From: Candidatus Methylobacter titanis
GTDB taxonomy: Bacteria; Pseudomonadota; Gammaproteobacteria; Methylococcales; Methylomonadaceae
Length of the DNA stretch: 64,000 bases
Assembly (NCBI GenBank): GCA_029946125.1
Contig: JAQSDX010000001.1
Location: forward strand, 1-64,000
Reading direction: 5' to 3'
Shown: one piece after another, positions 1 to 64,000 of the stretch
Numbering within the stretch: position 1 is the stretch's first letter
Layout: each line of letters starts with the position of its first letter
Made by a program: the position numbers and the translations under genes
Notes under the pieces: generated by a model
What the model was told of the DNA's origin: nothing
Database searches by the model: none
The model's input: only the letters and a program-made list of their open reading frames with translations

Positions 1-44
1 CCTTCAAATGCGCTACGTATCTGGCTAATTAAGTCCAAGTCCAT
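1..44 (-). CDS. start of an unidentified protein, cut by the window edge
   Basis: An ATG at 44 on the minus strand opens a frame reading MDLDLISQIRSAFEG up to the window edge. The wording resembles the N-terminus of small uncharacterised bacterial proteins, but 14 codons are too few to name a family. There is no convincing ribosome-binding site just upstream. It is divergent from gmk, with about 220 bases between the two starts. Confidence 0.35.
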   Translation of the reverse strand, partial: MDLDLISQIRSAFE

Positions 45-263
45 TTGTTATTTACCGATGGGTTTATGAAGCTTTGAGGTTCATGTTAAAATTGCCTTTA
101 TTTTATCAGGGTTTTAAATTGGGAATTGCTGAGTTCTAACGGCTACTTTGTCCGAGCGGTGGCATCCTGTATCATGTAGACCCTTGTGTGTACCCATACA
201 AAATACATATCCATTCAGATTCGATCTTGAACCTTTCACCTCGAGCCTTTCACCTTAAGACTT

Positions 264-878
264 ATGAATATCGGCAAACTCTATATTATTTCCGCTCCGT
301 CCGGCGCCGGTAAAACCAGTCTGGTTAAACAGCTGGTTACCGATCTGGATGAGCTGATCGTTTCAATTTCCCATACCACCCGCCAGATGCGCCCCGGCGA
401 AGCACACGGACAGGATTATTACTTTGTCCCTGTCGCCGACTTTAAAGCCATGCAGGCACAACAGGCGTTTCTTGAACATGCCCAGGTTTTCGACAATTTT
501 TACGGCACGGCTCAGCAAACCGTAGAAGAAAATCTGCATCGGGGACTGGATGTGATTCTTGAGATCGACTGGCAGGGCGCCGAGCAAATCAAAAAACTGC
601 TGCCCGACAGCCTGTCGATTTTCATCCTGCCGCCATCGACCGACGTTCTGTTGCAACGGCTTAGAAACCGGGGTCAGGATGATGAGCAAATTATCGCCCG
701 CCGGATGCGCGATGCGGTTACCGAAATCCGCCACCATGACCAGTTCGATTATCTGGTAGTTAATGACGACTTTGCGCTGGCGCTGACCGAATTAAAAAGC
801 ATCATCATCGCCAATCGCCTGACCCGGCAACGCCAGCTGCCTAATCTGCGGCCTTTATTGGCTTCGCTGCTTGCGTAG
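264..878 (+). CDS. gmk: guanylate kinase
   Basis: Phosphorylates GMP to GDP with ATP in the cytoplasm, an essential step in making GTP and dGTP. The 204-residue protein has the family's usual length. The P-loop SAPSGAGKTS lies at residues 10-19, followed by the GMP-binding region (SHTTRQMRPGE, then DYYFV) and the lid/late segment rich in Arg (ARRMRDA). The start at 264 gives the canonical short N-terminus before the P-loop; no strong Shine-Dalgarno is visible, and the direct repeat cctttcacc lies just upstream. In many proteobacteria gmk is followed by rpoZ, but here the next gene is the convergent kdpE, so gmk appears to be transcribed alone. Confidence 0.97.
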   Translation: MNIGKLYIISAPSGAGKTSLVKQLVTDLDELIVSISHTTRQMRPGEAHGQDYYFVPVADFKAMQAQQAFLEHAQVFDNFYGTAQQTVEENLHRGLDVILEIDWQGAEQIKKLLPDSLSIFILPPSTDVLLQRLRNRGQDDEQIIARRMRDAVTEIRHHDQFDYLVVNDDFALALTELKSIIIANRLTRQRQLPNLRPLLASLLA

Positions 879-1403
879 GAAATGACAAAATAGCACCCAT
901 GTAGGTCGAAATAAGCCTGTTTGAGCGAAAGCGAGAACTGGCGTTTCCCGCCTGCAAACGCTGGACTTTGGCCGCCATAAATATTTTCGAAACAAAAATG
1001 AGTTATCGTAGCCAATGTTGGGGCATAAAGGAGATAGGGCAAATCAAATTAAGGGACCACACCAATTGCCCCACAGGTAGTTTTCCATCACCGCTGCACT
1101 GAGCGGCAGCTTCAGGGTTTCCTCCACAGGTTCTAACATCGAGTTGAAGGGGTACAAGGTGCCGAAGACAAATTGATCCAGCAGAGAGTGATGGTTGCGT
1201 ATCCTACGCCAAAGCGACTACTGTAAATTATCAAATTTTGAGTGTTCTATAGTCCAGGATCGACCCACAGAAAACGTTCACTATCCTATTATTAGATCGC
1301 CCGCTATGTTTATAACATAGCGGGCACTCATCGAAACTGCTTGTACGACCACATAGCCCCAAGCTCGGGGAATATGGTTAGTGATTTTGTTTTTGCGAGT
1401 ACC
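879..1403. other. intergenic stretch with a possible gene remnant
   Basis: About 525 bases between gmk and the end of kdpE. On the minus strand, 1217-1044 is an open frame of 57 codons without a proper start (a TAG lies just before it). It reads like the C-terminal end of a protein, containing LEPVEETLKLPLSAAVMENY and ending in WCGPLI. I do not recognise it. It may be the decayed tail of a lost gene. A hairpin at 1299-1325 lies nearer kdpE. Nothing else is evident. Confidence 0.4.
1299..1325 (-). terminator. hairpin downstream of kdpE
   Basis: A perfect 12-base inverted repeat (GCCCGCTATGTT and its complement) around a 3-base loop, about 80 bases beyond the kdpE stop. Stem strength and position fit a transcription end for the kdp operon. 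No long U-tract follows on the minus strand, so it could instead be an mRNA-stabilising or REP-like hairpin. Confidence 0.5.
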
Positions 1404-2105
1404 TCATTCTCTGTACGCCAAACGATACCCTATGCCCGCCTCGGTGAGCAAGTAACGCGGTTGAGTGGGATCTGATTCAAGTTTTCTGCGTAATTGCCCC
1501 ATGTAAATCCGTACATAATGGGCATGCTCCACGTAGGCAGGCCCCCAAACGTCCAGCAATAACTGCCGATGCGTCAGTACCTTACCCGCATGACGGATCA
1601 AGACGGTCAGCAGCCGGTATTCGATGGGGGTCAGATGAATTTCCTGTTCGCCGATATGTACACGGCGATGGGATAAATCAACCTGTAAATCACCGACGCA
1701 AAATAACGTTTCGACGCCGTCTCCTGCAAGCCGTGCGGCGTGGCGAAGTGATACGCGAATGCGCGCCAGAAGTTCGCCGATGCTGAACGGTTTGGTCAGA
1801 TAATCGTCCGCTCCGGCATCTAGTGCGGCAATCTTGTTACTTTCCTGGCTTCTGGCCGACAGCACGATGATTGGCACTGAGGACCATTCACGAACCTTGC
1901 GAATCACCGCTATGCCGTCCATGCCCGGCAAGCCCAGATCGAGGATGACCAGCTCCGGTTTGCGGGTACCGATTTCCACCACGCCCCGTTCGCCGGTTCC
2001 CGCCTCAATCACCTGAAATCCCTGCACACGCAGACTGGTTCGCAAGAAGCGGCAGATTTGCGGGTCATCCTCAATGACCACAATGACGGGTTTAATGTTA
2101 TTCAT
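1404..2105 (-). CDS. kdpE: KdpE, response regulator of potassium transport
   Basis: OmpR-type regulator that is phosphorylated by KdpD and activates the kdp operon when potassium is short. The receiver domain fills residues 1-120, with the acidic pair in IEDD (11-14), the phospho-acceptor D56 in VILDLGLP and K105 in YLTKPF. A winged-helix DNA-binding domain follows from about 130 to 233. Its length of 233 residues is normal. The start codon overlaps the 3' end of kdpD by 8 bases, so the two are translationally coupled. The gene closes the operon and is followed by a hairpin. Confidence 0.96.
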   Translation of the reverse strand: MNNIKPVIVVIEDDPQICRFLRTSLRVQGFQVIEAGTGERGVVEIGTRKPELVILDLGLPGMDGIAVIRKVREWSSVPIIVLSARSQESNKIAALDAGADDYLTKPFSIGELLARIRVSLRHAARLAGDGVETLFCVGDLQVDLSHRRVHIGEQEIHLTPIEYRLLTVLIRHAGKVLTHRQLLLDVWGPAYVEHAHYVRIYMGQLRRKLESDPTQPRYLLTEAGIGYRLAYRE

Positions 2106-4842
2106 CTTGCAGCTGCTCCGCTGCCAGTTGCGGCGGCGCTTCGTCTACAGGCAACAGAAAAAAGAATTGCGCCCCACCGCCTTGCCGATTAGCGGCGCCG
2201 ATAACGCCTCCATGCGCAATAATGATAGCCTTGCAAATAGCCAATCCCAGACCGACGCCGCTTTGGGTGCCTTCCCGGTCTACCCGATAGAATTTATCGA
2301 ACAGTTTTTCCTCTTCTCCCGGCGGTATGCCGGGGCCGCGATCCGCTACCGTCACCTTTAGCATCTGGGCAGATAGTTCGGTAATAATGTCGATGGGGCT
2401 GCCCGCCGACGTATATTTGCAGGCATTTTCCAGCAGGTTGACCAGCACCTGTTCGATCAGCACCGCATCAACACGCACCAAACAGAGCCCATCCGGCAGT
2501 TTGGCATTGACGGCGCGCCCTTCAAGTAGCTTGCGCATCCGTGTCAACGTTCCACCGATTATTTCATCCAGCGGATACCATTGCCGGTTGAGTGACGCTT
2601 GCCCTGCATCCAGGCGGGCCATGTCCAGAATGTTATTGGTCAGGTTCGACATGCGTAGCGCTTCGTCATAGATGGTCAGACTCAGCTCCTGTCGATCCGG
2701 CGGGGCGAGCTGGGCATCCTCTTCCACCAAGGTGCTGGCTGCGCCGACGATCGATGCCAACGGCGTGCGTAAATCATGGGAAATGGCGCTGAGCAAAGAA
2801 TTGCGCAGGGTCTCAGATTCCATGCGCAATTGCGCCTGCTGCGCCTCTTCGGAGAGACGCACCCGTTCAACGGTTTGGGCAATCTGGCTGATAAAGGTAT
2901 CCAATAGCCGACGCTGTTCCGGCAGAAATACCCGGCGCAGATTGGCGGCGCGCAACACCAGCACACCGATGACGCCGCGAAAACCGGACATAGGAAAAAA
3001 CACCGCGTTGGCTCCGGGCAAGGTATCGGTGCCTTGTCCTGCCATCTGTCCGTGGTCATAAACCCACTGCGCCACGCTGAGATCGCAATCGCGTAAGGAT
3101 TCCGGCACGGGCGGGTCTATCGGGTAGACGATCCGGCTGTCATCGGTGGGAAACAGCAAGACGCTGGCGCCGCCGAACTCATCCTGAATATGACGCACGG
3201 CGATTCTGGCCGTATCTGCCACAGTACGACTGGCCGCCAGTTCTTCACTCAGCGCGTAAAGAACATTGGCGCGCCGCTCCCGATGCGAAGCAACCTTCGC
3301 CTGGGAACGCATATTGCTGGTCAGGTGGCTGATGATCAACGCCACCAGCAGCATAATGACGAACGTGACTAAATACTGCGCATCGGCAACCGCAAAGGTA
3401 TGAACCGGATTTACAAAAAGAAAATCGAATGCGGCAACGCTCAATACCGAGGTCAGAATGGATGCCTCGCGACCGAAACGGGCGGCCATAAAAACCACGC
3501 CCAGCAAATAAACCATGACCAGATTCGCCAATTCGAATTTCCCGGACATTAACCAGGCAAGCAAGCTGGTGCAAGCGGTCATCGCCAGCGTCCAGCTCCA
3601 ATTTAACCAGCGCCGTTTGGCGCGCCCCCAGGGATAATTGGGACGAAGCACTTTTACCCCCGCCATTGCTTTAGGCGCTTTTTTCTCTAAAGTATCTTCG
3701 CCGCGCGGACTGCCCAGCAAATAGACATTGATGTTATGCGCTTCGGTGATCAGGGTATCGACGACCGAGCCCAGCACCCAGCGCTTCCAACCCCGGCGAC
3801 GGGGTTTGCCCAACACGATTTTGGTGACGTTGCGGTTTTTGGCAAACCCCAGGATTTCTCGGCTCATGTCCGGGCCTGACAAGGTCACCGTTTCGGCACC
3901 CAGCTGTTCGGCAAAACGCAGCACCCGCAATACCTCGTCGCGACGTTCGGCAGGCAGGCGTTGCAGCTCCGGCGTTTCCACGTAGGCCACGATCCAGTGC
4001 GCATGAAGGCTGGTAGCGAGTCGCTTGGCGGCGCGCACCAGTCGCTCGGCGATAGCATTGGGACCTATGCAGACCAATATCCGGTCGCCGACCTGCCAAA
4101 CGTCGCGTATCGCGTGGTCGTCCCGGTAGTCCTGCATTTGCGCATCGACCCGGTCGGCGGTGAGGCGCAAGGATAACTCGCGCAACGCAATCAGGTTACC
4201 TTTGCGGAAGAAATTGCGCATTGCCCGTTCCGCCTGTTGCGGCACATAAACCTTGCCTTCCTTGAGCCGCAACAATAATTCATCGGGCGGCAGGTCAATC
4301 AATTCGACTTCGTCCGCCAGCTCGAATACCGTGTCCGGCACGGTTTCCCTAACCTGCACGCCGGTTACCTGACCGACATCGTCGTTGAGACTTTCCAAAT
4401 GCTGGACGTTCAGCGTGCTGTAAACATCGATTCCGGCATTGAGTAATTCTTCGACATCCTGCCAGCGCTTAGGATGACGGCAGCCGGGGGCATTGCTGTG
4501 CGCCAACTCGTCCACCAAAACCAGGACCGGGCGGCGTTTCAGCGTGCCGTCCAGATCGAACTCGCGCAGCACCGTGCCCCGATGTTTCACCAGCTTGGGC
4601 GCCAGCACATCCAAGCCTTGTAATACAGCGACGGTTTCTTGCCGATCATGGGTTTCCACCAGCCCCACCACCACATCGACGCCTTCAGCCCGCTTGGCTT
4701 GAGCCGCCAACAGCATGGCATAGGTTTTGCCCACGCCTGCTGCCGCGCCGAAAAAAACCTTGAGCCGTCCGCGTCGTCGCTGAATTTCCTCCCGCTCTAC
4801 ACGAGCTAGCAGGGCATCAGGGTCTGGTCGTGTGTCGTTCAT
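2098..4842 (-). CDS. kdpD: KdpD, potassium-sensing histidine kinase
   Basis: Membrane sensor kinase that senses K+ limitation and ionic stress and phosphorylates KdpE. The 914 residues contain the KdpD N-terminal domain with Walker A GAAAGVGKT (32-40), a universal-stress-like domain (about 250-375), four closely spaced membrane helices (about 415-505), a GAF-like region, the dimerisation helix with H689 in SAISHDLRTPL, and a C-terminal ATPase domain ending near 905 (N-box LLENACKY, DRGPGIP, GLGLAI). All hallmark parts are present, so it should be active. It follows kdpC after 12 bases and overlaps kdpE. Confidence 0.97.
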   Translation of the reverse strand: MNDTRPDPDALLARVEREEIQRRRGRLKVFFGAAAGVGKTYAMLLAAQAKRAEGVDVVVGLVETHDRQETVAVLQGLDVLAPKLVKHRGTVLREFDLDGTLKRRPVLVLVDELAHSNAPGCRHPKRWQDVEELLNAGIDVYSTLNVQHLESLNDDVGQVTGVQVRETVPDTVFELADEVELIDLPPDELLLRLKEGKVYVPQQAERAMRNFFRKGNLIALRELSLRLTADRVDAQMQDYRDDHAIRDVWQVGDRILVCIGPNAIAERLVRAAKRLATSLHAHWIVAYVETPELQRLPAERRDEVLRVLRFAEQLGAETVTLSGPDMSREILGFAKNRNVTKIVLGKPRRRGWKRWVLGSVVDTLITEAHNINVYLLGSPRGEDTLEKKAPKAMAGVKVLRPNYPWGRAKRRWLNWSWTLAMTACTSLLAWLMSGKFELANLVMVYLLGVVFMAARFGREASILTSVLSVAAFDFLFVNPVHTFAVADAQYLVTFVIMLLVALIISHLTSNMRSQAKVASHRERRANVLYALSEELAASRTVADTARIAVRHIQDEFGGASVLLFPTDDSRIVYPIDPPVPESLRDCDLSVAQWVYDHGQMAGQGTDTLPGANAVFFPMSGFRGVIGVLVLRAANLRRVFLPEQRRLLDTFISQIAQTVERVRLSEEAQQAQLRMESETLRNSLLSAISHDLRTPLASIVGAASTLVEEDAQLAPPDRQELSLTIYDEALRMSNLTNNILDMARLDAGQASLNRQWYPLDEIIGGTLTRMRKLLEGRAVNAKLPDGLCLVRVDAVLIEQVLVNLLENACKYTSAGSPIDIITELSAQMLKVTVADRGPGIPPGEEEKLFDKFYRVDREGTQSGVGLGLAICKAIIIAHGGVIGAANRQGGGAQFFFLLPVDEAPPQLAAEQLQDE

Positions 4843-4854
4843 GCATTAATCTCA

Positions 4855-5430
4855 TTACTTAAGGCGCTGATCCAAAGCCAGATTTAATTTCAGCACATTA
4901 ACCCGAGGTTCACCCAATATTCCCCATTGCCGGGCTTCCGTATAACGATCAACCAATTCACTTACACTGTCCGGCGATATGTGCCTGGCTTTGGCAATGC
5001 GGCTGATTTGGTAGGCGGCAGCAGCAGGGCTGATGTGAGGGTCAAGCCCACTGGCCGAGGCAGTCACCAAATCCACGGGTATAGAATCCGAATGGACAGA
5101 GTCTGCATCGCGTAACCCTTTGATGCGCGCCTTAACGGCGTCTATCAGTGCAGGATTGGTAGGCCCTTGATTGGAACCGCTGGATGCTACGCCGTTATAG
5201 GGAGCGGGCGAAGTCGCTGAAGGCCGTCCCCAAAAATACTCAGGACGACTGAACACTTGGCCAATTAATTCTGAACCGAGCGGCTGCTCGTCACTGCCAA
5301 GTAGACTGCCGTTTGCCTGGTTGGGGAACAGGGTTTGTGCGCAGAACGTGACGGCCAATGGATAGACGATGCCGGTCAGCACCGTAAAAAACAATAGCAT
5401 GAGTATTGCGGGTTTGATGTGCTTAATCAC
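4855..5430 (-). CDS. kdpC: KdpC, potassium-transporting ATPase subunit C
   Basis: Small membrane subunit of the KdpFABC pump; it joins the complex through one N-terminal helix (residues about 8-30) and has a periplasmic domain. At 191 residues it has the usual length. The family features [13 protein letters not shown] and the C-terminal [13 protein letters not shown] stretch are clear. It lies 16 bases after kdpB and 12 bases before kdpD, in the standard order. An upstream AGGAG-type ribosome-binding site is visible (ggagatcac ahead of the ATG). Confidence 0.97.
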
Positions 5431-5446
5431 AGTGATCTCCTAATAG

Positions 5447-7516
5447 TCAGAACGGTAACGCAGTTAAGCCAATATCGATCAATTTGATACCTATAAACGG
5501 CGCGATAACACCGCCGCCACCGTAAATCAGCAAGTTATTGCGCAGCAACGCCTCCGCGCTTTGCGGACGGTAAGTCACGCCTTTCAACGCCAAAGGAATC
5601 AAGGCTACGATAATCAGGGCGTTAAAAATAACCGCCGAAAGTATGGCATTGTCCGGGCTGCTAAGCCCCATGATATTAAGCCCGCCAAGTTCCGGGTAAG
5701 TGCTGGCGAACGCGGCCGGGACAATGGCGAAATACTTGGCTAGGTCATTAGCCAGACTAAACGTGGTCAACGCGCCGCGCGTCATCAGCATCTGTTTGCC
5801 GGTTTCAACAATCTCGATCAGCTTGGTCGGATTGGAGTCGAGATCGACCATGTTGCAGGCCTCCTTGGCCGCCTGGGTGCCCGAGTTCATCGCCACCGCC
5901 ACATCGGCCTGAGCCAGAGCCGGCGCATCGTTGGTGCCGTCGCCGGTCATCGCCACCAGGCGACCTTCGGCTTGTTGTTCGCGGATCAGCTTGAGTTTGG
6001 CTTCCGGCGTAGCCTCGGCCAGAAAGTCATCGACGCCCGCTTCAGCCGCAATCGCCGCTGCGGTCAGGCGGTTATCGCCGGTGATCATGATCGTTTTGAT
6101 ACCCATATTCCGCAGCTCGACAAAACGCTCCTTAATGCCGCCCTTGACCGTATCTTTCAGCTCAATAACGCCCAGCACCTGCCCGCCGTCGACAACCAGC
6201 AGCGGCGTGCTGCCCCGACGCGCGACAATATCGGCGATTCGTGTCGCTTCCTCAGGAAATTTTGCCTGCTGGTCTTCGACATAGCCGCGTATCGCATCGG
6301 CAGCGCCTTTGCGAATCTGGCGCTCGCCGATATTGACGCCGCTCATCCGGGTTTGCGCGCTGAAAGCGACAAAGGTTGCGCCCAGCTCGTGAATATTGCG
6401 CTCCCGAATCGCAAATTTCTGCTTGGCAAGCACAATGATGCTGCGTCCTTCCGACGTTTCATCAGCGAGTGTCGCCAGTTGTGCGGCATCTGCCAATTCT
6501 TTTTCGGTGGTCTCGCCAATCGGTATAAAAGCCGAGGCTTGACGGTTACCCAGGGTAATCGTGCCGGTTTTGTCCAGCAGCAACACATCCACATCGCCTG
6601 CCGCTTCAATGGCCCGTCCTGAGGTGGCGATGACGTTTTTCTGCATCATCCGTCCGATGCCTGCAACGCCGATAGCGGACAGCAATCCGCCGATGGTGGT
6701 AGGAATCAGGCAAACCAGCAACGCCACCAGTACGGTAATCGAAACCGGCGTACCGGCTTTGGCTATTTCCACACTGTACAGAGAAAAAGGCAGCAGCGTC
6801 ACGGTGGTTAGCAGAAAAATCAGCGTCAATGCCACTAGCAAAATAGTCAGGGCGATTTCATTAGGTGTTTTTTGCCGCGATGCGCTTTCCACCATCGCAA
6901 TCATGCGATCAAGGAATGCCTCACCGGGATTGGCAACGACCCTCACTACCAGCCAATCGGACAATACCCTAGTACCGCCGGTTACCGAACTGAAATCGCC
7001 GCCCGACTCGCGGATCACCGGCGCGCTTTCGCCGGTGATCGCGCTTTCGTCGACACTGGCGGCGCCTTCGATGACTTCGCCGTCGGCGGGCACAAAGTCG
7101 CCCGCTTCAATCAGCAGGATATCACCGCGCCGTAATGTGGTGCTGGCGACTTTGGCGTAGTCAGTGCTGTAACGCGGTTCATCCAGTTTCTTGGCCATGA
7201 TGTCGCGCTTGGCGCTGCGCAATGACGCCGCTTGCGCCTTGCTGCGGCCTTCGGCGACGCTCTCCGCAAAATTGGCAAACAGCACCGTGAACCAAAGCCA
7301 GAAAGTCACGGCCAGCATGAACCGGGTCGGTGCATTGTCCCCGGAATACAGCGCCCACAGCCATAGCCCGGTGGTCAGCAAACTGCCGATATAGACCACG
7401 AACATGACCGGATTTTTCCATTGTTGCTGGGGAGCCAGTTTGCGCAAGGCATCGCCCAGCGCAGCCAGCATGATCTGGCTGTTAATAAACTGTTGCGTAT
7501 GATGTTTTTTGCTCAT
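5447..7516 (-). CDS. kdpB: KdpB, P-type ATPase subunit of the potassium pump
   Basis: Catalytic subunit that hydrolyses ATP to drive K+ uptake through KdpA. The 689-residue protein shows the actuator motif TGES (161-164), the phosphorylation site D315 in DKTGTI, and the hinge motif [11 protein letters not shown]. Membrane helices are at about 35-60, 65-85, 222-245 and 255-285, with three more near the C-terminus. Length and motifs match functional KdpB. It is separated from kdpA by 109 bases that contain a REP-like palindrome, a looser junction than elsewhere in this operon. Confidence 0.98.
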
Positions 7517-7558
7517 AGCCTGCTTCTCTTGTTGCTTGAATTTGTATTCATCGTGAGC

Positions 7559-7614
7559 GTAGGGCGCGCCGTGCGCGCCTCAATATCCGGCAAGGCGCGC
7601 ACGGCACGCCCTAC
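7559..7614. repeat. REP-like palindrome between kdpA and kdpB
   Basis: Two 21-base arms (7559-7579 and 7594-7614) are inverted copies with one mismatch, around a 14-base loop. The arms begin GTAGGGCG and are very GC-rich. The sequence resembles dispersed REP/BIME elements of gammaproteobacteria. As RNA inside the kdp transcript it would form a long hairpin between the kdpA stop and kdpB start. Confidence 0.75.
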
Positions 7615-7625
7615 CATGAACTCGT

Positions 7626-9368
7626 TTATTTCCCATTAACCATTACCAAATGCTCGACCACCGGTCCCAGCGCTAACGCGGGTACGAAAGTCAACGCGCC
7701 AACAATAAGCACGGTGCCGATCAGCAGCATCACGAACAACGGCGTATGCGTAGACAAGGTGCCGACGGTGGTCGGCACGGTCTTTTTTGCCGCCAATGAT
7801 CCGGCAATAGCGAGCACCGGGATAATGATCCCATAGCGTCCGAACAGCATCGTGATACCCAAGGCCGTGTTATAAAACGGCGAATTGGCGCTAAGACCAG
7901 CAAAAGCGCTACCGTTGTTACCCGCCGCGGAGGAAAATGCATAAAGAATTTCACTAAAGCCGTGCGCGCCGGGATTGGCGACCGCTGATTTTCCTGCCTC
8001 CACCATGATCGCCAACGATGTTCCACCCAGAATAAAGAAAGCCGGAATTAAAATGACGATAGCCGCCATTTTTATCTCAAAGGCTTCAATCTTTTTACCG
8101 AGATACTCCGGCGTACGGCCTATCATCAGACCGGCGACAAACACTGCGATCAGTACAAAAATCAGCATCCCGTAAAGCCCGGAACCGACGCCGCCGAAAA
8201 TGACCTCACCCAACTGCATTAGCCACATCGGAACCAAGCCGCCCAGCGGTGTATAAGAATCGTGCATCGAATTGACCGAACCGTTCGATGCCGCTGTGGT
8301 CGCAGTCGCCCACAGAGCGGAATTGACAATACCGAAGCGCGTTTCCTTGCCTTCCATGTTACCGCCGGACTGGTCGACGCCAACGCTTTGCTCAACTCCA
8401 AGCGCAGTCAGCAAAGGGTTGCCGCCCTGCTCAGACCCAACCGTGACGAATAACAGGCTGGCGAATACCAGCGTCATCGCAGCCAAAATGGCCCAGCCCT
8501 GGCGCGGATCGCCGACCATCGTGCCAAAGGTATGGCACAGCGCGGCCGGTATCAGCAAGATCGCCAGCATTTCCAGGAAATTGGCCAATGGCGTCGAGTT
8601 TTCGTAAGGATGGGACGAATTCACGTTAAAAAAACCGCCGCCGTTGGTCCCTAGTTGCTTGATCGCGATTTGCGAGGCCGCAGGCCCCAGCGCCAAGGTT
8701 TGTGTAGCCTTTTCCGTTGCGGTGCCGACCTGCTCGACTAACGGAACGGTTTGGTAAGGTTTGAAGGTTTGCACCACGCCTTGCCCAACCAACACCAACG
8801 CCAGCACAAACGACAGTGGCAGCAGGATATACAAAGTGCCGCGGGTCAGATCCGCCCAGAAGTTGCCGATACCGTCCGCATGAGTGCGCTGAAAGCCGCG
8901 TATCAGCGCAACCAAAACCGCCATTCCGGAGGCGGCCGAGACAAAGTTTTGCACACTCAGCCCCAGCATCTGAGTCAAATAACTCATCGTCGTTTCGCCG
9001 CCGTAACCTTGCCAATTGGTGTTAGTCATAAAACTGACCGCCGTGTTAAATGCCGAATCGACCGTGACATTGCTCATTTGCTGCGGGTTCAGTGGCAAAT
9101 GGGCTTGCAGCATTTGCAATGCAAACACCGCGAGTCCGCCGAACAGATTGAACCAGAGCAGGGCTGCTGCGTATTCTTTCCAGCGCATTTCTTGCTCCGG
9201 CTTAACGCCACTCAAGTGATACAGCCCTACTTCCAAAGGTGCCAAGATGCGATTAAGAAATACCGGGCGATTTTCATACACCGCCGCCATATAAACGCCC
9301 AATGGCTTAGCCAACAGCAGCAGCGCGACAAAATATAAAATGATTTGCAATAAGCCGTTTTCAGTCAT
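7626..9368 (-). CDS. kdpA: KdpA, potassium-translocating subunit
   Basis: Channel-like subunit that binds and carries K+; it belongs to the SKT/Trk superfamily with four selectivity-filter loops. The 580-residue protein is highly hydrophobic with about ten helices. It contains the family's filter segments, for example SFMTNTNWQGYGGE, TNGGGFFNVNS and SAAGNNGSAFAG. Its start codon overlaps the kdpF stop (TAATG), so it should be translated by coupling from kdpF. Length is typical for the family. Confidence 0.97.
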   Translation of the reverse strand: MTENGLLQIILYFVALLLLAKPLGVYMAAVYENRPVFLNRILAPLEVGLYHLSGVKPEQEMRWKEYAAALLWFNLFGGLAVFALQMLQAHLPLNPQQMSNVTVDSAFNTAVSFMTNTNWQGYGGETTMSYLTQMLGLSVQNFVSAASGMAVLVALIRGFQRTHADGIGNFWADLTRGTLYILLPLSFVLALVLVGQGVVQTFKPYQTVPLVEQVGTATEKATQTLALGPAASQIAIKQLGTNGGGFFNVNSSHPYENSTPLANFLEMLAILLIPAALCHTFGTMVGDPRQGWAILAAMTLVFASLLFVTVGSEQGGNPLLTALGVEQSVGVDQSGGNMEGKETRFGIVNSALWATATTAASNGSVNSMHDSYTPLGGLVPMWLMQLGEVIFGGVGSGLYGMLIFVLIAVFVAGLMIGRTPEYLGKKIEAFEIKMAAIVILIPAFFILGGTSLAIMVEAGKSAVANPGAHGFSEILYAFSSAAGNNGSAFAGLSANSPFYNTALGITMLFGRYGIIIPVLAIAGSLAAKKTVPTTVGTLSTHTPLFVMLLIGTVLIVGALTFVPALALGPVVEHLVMVNGK

Positions 9369-9457
9369 TAGAATTTCTCCGGGTAAAATAACGCCACCAG
9401 CAGATAAACGAACAAAGCGAATGCGAGCAAGCCGCTTAAACCGTAGATAAAAGTCAT
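9368..9457 (-). CDS. kdpF: KdpF, small membrane subunit
   Basis: A 29-residue single-helix peptide (MTFIYGLSGLLAFALFVYLL, then a short tail ending in YPEKF). KdpF stabilises the KdpABC complex in the membrane. Size, hydrophobic helix, the YLLxALFxPE-type end and the place directly before kdpA all fit. Its stop overlaps the kdpA ATG by one base. GAGAGG seven to twelve bases ahead of the ATG serves as the ribosome-binding site. It is the first gene of kdpFABCDE. Confidence 0.92.
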   Translation of the reverse strand: MTFIYGLSGLLAFALFVYLLVALFYPEKF

Positions 9458-9506
9458 GATTACCTCTCTTTTACAGATATTCTGGGCAATTAATGTAACC
9501 CAGTTG

Positions 9507-9527
9507 TTATAAAGAAAATGTAAAAAA
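9507..9527 (-). promoter_or_regulatory. possible KdpE-binding element upstream of kdpF
   Basis: Read on the kdp strand, an AT-rich stretch combines TTTACA and TTTATA modules separated by a short T-rich spacer, 50-70 bases ahead of kdpF. The known Escherichia coli KdpE site uses the same two modules in the other order. The likeness is by eye only. Confidence 0.3.
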
Positions 9528-9683
9528 TTGTGGGTATACCACCGTCTGTGTTAAACGGCGTGGAAAAATAGCCAGGGAATTGAGGGGAAACAGAGTTGCA
9601 TAAAATGTAAACCGAACGTCCGGATTTGGCCGAATCCGACGGCCAGTTAACTAAAAAATCAACACGCGTTGAGAGGGGCTTGC

Positions 9684-9989
9684 CTAAATAACCCCGTTCT
9701 CAATCACCGGCAGCACCCAGTATTGAATACCTGAACCGGAAAACTCGGCTCTCAGTTGCTCCAATAATGGGGCTAATCTCTGCTGAGGTACGTACATTTG
9801 AAAACGGATTCTTTTCTGCCGCCCGCTGACCTGTTCGGCCAGCGACAGGCCTTCATTCTTATGATCGTGTGAATTGACCGGAAAACTGCTGAAGCCGTGT
9901 TCCGATTCCGCCATCAACAGGCAATCGACAACCGCCTCTTCAAGGCTGACCGGCACGTTCAGGGTGACGAGATATTCCTTGCTGTTCAT
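9684..9989 (-). CDS. DUF3240 family protein of a metal-efflux operon
   Basis: A 101-residue protein of the DUF3240 family, small PII-like ferredoxin-fold proteins usually coded beside heavy-metal RND pumps. The first strand (EYLVTLNVPVSLEEAVVDCL) and the central loop with several His residues (SHDHKN, about 40-45) are visible; the loop could bind metal. Its start overlaps the end of the RND pump gene by 4 bases (ATGA), so it is the last gene of the efflux operon. The exact role is unknown; metal sensing or modulation of the pump is an inference. Confidence 0.85.
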   Translation of the reverse strand: MNSKEYLVTLNVPVSLEEAVVDCLLMAESEHGFSSFPVNSHDHKNEGLSLAEQVSGRQKRIRFQMYVPQQRLAPLLEQLRAEFSGSGIQYWVLPVIENGVI

Positions 9990-12900
9990 CGCTTAAGCTC
10001 CTTGGGCAAGCCAAATAATGTAAATAAAATCGGCAGTAAGAATAAGGTCAAAAAAGTTGACGATACTAGGCCGCCGATCACCACGATGGCTAAAGGCCTT
10101 TGAATTTCAGAGCCGGGTCCGGTTGCAAACAACAACGGGATCAGGCCGAATGCGGCGATGCTGGCGGTCATCAGCACCGGACGCAAACGCCGCGACGAAC
10201 CGATCAGCACCACGTTAGCCAAGTCCATGCCGGTGGCGATCAGCTGATTAAAATAGCTGACCATGACCACGCCGTTCAGCACCGCAATCCCTAACAATGC
10301 GATAAAGCCGACCGATGCCGGTACCGATAAATACTCGCCGGATAACCATAAGGCGAATACGCCGCCGACCATCGCCAACGGGATGTTGGATAATACCAGG
10401 ACGGCTTGACGGACCGAGCCGAAGGTTGAAAACAATAATAAAAATATCAGCCCCAACGATACCGGAACGACCAGCGACAAGGTCGCCGCCGCACGTTGCT
10501 GGTTTTCGAACTGACCGCCGAATTCGACGGTGTAGCCGGTCGGCAACTCAGCTTGTTCGGCAACCGCTTTACGGGCCTCATCGACAAAGCTGACCAGGTC
10601 CCGATTAACGACATTGCTGGTGATGACCACAAAGCGCTGCCCACGTTCCCTGCCCACCGACACCACGCCCTCCACTTTTTCTATTTTGGCGACCGCCGTA
10701 ACCGGCACATGCCCGCCATCCGGCAGCGCAATTTGCAGGTTGTCGAAAGTAGCGACATTGCTGTCGCCGCGCAATATTAACGGGGTGCGCTTGATACCTT
10801 CCTGAACCACGCCCAGCTTCAAGCCTTCAATCTGCGCCCGCAATAAGGTTTCGATGCTGTCGCTGTCCAAGCCTAAACGTCCGGCTGCCGATTTGTCGAT
10901 GGTCAGTTGCAAAAACTGCATCCCCGCATTTTGCTTGGCGAATACGTCGCTGGCGCCGGTTATATTTTTCAAAATATCGGCAATTTGTTGGGCTTTTTCA
11001 TTTAACACCGCCAAGTCGGTGCCGAATAATTTAACCGCCACATCGCCGCGCGTTCCGGTCAGCATTTCCGAAACGCGCATTTCAATCGGCTGGGTAAACT
11101 GAAAGGCAATGCCCGGGGTTTGCGCCATGACTTTCCTGATCTGATCGAGCAACTTTTCCTTGCTGTCCATACGCCATTCGTCCTTTGGCTTGAGGATCAA
11201 AAAGGTATCGGTATCGTTCAAACTCATCGGGTCTAATCCCAACTCGTCCGAGCCGACCCGAGCGACAATATCGACGATTTCCGGGATATTTTTACGCAGG
11301 TTTTTTTGCACCTGAATATCCAGGGCTATGGATTGCTCCAGGGTAATCGACGGCAATTTTTCCAGCTGCACGATGATGTCGCCTTCGTCCATGGTCGGCA
11401 TAAAGGTGCTGCCGATCTGGGTAAATACCAGCACGGTCACGGCCAACAATGAACCCGCTCCGATAAAGACCAGCTTGCTGTTGGCCAGACACCAGACTAA
11501 AGCCGGTTGATACAGTTTTTGCAGATTTCTGGGCAACCACGGCTCTTCATGCGATACCTCTTTTAACAAATAAGAGGCTATCACCGGAATCACCGTCAGC
11601 GACAACACCAGCGAACCGCTGAGCGCAAACACGATGGTCAAGGCCACCGGGGTGAATAATTTCCCTTCCAGTCCTTGCAGGGTCAGCAACGGTAAAAACA
11701 CGATGATAATAATCAAGATGCCGGAGACCACCGGAGCGGCAACTTCGCAGGTGGCCCGATAAATGACATGCAAGCGCGGCAGGCGCTGGGCTTTTTCAAC
11801 ATGCGCCAGATGAGTGATCAGGTTTTCAACCACCACCACGGCGGCATCCACCAGCATACCGATCGCAATCGCAAGCCCCCCTAAACTCATCAGGTTGGCC
11901 GACATGCCCATAGTGTTCATCAAAATAAAGGTGAACAATGCGGCCAGCGGCAAGGCCAAAGCGACCACCAAAGCCGCGCGCAAATCACCCAGAAACAAAA
12001 TCAGCAGGATGATCACCAGCACGATGGCTTCCAGCAGGGCGTGCAATACGGTATCTACCGCGTGGTCCACCAGATTGCCGCGATTGTAAAATACCTTGGC
12101 TTCAACGCCTTGAGGAAAACCCGGGCTGATTTCGGCCAGTTTTGCCTCTATACCGGCTATGGTTTGTCTGGCATTAGCGCCGCGCAAACTCAACACCAGT
12201 CCTGTAACTGCCTCGCCTTCGCCGTTTTTACTGACTGCGCCATAACGGGTCAGCGCGCCGATTTTGATGGTAGCGACATCGCCAACGGTAATCGGAATGC
12301 CGTTGTTGTTATCCACTACGATAACGCCGACATCCTCCAGGGTTTTGATGCGGCCTTCGGCGCGGACGATCAAGGCTTCTTCGCCGTCGGTTATGCGGCC
12401 TGCACCGTCATTGCGGTTATTGTTTTGTAAGGCTGTCGTCAGTTGCGCTATGCTGATGCCTCTGGCCGAAAGCCGGGTATTATCGGGGATGACTTCAAAA
12501 CTCCTGACCATGCCGCCCAAGGAATTGACATCGGCAACGCCGGATACGGTGCGCAATGCCGGTCGTATGACCCAATCCAATAGACTGCGGCGTTCCATTA
12601 AGCTTAGTCCTCCGCCTTCCACGGTAAACATAAACATTTCGCCTAAAGGCGTGGTCATCGGCGCAATGCCGCCTTCGATACCCGCAGGCAAATCGCCCCA
12701 TATTGTATTCAGGCGTTCGGCAATCTGCTGACGCGCCCAGAAAATATCGGTGCCTTCTTCAAAATCGACGGTAATATCGGTCAGCGCGTATTTGGCGATG
12801 GAACGCAACATGGATTGATGCGGGATACCCAACAGCTCGACTTCGATCGGTGCGGTGATTCTGGCCTCGACTTCTTCCGGGGTCATGCCGGGCGCTTTGA

Positions 12901-13048
12901 CGATAATCTTGACCTGGGTCGGCGATACTTCAGGAAAGGCATCAATCGGGATATTTTTAAACGCCCAATAGCCGCCGCCGGACAACAGCAGCACCAACAA
13001 CATCATCAACAGCCGCTGACTCAGCGCAAATCTAATCAAATTAGACAT
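9986..13048 (-). CDS. CzcA/CusA-family heavy-metal RND efflux pump
   Basis: Inner-membrane proton-driven pump that moves metal cations from the periplasm or cytoplasm to the outside as part of a tripartite complex. The 1020 residues show the RND layout: helix at 8-30, a large periplasmic loop, a helix bundle from about 335 to 540, a second loop and a final helix bundle. In helix 4 the motif GMLVDAAVVVVEN carries D401 and E408, the charged pair of the heavy-metal (HME) subfamily. The helix 4 wording does not let me decide between Cu/Ag and Co/Zn/Cd/Ni. It overlaps its adaptor gene by one base (TAATG). Confidence 0.93.
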   Translation of the reverse strand: MSNLIRFALSQRLLMMLLVLLLSGGGYWAFKNIPIDAFPEVSPTQVKIIVKAPGMTPEEVEARITAPIEVELLGIPHQSMLRSIAKYALTDITVDFEEGTDIFWARQQIAERLNTIWGDLPAGIEGGIAPMTTPLGEMFMFTVEGGGLSLMERRSLLDWVIRPALRTVSGVADVNSLGGMVRSFEVIPDNTRLSARGISIAQLTTALQNNNRNDGAGRITDGEEALIVRAEGRIKTLEDVGVIVVDNNNGIPITVGDVATIKIGALTRYGAVSKNGEGEAVTGLVLSLRGANARQTIAGIEAKLAEISPGFPQGVEAKVFYNRGNLVDHAVDTVLHALLEAIVLVIILLILFLGDLRAALVVALALPLAALFTFILMNTMGMSANLMSLGGLAIAIGMLVDAAVVVVENLITHLAHVEKAQRLPRLHVIYRATCEVAAPVVSGILIIIIVFLPLLTLQGLEGKLFTPVALTIVFALSGSLVLSLTVIPVIASYLLKEVSHEEPWLPRNLQKLYQPALVWCLANSKLVFIGAGSLLAVTVLVFTQIGSTFMPTMDEGDIIVQLEKLPSITLEQSIALDIQVQKNLRKNIPEIVDIVARVGSDELGLDPMSLNDTDTFLILKPKDEWRMDSKEKLLDQIRKVMAQTPGIAFQFTQPIEMRVSEMLTGTRGDVAVKLFGTDLAVLNEKAQQIADILKNITGASDVFAKQNAGMQFLQLTIDKSAAGRLGLDSDSIETLLRAQIEGLKLGVVQEGIKRTPLILRGDSNVATFDNLQIALPDGGHVPVTAVAKIEKVEGVVSVGRERGQRFVVITSNVVNRDLVSFVDEARKAVAEQAELPTGYTVEFGGQFENQQRAAATLSLVVPVSLGLIFLLLFSTFGSVRQAVLVLSNIPLAMVGGVFALWLSGEYLSVPASVGFIALLGIAVLNGVVMVSYFNQLIATGMDLANVVLIGSSRRLRPVLMTASIAAFGLIPLLFATGPGSEIQRPLAIVVIGGLVSSTFLTLFLLPILFTLFGLPKELKR

Positions 13049-14163
13049 TATTCATCACTCCCCAACCCCAGCCAATTGGCTTTGAGTGCAACAGCACCTT
13101 TGACAGCGATTTCTTGATCAGCGGTCAACTCGCCGCTAACGATCGACTGATCATCCTGTTTGCCGACTACGGTGATCGGGGTTACCAAAAATCCCTGCGG
13201 CTTACGGATAAAAATATAGGCTTTGCCTTCGTTCTGGGCAATGGCGGTATTGGGAATTTTAAACACGGCTTTGTCGCTGGATTGAATAATCCGGGTATTC
13301 AGCCGTTGTCCGGGACGCAATGGCGCATTCTCGTGTAGCGGTTCAAGCACTGCTCTGGCCACAATAGTCTGGTTGTCCGGATTAACACTCTGTCCCAACA
13401 AGGTGATTTTGGCGCTGGCGTTTGAGTTTTCAACAACAACCCGGTCACCGATTTTAATGCTGTCCATACGTTCCTGCGGAATGGCTATTTCCAGCCACAG
13501 CTGATCCAGATTGGCGATGCGGTATAACGGCGCCATCATATCGATCCGCGTGCCCGCGACGGCCAAACGCTCCATCACCACGCCGACTATCGGCGCACGG
13601 ACATTGAGCTGACGGGTGAGCCGATGGGTTTTGGCTAGATGCGTAATCTCACTGTCGGTCATGCCGGAAATTTCCAGCAATTGCTTGTGTTCATTCACTT
13701 CGGATACAAAGGAGTTATGTTGAATGCGGGTTTCCTGCCAACGCCGGTCGGCAATAACGCCCTCTTCCACCAGTTTTTTATCCCGCTGAAAAGTAGCCGA
13801 AGACAATTGCAGTGCGCTGACGGCTTTAAGATATTCCCGTTGTAGTGTCAGCAAATCAGGACTATTGAGCTGGGCTAACACCTGCCCCTTGACGACCTTA
13901 TCGCCTATCGCCACATTCATCTTATCGATAACGCCGAACTGCGATGCACTAACGATATATTCCTGCGTCGGCGGAACCACCACTTTAGCCGGGGCGGATA
14001 ACACCGGGATTTGTTTAACCTGCTCCGGTTTGCCGAGTATTACCCCAAGGTTGGCAATATTTTCCGGTGAAATCTGGATGCTGTTTTCAGCCAAAACCGG
14101 TGGGCAGGCCAACATGACCCAGCCGACAAAATTCAATATCAGTACACATTTATAGTTTTTCAT
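13048..14163 (-). CDS. RND efflux periplasmic adaptor (CzcB/CusB type)
   Basis: Membrane-fusion protein linking the RND pump to the outer-membrane channel. The 371 residues start with a signal-like helix (LILNFVGWVMLACPPVLA). A barrel-sandwich half motif (GVIDKMNVAIGDKVVKGQVLAQLNSPDL, about 95-122, quoted here in outline), an alpha-helical hairpin, the second lipoyl half (VRAPIVGVVMERLAVAGTRI) and a beta-barrel follow. It lacks a large His-rich N-terminal extension, so metal choice is not evident. Its start overlaps the upstream TolC-like gene by 4 bases. Confidence 0.9.
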   Translation of the reverse strand: MKNYKCVLILNFVGWVMLACPPVLAENSIQISPENIANLGVILGKPEQVKQIPVLSAPAKVVVPPTQEYIVSASQFGVIDKMNVAIGDKVVKGQVLAQLNSPDLLTLQREYLKAVSALQLSSATFQRDKKLVEEGVIADRRWQETRIQHNSFVSEVNEHKQLLEISGMTDSEITHLAKTHRLTRQLNVRAPIVGVVMERLAVAGTRIDMMAPLYRIANLDQLWLEIAIPQERMDSIKIGDRVVVENSNASAKITLLGQSVNPDNQTIVARAVLEPLHENAPLRPGQRLNTRIIQSSDKAVFKIPNTAIAQNEGKAYIFIRKPQGFLVTPITVVGKQDDQSIVSGELTADQEIAVKGAVALKANWLGLGSDE

Positions 14164-15434
14164 GGCGTAACTCCTACGGCCTGATTGTATAGCGCTATAT
14201 CGCGCTGCAGCATTACCGAACGTTGCTTGGCATTTAACACGGCTTGCTGGGTTCTGGACTGGATTTTTAACAAATCCATCAAATTAATTTCACCCACCGA
14301 AAAACTTAAGTGGGTCATTTTTAAATGTTCTTCGGCAACCTGTTGTAACTCGTTGGCAATACCTAATTCAGCCCGGTTGATCTCCAGATTATGTTCGGCC
14401 TCGTGATGCGCCTGTTCCAGGTCGCGGCTCAGTTGTTCGCGTTCCGCAAGCAGTTTGTTTAATTCGACATTGACCGCCGCAACCTGCGGCGCCAGATGCG
14501 CGCTGCCGCCGAAAGGAACGATAATGCCGATATTGAAACTTTCCGTTTGATTACTGCGCTGATCATCGGTAAACCGGTCGCTGTTGATGCCAACAGCAAC
14601 ATTGGTCTGCCCTGAACCGACTAATTTAATCGCATTCAGTTCCGCCTGCTTGCGTTCAATCTGATTATTGATCGCCACTAATAGCGGGTGGCTTTGCTGG
14701 ATTTCCGTTAACTCAACCAGTTTTTCCTCATAGGTGCCGGGAATTTTAGTCATTTGGGTGATGCTGGAATACCGTTTGCGGGCATGCATTAATTCCGCTT
14801 CCGCTAAAGTTAACACTGAGCGTTTTTGCAACGACTCCGATTGTGCCAACAAAAAGTCAGCTCTGGGCAAATCGCCCAACTCGACGCGCCGTTGCACTTT
14901 AGCCCGCAACTGATCGGTAATGGCCAGCTCGGTTTTGGCCTGCTCATAACTTAAGTTTGCCAGAGCCATATCCCAAAGGGCCGCTCTGACCAGTCCCGAT
15001 ACGCGCAATTTGACCGCATCCGCTTGCGATAGTGCGCTGTTTTCTGCCAGCTTTGCGACGGTTTGTTGCGCATCGCGCTGACCCAAATTCCATAGCGGCA
15101 CTTGTACTGACGCATCAATATAATGCAAGGTGCCGCTGGTCGCTTCCTGAAAACGTAGCCCTGCTTGCGATGCTCCGGCTGTCCAGCTGTTGCCGCGCTG
15201 CGCTATCGCCGCCGCTTCTTGTTCCAGTGATTTAAGCCAGCTTGCATCGGGATATTTCTCCAATGTTAAATCAACGACTTTAGCCAAGCTCAAGGTCGCA
15301 ACACTTTCAATCGGATCAAGATGATCGACAAGATGGGGCGACTCGGCAAAGCCGGGCGTTATCGTCGCTAAAAAAACAACAATAGCCGGCAAAAATCGGG
15401 GAATGCGCCTTCTGAAAGGGTTCAAAAAAAACAT
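14160..15434 (-). CDS. TolC-family outer-membrane efflux protein (CzcC type)
   Basis: Outer-membrane channel of the tripartite metal pump. The 424-residue protein has an N-terminal signal peptide (FLPAIVVFLATITPGFA then ES). Two related halves of long amphipathic helices follow, typical of the OEP repeat; the Ala/Gln/Glu-rich coils around 60-210 and 290-420 show this. It is the first of the four tightly overlapping genes TolC-adaptor-pump-DUF3240. An 86-base gap separates it from the membrane-anchor gene upstream on the same strand. Confidence 0.9.
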   Translation of the reverse strand: MFFLNPFRRRIPRFLPAIVVFLATITPGFAESPHLVDHLDPIESVATLSLAKVVDLTLEKYPDASWLKSLEQEAAAIAQRGNSWTAGASQAGLRFQEATSGTLHYIDASVQVPLWNLGQRDAQQTVAKLAENSALSQADAVKLRVSGLVRAALWDMALANLSYEQAKTELAITDQLRAKVQRRVELGDLPRADFLLAQSESLQKRSVLTLAEAELMHARKRYSSITQMTKIPGTYEEKLVELTEIQQSHPLLVAINNQIERKQAELNAIKLVGSGQTNVAVGINSDRFTDDQRSNQTESFNIGIIVPFGGSAHLAPQVAAVNVELNKLLAEREQLSRDLEQAHHEAEHNLEINRAELGIANELQQVAEEHLKMTHLSFSVGEINLMDLLKIQSRTQQAVLNAKQRSVMLQRDIALYNQAVGVTP

Positions 15435-15520
15435 AGGTCAGACTCGATGCGGTTTTATGCCCGCGTTACAAATAAACAATAAGGAAATAAGGTAAGTTCT
15501 GCTTGCAATGACAGGCACCA

Positions 15521-16120
15521 TTACAGTAAACCTAAAATCCGATAAGAGCCTTTGGTGTTCAAGATGATGGCCACCGGAGACCGGGTTTTGTTTTCCCAGT
15601 ACCAGCCGTGAGGGCCTTCGAAGGGAGCCGTCAAGGTACCGGTGGATTGATTATCGGTACTCTCCTTAAAGCTTTTGAAGTAACCGGTTTTGTCACCTTT
15701 GGGTTCGCCATGAAAATCAAAATAGAGTTTGGCGCCGTCCGTAGCCCATGAATAATCCAGTGTCGCACCTTTTACCAGATGGAATTTATATTCCAAACCT
15801 TCCCCGGCCGGCACTATGATTTTGACTGAATCTTGCCACTGCGGCAGTTGTTCCTTTTGGATCGTCTCAGTCGAACTGGCCGCTTGCTTAATGGTTTGCG
15901 GCGGCAACACCGGACAAGTAATCGCGAGTGCTTTATTGCCGTCTTTTGTTGGTACAGATAAAGCGGTTAAGCCCATCATTTTTCCCATTCCGGTTGGGTC
16001 AATGCCGTATTCTGCGGGCAGTACCGCCGACAGTAAAATAATGACGGCCAATAGCAGCGCAAAAGCGCTGGCTATGATCAGTGATTTGAGCGATTGAACA
16101 GGGGGATTGATGTGAGTCAT
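15521..16120 (-). CDS. membrane-anchored periplasmic protein of the efflux locus
   Basis: A 199-residue protein with a single N-terminal helix (about 13-35, SLIIASAFALLLAVIILLSA) and a soluble domain predicted to face the periplasm. The aromatic run GPHGWYWENK near the C-terminus is notable. It resembles the transmembrane-anchor proteins often coded between HupE/UreJ genes and CzcCBA-like pumps; I cannot assign a reaction. It starts 4 bases after the HupE-like gene ends and lies 86 bases before the TolC-like gene, so it is probably in the same transcript. Confidence 0.7.
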   Translation of the reverse strand: MTHINPPVQSLKSLIIASAFALLLAVIILLSAVLPAEYGIDPTGMGKMMGLTALSVPTKDGNKALAITCPVLPPQTIKQAASSTETIQKEQLPQWQDSVKIIVPAGEGLEYKFHLVKGATLDYSWATDGAKLYFDFHGEPKGDKTGYFKSFKESTDNQSTGTLTAPFEGPHGWYWENKTRSPVAIILNTKGSYRILGLL

Positions 16121-16124
16121 GAAT

Positions 16125-16829
16125 TTATCCGTTAATTAAATAGCCGGTTATTTGATAGCCGAACAGAATCAAGCCGCCGGTCATTAAAAGTGTATTGGTA
16201 GCCGTGGAAAAGCGATAAAAACTCTCGTGTCTGCGCCAGAAATCGAGTGCAATCAAGATAAACAGCAAGGCGACAAACTGGCCTAGCTCCACCCCGACAT
16301 TGAAGGCCAATAAATTTTTCCATAACTCCGCTTGAGGCAGTGAAAAATCCTGCAATTTGGTGGCGAGTCCAAAACCGTGAAACAAGCCGAAAACCATCAC
16401 CGCGATTTTGGTGTTCGGTTGAAAGCCGAATAATCGGCGAAAACCGCCCAGGTTATCGAAGCCTTTGTAGACAATGGACAGCCCGATAATCGCATCAATC
16501 AGGAAAGGATTGACTGCCATGTTGTTTAGCACGCCGAATAATAGCGTCAGACTATGCCCCAAGGTGAACAGGCTGACATAAATCAATACATCCCGGGTGC
16601 GGAACAGAAAGAAAATCACGCCAATCAGAAACAGCAGGTGATCGTATCCGGTCACCATGTGTTTGGCGCCGATATAAAGAAACGGCCCGATGGCGAGACC
16701 CTGGTTTGCCAATAAAAAGCGTTCGGTATTCGCGTCAACGCCATGCGCAAAGACACTTGGGCTTATTAGGAGAAGTAAAAACAACGGCACGCTAATAAGC
16801 CGGGCCAGTCGTAGTATTGGGAATGTCAT
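16125..16829 (-). CDS. HupE/UreJ-family membrane protein
   Basis: Polytopic membrane protein of the HupE/UreJ group, whose studied members carry nickel or cobalt. From the ATG at 16829 the product is 234 residues, with a cleavable signal (VPLFLLLLISPSVFA followed by HG). The family motif HMVTGYDHLLFLIGV is near 60 and LGHSLTLL follows, with about six helices in all. This start is preferred because AGGA lies upstream and the signal peptide is complete; an ATG at 16862 would add 11 residues. Its place at the head of an RND efflux operon suggests Ni, Co or a related ion, an inference. Confidence 0.85.
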   Translation of the reverse strand: MTFPILRLARLISVPLFLLLLISPSVFAHGVDANTERFLLANQGLAIGPFLYIGAKHMVTGYDHLLFLIGVIFFLFRTRDVLIYVSLFTLGHSLTLLFGVLNNMAVNPFLIDAIIGLSIVYKGFDNLGGFRRLFGFQPNTKIAVMVFGLFHGFGLATKLQDFSLPQAELWKNLLAFNVGVELGQFVALLFILIALDFWRRHESFYRFSTATNTLLMTGGLILFGYQITGYLING

Positions 16830-16894
16830 CGTTAAAAAATCCTGCTTCAATTTATGTGTCATTTAAGGCTACCAATTTAAGCCGGGGCAAGTTC

Positions 16895-16936
16895 GGAGTA
16901 CAGGCTTCGCCTGTTTGCAAGCGAAGCTTGCACTCC
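16895..16936. repeat. double-hairpin repeat between efflux genes
   Basis: Outer arms GGAGT/ACTCC enclose two small palindromes, ACAGGCTTCGCCTGT and GCAAGCGAAGCTTGC. This compact nested design is typical of dispersed REP-like elements. It lies upstream of the HupE-like gene and downstream of the DUF3147 gene. Confidence 0.6.
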
Positions 16937-16980
16937 TAACTAACACTGCACCGTCTTAAGCTGGTAGCCTCATTGAGTAT

Positions 16981-17340
16981 TTATAGCTTAATGCCATAGC
17001 GCGTCAATAGTGTGATCATTAGAAAATAACAGCCTGCGGTCACTGACATTGAAATCCCCATGCTGAGATAAAAATCAAGCCCCTTCTTGAGCAAAAAAGG
17101 TAAGCTGATAAAAAAAACCAGCGAGGGGATAACCAGCCAAAAAATACTGGCGGCCAAATTGGCAACTTTTCCGGTATCTTTGGTGTCAATATAAAGCCAG
17201 AACATCGCTAAAACGGATATGAGCGGCAGCGAGGCCAATAAAGCGCCAAGCAATGAGCTTCGTTTCGACAGTTCCGATATAGCCACGATAAGCAGGCTGG
17301 TAATAATAACTTTGATTAGGGTGTAGCTCATTTGTGCCAC
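16981..17340 (-). CDS. DUF3147 family membrane protein
   Basis: A 119-residue protein with four hydrophobic helices (about 6-25, 28-50, 62-85 and 90-113). Pattern and size fit the DUF3147 family, whose function is unknown. The segment SKRSSLLGALLASLPLIS between the first two helices is characteristic. It sits between the HupE-like gene and the His-rich secreted protein on the same strand, which hints at a link to the metal locus. Confidence 0.75.
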   Translation of the reverse strand: MAQMSYTLIKVIITSLLIVAISELSKRSSLLGALLASLPLISVLAMFWLYIDTKDTGKVANLAASIFWLVIPSLVFFISLPFLLKKGLDFYLSMGISMSVTAGCYFLMITLLTRYGIKL

Positions 17341-17530
17341 CGTTATTTTACTCCCGTCTTGCTTTGAAAATGTACAGCTTTGAAACGGCTGAAGACCTTG
17401 TTAATCAAGGGCTGGCCAGTTTTACAAAAACAGACGATTTGTCACTAAGATTAGGAGCGTATTCAATGCGGTTTTAACCGCGTTAATGTAAAGACGCGAT
17501 ACATCACGTTTCTACGAAACGAAGGAGGAC

Positions 17531-17938
17531 TTATTGAGCAGGAGGCGCGCGAGGGGATAACGAGGGAATAAGCAACCGGCAAACAAACTGCGTGGCTTGC
17601 GGAGAAAAATTGGTATCGAAAGGGGAGATTGCGGCGTTAAATGCTGGAGCCTGTTGCGGCAGATAGTAACTGTTATCCGTCGCAACAGCAGCATTAACTT
17701 GTTTATCTTTCATTCCGGCAGCGACACCCACTATGATGCCTTCGGAACTGAAATCATGACTCACTGCCTGAAATGCATGATCGTCATGGTCGTCATGGTC
17801 GTCACTATGCATTTCAAGACCGTGAATATGCAGGCCAAAGCCTGGCACTTTTTCTCCGGCATGCGCATGCACCAGCGGTGCAATGAATTGCAGTATCGCC
17901 AGAAAAATAACGGTAAATTTGCGTAATGTTGTCAACAT
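17531..17938 (-). CDS. small secreted His/Asp-rich protein of the metal locus
   Basis: A 135-residue protein with a signal peptide (FTVIFLAILQFIAPLVHAHA). It has an acidic, histidine-rich stretch near residues 38-55 (HGLEMHSDDHDDHDDHAF) well suited to binding divalent metal. It resembles the short CzcI-like proteins found next to Czc-type pumps, though I see no certain family signature. The C-terminus is Pro/Ser-rich (SLSPRAPPAQ). Placed upstream of the efflux genes on the same strand, it could act as a periplasmic metal buffer or sensor; this is inference. Confidence 0.6.
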   Translation of the reverse strand: MLTTLRKFTVIFLAILQFIAPLVHAHAGEKVPGFGLHIHGLEMHSDDHDDHDDHAFQAVSHDFSSEGIIVGVAAGMKDKQVNAAVATDNSYYLPQQAPAFNAAISPFDTNFSPQATQFVCRLLIPSLSPRAPPAQ

Positions 17939-17980
17939 GGCGCCAATGCTAAGCGATTAACCCGCAATTAACAACTTGTT

Positions 17981-18007
17981 GTTTGCGCTAAGAGGCATAG
18001 CGCAAAC
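17981..18007. repeat. perfect hairpin upstream of the His-rich gene
   Basis: GTTTGCGCTA and its exact complement TAGCGCAAAC are separated by seven bases. The repeat lies 43 bases ahead of the His/Asp-rich protein's start and about 100 bases past the DUF475 stop. It could be an operator for the metal locus or a transcription end for the DUF475 gene; no U-tract decides between them. Confidence 0.45.
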
Positions 18008-18058
18008 AAACGAGCTCTGTATTTGGCACCGCTGGAGCGATGCAGGATGCAGGATGCA

Positions 18059-18080
18059 TTCCCGCGCCGGAGCGTGGGAA
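18059..18080. repeat. small REP-like palindrome
   Basis: TTCCCGCGC, a 4-base loop CGGA and GCGTGGGAA form a stem with one mismatch, just past the DUF475 gene. The right half (CCGGAGCGTGGGAACGATAC) recurs at 22569-22588, at the end of the ATP-grasp gene. Confidence 0.6.
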
Positions 18081-18109
18081 CGATACGCGAACAGCCACGA
18101 ACCGCTGCA

Positions 18110-19114
18110 TCAAGCATGCAGTTTTTTGTAACGGATCGATGACAGCACCGATAAGCCGATCAATATCGCACCCGACAAGCCGGTAATGATTTCGGAAATA
18201 TGATGGGTGATGCTGAGCAGCATAATGCCCGCCAACACCCCTATCGCATAATGCGCGCCGTGTTCCAGAAACACATATTCATCCAGCGTACCTTTGCGCA
18301 CCAGATAAACCGTCAGACTTCTTACAAACATCGCGCCGATCGCCAAGCCCAGCATAATGATGACCACATCCTGGGTAATCGCAAACGCACCGATCACACC
18401 ATCGAATGAAAATGACGCATCCAAGACTTCAAGGTAAATAAAGCTCATTATGCCGCTTTTTTTAAGCACTGCCGAAACCTGTTCGCCTTCTTCTTCATCC
18501 TCAAACAAGGCCGCCAGACTGTCGACGATAACGAATAAGATAACCCCGGTAACACCGGCGATCATAACATCCAGACGGATTTCCTCGGGCAGATAGTTTT
18601 GAATGATTAACAGCGGCGCTAAGGCCATGATAATTTCAATGGCTTCAAGCTTGCCGAATGAAGCCATTTTCTTTTCTATGTAGCCGAGCCAATGCAGCTC
18701 CCTGGCCTCGTCAAAAATAAACGAATAAAACACCATCAGCAGGAACATGCCGCCAAATGCCGCAATTTGCACATGCGATTCTTCCAAATGTTTGGCATAG
18801 GTCGCGGTATCGTTTAAGGCCATGTCGGTGACGCCCATAAATCCGATGCCGGTGGCCGCTGCCACAATCACGATAGGAAACAACAGGCGCATACCGAAAA
18901 CGGCCACCAAAATCCCCCAGGTTAAGAAGTACTGCTGCCAGCGGTCATCCATACGTTTTAGAATGGAGGCATTAACCACCGCATTATCAAATGACAAACT
19001 GACTTCGAGTACTCCCAGAATAACGGCGATAAAAACGCCCATTATTCCACCCCAATAAAATGCGGCCGCCAGGCAAATCGCAGTGACAATAAAAGAAAGT
19101 CGAAAATGTTGCAT
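18110..19114 (-). CDS. DUF475 (TerC-like) integral membrane protein
   Basis: A polytopic membrane protein of the DUF475 family, related to the TerC group in the LysE superfamily. From the ATG at 19114 it has 334 residues and about nine helices. The segment GVLEVSLSFDNAVVNA near residue 30 and its second copy LEVLDASFSFDGVIGAFA are the acidic intramembrane motifs of TerC-like transporters. A TTG start 13 codons earlier is possible but weaker. It is divergent from the ter genes, where TerC usually belongs, and probably supplies the membrane part of the Ter system, perhaps metal efflux. Confidence 0.88.
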   Translation of the reverse strand: MQHFRLSFIVTAICLAAAFYWGGIMGVFIAVILGVLEVSLSFDNAVVNASILKRMDDRWQQYFLTWGILVAVFGMRLLFPIVIVAAATGIGFMGVTDMALNDTATYAKHLEESHVQIAAFGGMFLLMVFYSFIFDEARELHWLGYIEKKMASFGKLEAIEIIMALAPLLIIQNYLPEEIRLDVMIAGVTGVILFVIVDSLAALFEDEEEGEQVSAVLKKSGIMSFIYLEVLDASFSFDGVIGAFAITQDVVIIMLGLAIGAMFVRSLTVYLVRKGTLDEYVFLEHGAHYAIGVLAGIMLLSITHHISEIITGLSGAILIGLSVLSSIRYKKLHA

Positions 19115-19596
19115 AGTGTACTCGCTAAAGATTGATGATTTTTTGTTGACCAACTATAGGTGGATTTGATTTAAAATCAACATTTATCCGGAGAGGAGCG
19201 ACACTCTACTGCCCGTAAATTGCACCGGAATTTTTTTAACAACTCAATGTCGAAGCCTATTACAAGTCCACTAAATGAATAACCGATGTTATGCAGTCTC
19301 TGACGCGCCTATCCGTCAGCGGCGATCTCACCCGCCTTCATGCAGTCGAATACAGAGACGATAAATACGCTTTCCTCGAATACATGGCTGACTAGGCAAG
19401 TGGTTTATTAGCGGTTATCATGGCAAGGGCACACGTCGAATTATTCTGAAAGTGTGGATTGATCAATCGGTGTACTACGTAATGAATCAGCAGTCTTTTA
19501 CTATTTTTTTTGCCGGACTCATGAAACAAATAGCGTTAAAAGACTTTTGATAACTTGTCTATTTAGACTTTGCACTCTATACAAGGAGATTTATTG
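19115..19596. other. divergent control region between the DUF475 gene and terD
   Basis: About 480 bases that should hold the promoters of both the DUF475 gene and the ter operon. A 34-codon open frame at 19291-19395 on the plus strand (MQSLTRLSVSGDLTRLHAV onward, ending LEYMAD) looks like gene debris. A small inverted repeat, gattgatcaatc, lies at about 19458-19469. No sigma-70 promoter is clear enough to call. Confidence 0.4.
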
Positions 19597-20172
19597 ATGG
19601 CTATTTCGCTCACTAAAGGCGGCAATATCAGTCTGTCCAAGACTGATCCGACCCTTAAAAACCTGATTGTCGGTCTCGGCTGGGATGCAAGACCCACTGA
19701 CGGCGCAGATTTCGATTTGGATGCCAGTGCATTTCTGGTCAAAGAAGACGGTAAAGTCAGATCCGACAGCGACTTTATTTTCTACAACCAGACTAAATCC
19801 ACTTGCGGTTCGATTGAGCATACCGGCGATAACCGTACCGGTGAAGGCGACGGCGACGATGAATCCGTTATCGTGCTGCTCGACAAAATCCCGGCCGATA
19901 TACAACGCGTGGTTTTTACCGTGACCATACACGATGCCGAATTGCGCAAACAGAATTTCGGTCAAGTTTCGAAAGCCTATGTTCGGGTCGTTAATAAAGA
20001 CTCAAGCAGCGAAGTCGCCCGCTATGACTTAAGCGAAGACGCCTCCATTGAAACCGCGATGGTTTTCGGTGAACTCTACAAACACGGCGCCGAATGGAAA
20101 TTCAAAGCCGTCGGTCAGGGATATGCAGGCGGGTTGGCCGCATTAGCTCGTCAATACGGTATTAGTATCTAG
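19597..20172 (+). CDS. terD: TerD family stress protein, first copy (TerD type)
   Basis: TerD-domain protein, a calcium-binding beta-sandwich of the tellurium-resistance and general stress system. The 191 residues carry the conserved VGLGWDAR (27-34), [10 protein letters not shown] and the acidic metal-binding loop [13 protein letters not shown]. Sequence and length match Escherichia coli TerD throughout. The ATG at 19597 is chosen because AAGGAG sits 8 bases ahead; the open frame extends 9 codons further upstream without such a site. It is the first gene of the ter operon and faces the DUF475 gene. Confidence 0.95.
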
Positions 20173-20287
20173 TACTTTCGTTAGCCGACCTCTATAGCGT
20201 CACTCGACGGATAGAGGTCGGATGTGGATTGAAACATTAGCCGCTACGCGGTTTTAATATATCTTAACTAAGCATCAGGAGAGAATC

Positions 20288-20863
20288 ATGGCAGTATCAC
20301 TTACCAAAGGCGGCAATGTTAATCTGAGTAAAGAAGCCCCGGGCTTGAATAAAATCGTCGTGGGACTAGGCTGGGATGCCCGTGCAACCGACGGCGCAGC
20401 GTTTGATTTAGATGCCTGCGCTTTTCTGGTCAAAATGGACGGCAAAGTTCGCTCCGACAGCGATTTTTGTTTTTACAATAACAAGGTGGTCGGCGATGGC
20501 TCGGTTCAGCATCAGGGTGACAATACCACCGGTGCCGGCGATGGCGATGATGAAACCGTCAAGGTTGAATTATCCAAAGTTCCCGGCGAACTGGACAAAA
20601 TCGTATTCTCGGTGACCATTCATGACGCTGAAACGCGTAAACAGAATTTCGGTCAAGTCAGTCATGCCTATATCCGTATCTGCAACGAAGAAGGCGGCGC
20701 AGAAATCGCCCGTTATGATTTGAGCGAAGACGCATCAATCGAAACTGCGATGATTTTTGGCGAAATCTACCGCGTCGGTACCGATTGGAAATTTAAAGCT
20801 ATTGGCCAAGGTTTTGCCGGTGGACTAGGGCCTTTAGCCGCGTCTTTCGGGGTTAATGTTTAA
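20288..20863 (+). CDS. terE: TerD family stress protein, second copy (TerE type)
   Basis: A second 191-residue TerD-domain protein, closer to Escherichia coli TerE (start [18 protein letters not shown] and end [14 protein letters not shown]). The calcium loop [13 protein letters not shown] and the GLGWDAR and [10 protein letters not shown] segments are intact. A strong AGGAGA ribosome-binding site precedes the ATG. The 115 bases after terD contain an imperfect inverted repeat, gacctctat near 20189 against atagaggtc near 20212, that could trim or partly end the transcript. Confidence 0.93.
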
Positions 20864-20956
20864 ACCGCCGCTACGATTGTTTATTTTGAAATTTCAAATC
20901 ATCAAAAATCCTGCTGCCATTTAACACAGCAGGGTTCATTTATTGAGGTAATGTGT

Positions 20957-21550
20957 ATGGCTATTAATTTACAAAAAGGGCAGAAAATTTCTTTGTCCAA
21001 AGAGTCCGGCGGTGCGTTAAGCAAGATTGTCATGGGGTTGGGCTGGGATGCTAAAAAAGTCCCTGTCAGCATGTTAAAAGGCATGTTCGGCGGCGGTAAG
21101 AGCGATGCTATCGATCTGGACGCTTCTTGCGTATTGTTTGACGATCAAAACAAGGTGGTTGACACCATTTATTTCGGCCAACTGAAAAGCCGTGACGGCA
21201 GCATTGTGCATACCGGCGATAATCGTACCGGCGCCGGTGATGGCGATGATGAACAAATCAAAGTCGACCTGGATAAAGTGCCTGCCAATGTTAAATCGCT
21301 GGTATTCACCGTTAACTCCTTTTCCGGCCAGACTTTTGATGAAGTTGACAATGCGTATTGCCGTATCATCGACAGCAGCAATAATGCCGAAATTGCCCGT
21401 TATACACTGAGCTCTCAAGGTTCCCATACCGCACAAATCATGACGAAACTATATCGGCATAATGGCGAGTGGAAAATGCATGCGATCGGTGAAAATGGCA
21501 CTGGCCGCACCATTGAAGCCTTGTTGCCGCAAATTATCATTCATTTGTAG
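20957..21550 (+). CDS. terZ: TerD family stress protein, third copy (TerZ type)
   Basis: A 197-residue TerD-domain protein that differs from the first two by a Gly/Lys-rich insertion after GLGWDAKK (SMLKGMFGGGKSD), as in TerZ. It also has IDLDASCVLFD, the loop [13 protein letters not shown] and the TerZ-like FTVNSFSGQTFDEVDNAYC. The ATG at 20957 follows GAGGTA by 6 bases; an ATG two codons earlier is less well placed. It ends 6 bases before the ATP-grasp gene, tying the Ter proteins to the enzyme genes in one operon. Confidence 0.92.
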   Translation: MAINLQKGQKISLSKESGGALSKIVMGLGWDAKKVPVSMLKGMFGGGKSDAIDLDASCVLFDDQNKVVDTIYFGQLKSRDGSIVHTGDNRTGAGDGDDEQIKVDLDKVPANVKSLVFTVNSFSGQTFDEVDNAYCRIIDSSNNAEIARYTLSSQGSHTAQIMTKLYRHNGEWKMHAIGENGTGRTIEALLPQIIIHL

Positions 21551-21556
21551 GCATCA

Positions 21557-22591
21557 ATGAGAATTTGGTTTAACCAAACATTTTCGACCATACACGCCGT
21601 ATTTAGAAATCTTCGCCAGTCGGCACCGAACGGCGAAATCACCCTGATTTGCACTCACACCCAAGCTCATGCCACTGCTTTTTTGGCAGCGGATGAGCAC
21701 TATGTTGAACCTGCCGAACTCACTGAACACGAGTATCTTGAATGGTGCGTGGATTTTTGTCGGCGGCACAATATTCAGTTATTTTGGCCCGGAAAAGAAG
21801 CTGCGCTGATCAGTAAACACCCTGAATTATTTCAGGCGATTGGTGTGCAGGTAGTGTCGGTTGCCGATTTTGATACGTTGAGCTTATTGCATAACAAGGC
21901 GGATTTTTATGCCGCGTTGCCTGCAGTGGTTGCGCAAACCATGGACTTTATCGCCGTTAACGACCGTGATGCGTTTGATAGCGCGGTTGCCGCATTATCG
22001 GCACATCACCAAAGATTATGCGTTAAACCGGCGGTTTCGGTGTTCGGCCTGGGCTTTCGGGTTTTGGATACCCAGCGCGACAGCATCACCCAGCTACTTA
22101 AAGGCGTTGAATACCAGATTCCGCTGCAAGAATTGCGGCATGGCATGGCTAACACTCCGGAGTTTGCCACCCTGCTGGTCATGGAACATCTGGGCGGCCC
22201 TGAATGGAGTGTCGATTGCGCCGGACGGCACGGCGAATTGCTGTGTGCGGTGCAACGCAAAAAATCGCAACTGGCGGGCGGCGGGCAAACCATCGATAAC
22301 AACGCCGATATTGACGGCATGGTGGCAAGACTAACCGCGCATTACCGACTCAACGGCTTGTTCAATATCCAGTTCAAGGAAGGCGTACACGGTGTGCGTT
22401 TACTGGAAATCAACCCGCGTCCTTCGGGCGGTTTCGGCATGGCCTGCTTATCCGGCGCCAATCTGGCGCAGATTGCGTTGCAGGCTATCAAAGGTAAAGC
22501 ATGCCAGCCTCCGAGCATTCGTTATGGGCTAAGGGTGAGCGAAATTAATACGCCGGTGGTGATGATGCCGGAGCGTGGGAACGATACCTAA
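21557..22591 (+). CDS. ATP-grasp enzyme of the Ter-linked pathway
   Basis: A 344-residue protein of the ATP-grasp type found in ter operons. The N-terminal third is a pre-ATP-grasp fold (residues about 1-100). The ATP-grasp core shows the metal-binding end motif LLEINPRPSGGFG near 290, and lysines upstream for ATP. It probably ligates a carboxylate to an amine in making a small metabolite; the substrate is unknown. Its last seven residues (PERGNDT) come from a repeat sequence also present at 18068-18087. The gene begins 6 bases after terZ. Confidence 0.88.
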   Translation: MRIWFNQTFSTIHAVFRNLRQSAPNGEITLICTHTQAHATAFLAADEHYVEPAELTEHEYLEWCVDFCRRHNIQLFWPGKEAALISKHPELFQAIGVQVVSVADFDTLSLLHNKADFYAALPAVVAQTMDFIAVNDRDAFDSAVAALSAHHQRLCVKPAVSVFGLGFRVLDTQRDSITQLLKGVEYQIPLQELRHGMANTPEFATLLVMEHLGGPEWSVDCAGRHGELLCAVQRKKSQLAGGGQTIDNNADIDGMVARLTAHYRLNGLFNIQFKEGVHGVRLLEINPRPSGGFGMACLSGANLAQIALQAIKGKACQPPSIRYGLRVSEINTPVVMMPERGNDT

Positions 22592-22621
22592 AATTTATAA
22601 AATAACTCCACAAAACAAACC

Positions 22622-23824
22622 ATGCCAAAAACAGTCACCATAAAACTAGACACCGGAACCCTGCATCTCGACATCGAACCCGGACGCATTCCGCTGAATC
22701 GCTTGCTGGGATTTGCGGCCAGGGTGAGCAGCAAGCGCAAGTTTTTGCTGGTCAGCAAGGTCTTGGGCAAGCATTATCCGGTATCGCCCAAAGTCATGAG
22801 CTGGTCTTATCGGGCCCTGGCCCGGATGGTATTAAATAGCGGAGCAGACACCGGTTCGCTATGGATAGGCATGGCGGAAACCGCAACCGGCTTGGGTTAT
22901 GGCGTATTTGAGGCGGCCTGCCGTGAAGGTGCAGAGCAGGCCCTGTTTATCCAGACGACCCGCTATCACCTGGACGGCATCGAACGGCTGGAATTTGAAG
23001 AGGCGCACAGTCATGCGACCGACTTTTTTTTGTATTATCCTGAGCGGACAGATCTTCGTCAGCAGTTTTTAACGGCCAAAACGCTGGTGTTAATCGATGA
23101 TGAAATCAGTACCGGACTTACCTTTTTACGCCTGATCAAAGCCTACAAAGAAGTTAATCCCGGCCTGCAAAAAGTATTCATCGTCAGTTTAGTCAATTTT
23201 GCCCATCCAGACGATCGAGCCGCGTTGGAAGATCAAGCCGGTGTAGCGGTCGAATGGCTGTGTTTCAGGCAGGGTTTATTGCGCTTTGAGGACGGCCAAA
23301 ACGCGGCTATTGACCGTATCAGCGTCAATGTATCGGGTAATGGCGACTGTAAAAAATCGCTGCTGGCCTGGCCGGGTCGCTTAGGTTTGGATGCGCAGAT
23401 CAACCTGGAAAAGGATGTGCTCGAGCAGCTGTGCAGCAATGGCTTTAGCCGCGATCAGGCAAGCGACTCACGCCCGATTCTGGTCTTAGGCACAGGCGAA
23501 TGCAACGCCCCCGCTTATCTATTGGGCCGCGAATTGGAAAACCGGGGTTTTAAGGTCAAGGTGCAAAGCACCACGCGCTCGCCGATTCATCAAGGCAACG
23601 CTATCGGTTCGGTATGCCAATTTGAAGACAACTACGAGGACGGCATCCCCAATTTTATTTATAACCTGAATCCGGATGATTATCGGGACATTATTCTTTG
23701 CCATGAAACTCCGCTGTGTGCAGCATTAAATGGCCGACTGCACGCATGGCAAGCCATTAGCGCAAGATTTGAACTCCAACCAGGCAACACTAACCATGCA
23801 AAGCTACATTTTTTTAGACCTTGA
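22622..23824 (+). CDS. phosphoribosyltransferase with TRSP domain
   Basis: A 400-residue protein with an N-terminal PRTase_2 domain and a C-terminal TRSP domain, a pair known almost only from ter operons. The PRPP loop is TLVLIDDEISTGLTFL (about 155-172). The TRSP signature appears as STTRSP near residue 317, followed by an HQGNAIGS stretch. It likely joins a base-like group to phosphoribose or cleaves such a bond. It starts 30 bases after the ATP-grasp gene and overlaps the next gene by 29 bases. Confidence 0.9.
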   Translation: MPKTVTIKLDTGTLHLDIEPGRIPLNRLLGFAARVSSKRKFLLVSKVLGKHYPVSPKVMSWSYRALARMVLNSGADTGSLWIGMAETATGLGYGVFEAACREGAEQALFIQTTRYHLDGIERLEFEEAHSHATDFFLYYPERTDLRQQFLTAKTLVLIDDEISTGLTFLRLIKAYKEVNPGLQKVFIVSLVNFAHPDDRAALEDQAGVAVEWLCFRQGLLRFEDGQNAAIDRISVNVSGNGDCKKSLLAWPGRLGLDAQINLEKDVLEQLCSNGFSRDQASDSRPILVLGTGECNAPAYLLGRELENRGFKVKVQSTTRSPIHQGNAIGSVCQFEDNYEDGIPNFIYNLNPDDYRDIILCHETPLCAALNGRLHAWQAISARFELQPGNTNHAKLHFFRP

Positions 23825-24560
23825 TGACACCTTATTCCAGACCTTAAGAAAATGCGCACCCGATGTCGATAATCATCCGCTACAGGCGCGGGCTTTTTTA
23901 CCTGACGGTTCGGCTAATTCCTACGCGACACCAAAACAGCAGTGGTTGTGGCATTGGCTGGCCAAGGGCTTTAAGATCGTGCCGGTCACGGCACGCGATG
24001 TTCACGCCTTTGAGCGCGTCAACCTGCCGTTTCAGGAAGAAGTGGTATTGAACCACGGCGCAGTGATTTTGAATAAACAGGGTACTGTCGATCAGGTGTG
24101 GATGGATAACATCATGCAAAGCTTACCGGCTTACCAGGAAAAGCTATTGGCGGTGTGGGCGGAAGTTGAGCTTTATGCACAACGACATGGCGGTTTTAAA
24201 CCACGGCTGGTTAACGATTTCGGTACAACCTGGTATGGCGTCATCAAACACAGTGACGGCACCGAAGCGATATTAAAAACCCTGTTGGATGAGATTATCA
24301 TCACGCATCCGTATGTGCTTGACGGCAGTTTGTATTGGCATTTGAACGGCAACAACCTGGCGTTATTACCGAAGATCATCAACAAAGAAAGCGCAGTCAG
24401 TTATCTGCTGGAAGGCTACAAACAGCAGCATTCCAAAGTATTGACCTTTGGTGCGGGCGACAGCAAAACCGACGCAGCGTTTATAGCGCTGTGCGATTAC
24501 GCGTTAATTCCCAAGAATACCCAGCTGTTTCAAGCGCTGGATTTTGCCGAAACCACATAA
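23796..24560 (+). CDS. HAD-family hydrolase of the Ter-linked pathway
   Basis: A 254-residue haloacid-dehalogenase-type phosphatase. Motif I is FLDLDDTLFQT (the two Asp near residues 7 and 9) and motif IV is GAGDSKTDAAFI near 228. The middle has a small cap region. It probably removes phosphate from the pathway's sugar-phosphate product. The ATG at 23796 is chosen because the protein then begins directly at the first strand of the fold; it lies inside the end of the PRTase gene (29-base overlap). Its stop directly abuts the next ATG. Confidence 0.88.
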   Translation: MQSYIFLDLDDTLFQTLRKCAPDVDNHPLQARAFLPDGSANSYATPKQQWLWHWLAKGFKIVPVTARDVHAFERVNLPFQEEVVLNHGAVILNKQGTVDQVWMDNIMQSLPAYQEKLLAVWAEVELYAQRHGGFKPRLVNDFGTTWYGVIKHSDGTEAILKTLLDEIIITHPYVLDGSLYWHLNGNNLALLPKIINKESAVSYLLEGYKQQHSKVLTFGAGDSKTDAAFIALCDYALIPKNTQLFQALDFAETT

Positions 24561-25646
24561 ATGACGATTCCTTTCACCGGCAGTTACACTGCAGACGATG
24601 TACGGTTTTTATTAAAACCGATGGCGATGGAGAACACGCCCATCGCTATCAAGGAAGCCTTAATCCAATCCGGCAAACAACATTACTCCCAAATGCTGAC
24701 CCATGAGTCGTTGCCGCCGGAACATTATTTACCGCTGTTTTATCAGGCGATGGCCTTAAATCAGCAGCGTATGGCCGAGCATGTGCTGCTATTGGCCGAA
24801 CGCATAGTCGCCACCCGTCGACACGGCGTTACCCTGGTTTCTCTGGCGCGTGCCGGAACGCCGGTCGGCGTGCTGCTTAAGCATGTACTTCAGCGCTATT
24901 TCGATACCGAGGCTAGCCATTATTCCATTTCGATACTGCGCGATATCGGCATAGACCAAAATGCCCTGCGCTTTATTGTACAAAACCATGCCCCGGAATC
25001 GTTGGTTTTTGTCGATGGCTGGACCGGAAAAGGCGTTATTGCGCGGCAGTTGGCCGCCAGCCTACAGGCTTTTGCCGCAAGCGATGGCGTGACTATTCCG
25101 GCCGAACTGTATGTGTTGGCCGACTTATCAGGCAATGCTACGGTTGCCGCAACGTCCGAAGATTATTTGATTCCCTCGTGCATCCTGAATGCGACGGTAT
25201 CGGGTCTGGTCAGTCGTTCAATTTACGCCCCTGATACGGCGGGCCCAACCGATTTTCATGGTTGCGTTTATTACCGGCAATTTGAGCCGCACGATCTGTC
25301 CCGTTATTTTATTGACACGATGCTGACTTGCATTGAACAGGCGTGGCAACAGGGCAATCTTGTCAGCTGCAGTCATGACCGGCTAAAATTGCAAGCGATT
25401 TCCCAAGCGCTATTGGCCTGGATTACAACGCATTACGGTGTCAAGCAGCACCATTACATTAAGCCCGGTATCGGTGAGGCGACGCGGGTTTTATTACGAC
25501 GCGAAGCCAAGGTCTTGCTGTTACAGCATGAAGATTGCGCCGCGACCCGACATTTGCGTTGGCTGGCCGAGTCCCGATCCATTCCAATCGCTATTTTTCC
25601 CGACCTGCCGTACCAAGCAGTAGCATTAATCAAGGAGTTGCCATGA
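24561..25646 (+). CDS. StiP/PRTase_1 family protein
   Basis: A 361-residue protein of the family named StiP cysteine protease in databases, also described as PRTase_1, a phosphoribosyltransferase of ter operons. The sequence shows a PRTase-like loop, SLVFVDGWTGKGVIARQL near 152-168, and the segment VSLARAGTPVGVLLKH near 93-108. The PRTase reading is better supported by these motifs and the neighbours than the protease name. It starts at the base after the HAD stop and overlaps the next gene by 4 bases (ATGA). Confidence 0.88.
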   Translation: MTIPFTGSYTADDVRFLLKPMAMENTPIAIKEALIQSGKQHYSQMLTHESLPPEHYLPLFYQAMALNQQRMAEHVLLLAERIVATRRHGVTLVSLARAGTPVGVLLKHVLQRYFDTEASHYSISILRDIGIDQNALRFIVQNHAPESLVFVDGWTGKGVIARQLAASLQAFAASDGVTIPAELYVLADLSGNATVAATSEDYLIPSCILNATVSGLVSRSIYAPDTAGPTDFHGCVYYRQFEPHDLSRYFIDTMLTCIEQAWQQGNLVSCSHDRLKLQAISQALLAWITTHYGVKQHHYIKPGIGEATRVLLRREAKVLLLQHEDCAATRHLRWLAESRSIPIAIFPDLPYQAVALIKELP

Positions 25647-26581
25647 TGAATAATGTACCGAAAGTTTTTTCGCCTTGGTGTTTAGGTGCGTCACTGTATA
25701 TGCCCGCGCATCGTCTCGACCTGATGGATTGCGCCAATGGCGAAAAACTGTCAACCTTGCGTTCGATGATTTTTTGTACCGAAGATGCGGTATCCCATAC
25801 CGAGCTAGACAGCAGTCTGCGTCATTTAGGCCTTTGCTTGCAGGGCTTTAGAGACACGCCGCAGCGCCTCCGTTTTATTCGCGCCAGAAACCCTGAGGTT
25901 CTGGCGCGACTGCTGGCGCTGCCCGATATTGAAAAAATCGACGGCTTTGTGTTGCCGAAATTTAATGCCGGCAATTTTCACGCTTATTTCGATCAACTGC
26001 AGGGCACTCCCTTCAAGGTTATGCCGACACTAGAAACCCAGGATGTTTTTGATGTCGGCGCGATGACTGAACTACGTCAGGGCTTGGCTCAGGATACTGT
26101 TTTTGCGCGGATATTGATGCTGCGGATCGGCGGCAACGACTTGATGAATATTTTAGGTATCAGACGCCCCAGAAATATGACCTTGTATCAGACGCCCCTG
26201 GGCCATGTCATCGCACAGCTGGTGACCGTATTTAAGCCTTACGGGTTTTCATTGTCAGCGCCGGTATTCGAATATCTGAATGACAGCATCACCTTACAAA
26301 AAGAGATTCGGCTGGATCTGGCGCATGGTTTGACCGGTAAAACGGCTATTCATCCGACTCAGGTACCGGTCATTGAAGCCATGTACAGCGTCGATAGCGA
26401 AGACTATGACATGGCGCTTAGCTTGAATCAAAGCGCGTCACCTGCGGTATTCAGAATGCACAACGCGATGTGCGAAGTGGCGACGCACAAACAATGGGGG
26501 CAGGATATTATCGATAGACAGCAGTGCTACGGCGACCGGGTAGCGCTCGCCTTGCCGGAATATACCGGGGTGATTGTTTAA
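25643..26581 (+). CDS. CitE-like carbon-carbon lyase of the Ter-linked pathway
   Basis: A 312-residue TIM-barrel protein of the HpcH/HpaI-CitE superfamily, the C-C-bond lyase type of ter operons. Seen motifs are VLPKFNAGNFHAYF, MPTLETQDVF (Glu for metal), LMLRIGGNDLMNILGI and the closing AIHPTQVPVIEAMY, typical of CitE-like lyases. It may cleave or form a bond to a short acid, giving the pathway's side chain. AAGGAG lies ahead of the ATG at 25643, which overlaps the StiP stop. A second ATG follows directly. Confidence 0.9.
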   Translation: MMNNVPKVFSPWCLGASLYMPAHRLDLMDCANGEKLSTLRSMIFCTEDAVSHTELDSSLRHLGLCLQGFRDTPQRLRFIRARNPEVLARLLALPDIEKIDGFVLPKFNAGNFHAYFDQLQGTPFKVMPTLETQDVFDVGAMTELRQGLAQDTVFARILMLRIGGNDLMNILGIRRPRNMTLYQTPLGHVIAQLVTVFKPYGFSLSAPVFEYLNDSITLQKEIRLDLAHGLTGKTAIHPTQVPVIEAMYSVDSEDYDMALSLNQSASPAVFRMHNAMCEVATHKQWGQDIIDRQQCYGDRVALALPEYTGVIV

Positions 26582-26712
26582 ATCATTAGCGCTAACCCGA
26601 CCTACATGGCTGGAAAAGATTAATGGTAAACTCCAGGTTACCAAACTGGTCGATTATTTTTCCGGGCAGCAACTTAAAACCACAACAACACCCTTAACAT
26701 CAGGAGAGCACC

Positions 26713-27165
26713 ATGAGTTTCGATAGTTTTCTAAGTCAATTAAAAAGCAAAGCCAGTGAGTTAAAAACAGAGGCGTTAAAATACAAGAACAAGGATTTTT
26801 TGAATGCCGCGATGGCGGGTTCCGCATTGGTCGCGATGGCCGATGGCAGCGTGAGCTCGGAAGAAAAGCAAAAAATGATCAAGTTTATCGAAAGCCATGA
26901 TGCGCTGTCGATTTTCACCACCAGCGATGTGATCAAGGCTTTTCAGGATTTCGTCGGTCAGCTTGAATTCGATAAGGATATTGGTGAAGCCAAAGCTTAT
27001 GAAGCCTTAGGCAAGATGAAGTCCAACGCCCAAGCCTCGCGCCTGTTGGTACGCATGATTATCGGCATTGCCTCTTCGGATGGGGATTTTGATCACGCTG
27101 AAAAAAAGGTAGCGATTAAAATAGCCCAGGAACTGGGGATTGATCCTGCGGAATTTGAATTGTAA
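26713..27165 (+). CDS. terB: TerB family tellurite-resistance protein
   Basis: A 150-residue all-helical TerB protein that associates with the membrane through TerC in studied systems and may bind metal. Conserved stretches are MADGSVSSEEKQKMIKFI and SSDGDFDHAEKKVAIKIAQELG, two copies of the acidic TerB repeat. Length and order match Escherichia coli TerB. AGGAG lies 6 bases ahead of the start. A gap of 131 bases separates it from the CitE-like gene, so it may have its own promoter; a hairpin follows at 27195. Confidence 0.92.
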   Translation: MSFDSFLSQLKSKASELKTEALKYKNKDFLNAAMAGSALVAMADGSVSSEEKQKMIKFIESHDALSIFTTSDVIKAFQDFVGQLEFDKDIGEAKAYEALGKMKSNAQASRLLVRMIIGIASSDGDFDHAEKKVAIKIAQELGIDPAEFEL

Positions 27166-27194
27166 TCGGTTAACAAGCGGGGATTGAACGCTTT

Positions 27195-27220
27195 AATAAG
27201 CGTCCGCTCGGTCGCTTATT
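27195..27220 (+). terminator. hairpin after terB
   Basis: AATAAGCG and its exact complement CGCTTATT surround a 10-base loop, 30 bases past the terB stop. It is a likely end of the ter operon, although only a short AT run follows instead of a full U-tract. Confidence 0.45.
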
Positions 27221-27354
27221 ATTGCAACTCCGGTAATAATTTAGAATTAACATTTCGATAAAAATGATATTCTCTCGCGACTATTCAAAGCGCTTTGTCG
27301 CTGAGCAATGTGTAGACAAGCTTAATCGGCTAAAACTTACGCGGTAAACAGTGC

Positions 27355-27424
27355 GTAGGATGTGCTGAGGTACGAAGCGCATCTTTCGCGAAAGATGCTC
27401 TTCACGTTGTTCAGCACATCCTAC
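27355..27424. repeat. long nested REP-like palindrome
   Basis: Outer arms GTAGGATGTGCTGA (27355-27368) and the exact complement (27411-27424) enclose a second, perfect 20-base palindrome at 27379-27398 (GCATCTTTCGCGAAAGATGC). The GTAGGAT arms and nested form match dispersed REP elements of gammaproteobacteria. As RNA the whole would fold into a long branched hairpin. Confidence 0.75.
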
Positions 27425-27549
27425 GTACTTACGCTGTAAACGGTCAATATTCAAAGCTGTTTTACCGTGTATTTAATTTAAAACGACTGATTATAATAAT
27501 CTGAACAGCACTATACCGAAATGCTAGAATCACCCACTTTCACCCCCTG

Positions 27550-30500
27550 ATGCTTATGCCTTTTTTCCGCCTGATTACTTTATTGTGTCTGGCACTGAGT
27601 TCATCTCCCTTATTGGCCGAGCCCACACCAGCTGCCGAACAAGTCTCTTTACAGCTCAAGTGGTTGCATTCTTTCCAGTTCGCCGGCTACTACGCGGCCA
27701 AGGAAAAAGGTTTTTACGCCGAACAAAATCTGGATGTCACTATCCATGAGCGCATTCCCAAAATCAGTAACATTGAGCAGGTTCTAAAGAATGAATCTCA
27801 ATACGGCGTAGCCGATACCAGCCTATTGGAACAGCGGCTGATCGGCAAACCGGTAGTGATTTTGGCCTCTATTTTCCAGCACAACCCGCTGGTTTATCTT
27901 ACCTTGAAAAAATCCGGCATCGTCAGCCCCTACGAGCTTAAGGGTAAACGCGTCATGGAGGACAGTTTTGACAATGCGCCACTACGAGCCATGCTGTATG
28001 AAACCGGCATTTCTGCCGATGAATTTACCCATTTGGATAATTCCTTCAATCCCGACGACCTGATCACCGGCAAAACCGATGCACTGATTGGCTATCTGAC
28101 CGATCAGGTCGATTACTTCAAACAGAAGGGTATCGAAATCAACATCATCGATCCACGCAACTACGGCGTAGATTTCTTGGGCGACAATCTGTTTACCACG
28201 GAACAGGAAATAAAGCAGCATCCGGACAGAGCTCAGCGCTTCCTGCGCGCCTCGCTCAAAGGCTGGAATTATGCGCTCCATCATCAGGATGAACTGATCC
28301 AGATCATCCTGAGCAAATACAACGCCAATAACCGACTTTCCGCCGAGCACTTGCGTTTTGAGGCAGAAGCAACGGTAAAGATGATTTTACCGGAGACTAT
28401 CCCCATCGGTCACACCGACATCAAGCGTTTTCAACGCATTGCCGATACTTATCGGCAACTGGGCCTGATCCGTTCAATTGATCATCTGGATGGCTTTATT
28501 TACCAACGGATAAAGCCAAACAAGCTTTATTTCACCCCGGCTGAACAGGCTTGGTTACAAGCGCATCCGGTTATTCGCGTCGGCATAGACCGCGATTTTG
28601 CGCCTTACGAATGGCTAGACGCCAAAGGTGATTATGTCGGCCTGAGTGCCGACTATATTGCTTTGGTCGAGCAACGGCTAGGCGTGAAACTTGAGATTGT
28701 GAAAGATAAATCCTGGGCTGAAATCATTGCCATGGCGCAACGCGGCGAGCTGGATATGATCGCCAACGTCAATAAAACGCCCAAACGCGAGCGTTATTTA
28801 ATTTTTACCGAAGCCTATCTACAGACCCCTACCATCATTATCAGCGATAATAATAACGGGTTTATCGGTACGCTGGATCGTCTTGAAGGCAAGCGGGTGG
28901 CGTTGGAAAAAGGCTACTTCATGCAAGAACGGTTAAAACACGATCATCCTAATATACACCTGATTCCCGCAGAAAATGTACACGAGGCATTGTCCCTGGT
29001 CGGCAGCGGCAAGGCGAATGCCTATGTTGGCGACGCCGCTTCGGCCAACTACGCGGTTAAAAGAGACGGCATGCTTAATCTCAGCTTTTCCGGTGATACC
29101 GGTTACAAAAACTGGCACCGAATGGCCGCTACCAAGAGTAATCCTGAACTAATAACCCTACTTGACAAAGCGCTGGCCGACATTCCCTTGTCTGAAAGGG
29201 AAACCATACAGAATCGCTGGATGAGTTTGACCTATGAACCTGGTTTCAAAACCGAAACACTGCTGCTTTATGCGGCGGCGGCTTTATTGCTACTGCTTAT
29301 GATTGTCGGCTGGAATATGCGATTACGACGTGAAATCAGTAAACAAAAACAGGTTGAAGAAGCGCAACGTATGGCTGCCAGCGTTTTTTCCAGTATTCAG
29401 GAAGGCATTATGATTACCGATGCCCGGCGTACTATTATCGATTTGAATCCGGCATTCACCCGCATAACGGGCTATTCGCGGGACGAGGTGCTGGGTAAAA
29501 CGCCAAGCCTGCTCAAATCCGGACTGCACGACGATCGCTACTATGAGGCGATGTGGCAAGCCATCAACCGGCAAGGCTACTGGCGCGGCGAGGTTTGGAA
29601 CCGTAAGAAAGGCGGCGAAATATTCGCAGAAATGCTGACCATTTCTGCGGTTACCGACAAGCAAGGTAAGATAACGCATTACATAGGCACCTCTTCAGAT
29701 ATTTCCGCGCTTAAAGAACAAGCGCGGAAACTGGAGCTTGTTGCTCATTATGACCCGCTGACCGGCGTGCCGAACCGGATTCTATTAGCGGACCGCATGC
29801 ATCTGGCGCTTGCCCAAACCAAACGTGATAATTGCTTAATGGCGGTCGGTTATCTTGACCTGGACGGCTTTAAACCGGTTAACGATACACTGGGGCATGA
29901 AGCGGGCGACCAGCTGCTGATCGAAGTTGCCCGGCGCATTAAAAATGCCCTGCGCGAGGGCGATACCGTTGCCCGTTTAGGCGGCGATGAGTTTGTATTT
30001 TTGTTGCTGGGACTGGAAAAGGTTGAAGATTGCGAGATCACTTTACATCGCCTGCTACAAGTCATTAGTGAGCCTGTTGCGATAGGCAGCCAGACCGTCT
30101 CAGTATCTGCCAGTATTGGTATCAGTATTTTTCCGGGAGACTGCACCGATGCAGTAGCGTCTACCGAAGATAACACCGACCCGGATACGCTGTTACGACA
30201 TGCCGATCAGGCCATGTACAAGGCCAAACTGGAAGGAAAAAATTGCTTTCATATCTATAACCTGGAGTTGGATCGTCAACTTCATGCGCATCGCGAAGCA
30301 CTAAACCGCATTGAACAGGCATTTGAAAACGAAGAATTCGAACTTTTTTTCCAACCCAAAGTCGATATGCAGCAGGGTATCGTGTTTGGTGCAGAAGCCT
30401 TGATACGCTGGCGGCATCCTGAACGCGGTCTGGTCATGCCGGGTGATTTTCTGCCGCTGCTTGAAAATCACATTATTGCAATCAAACTCGATGCCTGGGT

Positions 30501-31098
30501 TATCGACACCGCATTGCAGCACATGGAGCATTGGCAACGTCAGGGATTGCAACTCCAAATCAGTATCAATATCACCGCCAAATCGTTGCAATCGGAAGAT
30601 TTCGTCATGCAACTCTATTACGCATTCGAGCGCTATCCCACTGCCAAACCGGCGCATTTCGAATTGGAAATACTGGAAACCCAAGCGTTAATCGATTTAT
30701 CGCTGACATCCCAGGTTATTAAAGACTGTCAGGCATTGGGCGTACAGTTTGCTTTAGATGATTTTGGCACTGGCTATTCCTCGCTCAGTTACCTCAAACA
30801 TCTGCCTGTGGAGACGCTAAAAATTGACCAGTCTTTTGTCCGCGATATGCTGGAAGACGAGGATGATTTAGCCATCGTACAAGGCGTCATCGGTTTGGCC
30901 GAATCTTTCCGGCGCCAAGTTATCGCCGAGGGTGTGGAATCAATTGAACACGGCATCGCCCTTTTGCAAATGGGCTGCTACCTGGCACAAGGCTACGGCA
31001 TTGCCAAACCTATGCCAGCCTCCGAGCTTGCAGATTGGGTAAAAGAATGGCAAGCGCCAGTGGAATGGAAAAAATCACGTCCATCAGCGTCGGCTTAA
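27550..31098 (+). CDS. membrane c-di-GMP enzyme with two binding-protein sensor domains (NMT1, SBP3, PAS, GGDEF, EAL)
   Basis: A 1182-residue regulator with, in order: a signal peptide ending near LLAEP; an NMT1/THI5-like periplasmic domain (about 30-260, QLKWLHSFQFAGYYAAKEKG); a bacterial family-3 solute-binding domain (about 335-560, IRVGIDRDFAPYEW); one membrane helix (about 573-592); a PAS domain (about 610-715); GGDEF (about 730-905, RLGGDEF intact); and EAL (about 920-1170, FGAEALIRWRHPERG intact). Both catalytic motifs look functional, so it may make or break cyclic di-GMP in answer to small molecules in the periplasm. Ligands are unknown. Confidence 0.93.
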   Translation: MLMPFFRLITLLCLALSSSPLLAEPTPAAEQVSLQLKWLHSFQFAGYYAAKEKGFYAEQNLDVTIHERIPKISNIEQVLKNESQYGVADTSLLEQRLIGKPVVILASIFQHNPLVYLTLKKSGIVSPYELKGKRVMEDSFDNAPLRAMLYETGISADEFTHLDNSFNPDDLITGKTDALIGYLTDQVDYFKQKGIEINIIDPRNYGVDFLGDNLFTTEQEIKQHPDRAQRFLRASLKGWNYALHHQDELIQIILSKYNANNRLSAEHLRFEAEATVKMILPETIPIGHTDIKRFQRIADTYRQLGLIRSIDHLDGFIYQRIKPNKLYFTPAEQAWLQAHPVIRVGIDRDFAPYEWLDAKGDYVGLSADYIALVEQRLGVKLEIVKDKSWAEIIAMAQRGELDMIANVNKTPKRERYLIFTEAYLQTPTIIISDNNNGFIGTLDRLEGKRVALEKGYFMQERLKHDHPNIHLIPAENVHEALSLVGSGKANAYVGDAASANYAVKRDGMLNLSFSGDTGYKNWHRMAATKSNPELITLLDKALADIPLSERETIQNRWMSLTYEPGFKTETLLLYAAAALLLLLMIVGWNMRLRREISKQKQVEEAQRMAASVFSSIQEGIMITDARRTIIDLNPAFTRITGYSRDEVLGKTPSLLKSGLHDDRYYEAMWQAINRQGYWRGEVWNRKKGGEIFAEMLTISAVTDKQGKITHYIGTSSDISALKEQARKLELVAHYDPLTGVPNRILLADRMHLALAQTKRDNCLMAVGYLDLDGFKPVNDTLGHEAGDQLLIEVARRIKNALREGDTVARLGGDEFVFLLLGLEKVEDCEITLHRLLQVISEPVAIGSQTVSVSASIGISIFPGDCTDAVASTEDNTDPDTLLRHADQAMYKAKLEGKNCFHIYNLELDRQLHAHREALNRIEQAFENEEFELFFQPKVDMQQGIVFGAEALIRWRHPERGLVMPGDFLPLLENHIIAIKLDAWVIDTALQHMEHWQRQGLQLQISINITAKSLQSEDFVMQLYYAFERYPTAKPAHFELEILETQALIDLSLTSQVIKDCQALGVQFALDDFGTGYSSLSYLKHLPVETLKIDQSFVRDMLEDEDDLAIVQGVIGLAESFRRQVIAEGVESIEHGIALLQMGCYLAQGYGIAKPMPASELADWVKEWQAPVEWKKSRPSASA

Positions 31099-31217
31099 GG
31101 TGATTGCCAAAATAATGACCCTATCAAAAGAATCGTCCGCGAAAAGCACGAAAAATTGTGCTGGGCGGGGTTTGCACCCCTGCTCGTAACGTTTAACCCC
31201 GACAATTATCAACCGAC

Positions 31218-31838
31218 ATGACCTATACCGAAGACTTTCTCATCCTCGCCAATCAGTTAATCGATGCCGGTCGATTTATCGACAGCAAGGGCTGGGTGCC
31301 CGCAACCAGCGGTAATTTTTCCGCACGCCTGCCTGACGGCACTATTGCCATTACCGTTTCAGGCAAACACAAAGGCCGGTTACAGTTGGACGATATTATG
31401 CTGATCGATAGCGACGCCAACTCTCTGGACGGTAAAAAACCGTCGGCGGAAACGGTGCTGCATACCTCGCTGTATAAACGTTTCCCGGAAATCCAGTCGG
31501 TACTGCACCCGCATTCGATAAATGCCACGCTGTGTTCACGGCTGTTTAACGCCGAAATCGTACTGGAAAATTACGAGCTGTTAAAAGCCCTGGCCGGCAT
31601 TGATACCCACGAAAGCCGGGTTGTTATCCCGATTTTTGCCAACGACCAGAATATCCCCCGTCTGGCCGGGCAAGTGGAACAATACCTCGACCAACACGGG
31701 GCCATTTATGCCTATATCATTGCCGGACACGGGCTTTATACCTGGGGCAGTTCGGTACAGGAAACTTTGCGTCATCTTGAGGCGCTGGAATTTTTATTTG
31801 ATTGTGAATTACGATTGCACGGAGTTAAAAAACTATGA
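31218..31838 (+). CDS. mtnB: methylthioribulose-1-phosphate dehydratase
   Basis: Methionine-salvage enzyme that dehydrates 5-methylthioribulose-1-phosphate to a diketone phosphate. It belongs to the class II aldolase/adducin fold. The 206 residues show the N-terminal GWVPATSGNFSARL phosphate-binding segment, KPSAETVLHTSLYKRFPEI, and the zinc ligands in VLHPHSINATL and later IIAGHGLYTWG. It begins the mtnB-mtnD-mtnC set and overlaps mtnD by 4 bases. About 120 bases with two small hairpins separate it from the c-di-GMP gene. Confidence 0.95.
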   Translation: MTYTEDFLILANQLIDAGRFIDSKGWVPATSGNFSARLPDGTIAITVSGKHKGRLQLDDIMLIDSDANSLDGKKPSAETVLHTSLYKRFPEIQSVLHPHSINATLCSRLFNAEIVLENYELLKALAGIDTHESRVVIPIFANDQNIPRLAGQVEQYLDQHGAIYAYIIAGHGLYTWGSSVQETLRHLEALEFLFDCELRLHGVKKL

Positions 31839-32395
31839 GCGCATTAACCGTTTATCCCGATAACCAGCCGCAGTTGGGCGAAACATTCACCGAGTTTAGC
31901 GCCATCCAAAACCGGCTGAATGGCATAGGCGTACAGTTTGAACGCTGGACGGCTAACGGCGAATTTTCCGCCGATGCCGACCAGGACGCCGTGTTGGCCG
32001 CCTACAGCGATTCCATCGACCGCCTGAAACAGCAATACAGCTTTCAATCCGTTGACGTGATCAGTTTAAACCCGGATCATCCCGACAAAGCCGCGTTCCG
32101 GCAGAAGTTTCTGGCTGAACACATCCATGCCGATTTTGAAGTGCGCTTTTTTATCGAGGGCCGCGGCCTGTTTTACCTGCATGTCGACGATAAAGTCTAT
32201 GCCGTGCTGTGCGAGCAAGGCGATTTGATCAGCGTACCGGCCAACACCACGCACTGGTTCGATATGGGCGAGAATCCCAAATTTAAATGCATCCGCCTGT
32301 TTACCACGCCGGATGGCTGGGTGGCCGACTTTACCGGCAGCGACATCGCCAAATCTTTTCCAACCCTTGATCAATACGTTGCCGGACTGTCATGA
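31835..32395 (+). CDS. mtnD: acireductone dioxygenase
   Basis: Oxidises the acireductone intermediate of methionine salvage to the keto-acid precursor of methionine plus formate (Fe form), or to methylthiopropionate, CO and formate (Ni form). The cupin metal ligands H96, H98 and E102 in EHIHADFEVRF and H140 in NTTHWFD are all present. The 186-residue length is standard. Its start overlaps mtnB and its end overlaps mtnC, each by 4 bases, so the three proteins should be made together. Confidence 0.96.
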   Translation: MSALTVYPDNQPQLGETFTEFSAIQNRLNGIGVQFERWTANGEFSADADQDAVLAAYSDSIDRLKQQYSFQSVDVISLNPDHPDKAAFRQKFLAEHIHADFEVRFFIEGRGLFYLHVDDKVYAVLCEQGDLISVPANTTHWFDMGENPKFKCIRLFTTPDGWVADFTGSDIAKSFPTLDQYVAGLS

Positions 32396-33072
32396 TTAAA
32401 GCCATCGTCACCGATATCGAAGGCACGACCTCGTCGATTTTATTTGTTAAGGATGTGCTGTTTCCGTATGCGCGCGCCAATCTGCCGGGCTTTATCCGCA
32501 GCCATGAAAATGAGCCACAGGTTAAGCCACTGCTGGAAGATGTCTGCAAAGAAGTCGGCTCAGAACTGTCCACCGAGCAAATCATCGCCCAATTGATCCA
32601 ATGGCTAGACGAAGATAAAAAAGTCACGCCGTTAAAGTCCTTGCAAGGCCTGATCTGGGAAGCCGGTTACCGGCAGGGCGATTTCAAAGGCCATCTGTAT
32701 GCCGATGCCGCTGAAAAACTCAAAGAATGGAAAGCTAACGGACTGAATTTATATGTCTATTCTTCCGGGTCGGTCTACGCGCAAAAGCTGCTGTTCGCGC
32801 ATACCGAATATGGCGACTTGACGCCGCTATTTTCCGGCTATTTCGACACCCATATCGGCGGCAAAAAAGAACAACAATCGTATCGCAACATAGCCGCACA
32901 GCTGGCGATACCGGCGAACCAGCTGCTGTTTTTATCGGACATTAAAGAAGAACTGGATGCCGCCAAAGCCGCAGGTTTTGAAACCATCTGGTTGACTCGG
33001 GACAACGCGCCCGACCCGCAAGCCGAACACCGGCAGGTGAACAGTTTTGCTCAAATCAGCTTTGCGACTTAA
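32392..33072 (+). CDS. mtnC: enolase-phosphatase
   Basis: Bifunctional HAD-type enzyme that enolises and then dephosphorylates the diketone made by MtnB, yielding acireductone for MtnD. The 226 residues start with motif I VTDIEGTTSS (D8, E10), then motif II VYSSGSVYAQK and motif IV FLSDIKEELDAAK. This length is typical for bacterial MtnC. It ends the mtnBDC set; mtnA and mtnK or mtnP, needed for earlier steps, are not in this window. Confidence 0.96.
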   Translation: MIKAIVTDIEGTTSSILFVKDVLFPYARANLPGFIRSHENEPQVKPLLEDVCKEVGSELSTEQIIAQLIQWLDEDKKVTPLKSLQGLIWEAGYRQGDFKGHLYADAAEKLKEWKANGLNLYVYSSGSVYAQKLLFAHTEYGDLTPLFSGYFDTHIGGKKEQQSYRNIAAQLAIPANQLLFLSDIKEELDAAKAAGFETIWLTRDNAPDPQAEHRQVNSFAQISFAT

Positions 33073-33195
33073 AAACATATTCATGCTCTTCGTGGTTTAA
33101 AAATAAAACTTGCTCAAGTTATTTCATGCACGTTCCTAACCGCTTACTCCTTTTGATTTGCCAAGCGGCTTGCAGTGACTGAGAGCAATTGCGTC

Positions 33196-33277
33196 GTAGG
33201 AGTGGGCCACGCCTGCAACATTTTTGACAACGACTGAAATTTTTGTCCGCCCTGACGCGGGCATGGCCCGCTCTTAC
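33196..33277. repeat. REP-like inverted repeat between mtnC and murI
   Basis: The arm GTAGGAGTGGGCCACGCC (33196-33213) is matched inversely by 33257-33277, which reads GTAAGAGCGGGCCATGCC on the other strand. A 43-base centre separates them. It lies in the gap between two convergent genes. A short phrase just after it, gtgcttttcgtg at about 33312-33323, recurs near 43200. Confidence 0.65.
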
Positions 33278-33342
33278 AAGTTTTACAGTGAGTCGTTACG
33301 TTTTTTCTTCGTGCTTTTCGTGTCTTCGTGGTGAGAATGCCC

Positions 33343-34149
33343 TTATTCCAAGGTCTGACTTGGCAGAGCGCAAACCTCAACATCCGCCTGCCATAATTGG
33401 GCAATCAGCGGCCGTGCTTTATCGAGTGCACCGCTAGTCCAAAAGCATTCAGTGCCCACTCTCGCCGCATCCGCCAACAAACCCGCCACTTCCAGACGCC
33501 GCTGAAGTTGCCGCGCAACAGCGGCGGCGGAATCTATCACGGCCACCCCAGCCCCCGCTATTTCCTGTATCAATGGTGTCAAGAACGGATAATGCGTACA
33601 GCCCAGCACTATCGTGTCGGCCTTCTGTTCCAGCAATGGCAGCACATAACGCTCCAGCAACAGCCGCGTCTTATCGCCGAACAAATCGCCCGCTTCCACC
33701 TGCTCAACCAGCCCGGGACAGGCCTGACCTAGTATCTCCACATTAGTGCCGTGTCGTGCAAACAACCGCACAAAATTATCGCTAGCCAAGGTTCGGCTGG
33801 TCGCCAGAACGCCGATTACCCCTGATTGGGTGTTCGCCGTCGCCGGTTTTACCGCAGGTTCCATCGCAATAATCGGCACAGCGAATCTTGAACGCAACGT
33901 TGTGACCGCCGCGCCGGTTGCCGTGTTGCAGGCAACGACGATGGCTTTGACGTTTTGGCTCACTAAAAACCCGCTAAGCGCAATCGACCGATCTTCGATA
34001 AATTGCTGGGATTTATCGCCATAAGGCGCATGGGCCGAATCGGCTACATACAATAGATGTTCGCCCGGCAGCGCTCTGCGAATCGCTTGTAGAACGGATA
34101 ATCCGCCAACACCTGAATCGAAAACACCAATGGGATTTGCGGCATTCAT
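33343..34149 (-). CDS. murI: glutamate racemase
   Basis: Interconverts L- and D-glutamate, supplying D-glutamate for peptidoglycan. The 268 residues contain the substrate loop GVFDSGVGGLSVL and both catalytic cysteines, C74 in VACNTATGAAV and C184 in VLGCTHYPFL. Length is typical. The gene is alone: convergent with mtnC on one side and separated by about 100 bases from the next minus-strand gene. Confidence 0.96.
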   Translation of the reverse strand: MNAANPIGVFDSGVGGLSVLQAIRRALPGEHLLYVADSAHAPYGDKSQQFIEDRSIALSGFLVSQNVKAIVVACNTATGAAVTTLRSRFAVPIIAMEPAVKPATANTQSGVIGVLATSRTLASDNFVRLFARHGTNVEILGQACPGLVEQVEAGDLFGDKTRLLLERYVLPLLEQKADTIVLGCTHYPFLTPLIQEIAGAGVAVIDSAAAVARQLQRRLEVAGLLADAARVGTECFWTSGALDKARPLIAQLWQADVEVCALPSQTLE

Positions 34150-34248
34150 TTTTTGAAACCTTTATTTGTCAACTCAGGACACTAATTTTAAGATGGAAGA
34201 TAACAAAAGGTTATCCCTGATAGGCTTTACTATGAGTCAGTGCTTTAT

Positions 34249-34497
34249 TCAACTGATAATCAGCAAAGCCAAATAAGGCACCAGATTAAACATCAGTATG
34301 CCCATTTTATATAAAGCCATGCCCGCATAATGAATGGAATCGAAGCGCTCAACCGACAACGTAAACCACCGGCTGTGAAGCCTGTACGCCCAGTCATGCG
34401 CAAACATGATAAAGAAAAACCAGTAACACACGAAGCCAAAATTGATCAGGGTGGCCCACCCTAAAAATCCACGCAGCATTTCTATTGTCATCATCAA
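34249..34497 (-). CDS. small membrane protein (DUF6868-like)
   Basis: An 82-residue protein with two hydrophobic helices (about 8-32 and 60-80) and a hydrophilic middle (HSRWFTLSVERFDSIHYAG). The pattern GFLGWATLIN at the start and FNLVPYLALLI at the end fits the DUF6868 family of unknown function. AGGAGG lies just ahead of the start, a strong ribosome-binding site. It stands alone between murI and a divergent lipoprotein gene. Confidence 0.75.
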   Translation of the reverse strand: MMMTIEMLRGFLGWATLINFGFVCYWFFFIMFAHDWAYRLHSRWFTLSVERFDSIHYAGMALYKMGILMFNLVPYLALLIIS

Positions 34498-34650
34498 TCC
34501 TCCTTTGCCATCAAGGTCTAACGCTCACGATTACACAGGACTTAAACACTACGGCATTAAAATTGACTGCACAAGGCATAGGACTACCTATATACCACAA
34601 TATTTTTGATATATTTATTTATAGCTGTCATACTGGCTTCCGATCCATCA

Positions 34651-34672
34651 AGGACTTTACGTCCTCTTTTTT
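34651..34672 (+). terminator. small terminator-like hairpin ahead of the lipoprotein gene
   Basis: AGGAC and GTCCT pair around a 5-base loop and are followed by CTTTTTT. A second hairpin, TGCCACT with AGTGGCA, follows at about 34672-34697. Both lie in the probable leader of the 39-residue lipoprotein, so they could form an attenuator. The first stem is short, so the call is weak. Confidence 0.35.
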
Positions 34673-34727
34673 GCCACTGCTTTATAAAAAGTGGCAGTAT
34701 TTCCATTATCATAATCAGAGAAATCCT

Positions 34728-34847
34728 ATGAAAAAAATCAGCCATTTTTTGTTGTTAATTATTGCTGTATCGGCCATTGCTGCATGTGACTCAGGTGTAG
34801 GCCCAAGCAGACCAGCTACAGATACAAACGTCGAAGCTGAAAAATAA
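34728..34847 (+). CDS. 39-residue lipoprotein (LptM/entericidin-sized)
   Basis: A short lipoprotein precursor: Lys-rich start, hydrophobic stretch (FLLLIIAVSAIAA) and a lipobox with Cys at residue 20 (AIAAC followed by DS). About 20 residues remain after lipidation, ending in VEAEK. Asp after the Cys would favour the inner membrane under the enterobacterial sorting rule. It is too short for a family call. The longer open frame that extends upstream to 34485 lacks a signal, so the ATG at 34728 is preferred. Confidence 0.65.
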   Translation: MKKISHFLLLIIAVSAIAACDSGVGPSRPATDTNVEAEK

Positions 34848-35066
34848 GCATTTTCTAGCAAGAATAAAATTGCCGTACGGTTTAATTGTCTATTAACGAG
34901 ATTTTTTTAAATTTTAACCTTGCTTAGGCGCGTTGGTTTGCTCTATTAATCCGACAGCCTACTACGAAAATGCTGCAAAAGTTGGTTCCATTCATGACTC
35001 GACAAGGCTCGCCTGAGCTTAGTCGAAGGATTCACCATGAAAGGAATCAACATCTTACCGTTCGAC

Positions 35067-35867
35067 CTACAAAGCAAACAACTCCCTCATCTTCTGCCCA
35101 GGGCTTTCCGCCCGCATAAACACTTCGCCGACCAGGAAAGCATAGATGTCATTATCCAGCATCAGCTGCACGTCTTCGTGAGTATGAATGCCGCTTTCGG
35201 TGATGATTAACCGGTCTTCCGGGATATCGGCTTTTAAAGCCAGCGTGGTCTGTAATGACGTTTCAAAAGTACGCAGGTTGCGGTTGTTGATGCCGATCAG
35301 CTTGGTGTCCAGCGTTAATGCTCTTTGCAGTTCTTCCGCATTGTGAACTTCCACCAACACATCCATGCCCAGTTTGCTTGCGGCGTCCGACAGCTCGTGC
35401 ATTTGGCTGTCTTCCAATGCGGCGACGATCAGCAAGATGCAGTCGGCGCCCAAGGCGCGGGCTTCATAGATTTGATAGGGATCGATCATGAAATCTTTTC
35501 GGAGCACCGGCAACGGGCAGCGCTCTCTGACCATTTGCAGATAGACTTCAGAACCCTGAAAAAACTCCTTATCGGTTAATACCGACAAACAGGTCGCGCC
35601 GTTCATCGCGTAATCCTGCCCAATCGAGATCGGATTAAAATCCGCCCTGATCACGCCTTTGCTGGGCGAGGCTTTTTTGATTTCCGCAATGATGGCCGGT
35701 TTTTTTGCCAATACCTTGCTGTGCAGCGCGTTATAAAATCCGCGCGGACTTTCTACGCCTCCGGCAATTTCTTCCAGATTGGCGATGGTCATGCCTGTTC
35801 TGCGTCGGGCTACCTCTTCGGCTTTTTTATCGAGGATTTTTTTTAAAATATCTGGAGTATCGGTCAT
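35067..35867 (-). CDS. trpC: indole-3-glycerol-phosphate synthase
   Basis: Closes the indole ring in tryptophan synthesis, turning carboxyphenylamino-deoxyribulose phosphate into indole-3-glycerol phosphate. The 266-residue TIM barrel shows [13 protein letters not shown] (catalytic Lys), [23 protein letters not shown] and [10 protein letters not shown], followed by ITESGIHT, all diagnostic. It is a stand-alone TrpC without a fused TrpF domain. It follows trpD after 14 bases. Confidence 0.97.
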
Positions 35868-35881
35868 GGTCTCTGGTCGTT

Positions 35882-36898
35882 TTATGAAGTTTTTGAGTAG
35901 GCGATCAACGCCTCGAATTTGGCTTTGGCCGCACCGCTGGCGATAAGCTCTTGGGCTTTTTCTATACCCGCGCTTAAGGAATCGGTGATATTGGCCGCGT
36001 AAATTGCCGCCCCGGCATTGAGCGCCACGATGTCCCTGGTCGCTCCGGCTTTATTGTCCAGCACCGATTTTACCATCACCAGACTGGAGGCTGCACCATC
36101 AACGGCCAATTCGGCCAGACTGGCACGATTGAAACCGAACTGTTCCGGTGTAACTGTGTAGCGAGTGACGACTCCGTCTTTAAGCTCGGCAATGGTTGAC
36201 GGCGAGGCGATGCTGATTTCATCCAAGCCATCATCGGCATTGACCACCAGCACATGCCGGCTGCCGAGTTTTTTTAACACCTGCGCCAGCGGCTCTACCC
36301 AGTGTCGATCAAATACGCCGATCAGCTGGTTCGGTGCTCCGGCGGGATTGGATAACGGGCCTAAGAGATTGAACAGGGTTCTGACGCCCATTTCTTTACG
36401 GGCATTGCTGGTATGCTTCATTGCGCCGTGATGTTTAGGCGCAAATAAAAAGCCCACGCCGATTTCATTGACGCAATGCGCGACTTGCTCGGCGGTTAAA
36501 TCCAGATTAACGCCAGCGGCTTCCAGTACGTCGGCGCTGCCGCAACTGCTGGACACGGAACGGTTGCCGTGTTTGGCAACCTGCCCGCCAGCTGCGGCGA
36601 CGACAAAGGCGCAGGTGGTGGAGATGTTAAAGGTATTGGCGCCATCGCCGCCGGTGCCGCAGGTGTCGATGACATGCTCGCCGGTTACCTTTACTTTTCC
36701 GGCCAATTCGCGCATCACTTCGGCAGCAGCGGCAATTTCGTCGATGGTTTCGCCTTTACAGCGCAGCGCGATTAAGAAGCCGCCGATTTGCGCATCGGTC
36801 GCATTGCCGCTCATGATTTGCCGCATCACCTCGCGCATTTGCTCGGAGCTAAGGTTTTGTTTGTTCAGCAGGGCTTGCAAGGCTTGTTGTATGTGCAT
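35882..36898 (-). CDS. trpD: anthranilate phosphoribosyltransferase
   Basis: Adds phosphoribose from PRPP to anthranilate, the second step of tryptophan synthesis. The 338 residues contain the PRPP-binding loop [17 protein letters not shown] (about 79-95), [18 protein letters not shown], and the anthranilate-side motif [13 protein letters not shown]. Its length is standard. It is coupled to trpC downstream and follows mpl after 25 bases. trpE and trpG are not nearby, at least within this window. Confidence 0.97.
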
Positions 36899-36923
36899 TC
36901 GGATTTAGGCCTTTTATTTATGT

Positions 36924-38294
36924 TTATAAGGGTGATCCGCAAGCATTCAACTCGTCCTGCAAGCGCTGATAAATGCCGCCGAAGCTGCCGTTGCTCATCA
37001 ACACAAAATGGCCTTTGTTCCGCGCTTCAGATTTAAGCTTGGCGATAATGTCATCCAGCGATAGGTAGATTTCAATGTTAGCGGCGTACTTTTTCAGCTC
37101 ACTTAAATCCCAGCCCATCGCTTCCGGCTGGTAGATGATAGCCAGATCGGCATTAGCCAGAGATTCCGCCAGGGTTTTGGTATGTACGCCCAGCCGCATG
37201 GTGTTTGAGCGCGGCTCGACTATCGCAATGATGCGCTCTGATCCCACCTGTTTGCGCAAGCCGTCCAGCGTCATTTGTATCGCGGTCGGATGATGGGCAA
37301 AGTCATCATATAAGGTCACGCCGTTGATGCTGGCGATCACTTCCATACGACGTTTTACATTTTTAAACTGCCCCAGCGCGGTTATCGCATCCTTGGGCAG
37401 GATGCCGATGTGTCTTGCGGCGACTATCGCCGACAGCGCGTTGTAGACATTATGTTCGCCGGTTAACGACCATTCGACACAGCCTTGTACTTGATTGTCC
37501 ATCAGCACTTCGAACCGGCTGCCGTCGGCTTTAATCAATTGCGCGTTCCACTGAGCATTTGAATTAATCGAAGTCTTCGCAACCGGCGTCCAGCACCCCA
37601 TCGCCAAGACCTCATTGATATTGGCGTCGCATTCAGGGCTGATTATCAGGCCCTCTCCGGGCACCGTCCTGACCAGGTGATGGAATTGTTTTTTGATCGC
37701 ATCCAGATCGGGAAAAATATCGGCATGGTCGTATTCAAGGTTATTCAGGATGGCTGTTCTGGGGCGATAGTGGACAAATTTTGAACGCTTATCGAAAAAC
37801 GCGGAATCGTATTCATCGGCCTCGATCACAAAAAAGTCGGATTCTCCCAGCCGCGCCGAAATACCGAAATTTAACGGGATGCCGCCGATTAAAAAACCCG
37901 GATTAAAACCCTGATGCTCCAGTATCCAGCTGAGCATACTGGTGGTCGTGGTTTTACCGTGAGTTCCGGCAACACCCAATACCCATTTATCCTGCAACAC
38001 ATGCTCGGCCAGCCATTGCGGACCGGAAACATATCGCAATCCCTGATTCAGTACCGCTTCGACTTCGGGATTGCCGCGCGACAGGGCATTGCCGATAATC
38101 ACCAAGTCAGGTTTACTGTCCAGGTTCTCGGCCCGATAACCTTCCATCAACACGATGCCTTGCTGTTCCAGCTGCGTGCTCATCGGCGGATAAACATTCT
38201 GGTCGGAACCGCTGACCTGATGCCCCAACTGCCGCGCAATGACGGCCAGTCCGCCCATGAATGTGCCGCAAATACCTAAGATATGAATATGCAA
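36924..38294 (-). CDS. mpl: UDP-MurNAc:tripeptide ligase, cell-wall recycling
   Basis: Reattaches the recycled peptide L-Ala-gamma-D-Glu-mDAP to UDP-MurNAc, saving cell-wall material. The 456-residue protein begins with the MurC-like HIHILGICGTFMGGLA Rossmann segment. It then carries the ATP loop GVAGTHGKTTTTSML (about 108-122), the middle domain motif EADEYDSAFFDKRSKF, typical of Mpl over MurC, and YDDFAHHPTAI. Placed ahead of trpD on the same strand, it is an unusual partner for tryptophan genes. Confidence 0.95.
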   Translation of the reverse strand: MHIHILGICGTFMGGLAVIARQLGHQVSGSDQNVYPPMSTQLEQQGIVLMEGYRAENLDSKPDLVIIGNALSRGNPEVEAVLNQGLRYVSGPQWLAEHVLQDKWVLGVAGTHGKTTTTSMLSWILEHQGFNPGFLIGGIPLNFGISARLGESDFFVIEADEYDSAFFDKRSKFVHYRPRTAILNNLEYDHADIFPDLDAIKKQFHHLVRTVPGEGLIISPECDANINEVLAMGCWTPVAKTSINSNAQWNAQLIKADGSRFEVLMDNQVQGCVEWSLTGEHNVYNALSAIVAARHIGILPKDAITALGQFKNVKRRMEVIASINGVTLYDDFAHHPTAIQMTLDGLRKQVGSERIIAIVEPRSNTMRLGVHTKTLAESLANADLAIIYQPEAMGWDLSELKKYAANIEIYLSLDDIIAKLKSEARNKGHFVLMSNGSFGGIYQRLQDELNACGSPL

Positions 38295-38313
38295 TGTTTT
38301 ATCCTTTAGTGAG

Positions 38314-38850
38314 TTATTTTTTGTCCGCTGGCTTCGTATCGGACTTTTCTGCCGGTTTTCCAGCGGCGCCGTCTTTGCTGGTCGCTTCTTCTATCGGCAC
38401 TTCCGCCTCTTCTTTTGCCCCGGCTTTCTCCAGTATTTCAATCACTTTTTTATGGTCGGTTTTTTTGGCTCGGCCCATAACCGTCACATTTTCTTTGTCC
38501 AGCGCATTCACATCGGCTCCGGCTGCAATCAGCAAACTGACGATGTCTTCATTGCCGAAAACCAGCGCATCCATTAACGCTGTTACGCCTAAATTATCGG
38601 CGAGGCTGACATCGGCTCCGTACGCCAGCAGTAGCTTAACAATGCGTACATTGCCGTTAAAACTAGCGGCCATCAAAGCAGTGCGGCCGACGGCTGTTTT
38701 ACTGTTAACATCGATCCCTTGCGCCAGCAAAGCTTCTGTTCTATCAATCTTGCCGATCATTGCCGCCGCAAATAAATCTTGACCATCTTGTGCATGCGTC
38801 GCTGTGGACAAAACTAATAATAGAATTAAAAAGCCGTCTTTGTATTTCAT
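38314..38850 (-). CDS. secreted ankyrin-repeat protein
   Basis: A 178-residue protein with a signal peptide (FLILLLVLSTATHA). About four ankyrin repeats follow, each about 33 residues and visible as LFAAAMIGKIDRTEALLAQG, TALMAASFNGNVRIVKLL, TALMDALVFGNEDIVSLL and a weaker last copy. The tail is charged and Ala/Lys-rich (KPAEKSDTKPADKK). It probably binds a protein partner in the periplasm; the partner is unknown. It starts 19 bases ahead of mpl on the same strand and is divergent from apaG. Confidence 0.85.
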   Translation of the reverse strand: MKYKDGFLILLLVLSTATHAQDGQDLFAAAMIGKIDRTEALLAQGIDVNSKTAVGRTALMAASFNGNVRIVKLLLAYGADVSLADNLGVTALMDALVFGNEDIVSLLIAAGADVNALDKENVTVMGRAKKTDHKKVIEILEKAGAKEEAEVPIEEATSKDGAAGKPAEKSDTKPADKK

Positions 38851-38921
38851 ACTGAATAGTTACTTGCGTTTAATGAAAAGTTACGATGAAATAAACACTA
38901 TATAACCCATATGATCTAATA

Positions 38922-39299
38922 ATGAACGAAAAAAACAAAATAATAGTTGAGGCCAAACCTCTTTTTATAGAAGCGCAATCTTCTCCGGATGAAGATCGCT
39001 ATGTCTTTGCCTACACCATCACTATTACCAATGTCGGCAAAATACCGGCAAAACTGCTCCAGCGTCATTGGCTGATTACCGATTCCAATGGCAAAACCCA
39101 GGAAGTCAGAGGCGATGGCGTCATCGGCGAACAACCTTATCTTAAACCCGGCGAGTCTTTTCGTTACACCAGCGGTGCGATGATAGAAACACCGGTCGGC
39201 ACCATGCAGGGTGACTATACGATGCATTCGGATGATGGCGATAATTTCCAGGCAGACGTACCCCGGTTTACCTTATCCATCCCAAGAACCCTGCATTAA
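38922..39299 (+). CDS. apaG: ApaG protein
   Basis: A 125-residue single-domain beta-sandwich protein of the ApaG/DUF525 family, associated with cobalt and magnesium handling in Salmonella. Segments RYVFAYTITITNVGKIPAKL, RHWLITDSNG, VRGDGVIGEQPYLKPGESF and the MQGDYTM end piece are typical. It lies 2 bases ahead of apaH in the classic apaGH order, though ksgA and pdxA, often upstream, are absent here. Confidence 0.95.
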   Translation: MNEKNKIIVEAKPLFIEAQSSPDEDRYVFAYTITITNVGKIPAKLLQRHWLITDSNGKTQEVRGDGVIGEQPYLKPGESFRYTSGAMIETPVGTMQGDYTMHSDDGDNFQADVPRFTLSIPRTLH

Positions 39300-39301
39300 C
39301 A

Positions 39302-40147
39302 ATGTCTGTTTATGCTATCGGTGATATTCAAGGCTGTTTTGATGAATTATTAAGACTCCTCGATACCATTTGTTTTAATGAACACACCGATCAACTGTGG
39401 TTTGCCGGTGATCTGGTCAATCGCGGCCCCAAATCTTTAGAAACCCTGCGTTTTGTCAAATCGCTGGGAGATTCTGCAGTCACTGTGCTCGGCAACCATG
39501 ATTTGCATTTACTGGCCGCGTCCTGCGCAGCCAAAATAGCCAATAAAAAAGACTCGCTATTGCCGATACTTGAAGCGCCGGACAGGGACGAGTTAATCGA
39601 CTGGTTAAGGCATAGGCCTTTATTTCATTTTAACGATGATTTCTGCCTGGTTCATGCCGGCCTTCCGCCGCAATGGGATTTTAAAAAAACCCAAAAAATG
39701 GCCTTGCTGGCGGAACAGGCCCTAAGAAGTCCTGATTATCAGGCGTTTTTAAAACAAATGTACGGCAACAAGCCCAATATCTGGTCATCCAATTTAAAAG
39801 GCGTCGAAAAGCTGCGTTTTATCATTAATTGCTTTACCCGTATGCGTTATTGCGATGTTAATGGTCGGCTGGATTTTGTTCAAAGCGGGCCTTTAGGCTC
39901 TCAACCCAAAAGTCTTGTTCCGTGGTTTGCAGCGCCTAAACGTAAAAACGCAAACATGCGCATTATCTTCGGTCACTGGTCTACCTTGGGCTATTACGAG
40001 GGACCTAACTGTTATGCCATCGATACCGGCTGTCTTTGGGGCGGCCAATTGACTGCATTAAAACTGGGTGAACCGGTGCAGCGTTTCAGCATTGATTGTC
40101 CCGAAACCAAAAAATCCGGTAAAAATTCTCTGGCTGTAGCGGGTTAA
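39302..40147 (+). CDS. apaH: symmetrical diadenosine tetraphosphatase
   Basis: Splits Ap4A into two ADP, and removes Np4 caps from bacterial RNA in studied relatives. The 281-residue metallophosphatase carries all core motifs: YAIGDIQGCFDEL (5-17), FAGDLVNRGP, VLGNHDLHLL, LVHAGLPPQWD and, near the end, IIFGHWSTLGY. Length is standard. It follows apaG after 2 bases and converges on folA with a perfect palindrome in between. Confidence 0.97.
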   Translation: MSVYAIGDIQGCFDELLRLLDTICFNEHTDQLWFAGDLVNRGPKSLETLRFVKSLGDSAVTVLGNHDLHLLAASCAAKIANKKDSLLPILEAPDRDELIDWLRHRPLFHFNDDFCLVHAGLPPQWDFKKTQKMALLAEQALRSPDYQAFLKQMYGNKPNIWSSNLKGVEKLRFIINCFTRMRYCDVNGRLDFVQSGPLGSQPKSLVPWFAAPKRKNANMRIIFGHWSTLGYYEGPNCYAIDTGCLWGGQLTALKLGEPVQRFSIDCPETKKSGKNSLAVAG

Positions 40148-40192
40148 CCTATTAAGCCACTCCTACGATTGCAAAAAATGTTAACGCTCGTA

Positions 40193-40220
40193 AGCAGTGC
40201 AAAGCCGGCTTTGCACTGCT
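40193..40220. terminator. palindrome between convergent apaH and folA
   Basis: A perfect 28-base palindrome (half-site AGCAGTGCAAAGCC) reaches into the folA stop codon. Being between convergent genes, with a T-rich run after it on the plus strand (agccttttcgttttt), it can serve as a two-way transcription end. Confidence 0.6.
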
Positions 40221-40710
40221 AGCCTTTTCGTTTTTCCAGCTTCAAAAAACTGTAGCTGAACCCCGCATCAGCATCGTCCCGGATATCTTCCCTCTCCACC
40301 TCAATCCACTGATCTGCATCAATTTCGGGAAAAAACGTATCGCCGGGGAATTCCTGATGTATTTGCGTCAGGTAGAGCGTATCGGCAACCGGCAGCATCG
40401 ACTTGTAAAAATCCGAGCCGCCGATAACGAAAATTTCTTCAGCCTCACAGCAACTTTCCAGCGCCTTTTCAATATCATTAAACACCAGACAGCCCGGTTG
40501 GCTGTATGCCGAATTCCTGCTGATAATGATGTTGGTGCGCCCCGGCAGCGGCCTGCCTATCGACTCGTAGGTTTTTCTGCCCATTAAAATGGGCGCACCC
40601 ATGGTGATTTTTTTAAATTTTTTAAGGTCGGCGGATAAATGCCAGGGCATTTGATTGTTCAGGCCGATGGCCCGATTGCTCGCCATCGCGACGATAAGTG
40701 ATATTTTCAT
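40219..40710 (-). CDS. folA: dihydrofolate reductase
   Basis: Reduces dihydrofolate to tetrahydrofolate with NADPH. From the ATG at 40710 the protein has 163 residues, beginning ISLIVAMASNRAIGLNNQMPWHL (substrate-site loop), then MGRKTYESIGRPLPGRTNIII (NADPH binding) and EEIFVIGGSDFY. An ATG eight codons earlier at 40734 is also possible; the shorter start fits the family's usual N-terminus. The acidic residue of the active site is the Asp in LSADLKKF. It is coded apart from thyA, which lies 6.5 kb away. Confidence 0.96.
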   Translation of the reverse strand: MKISLIVAMASNRAIGLNNQMPWHLSADLKKFKKITMGAPILMGRKTYESIGRPLPGRTNIIISRNSAYSQPGCLVFNDIEKALESCCEAEEIFVIGGSDFYKSMLPVADTLYLTQIHQEFPGDTFFPEIDADQWIEVEREDIRDDADAGFSYSFLKLEKRKG

Positions 40711-40990
40711 ATTAATGCAGTATTTTTTAGCCATTGAATTTTACTCAAGCATCATACCCCTGAATGGCAGGATTAAGGCTAGAATAAAGACTATTCGCAC
40801 CTGCCTATAAGCGATTTTGTATGACAAAATTACTGTAAAACAGCATCCCATATTTTCCAGTTTCAACGTCATTTTTTGACCTTGAATTGATTGACTGAGG
40901 TTACTGCGTAATAGTTATTCAATCTTCACCACGAAGCTTTATTGTTCTGCGTTGAGCTAACAATACCCTATACGACTGACGAGCAGTTTT

Positions 40991-42436
40991 GTGCACAAAT
41001 CCATTCGAATCAAATTATTTCTAACTTTTCTGCTGACCACATTGCTGGTTGTGGCCGGCATGTATTTGTTTATGCGCTGGTCCTTGGATCGGGGCTTTAA
41101 TGAACTTATTGAGACGCGGCAACGTGAACGGGTCTCAAACTTGATCGATGGACTGACCGACTATTATGCCGATACCGGCAGTTGGGAACCTTTGGCCGGG
41201 AACAAGCAACAATGGATTCAGTTGCTGTTGCAATCCGATAACCGTCGTCACCGGCATCCGGCACCCTGGATGAAAAAAGCACTGACCGAGCCGCTGAACA
41301 GATGGCCTCCCGACGTCGAATCCGAAGCCCTTAGCAAACGGCGTTTCAAGCCTTTGGAAATGCGGGTGATGCTATTAGCCGCTGATAAATCGATTATTTT
41401 CGGTCAACCAGAAGCGCTGTCGCAATTAACGCTGCAAGTAATCAAGCATGAGGACCGAGTCGTCGGTTTTCTGGGACTGTTGCCGGGAAAACCTGACAAT
41501 CAACTCGGCGAACTCCGGTTTATGGAAAGGCAGGCTAAAGAATTCGCTTGGATTGCACTGTTAATGATAACGCTTTCCGCCGTTCTGGCACTTTTGCTGG
41601 CCTATATTCTGGGTCGGCCGATCAAGCGCATTACTGCGGCAGCCAAAGAGCTGGCTGTCGGCCGATATGATGTCCGCCTGCCAGTCGAATCCGGTGATGA
41701 ACTCGGACAGCTGGCGCGTGACTTTAATGAAATGGCCGCCGCCCTGGAACAGTCGGAACAGGCCAGACGGCGTTGGGTTGCCGATATTTCCCATGAGTTG
41801 CGTACCCCATTGTCGGTATTGCGCGGGGAATTGGAAGCATTGCAGGACGGCATTCGTCCAATGAACCGTGCAGCCATCGATTCTTTGTTCGGCGATGTTA
41901 TGCGGCTAAACCGGTTAACGGAGGATCTTTATCAATTGGCCTTGTCCGACCAAGGCGCATTGACTTACCGAAAAGCTGTTATTGATCCGATAGCCGTTTT
42001 AACAGCGGACTTGGCTGCGCTGATGCCTGAATTCGACAGTAAACAGCTGAGCGTTCAACTGATCGATACCACTCAAGGCACTGTTCGTGTTTATGCCGAT
42101 CCGGACCGTTTATCGCAGCTGTTCCGCAATGTGCTGAAAAATAGCGCCAACTATACCGACAGCGGCGGCCGTCTGGAAATCACTGTCGCAAAAAAGGCGG
42201 ATACCTTGTTCATCGATATGGCCGATAGCGCCCCGGGGGTATCCGATGAGGAAAGGGAGAAATTGTTCGACCGGTTTTACCGGGTCGAACATTCGCGCAG
42301 CAGAAATCACGGAGGCGCCGGGCTCGGTCTGGCCATTTGCCGAAATATAGTGGCCGCGCATAACGGCATTATCAAGGCGCAGGCGTCATCTCTGGGCGGA
42401 CTCGCCATACACATTGAATTACCTTTGCAATCATGA
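40991..42436 (+). CDS. baeS: BaeS-like envelope-stress sensor kinase
   Basis: A 481-residue membrane histidine kinase starting with GTG. Two helices (about 9-30 and 186-206) flank a periplasmic sensor region rich in Arg and Pro. A HAMP domain (about 207-260), the dimerisation helix with H268 in VADISHELRTPL, and an ATPase domain (N-box FRNVLKNSANYT, DSAPGVSDEE, GLGLAICRNI) follow. The overall form and the Spy-like gene nearby indicate the BaeSR envelope-stress system. It overlaps its regulator gene by 4 bases. Confidence 0.9.
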   Translation: MHKSIRIKLFLTFLLTTLLVVAGMYLFMRWSLDRGFNELIETRQRERVSNLIDGLTDYYADTGSWEPLAGNKQQWIQLLLQSDNRRHRHPAPWMKKALTEPLNRWPPDVESEALSKRRFKPLEMRVMLLAADKSIIFGQPEALSQLTLQVIKHEDRVVGFLGLLPGKPDNQLGELRFMERQAKEFAWIALLMITLSAVLALLLAYILGRPIKRITAAAKELAVGRYDVRLPVESGDELGQLARDFNEMAAALEQSEQARRRWVADISHELRTPLSVLRGELEALQDGIRPMNRAAIDSLFGDVMRLNRLTEDLYQLALSDQGALTYRKAVIDPIAVLTADLAALMPEFDSKQLSVQLIDTTQGTVRVYADPDRLSQLFRNVLKNSANYTDSGGRLEITVAKKADTLFIDMADSAPGVSDEEREKLFDRFYRVEHSRSRNHGGAGLGLAICRNIVAAHNGIIKAQASSLGGLAIHIELPLQS

Positions 42437-43137
42437 CCATGAATGAAGCAAGCCTTATATTAATCGTCGAAGATGAACAAAAGCTCGCCAAGCTGGCAGA
42501 GGATTATCTGCAAAATGCCGGTTTTGCCACCGCTACGCTTGGCGAGGGCAATGCGGTTGTGCCCTGGGTCAAACAGCAGCATCCGGATCTGGTGTTATTG
42601 GATCTGATGTTGCCGGGTTGCGATGGTCTGACGATTTGCCGTGAACTACGCAGTTTTAGCAAAGTGCCGATTATTATGGTTACTGCGCGTATAGAGGAAA
42701 TCGATCGTTTACTGGGTCTGGAAATGGGTGCCGACGATTATATTTGCAAGCCTTACAGTCCCCGTGAAATGGTGGCGCGGGTCAAGGCGGTACTGCGCCG
42801 ATTGCAGCCTCAAGCGGATAATGATGAGCATCATGTTCAATTGTTAACCCTGGATGCCAACAGTTTTCGGGTATTGGCCGCAGGGCGTGAAATCGAATTG
42901 ACCTCAGTGGAATTCCAGCTGCTGCAAGTGCTGTACCGGCAACCCGGCCGCATCTTTTCCCGGTCGGCATTGATGGATCAGATTTATCAGGATCAGCGGA
43001 GTGTTTCGGACCGTACTATCGACAGTCACATCAAAAAATTGAGAAAAAAACTGGCCGAACTGTTACCCGGCCAGGAACTGATTCATTCGGTCTATGGCGC
43101 CGGTTATCGCTATGATCCGCAACGGGATAGTGATTAG
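42433..43137 (+). CDS. baeR: BaeR-like response regulator
   Basis: A 234-residue OmpR-type regulator. The receiver shows the acidic pair in IVEDEQK, phospho-acceptor D57 in VLLDLMLPG and K106 in YICKPYSP; a winged helix follows (about 130-230, ending VYGAGYRYD). In enteric bacteria BaeR turns on spy and multidrug-efflux genes after envelope damage. The Spy-like gene 140 bases downstream is the obvious candidate target. It is translationally coupled to baeS. Confidence 0.91.
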   Translation: MTMNEASLILIVEDEQKLAKLAEDYLQNAGFATATLGEGNAVVPWVKQQHPDLVLLDLMLPGCDGLTICRELRSFSKVPIIMVTARIEEIDRLLGLEMGADDYICKPYSPREMVARVKAVLRRLQPQADNDEHHVQLLTLDANSFRVLAAGREIELTSVEFQLLQVLYRQPGRIFSRSALMDQIYQDQRSVSDRTIDSHIKKLRKKLAELLPGQELIHSVYGAGYRYDPQRDSD

Positions 43138-43278
43138 GTAAAGCAAGGAATAGATAAGCGTTAATTTGCACATTATTTCCTTAATTGCTCCAAATTGTTT
43201 GTGCTTTTCGTGGTTAAAGTAGATCTCGAAAACGGAAAAACGCCGTTTGATGATCCTTAATCAATTGAGAGATTTACC

Positions 43279-43626
43279 ATGAACAAAAAAATCATCACCA
43301 TCATCGCACTGGCCTTGGCCTTTCCTTTGACTGTAGCCGCATTTCCCGGCGGCCATGACGGAGGCCGCCACCAGGGCAATAAAGTGGAACATATGGCCAA
43401 ACAGCTGGATTTAAACGCGGAGCAAAAAAGCAAATTGGAAGTAATCTTCAAAGAACAGCAGGAAAAACGTGAAGCGCTTCGTCAGGAAAGCCGTTTGCGT
43501 ATGCAGGAAGTGTTAACTGCCGAGCAGATGACCAAGTTGGATGTCATCAAAAAAGACCACCAGGAAAAATGGCAAAAACGTCATGAGGAAAGGAAAAACC
43601 AAAAACAAAACGAAAGCCAAAAGTAA
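43279..43626 (+). CDS. Spy/CpxP-like periplasmic protein
   Basis: A 115-residue secreted protein: signal peptide (ITIIALALAFPLTVAA then FPGG), a His/Gly-rich segment (GGHDGGRHQGNK) and a long charged helix rich in Glu, Lys and Gln. It contains two LTxxQ-like motifs (LDLNAEQ near 48 and VLTAEQ near 77). Spy is a periplasmic chaperone under BaeR and CpxR control, and its position just after baeSR fits. The His-rich stretch hints at metal binding. Confidence 0.85.
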   Translation: MNKKIITIIALALAFPLTVAAFPGGHDGGRHQGNKVEHMAKQLDLNAEQKSKLEVIFKEQQEKREALRQESRLRMQEVLTAEQMTKLDVIKKDHQEKWQKRHEERKNQKQNESQK

Positions 43627-43713
43627 ACACGCTTTGGTTTTAGAAGCGGCTGTTGTTGTCCAGGGACGGACTCAGCGCTAAACACCCAGATAAATCTTTT
43701 GAGGTAGATAACT

Positions 43714-44001
43714 ATGAACAGTCTAAACCACAAAATCATGCTCCTTGTGGGTGTGTTGATGTTATTCGGTCAACAAACCGTCATGGCAGATAACCGGCCG
43801 CCTTCGCATCGGAACGCCCAGATCAACCGTATGTACAATGCGCCTCTGCGTAAACCCCAGTTTGGGCATCGTTTCGACAGCCGCCGCAATATGTCGGCAC
43901 CCGCCTACAGGTACTATTATAAGCCCAGTTACCGGGTCAATCATTTTCCTCGAAGACATAACCGAGCTTTTGTTAATGCCCGCCGAAGATTTCTTTTTTG
44001 A
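43714..44001 (+). CDS. small secreted basic protein, unknown function
   Basis: A 95-residue product with a signal-like N-terminus (IMLLVGVLMLFGQQTVMA). The mature part is very rich in Arg, His, Tyr, Asn and Pro (for example MYNAPLRKPQFGHRFDSRR and YRYYYKPSYRVNHFPRR). I recognise no family. GAGGTAG lies ahead of the start. Coming right after the Spy-like gene on the same strand, it may belong to the envelope-stress response. It could bind anionic polymers such as RNA or lipopolysaccharide, which is a guess from charge alone. Confidence 0.6.
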   Translation: MNSLNHKIMLLVGVLMLFGQQTVMADNRPPSHRNAQINRMYNAPLRKPQFGHRFDSRRNMSAPAYRYYYKPSYRVNHFPRRHNRAFVNARRRFLF

Positions 44002-44033
44002 CGGTTTCTTTTAAATGTTATGCGCTCTACTGA

Positions 44034-44597
44034 TTACTCCTTGCCGCTTTGCCGAATGCTCCAGAAGACCAGACCGACCAGGGCAAGAACGACTACACCA
44101 ATCAGGTAGTCCTGGAGTAAAAGTTCTTTTGGCTGCCCGTAAGGCTTGGCGACTAGGGTTCCGGAAGTCGTCGTCACAGTTGGCGTAGCGGTTTCCGTTG
44201 TTGGTTTATGTTTGCTAATGTCGGCATCCGGATAAACCATAAACTGCGCTACACCATCACGGAAAGACCAATCAATATCATGGTTTTCGGAGAGGGTTAT
44301 CATTACGTTTTCAGGCGGAATACCTGGATTAACCGCCAGATTTTCCACCACTTTTTTATAAAACGCCTGTTTTGATTCGTTTGAGCGGCCAGCACGCATC
44401 ACCAAATGCATCATCACTCGGTCACCATCACGGCCTTGAAGCTGTAATTGCTCCGAATCGAGCTGATGAATAATCTGGTAACGGTCATCCGGTGGGAAAC
44501 CCATGGTTTCAATGACAGCTGAGTTGATGCCATCACCAACCGCTTTAATGTATTCGGGTGATTTGCCTGAAAGTATCGAAATGTTAACGAGTGGCAT
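44034..44597 (-). CDS. tautomerase-family protein with a C-terminal membrane helix
   Basis: A 187-residue protein. Residues 1-130 look like a 4-oxalocrotonate tautomerase-type fold, with the catalytic Pro expected directly after the start (MPLVNISIL, P2 exposed once Met is removed) and PPENVMITLSENHDIDWSF, as in the family's larger members. A Thr-rich linker (about 134-150) and one helix (about 165-182, LIGVVVLALVGLVFWSI) follow, ending in a basic tail. The membrane anchor is uncommon in this family. It lies after a MarR gene on the same strand. Confidence 0.8.
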   Translation of the reverse strand: MPLVNISILSGKSPEYIKAVGDGINSAVIETMGFPPDDRYQIIHQLDSEQLQLQGRDGDRVMMHLVMRAGRSNESKQAFYKKVVENLAVNPGIPPENVMITLSENHDIDWSFRDGVAQFMVYPDADISKHKPTTETATPTVTTTSGTLVAKPYGQPKELLLQDYLIGVVVLALVGLVFWSIRQSGKE

Positions 44598-44712
44598 GCT
44601 AATCCTTTGTTCTGGTGAATATTGTTAATGGGTCGGTTAACTTGCTATGAGTCGAGCGAAGTGTCGACTAATAAATTAATTGCGGAGCCAGCGGAGGCCG
44701 AAGACCAAATGT

Positions 44713-45189
44713 CTACTGATCAGTTTCTTCAACAAGCTGTTCGCTCTCATTGCTGCGTGCTGCGATTACCGCTTTGCGCAACCGCAGCAGAGTGGCTTCA
44801 AGAGTCGCGATATCTTCTGGGGAATAATCATTAAATATCCGATAAATGAATGCCAGATGCTCGGGAAAAGTGCGTTGGTATAAGTCCTTTCCCGCCTCCG
44901 TTAGTTGTACAATCTGACTGCGGCCATCCGTTTCCGAGGCAACACGCTGAACCAGTCCTTTATCCTCCAACCGGCTGATTACGCCGGTCAACGTGCCTTT
45001 AGTAATTAAGGTTTTCTCACCCAGTATCTTGAAGTTCATACCGGCCGTATTGCCTAAGGTGATGATAATATCGAATTGCGGCAGCGTCAGATCCAGGGTG
45101 TGAACATGACTGGCTGCATAAGATAAGAAAGTCTGGTGTGTGCGTAATAACTCTCGTAGAGCAGTCGGAAATGTTAATGCAGAGTCCAT
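44713..45189 (-). CDS. MarR-family regulator
   Basis: A winged-helix MarR-type repressor of 158 residues from the ATG at 45189. The recognition region MNFKILGEKTLITKGTLTGVISRLEDKGLVQRV and the wing SETDGRSQIVQLTEAG are clear (quoted here from two adjoining parts). A TTG 11 codons earlier would make it longer. MarR proteins sense small aromatic or oxidising compounds and usually control neighbours; the tautomerase gene 115 bases downstream is the likely target. Confidence 0.88.
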   Translation of the reverse strand: MDSALTFPTALRELLRTHQTFLSYAASHVHTLDLTLPQFDIIITLGNTAGMNFKILGEKTLITKGTLTGVISRLEDKGLVQRVASETDGRSQIVQLTEAGKDLYQRTFPEHLAFIYRIFNDYSPEDIATLEATLLRLRKAVIAARSNESEQLVEETDQ

Positions 45190-45326
45190 AGTGTCAATAT
45201 TAATTGTTTTAATTAGTACCAAATAATAGCCCTAACGAAAATTAACCTCAAGGTTTTTAATATTATTTGAAGCGGATCGTTAAATGCATGATCGCGGGCA
45301 AACCACTTTAAACGACGCTGCAAACC

Positions 45327-45362
45327 AAACCCTTATTCGAGTTTTCGAGTAAGGGTTTTTTT
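45327..45362 (+). terminator. strong rho-independent terminator ahead of the asparaginase gene
   Basis: A 14-pair stem (AAACCCTTATTCGA with TCGAGTAAGGGTTT, one G-U pair) and a 4-base loop run straight into a T-tract on the plus strand. It lies 88 bases before the asparaginase start, and no plus-strand gene lies upstream within the MarR-asparaginase gap. It therefore ends either a small RNA starting in 45190-45326 or a leader of the asparaginase mRNA. Confidence 0.8.
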
Positions 45363-45450
45363 ACCGTCTTTCATACCGCTATTTGGTTTTCGTAAAAATT
45401 ACTATAATATTCTGATTAATATCAATAATTCACTACAGAATAATAAGTTT

Positions 45451-46470
45451 ATGAAAAACATACTGGTTGTATTTACCGGCGGAACTATCGGTTCTGTTGC
45501 CACTGACGGCACCATCAATACAGCAGACAGCGCATCATTCAAATTGATTCAGCTGTTTCAACAGCATGACGAAAATTACCGGAAAATCCATTTCGACACT
45601 ATCCAGCCCCTGCAGATTTTAAGCGAGAACCTTGCGCCCCGCGCCTGGACATCCATCATTACCGCCATAGAAGCCGCCCGACCCGAGCAATACGACGGCA
45701 TCATCATGACTCACGGCACCGATACCCTGGCTTATACGGCTTGCGCGTTGAACTTTTATTTTCATGCCACCCAGATTCCGATGCTGCTGGTTGCCAGCGA
45801 TTATCCGCTGGATCATCCCAAAGCCAACGGAGTTGAAAACTTTATCTGTGCTGTTGAATTTATCCTGCAAATAAACCGCCCCGGCGTTTTTGTTCCCTAT
45901 CGCAACCCACAGCAAACGACCCAAGTGCATCAAGGCACTCGCCTGACCTGTTCCTTACAGTTAAGCGGCGATTTTTTCAGCGTTCAGGCTAAGAGTTACC
46001 TGCATTTTGAAAACCGGCAGTTTTCATTATTGAATCCGCCAGCAAAAAAATCGCTGCCCCATAATACGCCGTTAAAAGCCGATTTTTCCGAGCGCATCTT
46101 GATGATAAAACCCTATCCCGGGCTGGATTATGCCAGATTTAACCTGGAAAATGTCGATGCCGTTTTGCATGATTTATATCACTCCGGCACCGCCTGCGCA
46201 TCCTTGCAATGGGGCGAAAACTATTCGTTAGTCGCATTTATCGAACGCTGCAAACAACAAGGCATCAGCGTTTATCTGTCTCCGGCGATTAAATCAGCGG
46301 ACGCTTACCAAAGCACCCGGGCGTTAATCGAACAAGGCGCTGAAATCATCTGGAATATGTCGATTGAAGCCGCTTATGTAAAACTGCTGCTGGCTTACGG
46401 CAATTTTAATGATAAGCAGGAAATCATGGCTTTTATGATCGAAGATATTGCCGGTGAACACCTCTGCTAA
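45451..46470 (+). CDS. ansA: type I L-asparaginase
   Basis: Hydrolyses L-asparagine to aspartate and ammonia. The 339 residues carry both catalytic threonine motifs: VFTGGTIGSVATDGTI at the N-terminus (T12 region) and IIMTHGTDTLAYTA near 87-100. No signal peptide is present, so it is the cytoplasmic type I form. The gene is preceded by a strong terminator and may be controlled by read-through. It converges on ppa with only 12 bases between stops. Confidence 0.92.
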   Translation: MKNILVVFTGGTIGSVATDGTINTADSASFKLIQLFQQHDENYRKIHFDTIQPLQILSENLAPRAWTSIITAIEAARPEQYDGIIMTHGTDTLAYTACALNFYFHATQIPMLLVASDYPLDHPKANGVENFICAVEFILQINRPGVFVPYRNPQQTTQVHQGTRLTCSLQLSGDFFSVQAKSYLHFENRQFSLLNPPAKKSLPHNTPLKADFSERILMIKPYPGLDYARFNLENVDAVLHDLYHSGTACASLQWGENYSLVAFIERCKQQGISVYLSPAIKSADAYQSTRALIEQGAEIIWNMSIEAAYVKLLLAYGNFNDKQEIMAFMIEDIAGEHLC

Positions 46471-46482
46471 AACAGTAATAGC

Positions 46483-47097
46483 TCACTCAGCAATAAAATG
46501 GTGCTGATAATCTTCCATGGCTCGCCTGATCACTTCATGGGCTTCTTCCCGTCCGTAAACATTGGTTATTTCGCAGGAGCTCTTTTCGCTAGGTAGCTGC
46601 TTATAGGTCAGAAAATAATGTTTCAACCGGTTGATATAAGACTCCGGACAGTCTGATACGTCATTCCATTGCCGATAAAACTCGTCACCTTTCATGACCG
46701 CAATAATCTTGTCGTCGGCTTCGCCGCCATCCAGTAAGCGAAAGCCGCCGATGGGTATCGCCTGTAAAAGAATGTCGCCATGCGTCACACTGCGCTCGCT
46801 CAAAACGCAAATATCCAGGGGATCGCCATCGCCCTTGGCAACCGTTTTTCCGGATTTTATTGCGGCATATTCGGCAACCCTGTCGGCGCAATAGGTTTGC
46901 GGAATAAACCCGTACAAGGTAGGCACGGTATTGGAAAACTTTTGCGGTCGGTCGATTTTAAGATAGCCGGTTTCTTTGTCGACTTCGTATTTAACGGTAT
47001 CCGACGGGACGATTTCGATGAAGGCCGTGACGATGTCCGGCGCATGGTCGCCCGGATTGATGCCATGCCAGGGGTGCGCTTTGTATTGTATATTCAT
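46483..47097 (-). CDS. ppa: inorganic pyrophosphatase
   Basis: Hydrolyses pyrophosphate to phosphate, pulling forward DNA, RNA and protein synthesis. The 204-residue family I enzyme shows VKYEVDKETGYLKIDR, YGFIPQTY and the metal-binding DGDPLDICVL (about 91-100), with the later DDKIIAV. It is slightly longer than the 175-residue Escherichia coli enzyme because of N- and C-terminal additions. It lies 127 bases downstream of thyA on the same strand. Confidence 0.95.
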   Translation of the reverse strand: MNIQYKAHPWHGINPGDHAPDIVTAFIEIVPSDTVKYEVDKETGYLKIDRPQKFSNTVPTLYGFIPQTYCADRVAEYAAIKSGKTVAKGDGDPLDICVLSERSVTHGDILLQAIPIGGFRLLDGGEADDKIIAVMKGDEFYRQWNDVSDCPESYINRLKHYFLTYKQLPSEKSSCEITNVYGREEAHEVIRRAMEDYQHHFIAE

Positions 47098-47224
47098 AGG
47101 TGATAGTTAATTTTCCTTAAAAATAGCCGGTTAAAAAATGGAATATAGATACTGCAGATTAAACCGCTAAAAAAGACGAAAGGCAAAAGGCGAAAAAACC
47201 TTGCACCTATCAATCCGTGCCTCA

Positions 47225-48058
47225 TTAAACAGAAATCGGCGCCTTGATAGGGTCGTGCGTCTGGTAATCGACTATTTCAAAATCGTCATAGTGATAATCG
47301 AATATCGATTCCGGCCTGCGTTTTATGGTTAATGTCGGCAATGCGTAAGGCTTGCGGGTCAATTGCAAGTTAGCCTGCTGCTGATGATTCAGGTAAAGGT
47401 GCACGTCGCCACCCGTCCAGACAAAATCGCCCACGGCCAAATCGCACTGCTGAGCGATCATATGCGTCAATAAGGCATAACTCGCTATATTGAACGGCAA
47501 ACCCAAAAACGTGTCGCAGCTGCGCTGATAGAGCTGACAAGACAACTTGCCATCGGCCACATAGAACTGAAAAAACGCATGACAGGGAGATAAAGCCATT
47601 TTTCCTAGCGCCACATTCTGCTGCGGGCTGATGCTTTCATCCGGCAAATCCGCGACATTCCAGGCGGAAACGATAATCCGGCGGCTGTTGGGCGTTGTTT
47701 TAAGCTGTTCGATCACTTGCTGAATCTGGTCGATATGCCGACCGTCGGCTGTCGGCCATGAGCGCCATTGATGGCCGTACACAGGGCCTAAATCGCCGTT
47801 TTGATCCGCCCATTCATTCCAGATGTTGACATTATGCTGCTGCAAAAAATTCAGGTTAGTCTCGCCTTTTAAAAACCAAAGCAATTCATAAATAATTGAT
47901 TTTAAATGTATTTTTTTTGTTGTCACCAATGGAAAACCTTCCGCCAACGGAAAGCGCATCTGATGACCGAAAATAGACAGCGTGCCGCTACCGGTTCTGT
48001 CGCCTTTCAGGCTGCCTTCGGTGATAATTTTATCGAGTAATTCTAAATATGGCTTCAT
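47225..48058 (-). CDS. thyA: thymidylate synthase
   Basis: Makes dTMP from dUMP using methylene-tetrahydrofolate, which becomes dihydrofolate for FolA. The 277 residues begin with the dUMP-binding loop [12 protein letters not shown]. They contain C159 in [13 protein letters not shown], the nucleophile, then [20 protein letters not shown]. Length is typical of the long-insert ThyA form. No folA lies next to it, unlike the thyA-folA order of many bacteria. Confidence 0.97.
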
Positions 48059-48180
48059 GCGTTATTTGACTATCGGTTTTTTTTAACAAAATTGATGGAC
48101 ATTTTGAAACTATGGCGTACGGGAGTGCAGGGTTTGTCTACGCCAGCAAGCAACATGATAACGACATAGCCTTTTAATTG

Positions 48181-49920
48181 TTAGTAACTCATTTCATTCA
48201 GAAGTTTGATGAAGTTCCGCTTAAGTTTAAAGCGGACGCGCAACTCGGCCAAATAATCGCCGAACTCACGATTGCGCTTTTGGGCATTCATTATTTCCCC
48301 AACCTTACGAATCAGCTTTGCCGCATCGGCATAAGCCACATTGTTGGTTTGATCGACAATGGACGGGATTATTCGCTTATAAAGGATGAGAGCATCATTC
48401 GGACGCGTCGATTCCAATTTACCGGCCAACGCTATCATCAGTCCCTGATTGCAATTGCCTGCATGTAGTGCCGTCCAGGCGGCATCGAGATCATTCTCCC
48501 ACAAAGCGATTTCTGCCCGCAGGGAATAATCGGGTATTGAGGGTTTCGGTTTCCAGCGGGTTGTAAAAGCGGCTTGATCGGCAATGACTTCAGCAACCCG
48601 CGCCAAAGCGCGCTGACGCTGTTCGGGCCAAACGCCAAGTTGCCCGGCAACGCTATGCAGTTTTTTATATTGTTCCAGCGACGTCCGTTCCTCGAACTGC
48701 ACCCAAGTCAATTGCAAGGCTTCATCGTTGCGCTGGCGTTGCAGATAGGCCGCCACCAGAAAGTCCCGCAGCCGGTTGTCCTTCGCGTTGGGAAAAGCTT
48801 GCAGCCCGCGTTCAGCCCAATCCAACGCCTTGTCGTCCTGCCCGGCCTTGGCCCATATCTCGGCAATTGTCAGATACTGGTAAGACGACGACAAATCGCG
48901 CGACTTGATCGCTACCAGTTCTTCCACATCGCCGCTCTCCCGAGCCAGCGATTCCATGAGGTATGTGAGCCGGGAGCGACGCGAGTCATAAGCGTCGTTG
49001 CTATGCCGTGGCTTGATCTTGGCCCACTCGGCTTCGGCCAACTCCCGATAACGCTGAACACCTTCCTCGCCAAGCGCATCTCGATAAGTCGAAGCATCGA
49101 AACTGCAAATTTCGAAAGACGGTTTCATTTCCAAGTGAAACAGACGTTCTGCGAGTGCTTGCGGCTCAGGCTTTGCCAACTCGCAGGCACGAAGATGCAA
49201 ATCGCCGAGTGTTGCCACGATATCCCCAACCTCACCGTTTGAATCATCGATCTGTTCCAGAGAGTCTTCCAAGCGTTTGATGGCGTATTCGGCCAGCTCG
49301 ATCAACAGCTCGGCGCTGTCCGGCGCAAGCAATTCTTCCAGCGATTCCACGACTTGATCGAGCTTAGACGCAAAGTCGCCGGATTCCCGCCAGTCGATAA
49401 AGCCGTGGATGCGTGTTGCCTGATCTATCGCCTTACGGAAGACATTGACTACGTCAGTTCCCACTACGGCGCGCTCAGCCTTGAACAATAAGGATTGATA
49501 TAAGCGATCATCGCGCTCGGCGGTGTCCAATAACAACTCAACCAATACTTCCGGCGTTTGTGTGTTCAAATAATCCCGAATATCGCGCCACGGATCGCGG
49601 CGTTGTTCTTTAGCGGAGACAGCACCGCCGGATTCTTTCCGCCCGGAAAGCCAAGCTAAGCCCAGCGCCACGCAATGCTTGCAGAAATAACCTTCCGCCG
49701 CACGCGGACAAGTGCAGTCGTAGCCGAGACTGCCATCATCGTCCCACAACTCGACCCGATAGGTTTCCGTGCCTTCAACGCGGGCGCTGATTTTGTCGCC
49801 GGTATCGCGAAGCGGTCCCACCGAGCCAATGGAAAAATAGGCTTCGCCGCGTTGAAAAGCGCCGACACCGGCCAAGTTTTCGAGATTTTTCTCAGTAATT
49901 AGTTTATCAAGCATGGTCAA
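48181..49920 (-). CDS. SWIM zinc-finger protein with helical repeats
   Basis: A 579-residue protein with an N-terminal SWIM zinc finger, C69-x-C71-x8-C80-x-H82 (YDCTCPRAAEGYFCKHC). The long helical, TPR-like part that follows shows repeat units such as AGQDDKALDWAERGLQAFPN and LWENDLDAAWTALHAGN. SWIM fingers bind DNA or protein. It lies 79 bases downstream of hsdM on the same strand and may be co-transcribed with the restriction-modification genes; a defence link is possible but unproven. Confidence 0.87.
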   Translation of the reverse strand: MTMLDKLITEKNLENLAGVGAFQRGEAYFSIGSVGPLRDTGDKISARVEGTETYRVELWDDDGSLGYDCTCPRAAEGYFCKHCVALGLAWLSGRKESGGAVSAKEQRRDPWRDIRDYLNTQTPEVLVELLLDTAERDDRLYQSLLFKAERAVVGTDVVNVFRKAIDQATRIHGFIDWRESGDFASKLDQVVESLEELLAPDSAELLIELAEYAIKRLEDSLEQIDDSNGEVGDIVATLGDLHLRACELAKPEPQALAERLFHLEMKPSFEICSFDASTYRDALGEEGVQRYRELAEAEWAKIKPRHSNDAYDSRRSRLTYLMESLARESGDVEELVAIKSRDLSSSYQYLTIAEIWAKAGQDDKALDWAERGLQAFPNAKDNRLRDFLVAAYLQRQRNDEALQLTWVQFEERTSLEQYKKLHSVAGQLGVWPEQRQRALARVAEVIADQAAFTTRWKPKPSIPDYSLRAEIALWENDLDAAWTALHAGNCNQGLMIALAGKLESTRPNDALILYKRIIPSIVDQTNNVAYADAAKLIRKVGEIMNAQKRNREFGDYLAELRVRFKLKRNFIKLLNEMSY

Positions 49921-49999
49921 TTCTCAAATTGTTATTCCGGGTGCCGATTAGCAAGCTAACCAAAAAACCATCTGCGTTATATTTTAAATTTATACGACA

Positions 50000-51940
50000 T
50001 TACTCCTCCACCAACAAACCCCGCAAATTATTCATCGCCATCGCCGCAATTTGCCCTTGCAGATTGATATTGTCGATAATCTCCAACACGGTGCGGGTAT
50101 CAACAATCGCCTTCACATTGGGATTAACGGCTTTCAAATCATAAACCGCCGCATCAATATCAGTCGCCTTGGTTTGCGCTTCGCGAACGGCTTTTTCCTT
50201 GGCTTTAATCGCCTCTTCGATAGCCGATATTTTTTCCTTGTCGGCTTTATCCTTTTTCAGTGCTTTCAGATTTTCTTTCAGCGGCAACAATGCTTCGGTG
50301 AGATTTTTAACCTCTTCCAGAAACGGCAGCATATCCGCTTGAGCCTTTGCACGGCGGGCGGTAAAGTCTACCGTCCAGGAAAAATCGCTGTCCGCTTCGG
50401 ACGTCCCGTGTTTGCCAAGCAACCTTGCTATCGAAGGAAAGGGCTTACCCTGATTATCCTCCTGTTCCAACCAGTCGGCGGTTAATGGCCTCGGCAAATC
50501 GGCATCATCTAAAATGCCGCCTTGCTTATCAAAGCCGAAATACGCCAACGTCGTCGGTGTTTTCTTGCCGACTTTGATTTGCGACAAATCGTAATACCAG
50601 ATACGTTCGGTTTTTTTGCCCTTGGTAAAAAACAGCAGATTGGTTTTAACGCCGGCCCCAGCCGTTGAAAAAACACCACCGGGTAAACTGACGATACACC
50701 ACAAATCACATTCATCGACCAACTTGCGTTTAGTCTCAACAAAAGCGCTCTCATTGGTGCGGAACAACAAACCTTCATCCAGCACAATGCCGCAACGTCC
50801 GCCAGCTTTACCATCCATCGGCATTTTCAGGTCGGCCAAAATATGTTGCAGAAACAAAACCTGGGTCGAGCTGGTTTCAAAACTGTAATTCTTTTGCGCA
50901 TCCGTGCCTTCCTTGCCGCCAAATGGAGGATTGGTCAGAATCACATCGAAAGTAAGCGGGGCTTGCTCAAACAATCCGGCATAGGTAGGCCGGTTTGTCA
51001 GCGTGTTGCCATGCCATAAATTCGGTTGGTCTATGCCGTGCAGAATCAAATTGGCTAAGGCGATAGGAAAAACCAGGTTCTCTTTTTCCCTGCCGAAAAA
51101 GGTATCGTGTTTGAGCGTATCCAATACCGTACTGGCGGGCGCATTACCCAGGTTCCGGTTGATATGTTCGAACGCCACCGCCAAAAACCCGCCGGTGCCG
51201 CAACAAGGATCGTAAACCGTCTCCCCGGCTTGCGGATCGAGAATATGCACCATGCCCCGAATCACTTCACGCGGCGTAAAAAACTGGCCGCCGTCGGAGT
51301 TTTTCTCGCCCATTTTCAGCAGCAAATCTTCATAGACTTGCGACAGCGTAAAAAAGTGAGTGTCGTCGATATGATCTATATGGATTTCATGCACCTTGTC
51401 GAGAATATCGCGCAGATTGGTTTCGCTATCGACCCGCACTTTTTCCACCGCCGTCATAATCCGGCCGATCACCCGCTGTTTGCGGCTGGCATTACTATTG
51501 GGCAACTGAGTGTCAGGATCGGCATCCAGACTGTGCAAATGCGGCAGCAGTTCGTTGTTGATAAACTCGAACAGCTTGCCGTCGCCCGCCGCGTAAAGTT
51601 GCTTGCGCTTCCAGCCGACAGCTTGTTCTTCCGTGTCCTCTTTATCGGCAAACGGCGCGGCCCAATCCTGCCAACGGTACGGCGCAGTCAAGGCCGGGGC
51701 ATAATCGTTACCCAAAGCCTCGGCTTCTTCGCGCGCCTTTTGCTCTTGAGCATCCAGAATGCGCAAAAACAGAATCCAGGTTAATTCCGGCACATACTGC
51801 AACGCGCTGGCGCAATTGGAACGGCGCATCACATCGCAAATGGCTTTAACGAAAGAAGATAAGGATTGGGTGGAGGCTATCGCTTTAGGCGTTTTGGTTT
51901 TTTTTGCGGTTTCGATCGTTTTATCTGGTTTACTGTTCAT
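50000..51940 (-). CDS. hsdM: type I restriction-modification DNA methyltransferase subunit
   Basis: Modification subunit that, with HsdS, adds a methyl group to N6 of adenine. The 646-residue protein has the N-terminal helical domain, motif I DPCCGTGGFLAVAFEH and the catalytic motif IV NPPFGG. A C-terminal coiled-coil region rich in Lys and Glu (about 530-610) follows. All essential motifs are present, so methylation can be active. It is the last gene of the hsd operon, 2 bases after dinD. Confidence 0.96.
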   Translation of the reverse strand: MNSKPDKTIETAKKTKTPKAIASTQSLSSFVKAICDVMRRSNCASALQYVPELTWILFLRILDAQEQKAREEAEALGNDYAPALTAPYRWQDWAAPFADKEDTEEQAVGWKRKQLYAAGDGKLFEFINNELLPHLHSLDADPDTQLPNSNASRKQRVIGRIMTAVEKVRVDSETNLRDILDKVHEIHIDHIDDTHFFTLSQVYEDLLLKMGEKNSDGGQFFTPREVIRGMVHILDPQAGETVYDPCCGTGGFLAVAFEHINRNLGNAPASTVLDTLKHDTFFGREKENLVFPIALANLILHGIDQPNLWHGNTLTNRPTYAGLFEQAPLTFDVILTNPPFGGKEGTDAQKNYSFETSSTQVLFLQHILADLKMPMDGKAGGRCGIVLDEGLLFRTNESAFVETKRKLVDECDLWCIVSLPGGVFSTAGAGVKTNLLFFTKGKKTERIWYYDLSQIKVGKKTPTTLAYFGFDKQGGILDDADLPRPLTADWLEQEDNQGKPFPSIARLLGKHGTSEADSDFSWTVDFTARRAKAQADMLPFLEEVKNLTEALLPLKENLKALKKDKADKEKISAIEEAIKAKEKAVREAQTKATDIDAAVYDLKAVNPNVKAIVDTRTVLEIIDNINLQGQIAAMAMNNLRGLLVEE

Positions 51941-51942
51941 GA

Positions 51943-52791
51943 TTATTTGTTGTTTTTCTCAAGCTTTTTCTTTGCAGTCTCGATTTGTTTAATGCTGATG
52001 TCGGGTGTCGGCAATGCTTCAGGCATGGTGCCGCCCAAATCGTCAATGGTCTGTCTCACTTTTCTGCCCACTTCAAGATGCGTTTGATTAGCCTGCTTCT
52101 TGCCACGCACTTGATCGCGTTTGAGCTTTTCTTCGGTCTGTGTGGCACGGAACAGGTTTGCCGCCAATTCGGTGCTGCCCATATGGTCGAGAATTTTTTG
52201 GCTTTTTTTCAAACCCTTTTTAGCGTGAATATCTTTCGCCCCGAGCCCGCCATACAAGCCCTTATAGCCATGATCCTGAAAAATGGCATAATCAAGCGAA
52301 GTTTCCACGCCCGCATCTTTTGCGGCCGCTGCTAAATGCTTGTTATGTGTAGCCAGCTCATTGCGGATAGCCAAGCGTTTATCATCTTCGGAAAGCCGGG
52401 CAAAGTTTTCATTATCCGCCAGCTCTTGACGACGGGTCTGCATCGCAAAATAAGTTTGACCATTAGCGATGACCGGCTTGGCTGGATCGCCGTTCTGCAC
52501 AACCAGATAGCAGGCGTAGCGGGATAATCGCACATCGGGCACCTCACGCTTTGCACCTGAACCGATTTCGACCATTGTGAGGACATCCTCAATATGGTCG
52601 GAAACTTTTTGGCCACTGTTTCGGCAAGCTTCCTTGGCACGTTCCAGCACCGGCAGAAAATGGCGGTACTGTGAATACTCTAAAAAAACAGCGAGTTGGC
52701 GGGCGTTCCAATACTCGTTGCCCTCTTCATCTAGCTGACGAATGCTGTCGAAAGTGGCGTGATGCTGTTCGGAAATGCGTTTGTTGGTCAT
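51943..52791 (-). CDS. dinD: DinD-like DNA-damage-inducible protein inside the hsd operon
   Basis: A 282-residue protein of the DinD type with an N-terminal BRO-N-like segment (YWNARQLAVFLEYSQYRHFLPVLERAKEACRNSG region). Then come RLSRYACYLVVQNGDPAKPVI and the C-terminal helical part rich in Lys. In Escherichia coli DinD is SOS-induced and curbs RecA filaments. The start at 52791 is chosen for the AGGAG 8 bases ahead; the frame stays open 27 codons further. It is inserted between hsdS and hsdM, in the same direction and with gaps of 22 and 2 bases. Confidence 0.92.
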   Translation of the reverse strand: MTNKRISEQHHATFDSIRQLDEEGNEYWNARQLAVFLEYSQYRHFLPVLERAKEACRNSGQKVSDHIEDVLTMVEIGSGAKREVPDVRLSRYACYLVVQNGDPAKPVIANGQTYFAMQTRRQELADNENFARLSEDDKRLAIRNELATHNKHLAAAAKDAGVETSLDYAIFQDHGYKGLYGGLGAKDIHAKKGLKKSQKILDHMGSTELAANLFRATQTEEKLKRDQVRGKKQANQTHLEVGRKVRQTIDDLGGTMPEALPTPDISIKQIETAKKKLEKNNK

Positions 52792-52813
52792 GACTGTACT
52801 CCTTTGCAATTTT

Positions 52814-54019
52814 TCATTGTGCAGATAGAGGATCGAAAGCGTGAGCAAGCAAACGGCTAGATAGGAGCTCAATGTCTTTTTGGGCTTCTTTTGCGGCTAT
52901 TTTTGCAATTTCTATTTCTCTAAAGATTTCCAAAGCCGTAGCAGCAATTTTTTTTTGTTCCTCAACATCAGGCAGTGGGATTTCAACGCCCTCTACTTGC
53001 GATGGTGAAATATGAGGAACACCTAAACTTTGCTCATGTCCTGAAATAGCATCTTTAAAAAAAGACGTATTGAGGAAAAAATAAAGATAGCTTGGATCAA
53101 GTCTGTTTTTATCAATTAAAAATCTTCCCACACGTTGAACAAGCAAAGCAGGAATATCTTTTTCTGAAATACAGGCAACTTTAATGCCTGTGGAAATAAT
53201 CGGTCTATCCAGGCTCAAAATCACATCGCCTTCATGAATCACATAATTTGGATAATGAGCGAATGATTCGCTGGGCAAATAAGCCGTATCATCCCAATAA
53301 ATTTTATTTGGAAGAATATTAGTATTGCGAAGAAGCTTTATGCCTTGCGTTATAAAGTCCTTACTTTTGAAAGCATAGCCAGATTGGATTTTTGCAACAT
53401 CGCCAAGCTTATTTTTAATTGAGTAGCTGTATAGCTTATCCAATGCTGTTGCCGCTAAAAGTTTAATATCTGCTTGCTGCGCGGCTAAAGCCTTACGGGC
53501 GGTTTCCACTTCAGCTAGTTGGGCTTTGAGTTTGGCGGCGATTAGGCGTTGAGTTTCAACAGAGGACGGCACTGGTATTGCTAAATTCTCTAGAAAATCA
53601 GTCGGAACACGCTGCTGACCAACTGCGCCATTAAACGTTTTGATTGCAGCATTAAGGGTTTCTTGTCGGCGAAGATAATAATGCACCCATTCAGGAATAA
53701 TATCTTCTGAGCATCTAATAACATGAAATTCTGTTGAACCAAAGCCAATACCGTCAATTAAATCGGTAGCAATTGCATGTTTACCATTTTGCATACATGG
53801 CGTGATTTTCGCGAATATCACATCATTTTCTTCAAAATAAGTGTATCCCTTTTTTATCTCTGCATAAGGCCGATTCAATGCCCCAATTACAATTCCATTT
53901 ATACCATCTACGCCTTCCATAGGAACAAAAGAAGTTTTTGTATTGTCTTCTCTTATGATTTTATTTCTACTCGGATTTATTTGTGCAACAGTAGAAAGTC
54001 TTTTTATTGGCCAGCTCAT
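52814..54019 (-). CDS. hsdS: type I restriction-modification specificity subunit
   Basis: Recognises the DNA target of the type I complex. The 401 residues form two target-recognition domains (about 1-150 and 205-360). Each is followed by a conserved helix: IPVPSSVETQRLIAAKLKAQLAEVE near 148-172, and IPLPDVEEQKKIAATALEIF near 348-368. Base use is visibly more AT-rich than in hsdM and hsdR, as is common for exchangeable hsdS genes. It overlaps the end of hsdR by 4 bases. Confidence 0.93.
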   Translation of the reverse strand: MSWPIKRLSTVAQINPSRNKIIREDNTKTSFVPMEGVDGINGIVIGALNRPYAEIKKGYTYFEENDVIFAKITPCMQNGKHAIATDLIDGIGFGSTEFHVIRCSEDIIPEWVHYYLRRQETLNAAIKTFNGAVGQQRVPTDFLENLAIPVPSSVETQRLIAAKLKAQLAEVETARKALAAQQADIKLLAATALDKLYSYSIKNKLGDVAKIQSGYAFKSKDFITQGIKLLRNTNILPNKIYWDDTAYLPSESFAHYPNYVIHEGDVILSLDRPIISTGIKVACISEKDIPALLVQRVGRFLIDKNRLDPSYLYFFLNTSFFKDAISGHEQSLGVPHISPSQVEGVEIPLPDVEEQKKIAATALEIFREIEIAKIAAKEAQKDIELLSSRLLAHAFDPLSAQ

Positions 54020-56421
54020 ACCCCGAACAACCTCTCTTTAGCCTGTAAAATTATTTCTGCCGGTTTACCCAATTTTTTCAAAGCCGCCAAACCACCCGCC
54101 CGGCTGATTTCCGGCACCTCCCATAATGCCGAGGTTTCCAGCGCCTCGGTGCCGCCCAAGCCAAACTGATGCCCGAAGCCTTTCAGCACAATCGCAGTAT
54201 CGGTCGGCATGGCGTCGAACCAGGGTAAGTTTCGGTCGAGATAACCCCGGCCGCGCTGTTGACGTTTCAAGGCTTGGGCATGGTAGCCGTGGTGGGCGAA
54301 CATGTCGTAATAATCAAAATCCTTCATGTCTTCCAGTTCCCGTAACACTTCCGGCGAATAGTTTTCGCCCAGCAAATGGTCGATCAAGTCGCGGCGTTTT
54401 TTGGCTTCTATCCATAATTGCCGAAAATCCTGTAAGTTGCCCGCTTCGCGCAGCACCTGTTGCAGCATTTCCCGACGGTATTCGTCTATCGGGATTTTTA
54501 CATCCCGGCCTTCGCGGCGGGTCAGGATAAAACGGCCTTCGGAGTTGACGGTGACGATTTGCCCGGCTATTTGAATCACCGGCGGTTCGTCTCCTCCCTC
54601 GCCATCATCCCCGCCGTCTTCGCCACCGCCAGTTGTTTTTTTCTTTTTACCCGAACTGTGCGCGCTAATAAAATCGGTGCCGAATAAATCGGTTACGCCG
54701 GTGTAATCGTACAGCCAGAATTTGTATTTTTGCGTGACTTCGTCGATATGGGTGCCGCGTCCGAGCATTTGGTAAAACAGAATGCTGGATTCCAGATACC
54801 TAAAAAACACCACCGCATTGAGCCGTTCTATATCGACGCCGGTTGCCAGTAGATCGACTGTGCAGGCAATAAAAGCCCGTTCGCCGGAACCGCGCATCGG
54901 TTCGATCAACTCTCATCCGCCGTTAGCCGTGCCCATGCATTTGAACGCGTAATGTTCTTTGGCGGTGCGGTTCTGTTGTTTGCACCATAGGCTGTACAGG
55001 TTATTCATCTGCATCGCGACACGGTCGGCGTGGATTTCGCGGGTGCAAAAAATAATCGCTTTCTGCTCGGGGCCGCCGTGCAGGCAAAGCTGCGTGAACA
55101 AATCCTCGCACATGGCGGCAATACGCTCAGGCATCAACAGTTGACTGTCGAAATTCCGGGAAGTGTATTGGTCTTTGATTTCTTCCTGCCTGATTTGCCT
55201 GCCGCTTTTGGCATCAATCGGCTTGGCTTTCAGTACATCTTCGCTGGTAAAGGTTTTGCCGTCTATCGAGGCCTTGCGTTTAACGATTTCGCAGGCGGCC
55301 AGATAGCCGTCTTCCTGGGCTTGGATCAGATTGTATTCGTAAACCGGTTCGCCAAAGTATTTGAGGTTGTTGGCGGTGATCAGCGCATCTTCTTTGTTTT
55401 GCGTCTTGGCTTCGCGCAATTGTCGAGGCGTGGCGGTCAAGCCTATTTGTATGGCATTGGGATTGCGTGATAACACCTCTGACCAGCGACCCCAGGCGGA
55501 ACGATGGCATTCGTCGATAATAATGACACTGAACGCATCTATCGGATAATGCTTACTAAGAAAGCTGATAGATTCATTCTCTTCATCATCCAGCCCCAAG
55601 GTTTGGTAAGTCGCGATATGAATCCGGGCATTTTTTGCGCTGTTGTCCCCTTTGCTGTGGGTGACGATTCGGGCATTGTCGCCGAACACGGCTTTAAGCT
55701 TGTTGTAACCCTGTTCGCGCAGTTCGTCCCGATCGCAAAGAAACAAGGCCGGTTTAGGCAAGCGCTGAGCTTCGTGCAAGCGCCACAGCAGGTTTGCCGC
55801 AATGACGGTTTTACCAGCGCCTGTTGCTAGCGCCAGTAAAACACGACTATCTATTTGATTTTTCTCACAAATAAGTATTTGTTCAAAACAGGCGCGAATC
55901 GCGGCATCTTGATAATAGCGGGATTTTGGATAGGCCGGACTATCAGCCATGAATAACAAGGCCGATTCGGGTTTGGTCAGATCAATCCCCGTATCTTTAG
56001 CATAACGGACGGTTAAATCATCATGGCTGGGAAAGTGCTCTTTGAGTGAATGCGGCCCGGCCTGCAAGCCGCTGGTTTTATCGTATTCGCCGTATAAATG
56101 GCCGTTGGTAGCAAACACATACTGAACACTAAAGCGGCTGCATTCTGAATAACCTTTGGCCTGTTGCATACCTTTGAGCGGGTCTTCCGATTGTTTTTTG
56201 GCTTCCAGTACCCCAACCGGTAACGGCTTGGGCATGTCACCTGCTTTTACGCAAAGCAGGTAATCAGTGCGGCCGCCGCCAGCACGTCTGCGGCCTTTGT
56301 GGCCGATGGCTTCTACCGGCGCGGGTGTTTCCAGTTTGAGTTTGGAATGATCGTCATAGCCTTTTTCGCGCAGCACCGGATCAATCAGGTAATAGCGGGT
56401 TTCTTGTTCGTTGTAGCTCAT
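54016..56421 (-). pseudogene. hsdR: type I restriction endonuclease subunit, cut by one in-frame TGA
   Basis: The reading frame runs 502 codons from 56421, meets TGA at 54915-54913, and continues in the same frame for about 298 more codons to 54016. The first part has the nuclease core (GGRTDYLLCVKA, then VGVLEAKKQ), Walker A LALATGAGKTVIAA and the DEAD-like IIIDECHRS. The second part has motif V ACTVDLLATGVDIERL and motif VI FYQMLGRGT. Without read-through the product loses helicase motifs V and VI and cannot work as a translocase. A TTG two codons after the stop could restart the second part. A sequencing error is possible. Confidence 0.88.
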
Positions 56422-56504
56422 GGTATTTCCTTATTGATGACTTCCTTGCGAACAAATTAACACGGAGCAAGCCGATGACTACCCGATACACATTCCTTAT
56501 CGAT

Positions 56505-57296
56505 TTATTGGTTTGGAATAGTTTTTTTATAGGCAAAATAAAATAATCCAGCGCCGATTATTATCATCGGTGTTGACAGTATCTGCCCCATGGTCAGCCA
56601 GTCCAAAGCCAAATAACCTAATTGCGCGTCCGGCACTCTGAAAAACTCGACAAAAAACCGAAAGCATCCGTAAAAAAACAACGCCAGACCGGTTGTGGCC
56701 ATAACCGGTCTGGGTTTGCTCGAATACACCCAGAGAATGACAAACAAGACGAAGCCTTCTAAAAAGGCTTCGTACAATTGCGAAGGGTGACGGGCTAACG
56801 GGCCGCCGGTAGGAAAGACCATGGCCCAGGATACATCGGTGGGTCTGCCCCATAATTCGGAATTGATAAAGTTGCCGATGCGGCCGGCGCCCAAACCGAT
56901 AGGTGCCAGCGGCGCGATAATATCGGTCAATTGCAGCATGCTGCATTGCTGCTTTCTGGCAAATAACCACATCGCAATAAACACACCCAACATGCCGCCA
57001 TGAAAGGACATGCCGCCTTGCCATATTTTAATCAGGATCAGCGGGTCGCTTAGGAAACCGGAAAAATTATAAAACAGAATATAGCCGATTCTGCCGCCCA
57101 GAATGACGCCGAGTGCACCGTAAGTCACCAGATCTTCTATGGCTTCCGGCTTGATCGGCGACCAGGGCTGTTCGGCGCGTTTTTGCCCTATAAACCAGAC
57201 GGCGGCAAAACCGATCAGGTACATCAGTCCGTACCAGTGAATCTTTACTGGGCCTAAGCTAAAGGCAATAGGGTCGATTTGCGGAAAATTCAGCAT
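56505..57296 (-). CDS. lgt: prolipoprotein diacylglyceryl transferase
   Basis: Attaches diacylglycerol to the lipobox cysteine of lipoprotein precursors in the inner membrane, the first step of lipoprotein maturation. The 263-residue protein has seven helices and the HGG motif (GMSFHGGMLGVF). The Lgt signature GLGAGRIGNFINSELWGRPT and a conserved PSQLYEAFLEG follow. It begins 2 bases after gyrB ends, so it probably shares the gyrB transcript. The next gene downstream, hsdR, starts 83 bases on. Confidence 0.97.
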   Translation of the reverse strand: MLNFPQIDPIAFSLGPVKIHWYGLMYLIGFAAVWFIGQKRAEQPWSPIKPEAIEDLVTYGALGVILGGRIGYILFYNFSGFLSDPLILIKIWQGGMSFHGGMLGVFIAMWLFARKQQCSMLQLTDIIAPLAPIGLGAGRIGNFINSELWGRPTDVSWAMVFPTGGPLARHPSQLYEAFLEGFVLFVILWVYSSKPRPVMATTGLALFFYGCFRFFVEFFRVPDAQLGYLALDWLTMGQILSTPMIIIGAGLFYFAYKKTIPNQ

Positions 57297-57298
57297 AA

Positions 57299-60884
<3,586 letters not shown>

Positions 60885-60894
60885 TACTGCAATG

Positions 60895-61995
60895 CTATAG
60901 TCTCATGGGCATAACAATAAATTTATACCCACAATCATTCGGTTCATCAATAAAACAACTGCTAGCGTTACTCGCAATAGTCAAAACCGCAAGTTCAGAA
61001 TCTAAATTAGAAACAGCATCCAGTAAATATTGAGCATTAAAAGCAATCGTTAAGGGCTCGCCGATATATTCAATAATCAATTCTTCCTCGGCTTCATCAT
61101 GCTCTGGGTTATGCGTACTGATTTTTAGCCTGTCAGGAGTAATATCGAAAGTCACCCCCTTAAATTTTTCATTCGATAAAATCGCAACACGAGTTAATGC
61201 GTCTTTTAAAACTTGTTTTTGAATATGAATCTGATTGAAAAATTCTTGTTGAAAAACTTTACTAAAATCGGGATATTTTGAATCCACCAGTTTGGCGGAA
61301 AAAATCAGATTCTTGATGAAAACTCGAATATTGTTGCTGGAAAACTCAACTTTCAGTTCGGCTTCAGGATCGTCGAGCAATCGACTCAGTTCAAGCACAC
61401 CTTTTCTGGGAAGAATAATTCTGGCTTCAAAACCGGTAGCCTGATCCAGATTATCTTCATAAATAGACAAGCGATGCCCATCAGAGGCAACCAGTTTAAA
61501 TTTGCTGTTGGATACATTAAACAATAAGCCGTTCAGGTAATAACGAACATCTTGATTAGCCATGCAGAAGACCGTCTTATCAAGTGCTTTTTTAAATTTA
61601 CCGGCAGTAATGAATAAGTGATTTTCTAATTCGGATTCGGCAAATTCAGGATAATTATCGGCGGGTAAACAACTCAAAGAAAAACGACTGCGACTTGAGG
61701 CTATTTTTACTTTATCGCCCTGCAACTCGAATTTAATTTCAGCTCCGCTAGGTAACAGCCTGCAAATATCTAAAAATTTTCTGGCCGGTACCGTAATCGT
61801 TCCGGGAGTAGCCATTGCGATATTGATTTTAGCAATGATCTGAATTTCCAGATCGGTACCGGTTAAAATCAGCTGATCGTCCTCAATAACGATCAGTACA
61901 TTGGAAAGAATAGGCATAGTCTGCCTTTTTTCTATCACGCTGACTATTTGCTGCAAAGGAGTCAGGATTTCTTCTCTATTAATAATAAATTTCAT
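60895..61995 (-). CDS. dnaN: DNA polymerase III beta clamp
   Basis: Sliding clamp that ring-dimerises around DNA and holds polymerase III and other enzymes. The 366-residue length and three-domain fold are standard. Signatures include LTPLQQIVSVIEKRQTMPILSN at the N-terminus, VRYYLNGLLFNV in the middle domain and the C-terminal FIVMPMRL that ends the protein-binding pocket. It lies between the probable origin and recF. Confidence 0.98.
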   Translation of the reverse strand: MKFIINREEILTPLQQIVSVIEKRQTMPILSNVLIVIEDDQLILTGTDLEIQIIAKINIAMATPGTITVPARKFLDICRLLPSGAEIKFELQGDKVKIASSRSRFSLSCLPADNYPEFAESELENHLFITAGKFKKALDKTVFCMANQDVRYYLNGLLFNVSNSKFKLVASDGHRLSIYEDNLDQATGFEARIILPRKGVLELSRLLDDPEAELKVEFSSNNIRVFIKNLIFSAKLVDSKYPDFSKVFQQEFFNQIHIQKQVLKDALTRVAILSNEKFKGVTFDITPDRLKISTHNPEHDEAEEELIIEYIGEPLTIAFNAQYLLDAVSNLDSELAVLTIASNASSCFIDEPNDCGYKFIVMPMRL

Positions 61996-62182
61996 AAAAG
62001 AATATTTTTCTATTATTACTATTAGCTTAAAAGGAAGCTGTGGAAAACAGCTTTTTATCCTTAATAATCAATTAGCTATATTGTTATAAATGATGTGGTT
62101 AACGATATACTTCACGGTGTATAACCTGGGGTTAAATAAAGACTGTCGGCAAAATTACATCTTATCCACAGCTTGCTCCCGG
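61996..62182. other. oriC: probable replication origin with DnaA boxes
   Basis: The AT-rich 187-base gap between dnaA and dnaN holds one perfect DnaA box (TTATCCACA, 62162-62170). Near matches are TGTGGAAAA (62039-62047, reverse), TTATCCTTA (62055-62063) and TGTGGTTAA (62094-62102, reverse). A TATA-rich part (62070-62090) may be the unwinding element. The setting dnaA-gap-dnaN with parS nearby makes this the most likely origin. It also carries the dnaN promoter, and it is short for an origin, so the rpmH-dnaA gap may contribute. Confidence 0.65.
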
Positions 62183-63499
62183 TTAATGTGACAGGGTTCT
62201 CAACAAGTTGGAATAATCCTCAGCAATTTTATTATCAGTTTCTTTTAACTCAGCAATTCGTTTACAGGCATTCATTACCGTAGTGTGATCACGACCGCCA
62301 AAGGCATCACCAATTTCAGGAAAACTGTGTGAAGTTAATTCTCTGGCTAAGCACATAGCCATTTGCCTTGGCCTAGTAATGGATTGTTTTCTGTTTTTAG
62401 AAGACAAGTCGGCCACTCGAATTTTAAAATATTCGGCAACTGTTTTTTGAATATTGTCGATATTAACGAGCTTATCCTGCAAAGAAATTAAATCATGCAG
62501 AGCTTCCTTGGTAAAGTCGATGGTGATGTCTCGGCCGGTAAATTGTGCGTTGGCAATGACTCGTCGCAAAGCGCCTTCCAGATCTCGAACGTTCGAAGGA
62601 ATCCGTTTGGCGATAAAAAAAGCCACGTCCTGAGCTAATTCAATATTAACAAAAGCGGCTTTCTTCATTAAAATAGCCGCTCTGGTTTCCATATCAGGGG
62701 GCTCGATTAAAACAGGAAGTCCCCAGCCAAACCGCGATTTTAAACGATCTTCAAGACCTATAATTTCCTTTGGATATTTGTCGCAGGTTAAGATGACTTG
62801 ATGTTTTTTTTCCAATAATGTATTGAAAGTATGGAAAAATTCTTCCTGAGAGCGCTCCTTGCCGGCAAAAAATTGAATATCGTCGATTAACAGCACATCA
62901 ACACTACGATAAAATTCTTTAAAGGCATTAATGGAATTTTGTTGTAATGCCCTAACCATATCCTGAACGAATTTTTCAGAGTGCAGATAAATGACAGTTG
63001 CCGATGGATTTTTTTGTAAAACAGCATTGCCAATCGCATGCATCATATGAGTTTTACCTAAACCTGAGCTGCCATAAATGAGCAACGGATTATAAGCTTT
63101 ACCGATATTTTCAGAAACCTGCATGGAAGCCGCCCTGGCCAACTGATTGGATTTACCTTCAACAAAATTATCGAAAGTGAATGCCTTGTTGAGAAAGTTG
63201 GGGCTGCTTTTTTGAGTACCGGCAGGCTTTGCTATTTTAGCAGCAGGGGTAACGGATGAATTTTTAGATCCAATTTCAAGACTTAACTGCAATGTTCCAT
63301 TGGAAAACTCATGAATCGTTTCTTCAATTTTTGCAAAATGATGCTCTTTAACCCAGTCCAGTACAAACCGATTTGGGGCTAATAATTTTATGTGCCCATC
63401 GCTTTCTATGGCCTGAAGGGGTCTTATCCATGTACTGAAGTCAGAACCTGAAATTTCGTTTTCAAGTTTAGAAAGACAGTTGTTCCAAATTGAGCTCAT
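62183..63499 (-). CDS. dnaA: chromosomal replication initiator DnaA
   Basis: AAA+ initiator that binds DnaA boxes and melts the origin. From the ATG at 63499 it has 438 residues. Domain I opens [20 protein letters not shown]; the Walker A site is [17 protein letters not shown]; Walker B is [12 protein letters not shown]; the DNA-binding signature near the end is [20 protein letters not shown] frame extends 24 codons further upstream but without family character, so the shorter start is used. It is divergent from rpmH. Confidence 0.98.
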
Positions 63500-63583
63500 T
63501 GAAATAGTAAAAAAGTTGATTAAAATTAATGAAGTAATTTTGCATTTTATCACGATACAGTAATAAAACATTGCGCTACAGAA

Positions 63584-63612
63584 TTGACAGACCTAGTGGT
63601 TTATTTTATCAT
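63584..63612 (+). promoter_or_regulatory. sigma-70 promoter for rpmH-rnpA
   Basis: A perfect -35 box TTGACA (63584-63589), a 17-base spacer and -10 box TATCAT (63607-63612) lie 57 bases ahead of the rpmH start. This is a strong housekeeping promoter by eye. Confidence 0.7.
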
Positions 63613-63668
63613 CCGCTGTCTTTTTTATCTGTTTTTGTTAACACTCACCTGATCAGGCCTTAAGTACA

Positions 63669-63803
63669 ATGAAAAGAACATACCAACCTAGTAAAATTAA
63701 ACGCGCAAGAACACATGGTTTTCGTGCAAGAATGGCAACAGTCGGTGGCCGTAGAGTTATTAATGCTCGTAGAGCAAAAGGACGCGCCCAGTTAACCGTT
63801 TAG
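63669..63803 (+). CDS. rpmH: ribosomal protein bL34
   Basis: A 44-residue, Arg/Lys-rich protein of the large ribosomal subunit. [18 protein letters not shown] and the following [18 protein letters not shown] match the family from end to end. It is divergent from dnaA and immediately ahead of rnpA, the order conserved across most bacteria. The short gene is easily missed by automatic calls. Confidence 0.97.
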
Positions 63804-63814
63804 TTGATGGTTGT

Positions 63815-64000
63815 GTGGCTGAAGAAGTTTTTAGTTTCCCCCCGCAGTTACGGTTAAGAAAACCAGCTGAATATAAAAAGGTTTTTGCTAAGCCTGTAAA
63901 ATCAAGTGACCAATATTTTACCCTGTTAGCTATACGGAATGATTTCGATCATCCGCGACTAGGCTTGGCAATTGCTAAAAAAAATATAAGAAAGGCAGTA
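63815..64000 (+). CDS. rnpA: ribonuclease P protein component, cut by the window edge
   Basis: The first 62 codons of the protein subunit of RNase P, which with its RNA matures tRNA 5' ends. It starts with GTG 11 bases past the rpmH stop. The segment RLRKPAEYKKVFAKPVKS and then HPRLGLAIAKKNIRKAV match the family's aromatic-groove start and the first part of the RNA-binding RNR motif region. No clear ribosome-binding site is seen, in line with coupling to rpmH. Confidence 0.92.
   Translation, partial: MAEEVFSFPPQLRLRKPAEYKKVFAKPVKSSDQYFTLLAIRNDFDHPRLGLAIAKKNIRKAV

Follow-up and report, generated by a model that had tools for sequence, protein, structure and literature searches.

A well-preserved Ter stress operon in Candidatus Methylobacter titanis and the phosphoribosyl-derived product it may make

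Among the closest described systems are the Ter systems of Anantharaman, Iyer and Aravind (2012), whose domain set and predicted nucleoside-like product, as relayed by papers citing that work, agree with what is found here. Excerpts of a 2021 paper still call the product predicted (PMC8115787), and literature searches for an isolated Ter product, or for what the enzymes make, found none, in keeping with the initial annotation, which held that the product had, as far as known, not been isolated; the nucleoside-like product is a prediction. Relatives of one of the enzymes, StiP, occur in 2,568 plasmid records, more than 2,000 of them from Enterobacterales. The IncHI2 plasmid ter locus (pEC5207) has five enzymes in the order ATP-grasp, PRTase, HAD-like, StiP and HpcH/CitE, an order shared by the window (the whole stretch of 64,000 nucleotides analysed), and the kind of locus is therefore already known.

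All ten genes expected between 18110 and 27165 are present in the proposed order, each passing its Pfam cut-offs (Table 1), which bears out the original Ter assignment and the five enzyme families. Membership of the Ter group is further marked by TerD-domain genes that adjoin PRTase_2-TRSP, StiP and a Ter-type ATP-grasp. The gaps from terZ onward are exactly 6, 30, -29, 0 and -4 bases, so that the enzymes are indeed tied closely to terZ, and 131 bases separate the CitE-like gene from terB. The DUF475 gene is divergent to the operon and starts at TTG 19153 or ATG 19114, terD starts at ATG 19597 after AAGGAG rather than at the upstream TTG 19570, the most likely start of terZ is 20957, and the HAD and CitE-like starts are taken as 23796 and 25643. 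Because relatives and plasmids show the identical gene order, and dN/dS is 0.05-0.24 for the genes that can be compared with close relatives (purifying selection), the locus is not a chance assembly; the value is 0.31 for a fragment of 52 ATP-grasp codons in one relative. In Methylobacter tundripaludum SV96 (L034), a relative in culture, the succession is TerD, TerZ, ATP-grasp, PRTase_2, HAD, StiP, lyase and TerB. Promoter-like sites (18, versus 11.3 in shuffles, sd 3.9) and terminator-like sites (18 versus 11.0, sd 3.3) were left out of the argument. The locus is real, and a well-preserved case of a bacterial stress operon that is known but poorly understood.

Table 1. Features of the Ter locus, in window coordinates
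Feature	Position	Strand	Support
DUF475 protein, TerC-family membrane protein	18110..19153	-	Pfam DUF475 372 bits, TerC 69 bits
terD	19597..20172	+	PF02342 290 bits; family match begins 19597
terD/terE paralogue	20288..20863	+	PF02342 276 bits
terZ-like TerD-domain gene	20957..21550	+	PF02342 195 bits
Ter-type ATP-grasp ligase (ATPgrasp_Ter), putative add-on enzyme	21557..22591	+	PF15632 141 bits
ATP-grasp/PRTase_2 junction, 30 bases, empty here; apparent insertion slot in relatives	22592..22621	.	gap and relatives' cargo
PRTase_2 with C-terminal TRSP domain, putative core enzyme	22622..23824	+	PF15609 197 bits, PF12500 63 bits
HAD phosphatase (Hydrolase_3), putative core enzyme	23796..24560	+	PF08282 27.7 bits vs cut-off 20.9
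StiP: predicted PRTase-fold domain and C-terminal L7Ae/PELOTA domain, putative core enzyme	24561..25646	+	PF11202 330 bits, PF15608 (PELOTA_1) 89 bits
CitE/HpcH-like C-C bond lyase (C-C_Bond_Lyase), putative add-on enzyme	25643..26581	+	PF15617 314 bits
terB	26713..27165	+	PF05099 75 bits

The description of the locus as complete, and as the full set, does not hold. TelA and a TerF-like vWA protein have no match in the genome, and its three TerD-domain genes all lie in open frames of 201-228 aa, from which it was concluded that TerA is lacking too; the TerA-like TerD-family gene of the IncHI2-type plasmid encodes 385 aa. The canonical terZABCDEF arrangement, with TerA and a TerF-like vWA, is thus not what is found here. 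The only TerC-family match in the genome is the DUF475 protein, which belongs to the family by its match to PF03741 and is a distant form of it, scoring 25 bits against plasmid TerC in a two-sequence BLASTP; plasmid TerC scores 7e-31 in a search with an in-house DUF475 profile. Relatives, moreover, carry extra genes in a position that is empty here, as described below.

The visible catalytic motifs were reported as intact, and the family residues are conserved in all five enzymes. In PRTase_2, D159, D160, E161, T164, G165 and T167 are each present in at least 99% of 120 sequences, and the predicted model (pLDDT 92.7) has APRT and XPRT as its best folds, so that both the fold and the acidic PRPP loop of a type I PRTase are found. 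Conservation is likewise at least 99% for HAD residues D8, D10, K197, D222 and D226 (138 sequences, with T12 at 95-99%), for ATP-grasp K114, K157, E284, N286 and R288 (88 sequences), and for R80, E131 and D166 of the CitE-like protein (126 sequences). Members of the CitE/HpcH lyase superfamily have a conserved Arg and a Glu/Asp metal site; the relatives of the CitE-like lyase in the PDB are CLYBL and CitE, which places it in that superfamily.

StiP is called a cysteine protease in the Pfam PF11202 description and in its RefSeq product name. Its predicted structure (pLDDT 95.5) points elsewhere: among 27 PDB matches found by Foldseek at E<=0.001, 22 are PRTases (HPRT/GPRT folds), the other five are PLP enzymes of lower probability (0.44-0.72) and none is a protease, the TM-scores of StiP by query being low (0.2-0.3). 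The model of StiP is thus that of an HPRT-like PRTase carrying an L7Ae-type domain at its C terminus, and the structure-based search proposed initially, run for StiP and PRTase_2, returned PRTase folds for both predicted models. A standard PRPP loop has two acidic residues followed by TGxT. The corresponding StiP loop, D152-G153-W154-T155-G156-K157-G158, has each residue conserved at 95% or more and is atypical; it aligns ungapped to PRTase_2 D159-D160, where the counterpart reads D-D-E-I-S-T-G, in an alignment that does not reach significance. In view of this odd loop, the StiP reaction may differ from standard phosphoribosyl transfer. Close homology of StiP and PRTase_2 was rejected (hhalign probability 0.6%). 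Low-score matches of the in-house PRTase_2 profile to 158 StiP ORFs were also dropped as evidence, because up to 160 top matches had been used, against only 149 labelled PRTase_2, and the profile is possibly contaminated; equal caution applies to the in-house ATP-grasp profile, whose 66 weak matches are PRTase_2 ORFs in 65 cases.

A survey of 251 genomes of the order (Methylococcales) separates these enzymes into two groups. All 84 genomes with StiP also have PRTase_2 and TerD, and PRTase_2 occurs without StiP in a single genome, an 80% complete draft. The CitE-like lyase is found in 78 of the 84 and absent from six, and a strong ATP-grasp match is found in 70 and missing from 14, some of these absences falling at contig ends. 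Four genomes of one genus (g3; loci L114-L117) have the core only, with neither ATP-grasp nor CitE-like gene. Where the operon is broken up, once StiP stretches ending at a contig edge are separated from true splits, its parts are retained elsewhere in the same genome. This distribution suggests that PRTase_2, HAD and StiP form an irreducible core to which the CitE-like and ATP-grasp enzymes are add-ons. Of the five-enzyme pathway first proposed, the five enzymes stand, and two of them can be absent.

Comparison with relatives also hints at a role in antiviral defence. After removal of 13 loci that duplicated genomes already sampled, candidate antiphage modules were found in 9 of 48 co-linear ATP-grasp/PRTase_2 junctions of related methanotrophs. 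These candidate modules change at least six times on the tree, and judged from these sequences the junction is a recurrent insertion slot. Other cargo in relatives is AIM24, for which the count of five changes is approximate, since L123 was scored as lacking AIM24 though a match to it over 138 residues lies in the junction there, and rows L150 and L181 are long-branched. The window's own slot of 30 bases contains no defence module, and HEC-01 copies in the order lie mostly outside the slot. StiP, the lyase and ATP-grasp have no match to PADLOC models at E<=0.001, and PRTase_2 matches weakly. As a control, 60 ORFs were drawn at random, with an upper cut of 700 aa, from 569 non-overlapping flank ORFs of at least 200 aa. 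Against PADLOC at 1e-15 the control matched 76 families, and the 25 listed, with one member each, are of four kinds (reverse transcriptase, type I REase, methyltransferase and Cmr4); at least about four of the 60 flank proteins match defence models. Since flank genes match such models too, Ter loci may themselves sit in defence-rich neighbourhoods. Deletion of terC in Klebsiella reduces phage resistance, according to excerpts of the report (PMC12054061), and a search for Ter words in the accessible text of the DefensePredictor paper found none.

The best reading of the locus is a phosphoribosyl-metabolite stress or antiphage system, in which a small molecule derived from sugar phosphate is the probable product of the five enzymes. 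PRTase_2, HAD and StiP would make from PRPP a phosphoribosylated, then dephosphorylated (nucleoside-like) small molecule; as optional tailoring, the CitE-like lyase would supply or trim a carbon unit, after which a carboxylate would be coupled to the molecule by the ATP-grasp ligase. At the membrane, TerD/TerB-type proteins would sense this product together with the TerC-family DUF475 protein, and the output would be a response to envelope damage, metals and phage. We infer all the reactions and their order, the product, its sensing and the output; gene content and order, selection, predicted folds, family residues, co-retention of the core and the relatives' candidate defence cargo were computed here. 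A Ter stress operon of this design, with a PRPP-consuming core, optional tailoring and TerD/TerB readout, is given slightly better than even chances. A narrower version, in which the system serves antiphage small-molecule signalling, the core with StiP as an RNA-binding PRTase makes a phosphoribosyl-derived messenger with optional tailoring, and the junction is a dock for swapped in-line defence modules, is possible and clearly less probable.

It is unlikely that the locus simply confers resistance to tellurite or metals, with TerC and TerD doing the work alone and the enzymes as passengers. In E. coli MG1655 the terZ-F genes are reported to suffice for tellurite resistance (PMC8115787), and StiP is absent from 26 of the 110 genomes of the order that have TerD. 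However, selection on the enzymes is purifying, they are retained together and persist in genomes with a split operon, and a jumbo phage (vB_AbaM_ME3) carries the core. More doubtful still is that the L7Ae-type domain of StiP brings the PRTases to RNA, so that the enzymes modify or tag RNA in stress and no free small molecule is made. This domain was matched by profile search (E 6e-4) over an aligned G-x-x-E-x-x-R/K-x-x-x-R stretch, and all 135 sequences share its E306, R309 and R313; among the 60 PDB matches listed for the StiP sequence, nearly all are immunoglobulin noise and one is RNase P p38 (L7Ae-like). A riboswitch search of 15000-29000 against Rfam, however, gave no match at E<=1, L7Ae folds are also used for protein contacts, we know of no RNA partner of StiP, and a small-molecule path suits the HAD and the lyase better.

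Least probable is a StiP that is after all a cysteine protease, which would leave the operon with one PRTase and a protease-based regulatory step. Of the 25 plasmid matches listed, 24 bear the protease name, as does the Pfam description, and 124 of 135 distinct sequences have a Cys at the position of C235. Yet the residue there is Ala in ten and Thr in one, so that no cysteine is invariant; the 11 loci concerned all keep PRTase_2 and HAD, and ten keep the lyase. Together with the fold matches, this favours the initial annotation's view of StiP as a PRTase-fold protein, and its name needs correcting. The comparison with relatives narrows the problem to three genes and a PRPP-dependent product, for which core-only and ATP-grasp-deleted versions in nature are ready controls; phage phenotypes are of first interest, given the candidate defence modules that repeatedly land inside the operon in relatives.

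Among known systems, pEC5207 shares the five enzymes at identities of 46% (lyase), 39% (PRTase_2), 34% (HAD) and 25% (ATP-grasp). On that plasmid the enzyme genes run divergently from the terZ...terD block and precede DUF4236, TerW, vWA, TerD, vWA, TerY-C, PP2C and kinase genes, whereas in the window TerD genes and enzymes are co-directional, TerA, TerF and the vWA/kinase block are lacking, and DUF475 stands in place of the canonical TerC. The Polaromonas plasmid pPNAP04 has the order DUF475, three TerD, ATP-grasp, PRTase, HAD, StiP and HpcH in common with the window, but all on one strand, with DUF475 co-directional rather than divergent; a longer TerD-family gene follows, kinase, PP2C, TerY-C and vWA genes lie on the other strand, and no terB, which the window has, was found in the stretch compared. 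The Acinetobacter jumbo phage vB_AbaM_ME3 carries DUF475, TerD, PRTase_2, HAD and StiP as in the window, with neither an ATP-grasp nor a CitE-like gene found in its 19 kb stretch. The present analysis contributes the re-reading of StiP and, unless the 2012 work already describes them, the nesting of core and add-on genes and the insertion slot.

The ten genes of the operon all score above Pfam cut-offs and follow the order given in the initial annotation, whose spacing from terZ onward (6, 30, -29, 0 and -4 bases) is exact; of its gene bounds, the order and gaps stood and the start of terD did not, moving to 19597. A second amendment concerns TerB, which stands 131 bases past the lyase. On the evidence of sequence comparison the genes are real and retained, since dN/dS is low against three loci from other genomes: L130 (0.07-0.19 across the nine genes found there, at 91-98% protein identity), L122 (0.05-0.24 for nine genes and 0.31 for a 52-codon ATP-grasp fragment) and L153 (0.05-0.15 for eight genes, with one gene saturated and DUF475 outside the L153 stretch). 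TerB was not found in L130, whose stretch stops 188 bases past the lyase. Within the genome collection, Methylobacter and other Methylococcaceae come closest, among named relatives, to the genome (3.5 Mb, 146 contigs), and StiP of Methylobacter tundripaludum SV96 (L034) is 81% identical to that of the window. The operon stands up as an ordinary-looking representative of a system that is known but unsolved, and the family-level findings (the StiP name, the core and its add-ons, and the defence slot) outweigh the window itself in worth.

The chief constraint that the comparison adds on the pathway is the nesting of its enzymes: the core (PRTase_2, HAD, StiP) is the most widely kept, then the C-C lyase, then the ATP-grasp enzyme. 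Among 251 genomes sampled from the order Methylococcales (cut-offs: lyase, E<1e-45; Ter-type ATP-grasp, E<1e-28; PRTase_2, its own cut-off), StiP occurs in 84 and PRTase_2 in 85, with 84 in common; lyase occurs in 80, 78 of them with StiP, and ATP-grasp in 70, all with StiP and 69 with lyase. TerD was detected in 110 genomes, 84 with StiP. StiP stands without lyase in four genomes of one genus, g3 (G098, G114, G229, G230), and in G162 and G238 (contig end). The operon of the four g3 genomes (L114-L117) runs DUF475-TerD-TerD-PRTase_2-HAD-StiP-TerB, and lyase and ATP-grasp give weak background matches at most, genome-wide; StiP was not found in other g3 genomes. The shortened ATP-grasp gene of L122 is either a natural deletion or an artefact of the draft assembly (G227, 87% complete).

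Linkage of these genes can be lost. In 83 StiP stretches (L114-L196), covering every StiP genome except that of the window, HAD lies upstream of StiP in 69, a contig edge is reached in two, and 12 are without HAD despite room for it. Examples are G225, G148, G118, G124 and G130, where PRTase_2-HAD is sited elsewhere (L213, L206, L200, L201, L205), accompanied by TerD and ATP-grasp in all except G118, whose contig starts just before. HAD-StiP is separate in G112 and G222, and PRTase_2, lyase and TerB remain together (L166, L174, L198, L199). This retention of the parts without linkage argues for a shared function.

The ATP-grasp/PRTase_2 junction, or slot, exceeds 600 bases in 15 of the 48 loci of the order in which the two genes are adjacent on one contig (window excluded; its own junction is 30 bases). 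Such lengths are reached at none of the PRTase_2/HAD (0/70), StiP/lyase (0/74), TerD/ATP-grasp (0/47) and lyase/TerB (0/46) junctions, and at 3/69 HAD/StiP and 4/98 TerD/TerD junctions. In 9 of the 48 slots lie candidate defence modules, which read in the same direction as the operon, and AIM24 also lies beside the HEC-01 genes of L142 and L198. The PIN protein of L204 had zero PADLOC model matches at 1e-15. On a quick-search tree built from concatenated protein sequences of ATP-grasp and PRTase_2 (49 rows including the window), candidate defence cargo changes at least six times and AIM24 about five. Near neighbours carry different cargo (L204, AAA-PIN; L205, S68/ParE; L201, empty), and L134 and L131, with PRTase_2 proteins 89% identical, hold differing HEC-01 subtypes with ATPases 27% identical. 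In loci from beyond the order, lengths above 600 bases occur at three of 31 junctions (L092, L093, L106), and trypsin-like peptidase genes are present in every one of the three.

Features of the window and of loci from other genomes (L numbers), with coordinates
Locus	Coordinates	Feature
Window	14160-16862, minus strand	Genes for outer-membrane efflux (OEP) and for HupE/UreJ_2, lying upstream of the Ter genes
Window	22622-23821	PRTase_2; weakly matched by the PRTase models for retron type III-A in PADLOC (8e-5)
Window	27330-27450	Palindromic repeat lying past terB and before the gene that follows; BLAST gives 22 strand-wise matches, ~13 distinct genome places; looks like a REP/MITE-type element
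Window	27550-31098	1182-aa protein directly past the operon: NMT1 and SBP_bac_3 binding domains, PAS, GGDEF, EAL
L122 (G227)	3550-4944	ATP-grasp cut to ~first 53 residues, one open frame with PRTase_2; other genes kept
L124 (two pairs), L142, L198, L185, L131, L170, L134		Slot: HEC-01 ATPase genes (PADLOC); HEC-01B partner in all but L198
L204		Slot: AAA_21 ATPase related to PtuA, and PIN-domain gene
L205		Slot: protein partly matching last 130 positions of PDC-S68, and ParE-like toxin gene
L157, L168, L199, L161		Slot: AIM24 alone
L213, L187		Slot >600 bases, recognised gene absent
L123		Slot of 428 bases: 138-residue AIM24 match, likely remnant of a gene whole in sister genomes
L185	6604-6936	Slot: 110-113 aa protein, zero Pfam matches for this copy; recurs in slots of related genomes (L171, L176, L178)
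L134	5861-8074	HAD/StiP, a second, rarer insertion point: metallo-beta-lactamase-fold gene and unknown gene
L120	7147-10327	HAD/StiP: methyltransferase and unknown genes
L047	165-1042	StiP match split into two pieces (one Methylobacter draft genome)

Most HEC-01 copies lie elsewhere in the genomes. Profile PDLC04205 (HEC-01B) has 29 matches in 25 of the 251 genomes, six in the slot (G131, G032, G108, G150, G188, and G242 at a contig start, adjoining AIM24 and PRTase_2), and PDLC04188 has 60 in 49 genomes, two in the slot (G028, G108), giving 8/89 together. The 48 junctions sum to 31,567 bases, against roughly 0.9 Gb searched, and uniform placement would, by our estimate, yield far below one HEC-01 match in them, an estimate tempered by the non-uniform placement of defence genes and by the junction being long because it holds them. 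Of 60 flank proteins scanned as a control, at least ~4 have PADLOC matches too.

Residues of the five enzymes that we take to be the catalytic positions of their families are kept in at least 99% of the distinct sequences from fetched loci, unless stated: HAD (n=138), D8, D10, K197, D222, D226 and, at 95-99%, T12; PRTase_2 (n=120), D159, D160, E161, T164, G165, T167; lyase (n=126), R80, E131, D166; ATP-grasp (n=88), K114, K157, E284, N286, R288; and StiP (n=135), R97, D152, G153, W154, K157, G158 and, at 95-99%, T155 and G156. Among the plasmid rows listed, RefSeq names StiP "cysteine protease" in 24 of 25. Its best-kept cysteine, C235, is Ala in 10/135 and Thr in 1/135 sequences, and PRTase_2 and HAD are retained at all 11 of these loci. 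The StiP AlphaFold model (pLDDT 95.5, 54 sequences) matches 27 PDB chains at E<=0.001, 22 being HPRT/GPRT-type PRTases and five PLP enzymes, with TM-scores by query that are low (0.2-0.3), in part because the alignment takes in only about half of StiP. By profile search its C-terminus resembles L7Ae (E 6e-4), G303..E306..R309...R313 aligning with L7Ae G..E..K...R. We consider it unlikely that StiP is a protease. The PRTase_2 model (pLDDT 92.7) has its best fold matches in APRT/XPRT. The StiP PRPP loop is unusual, D152-G153 standing opposite PRTase_2 D159-D160 in a weak alignment, and StiP may therefore bind PRPP without textbook nucleobase transfer.

The literature searched, largely without subscription papers, yielded no report of slot insertion or of an isolated product of the Ter enzymes; the Klebsiella ter locus contains a putative biosynthetic cluster whose nucleoside-like product is predicted only (PMC8115787). 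The locus had been called complete, a description that does not hold: TelA and TerF-like vWA have zero matches in the whole genome, and TerA is absent, given that all three TerD-domain genes are open frames of 201-228 aa. The canonical plasmid locus of pEC5207 has, beyond the genes of this operon, a TerA-size TerD-family gene, TerC, vWA genes, TerW, TerY-C, PP2C and a kinase. Acinetobacter phage ME3, whose Ter system had been reported earlier (PMC7824862), shares DUF475, TerD, PRTase_2, HAD and StiP with the window; unlike the window, ATP-grasp and lyase were not found within its 19 kb stretch. The one TerC-family match in the genome of the window is the DUF475 protein, which is distant kin of plasmid TerC (BLASTP, 25 bits; in-house profile, 7e-31).
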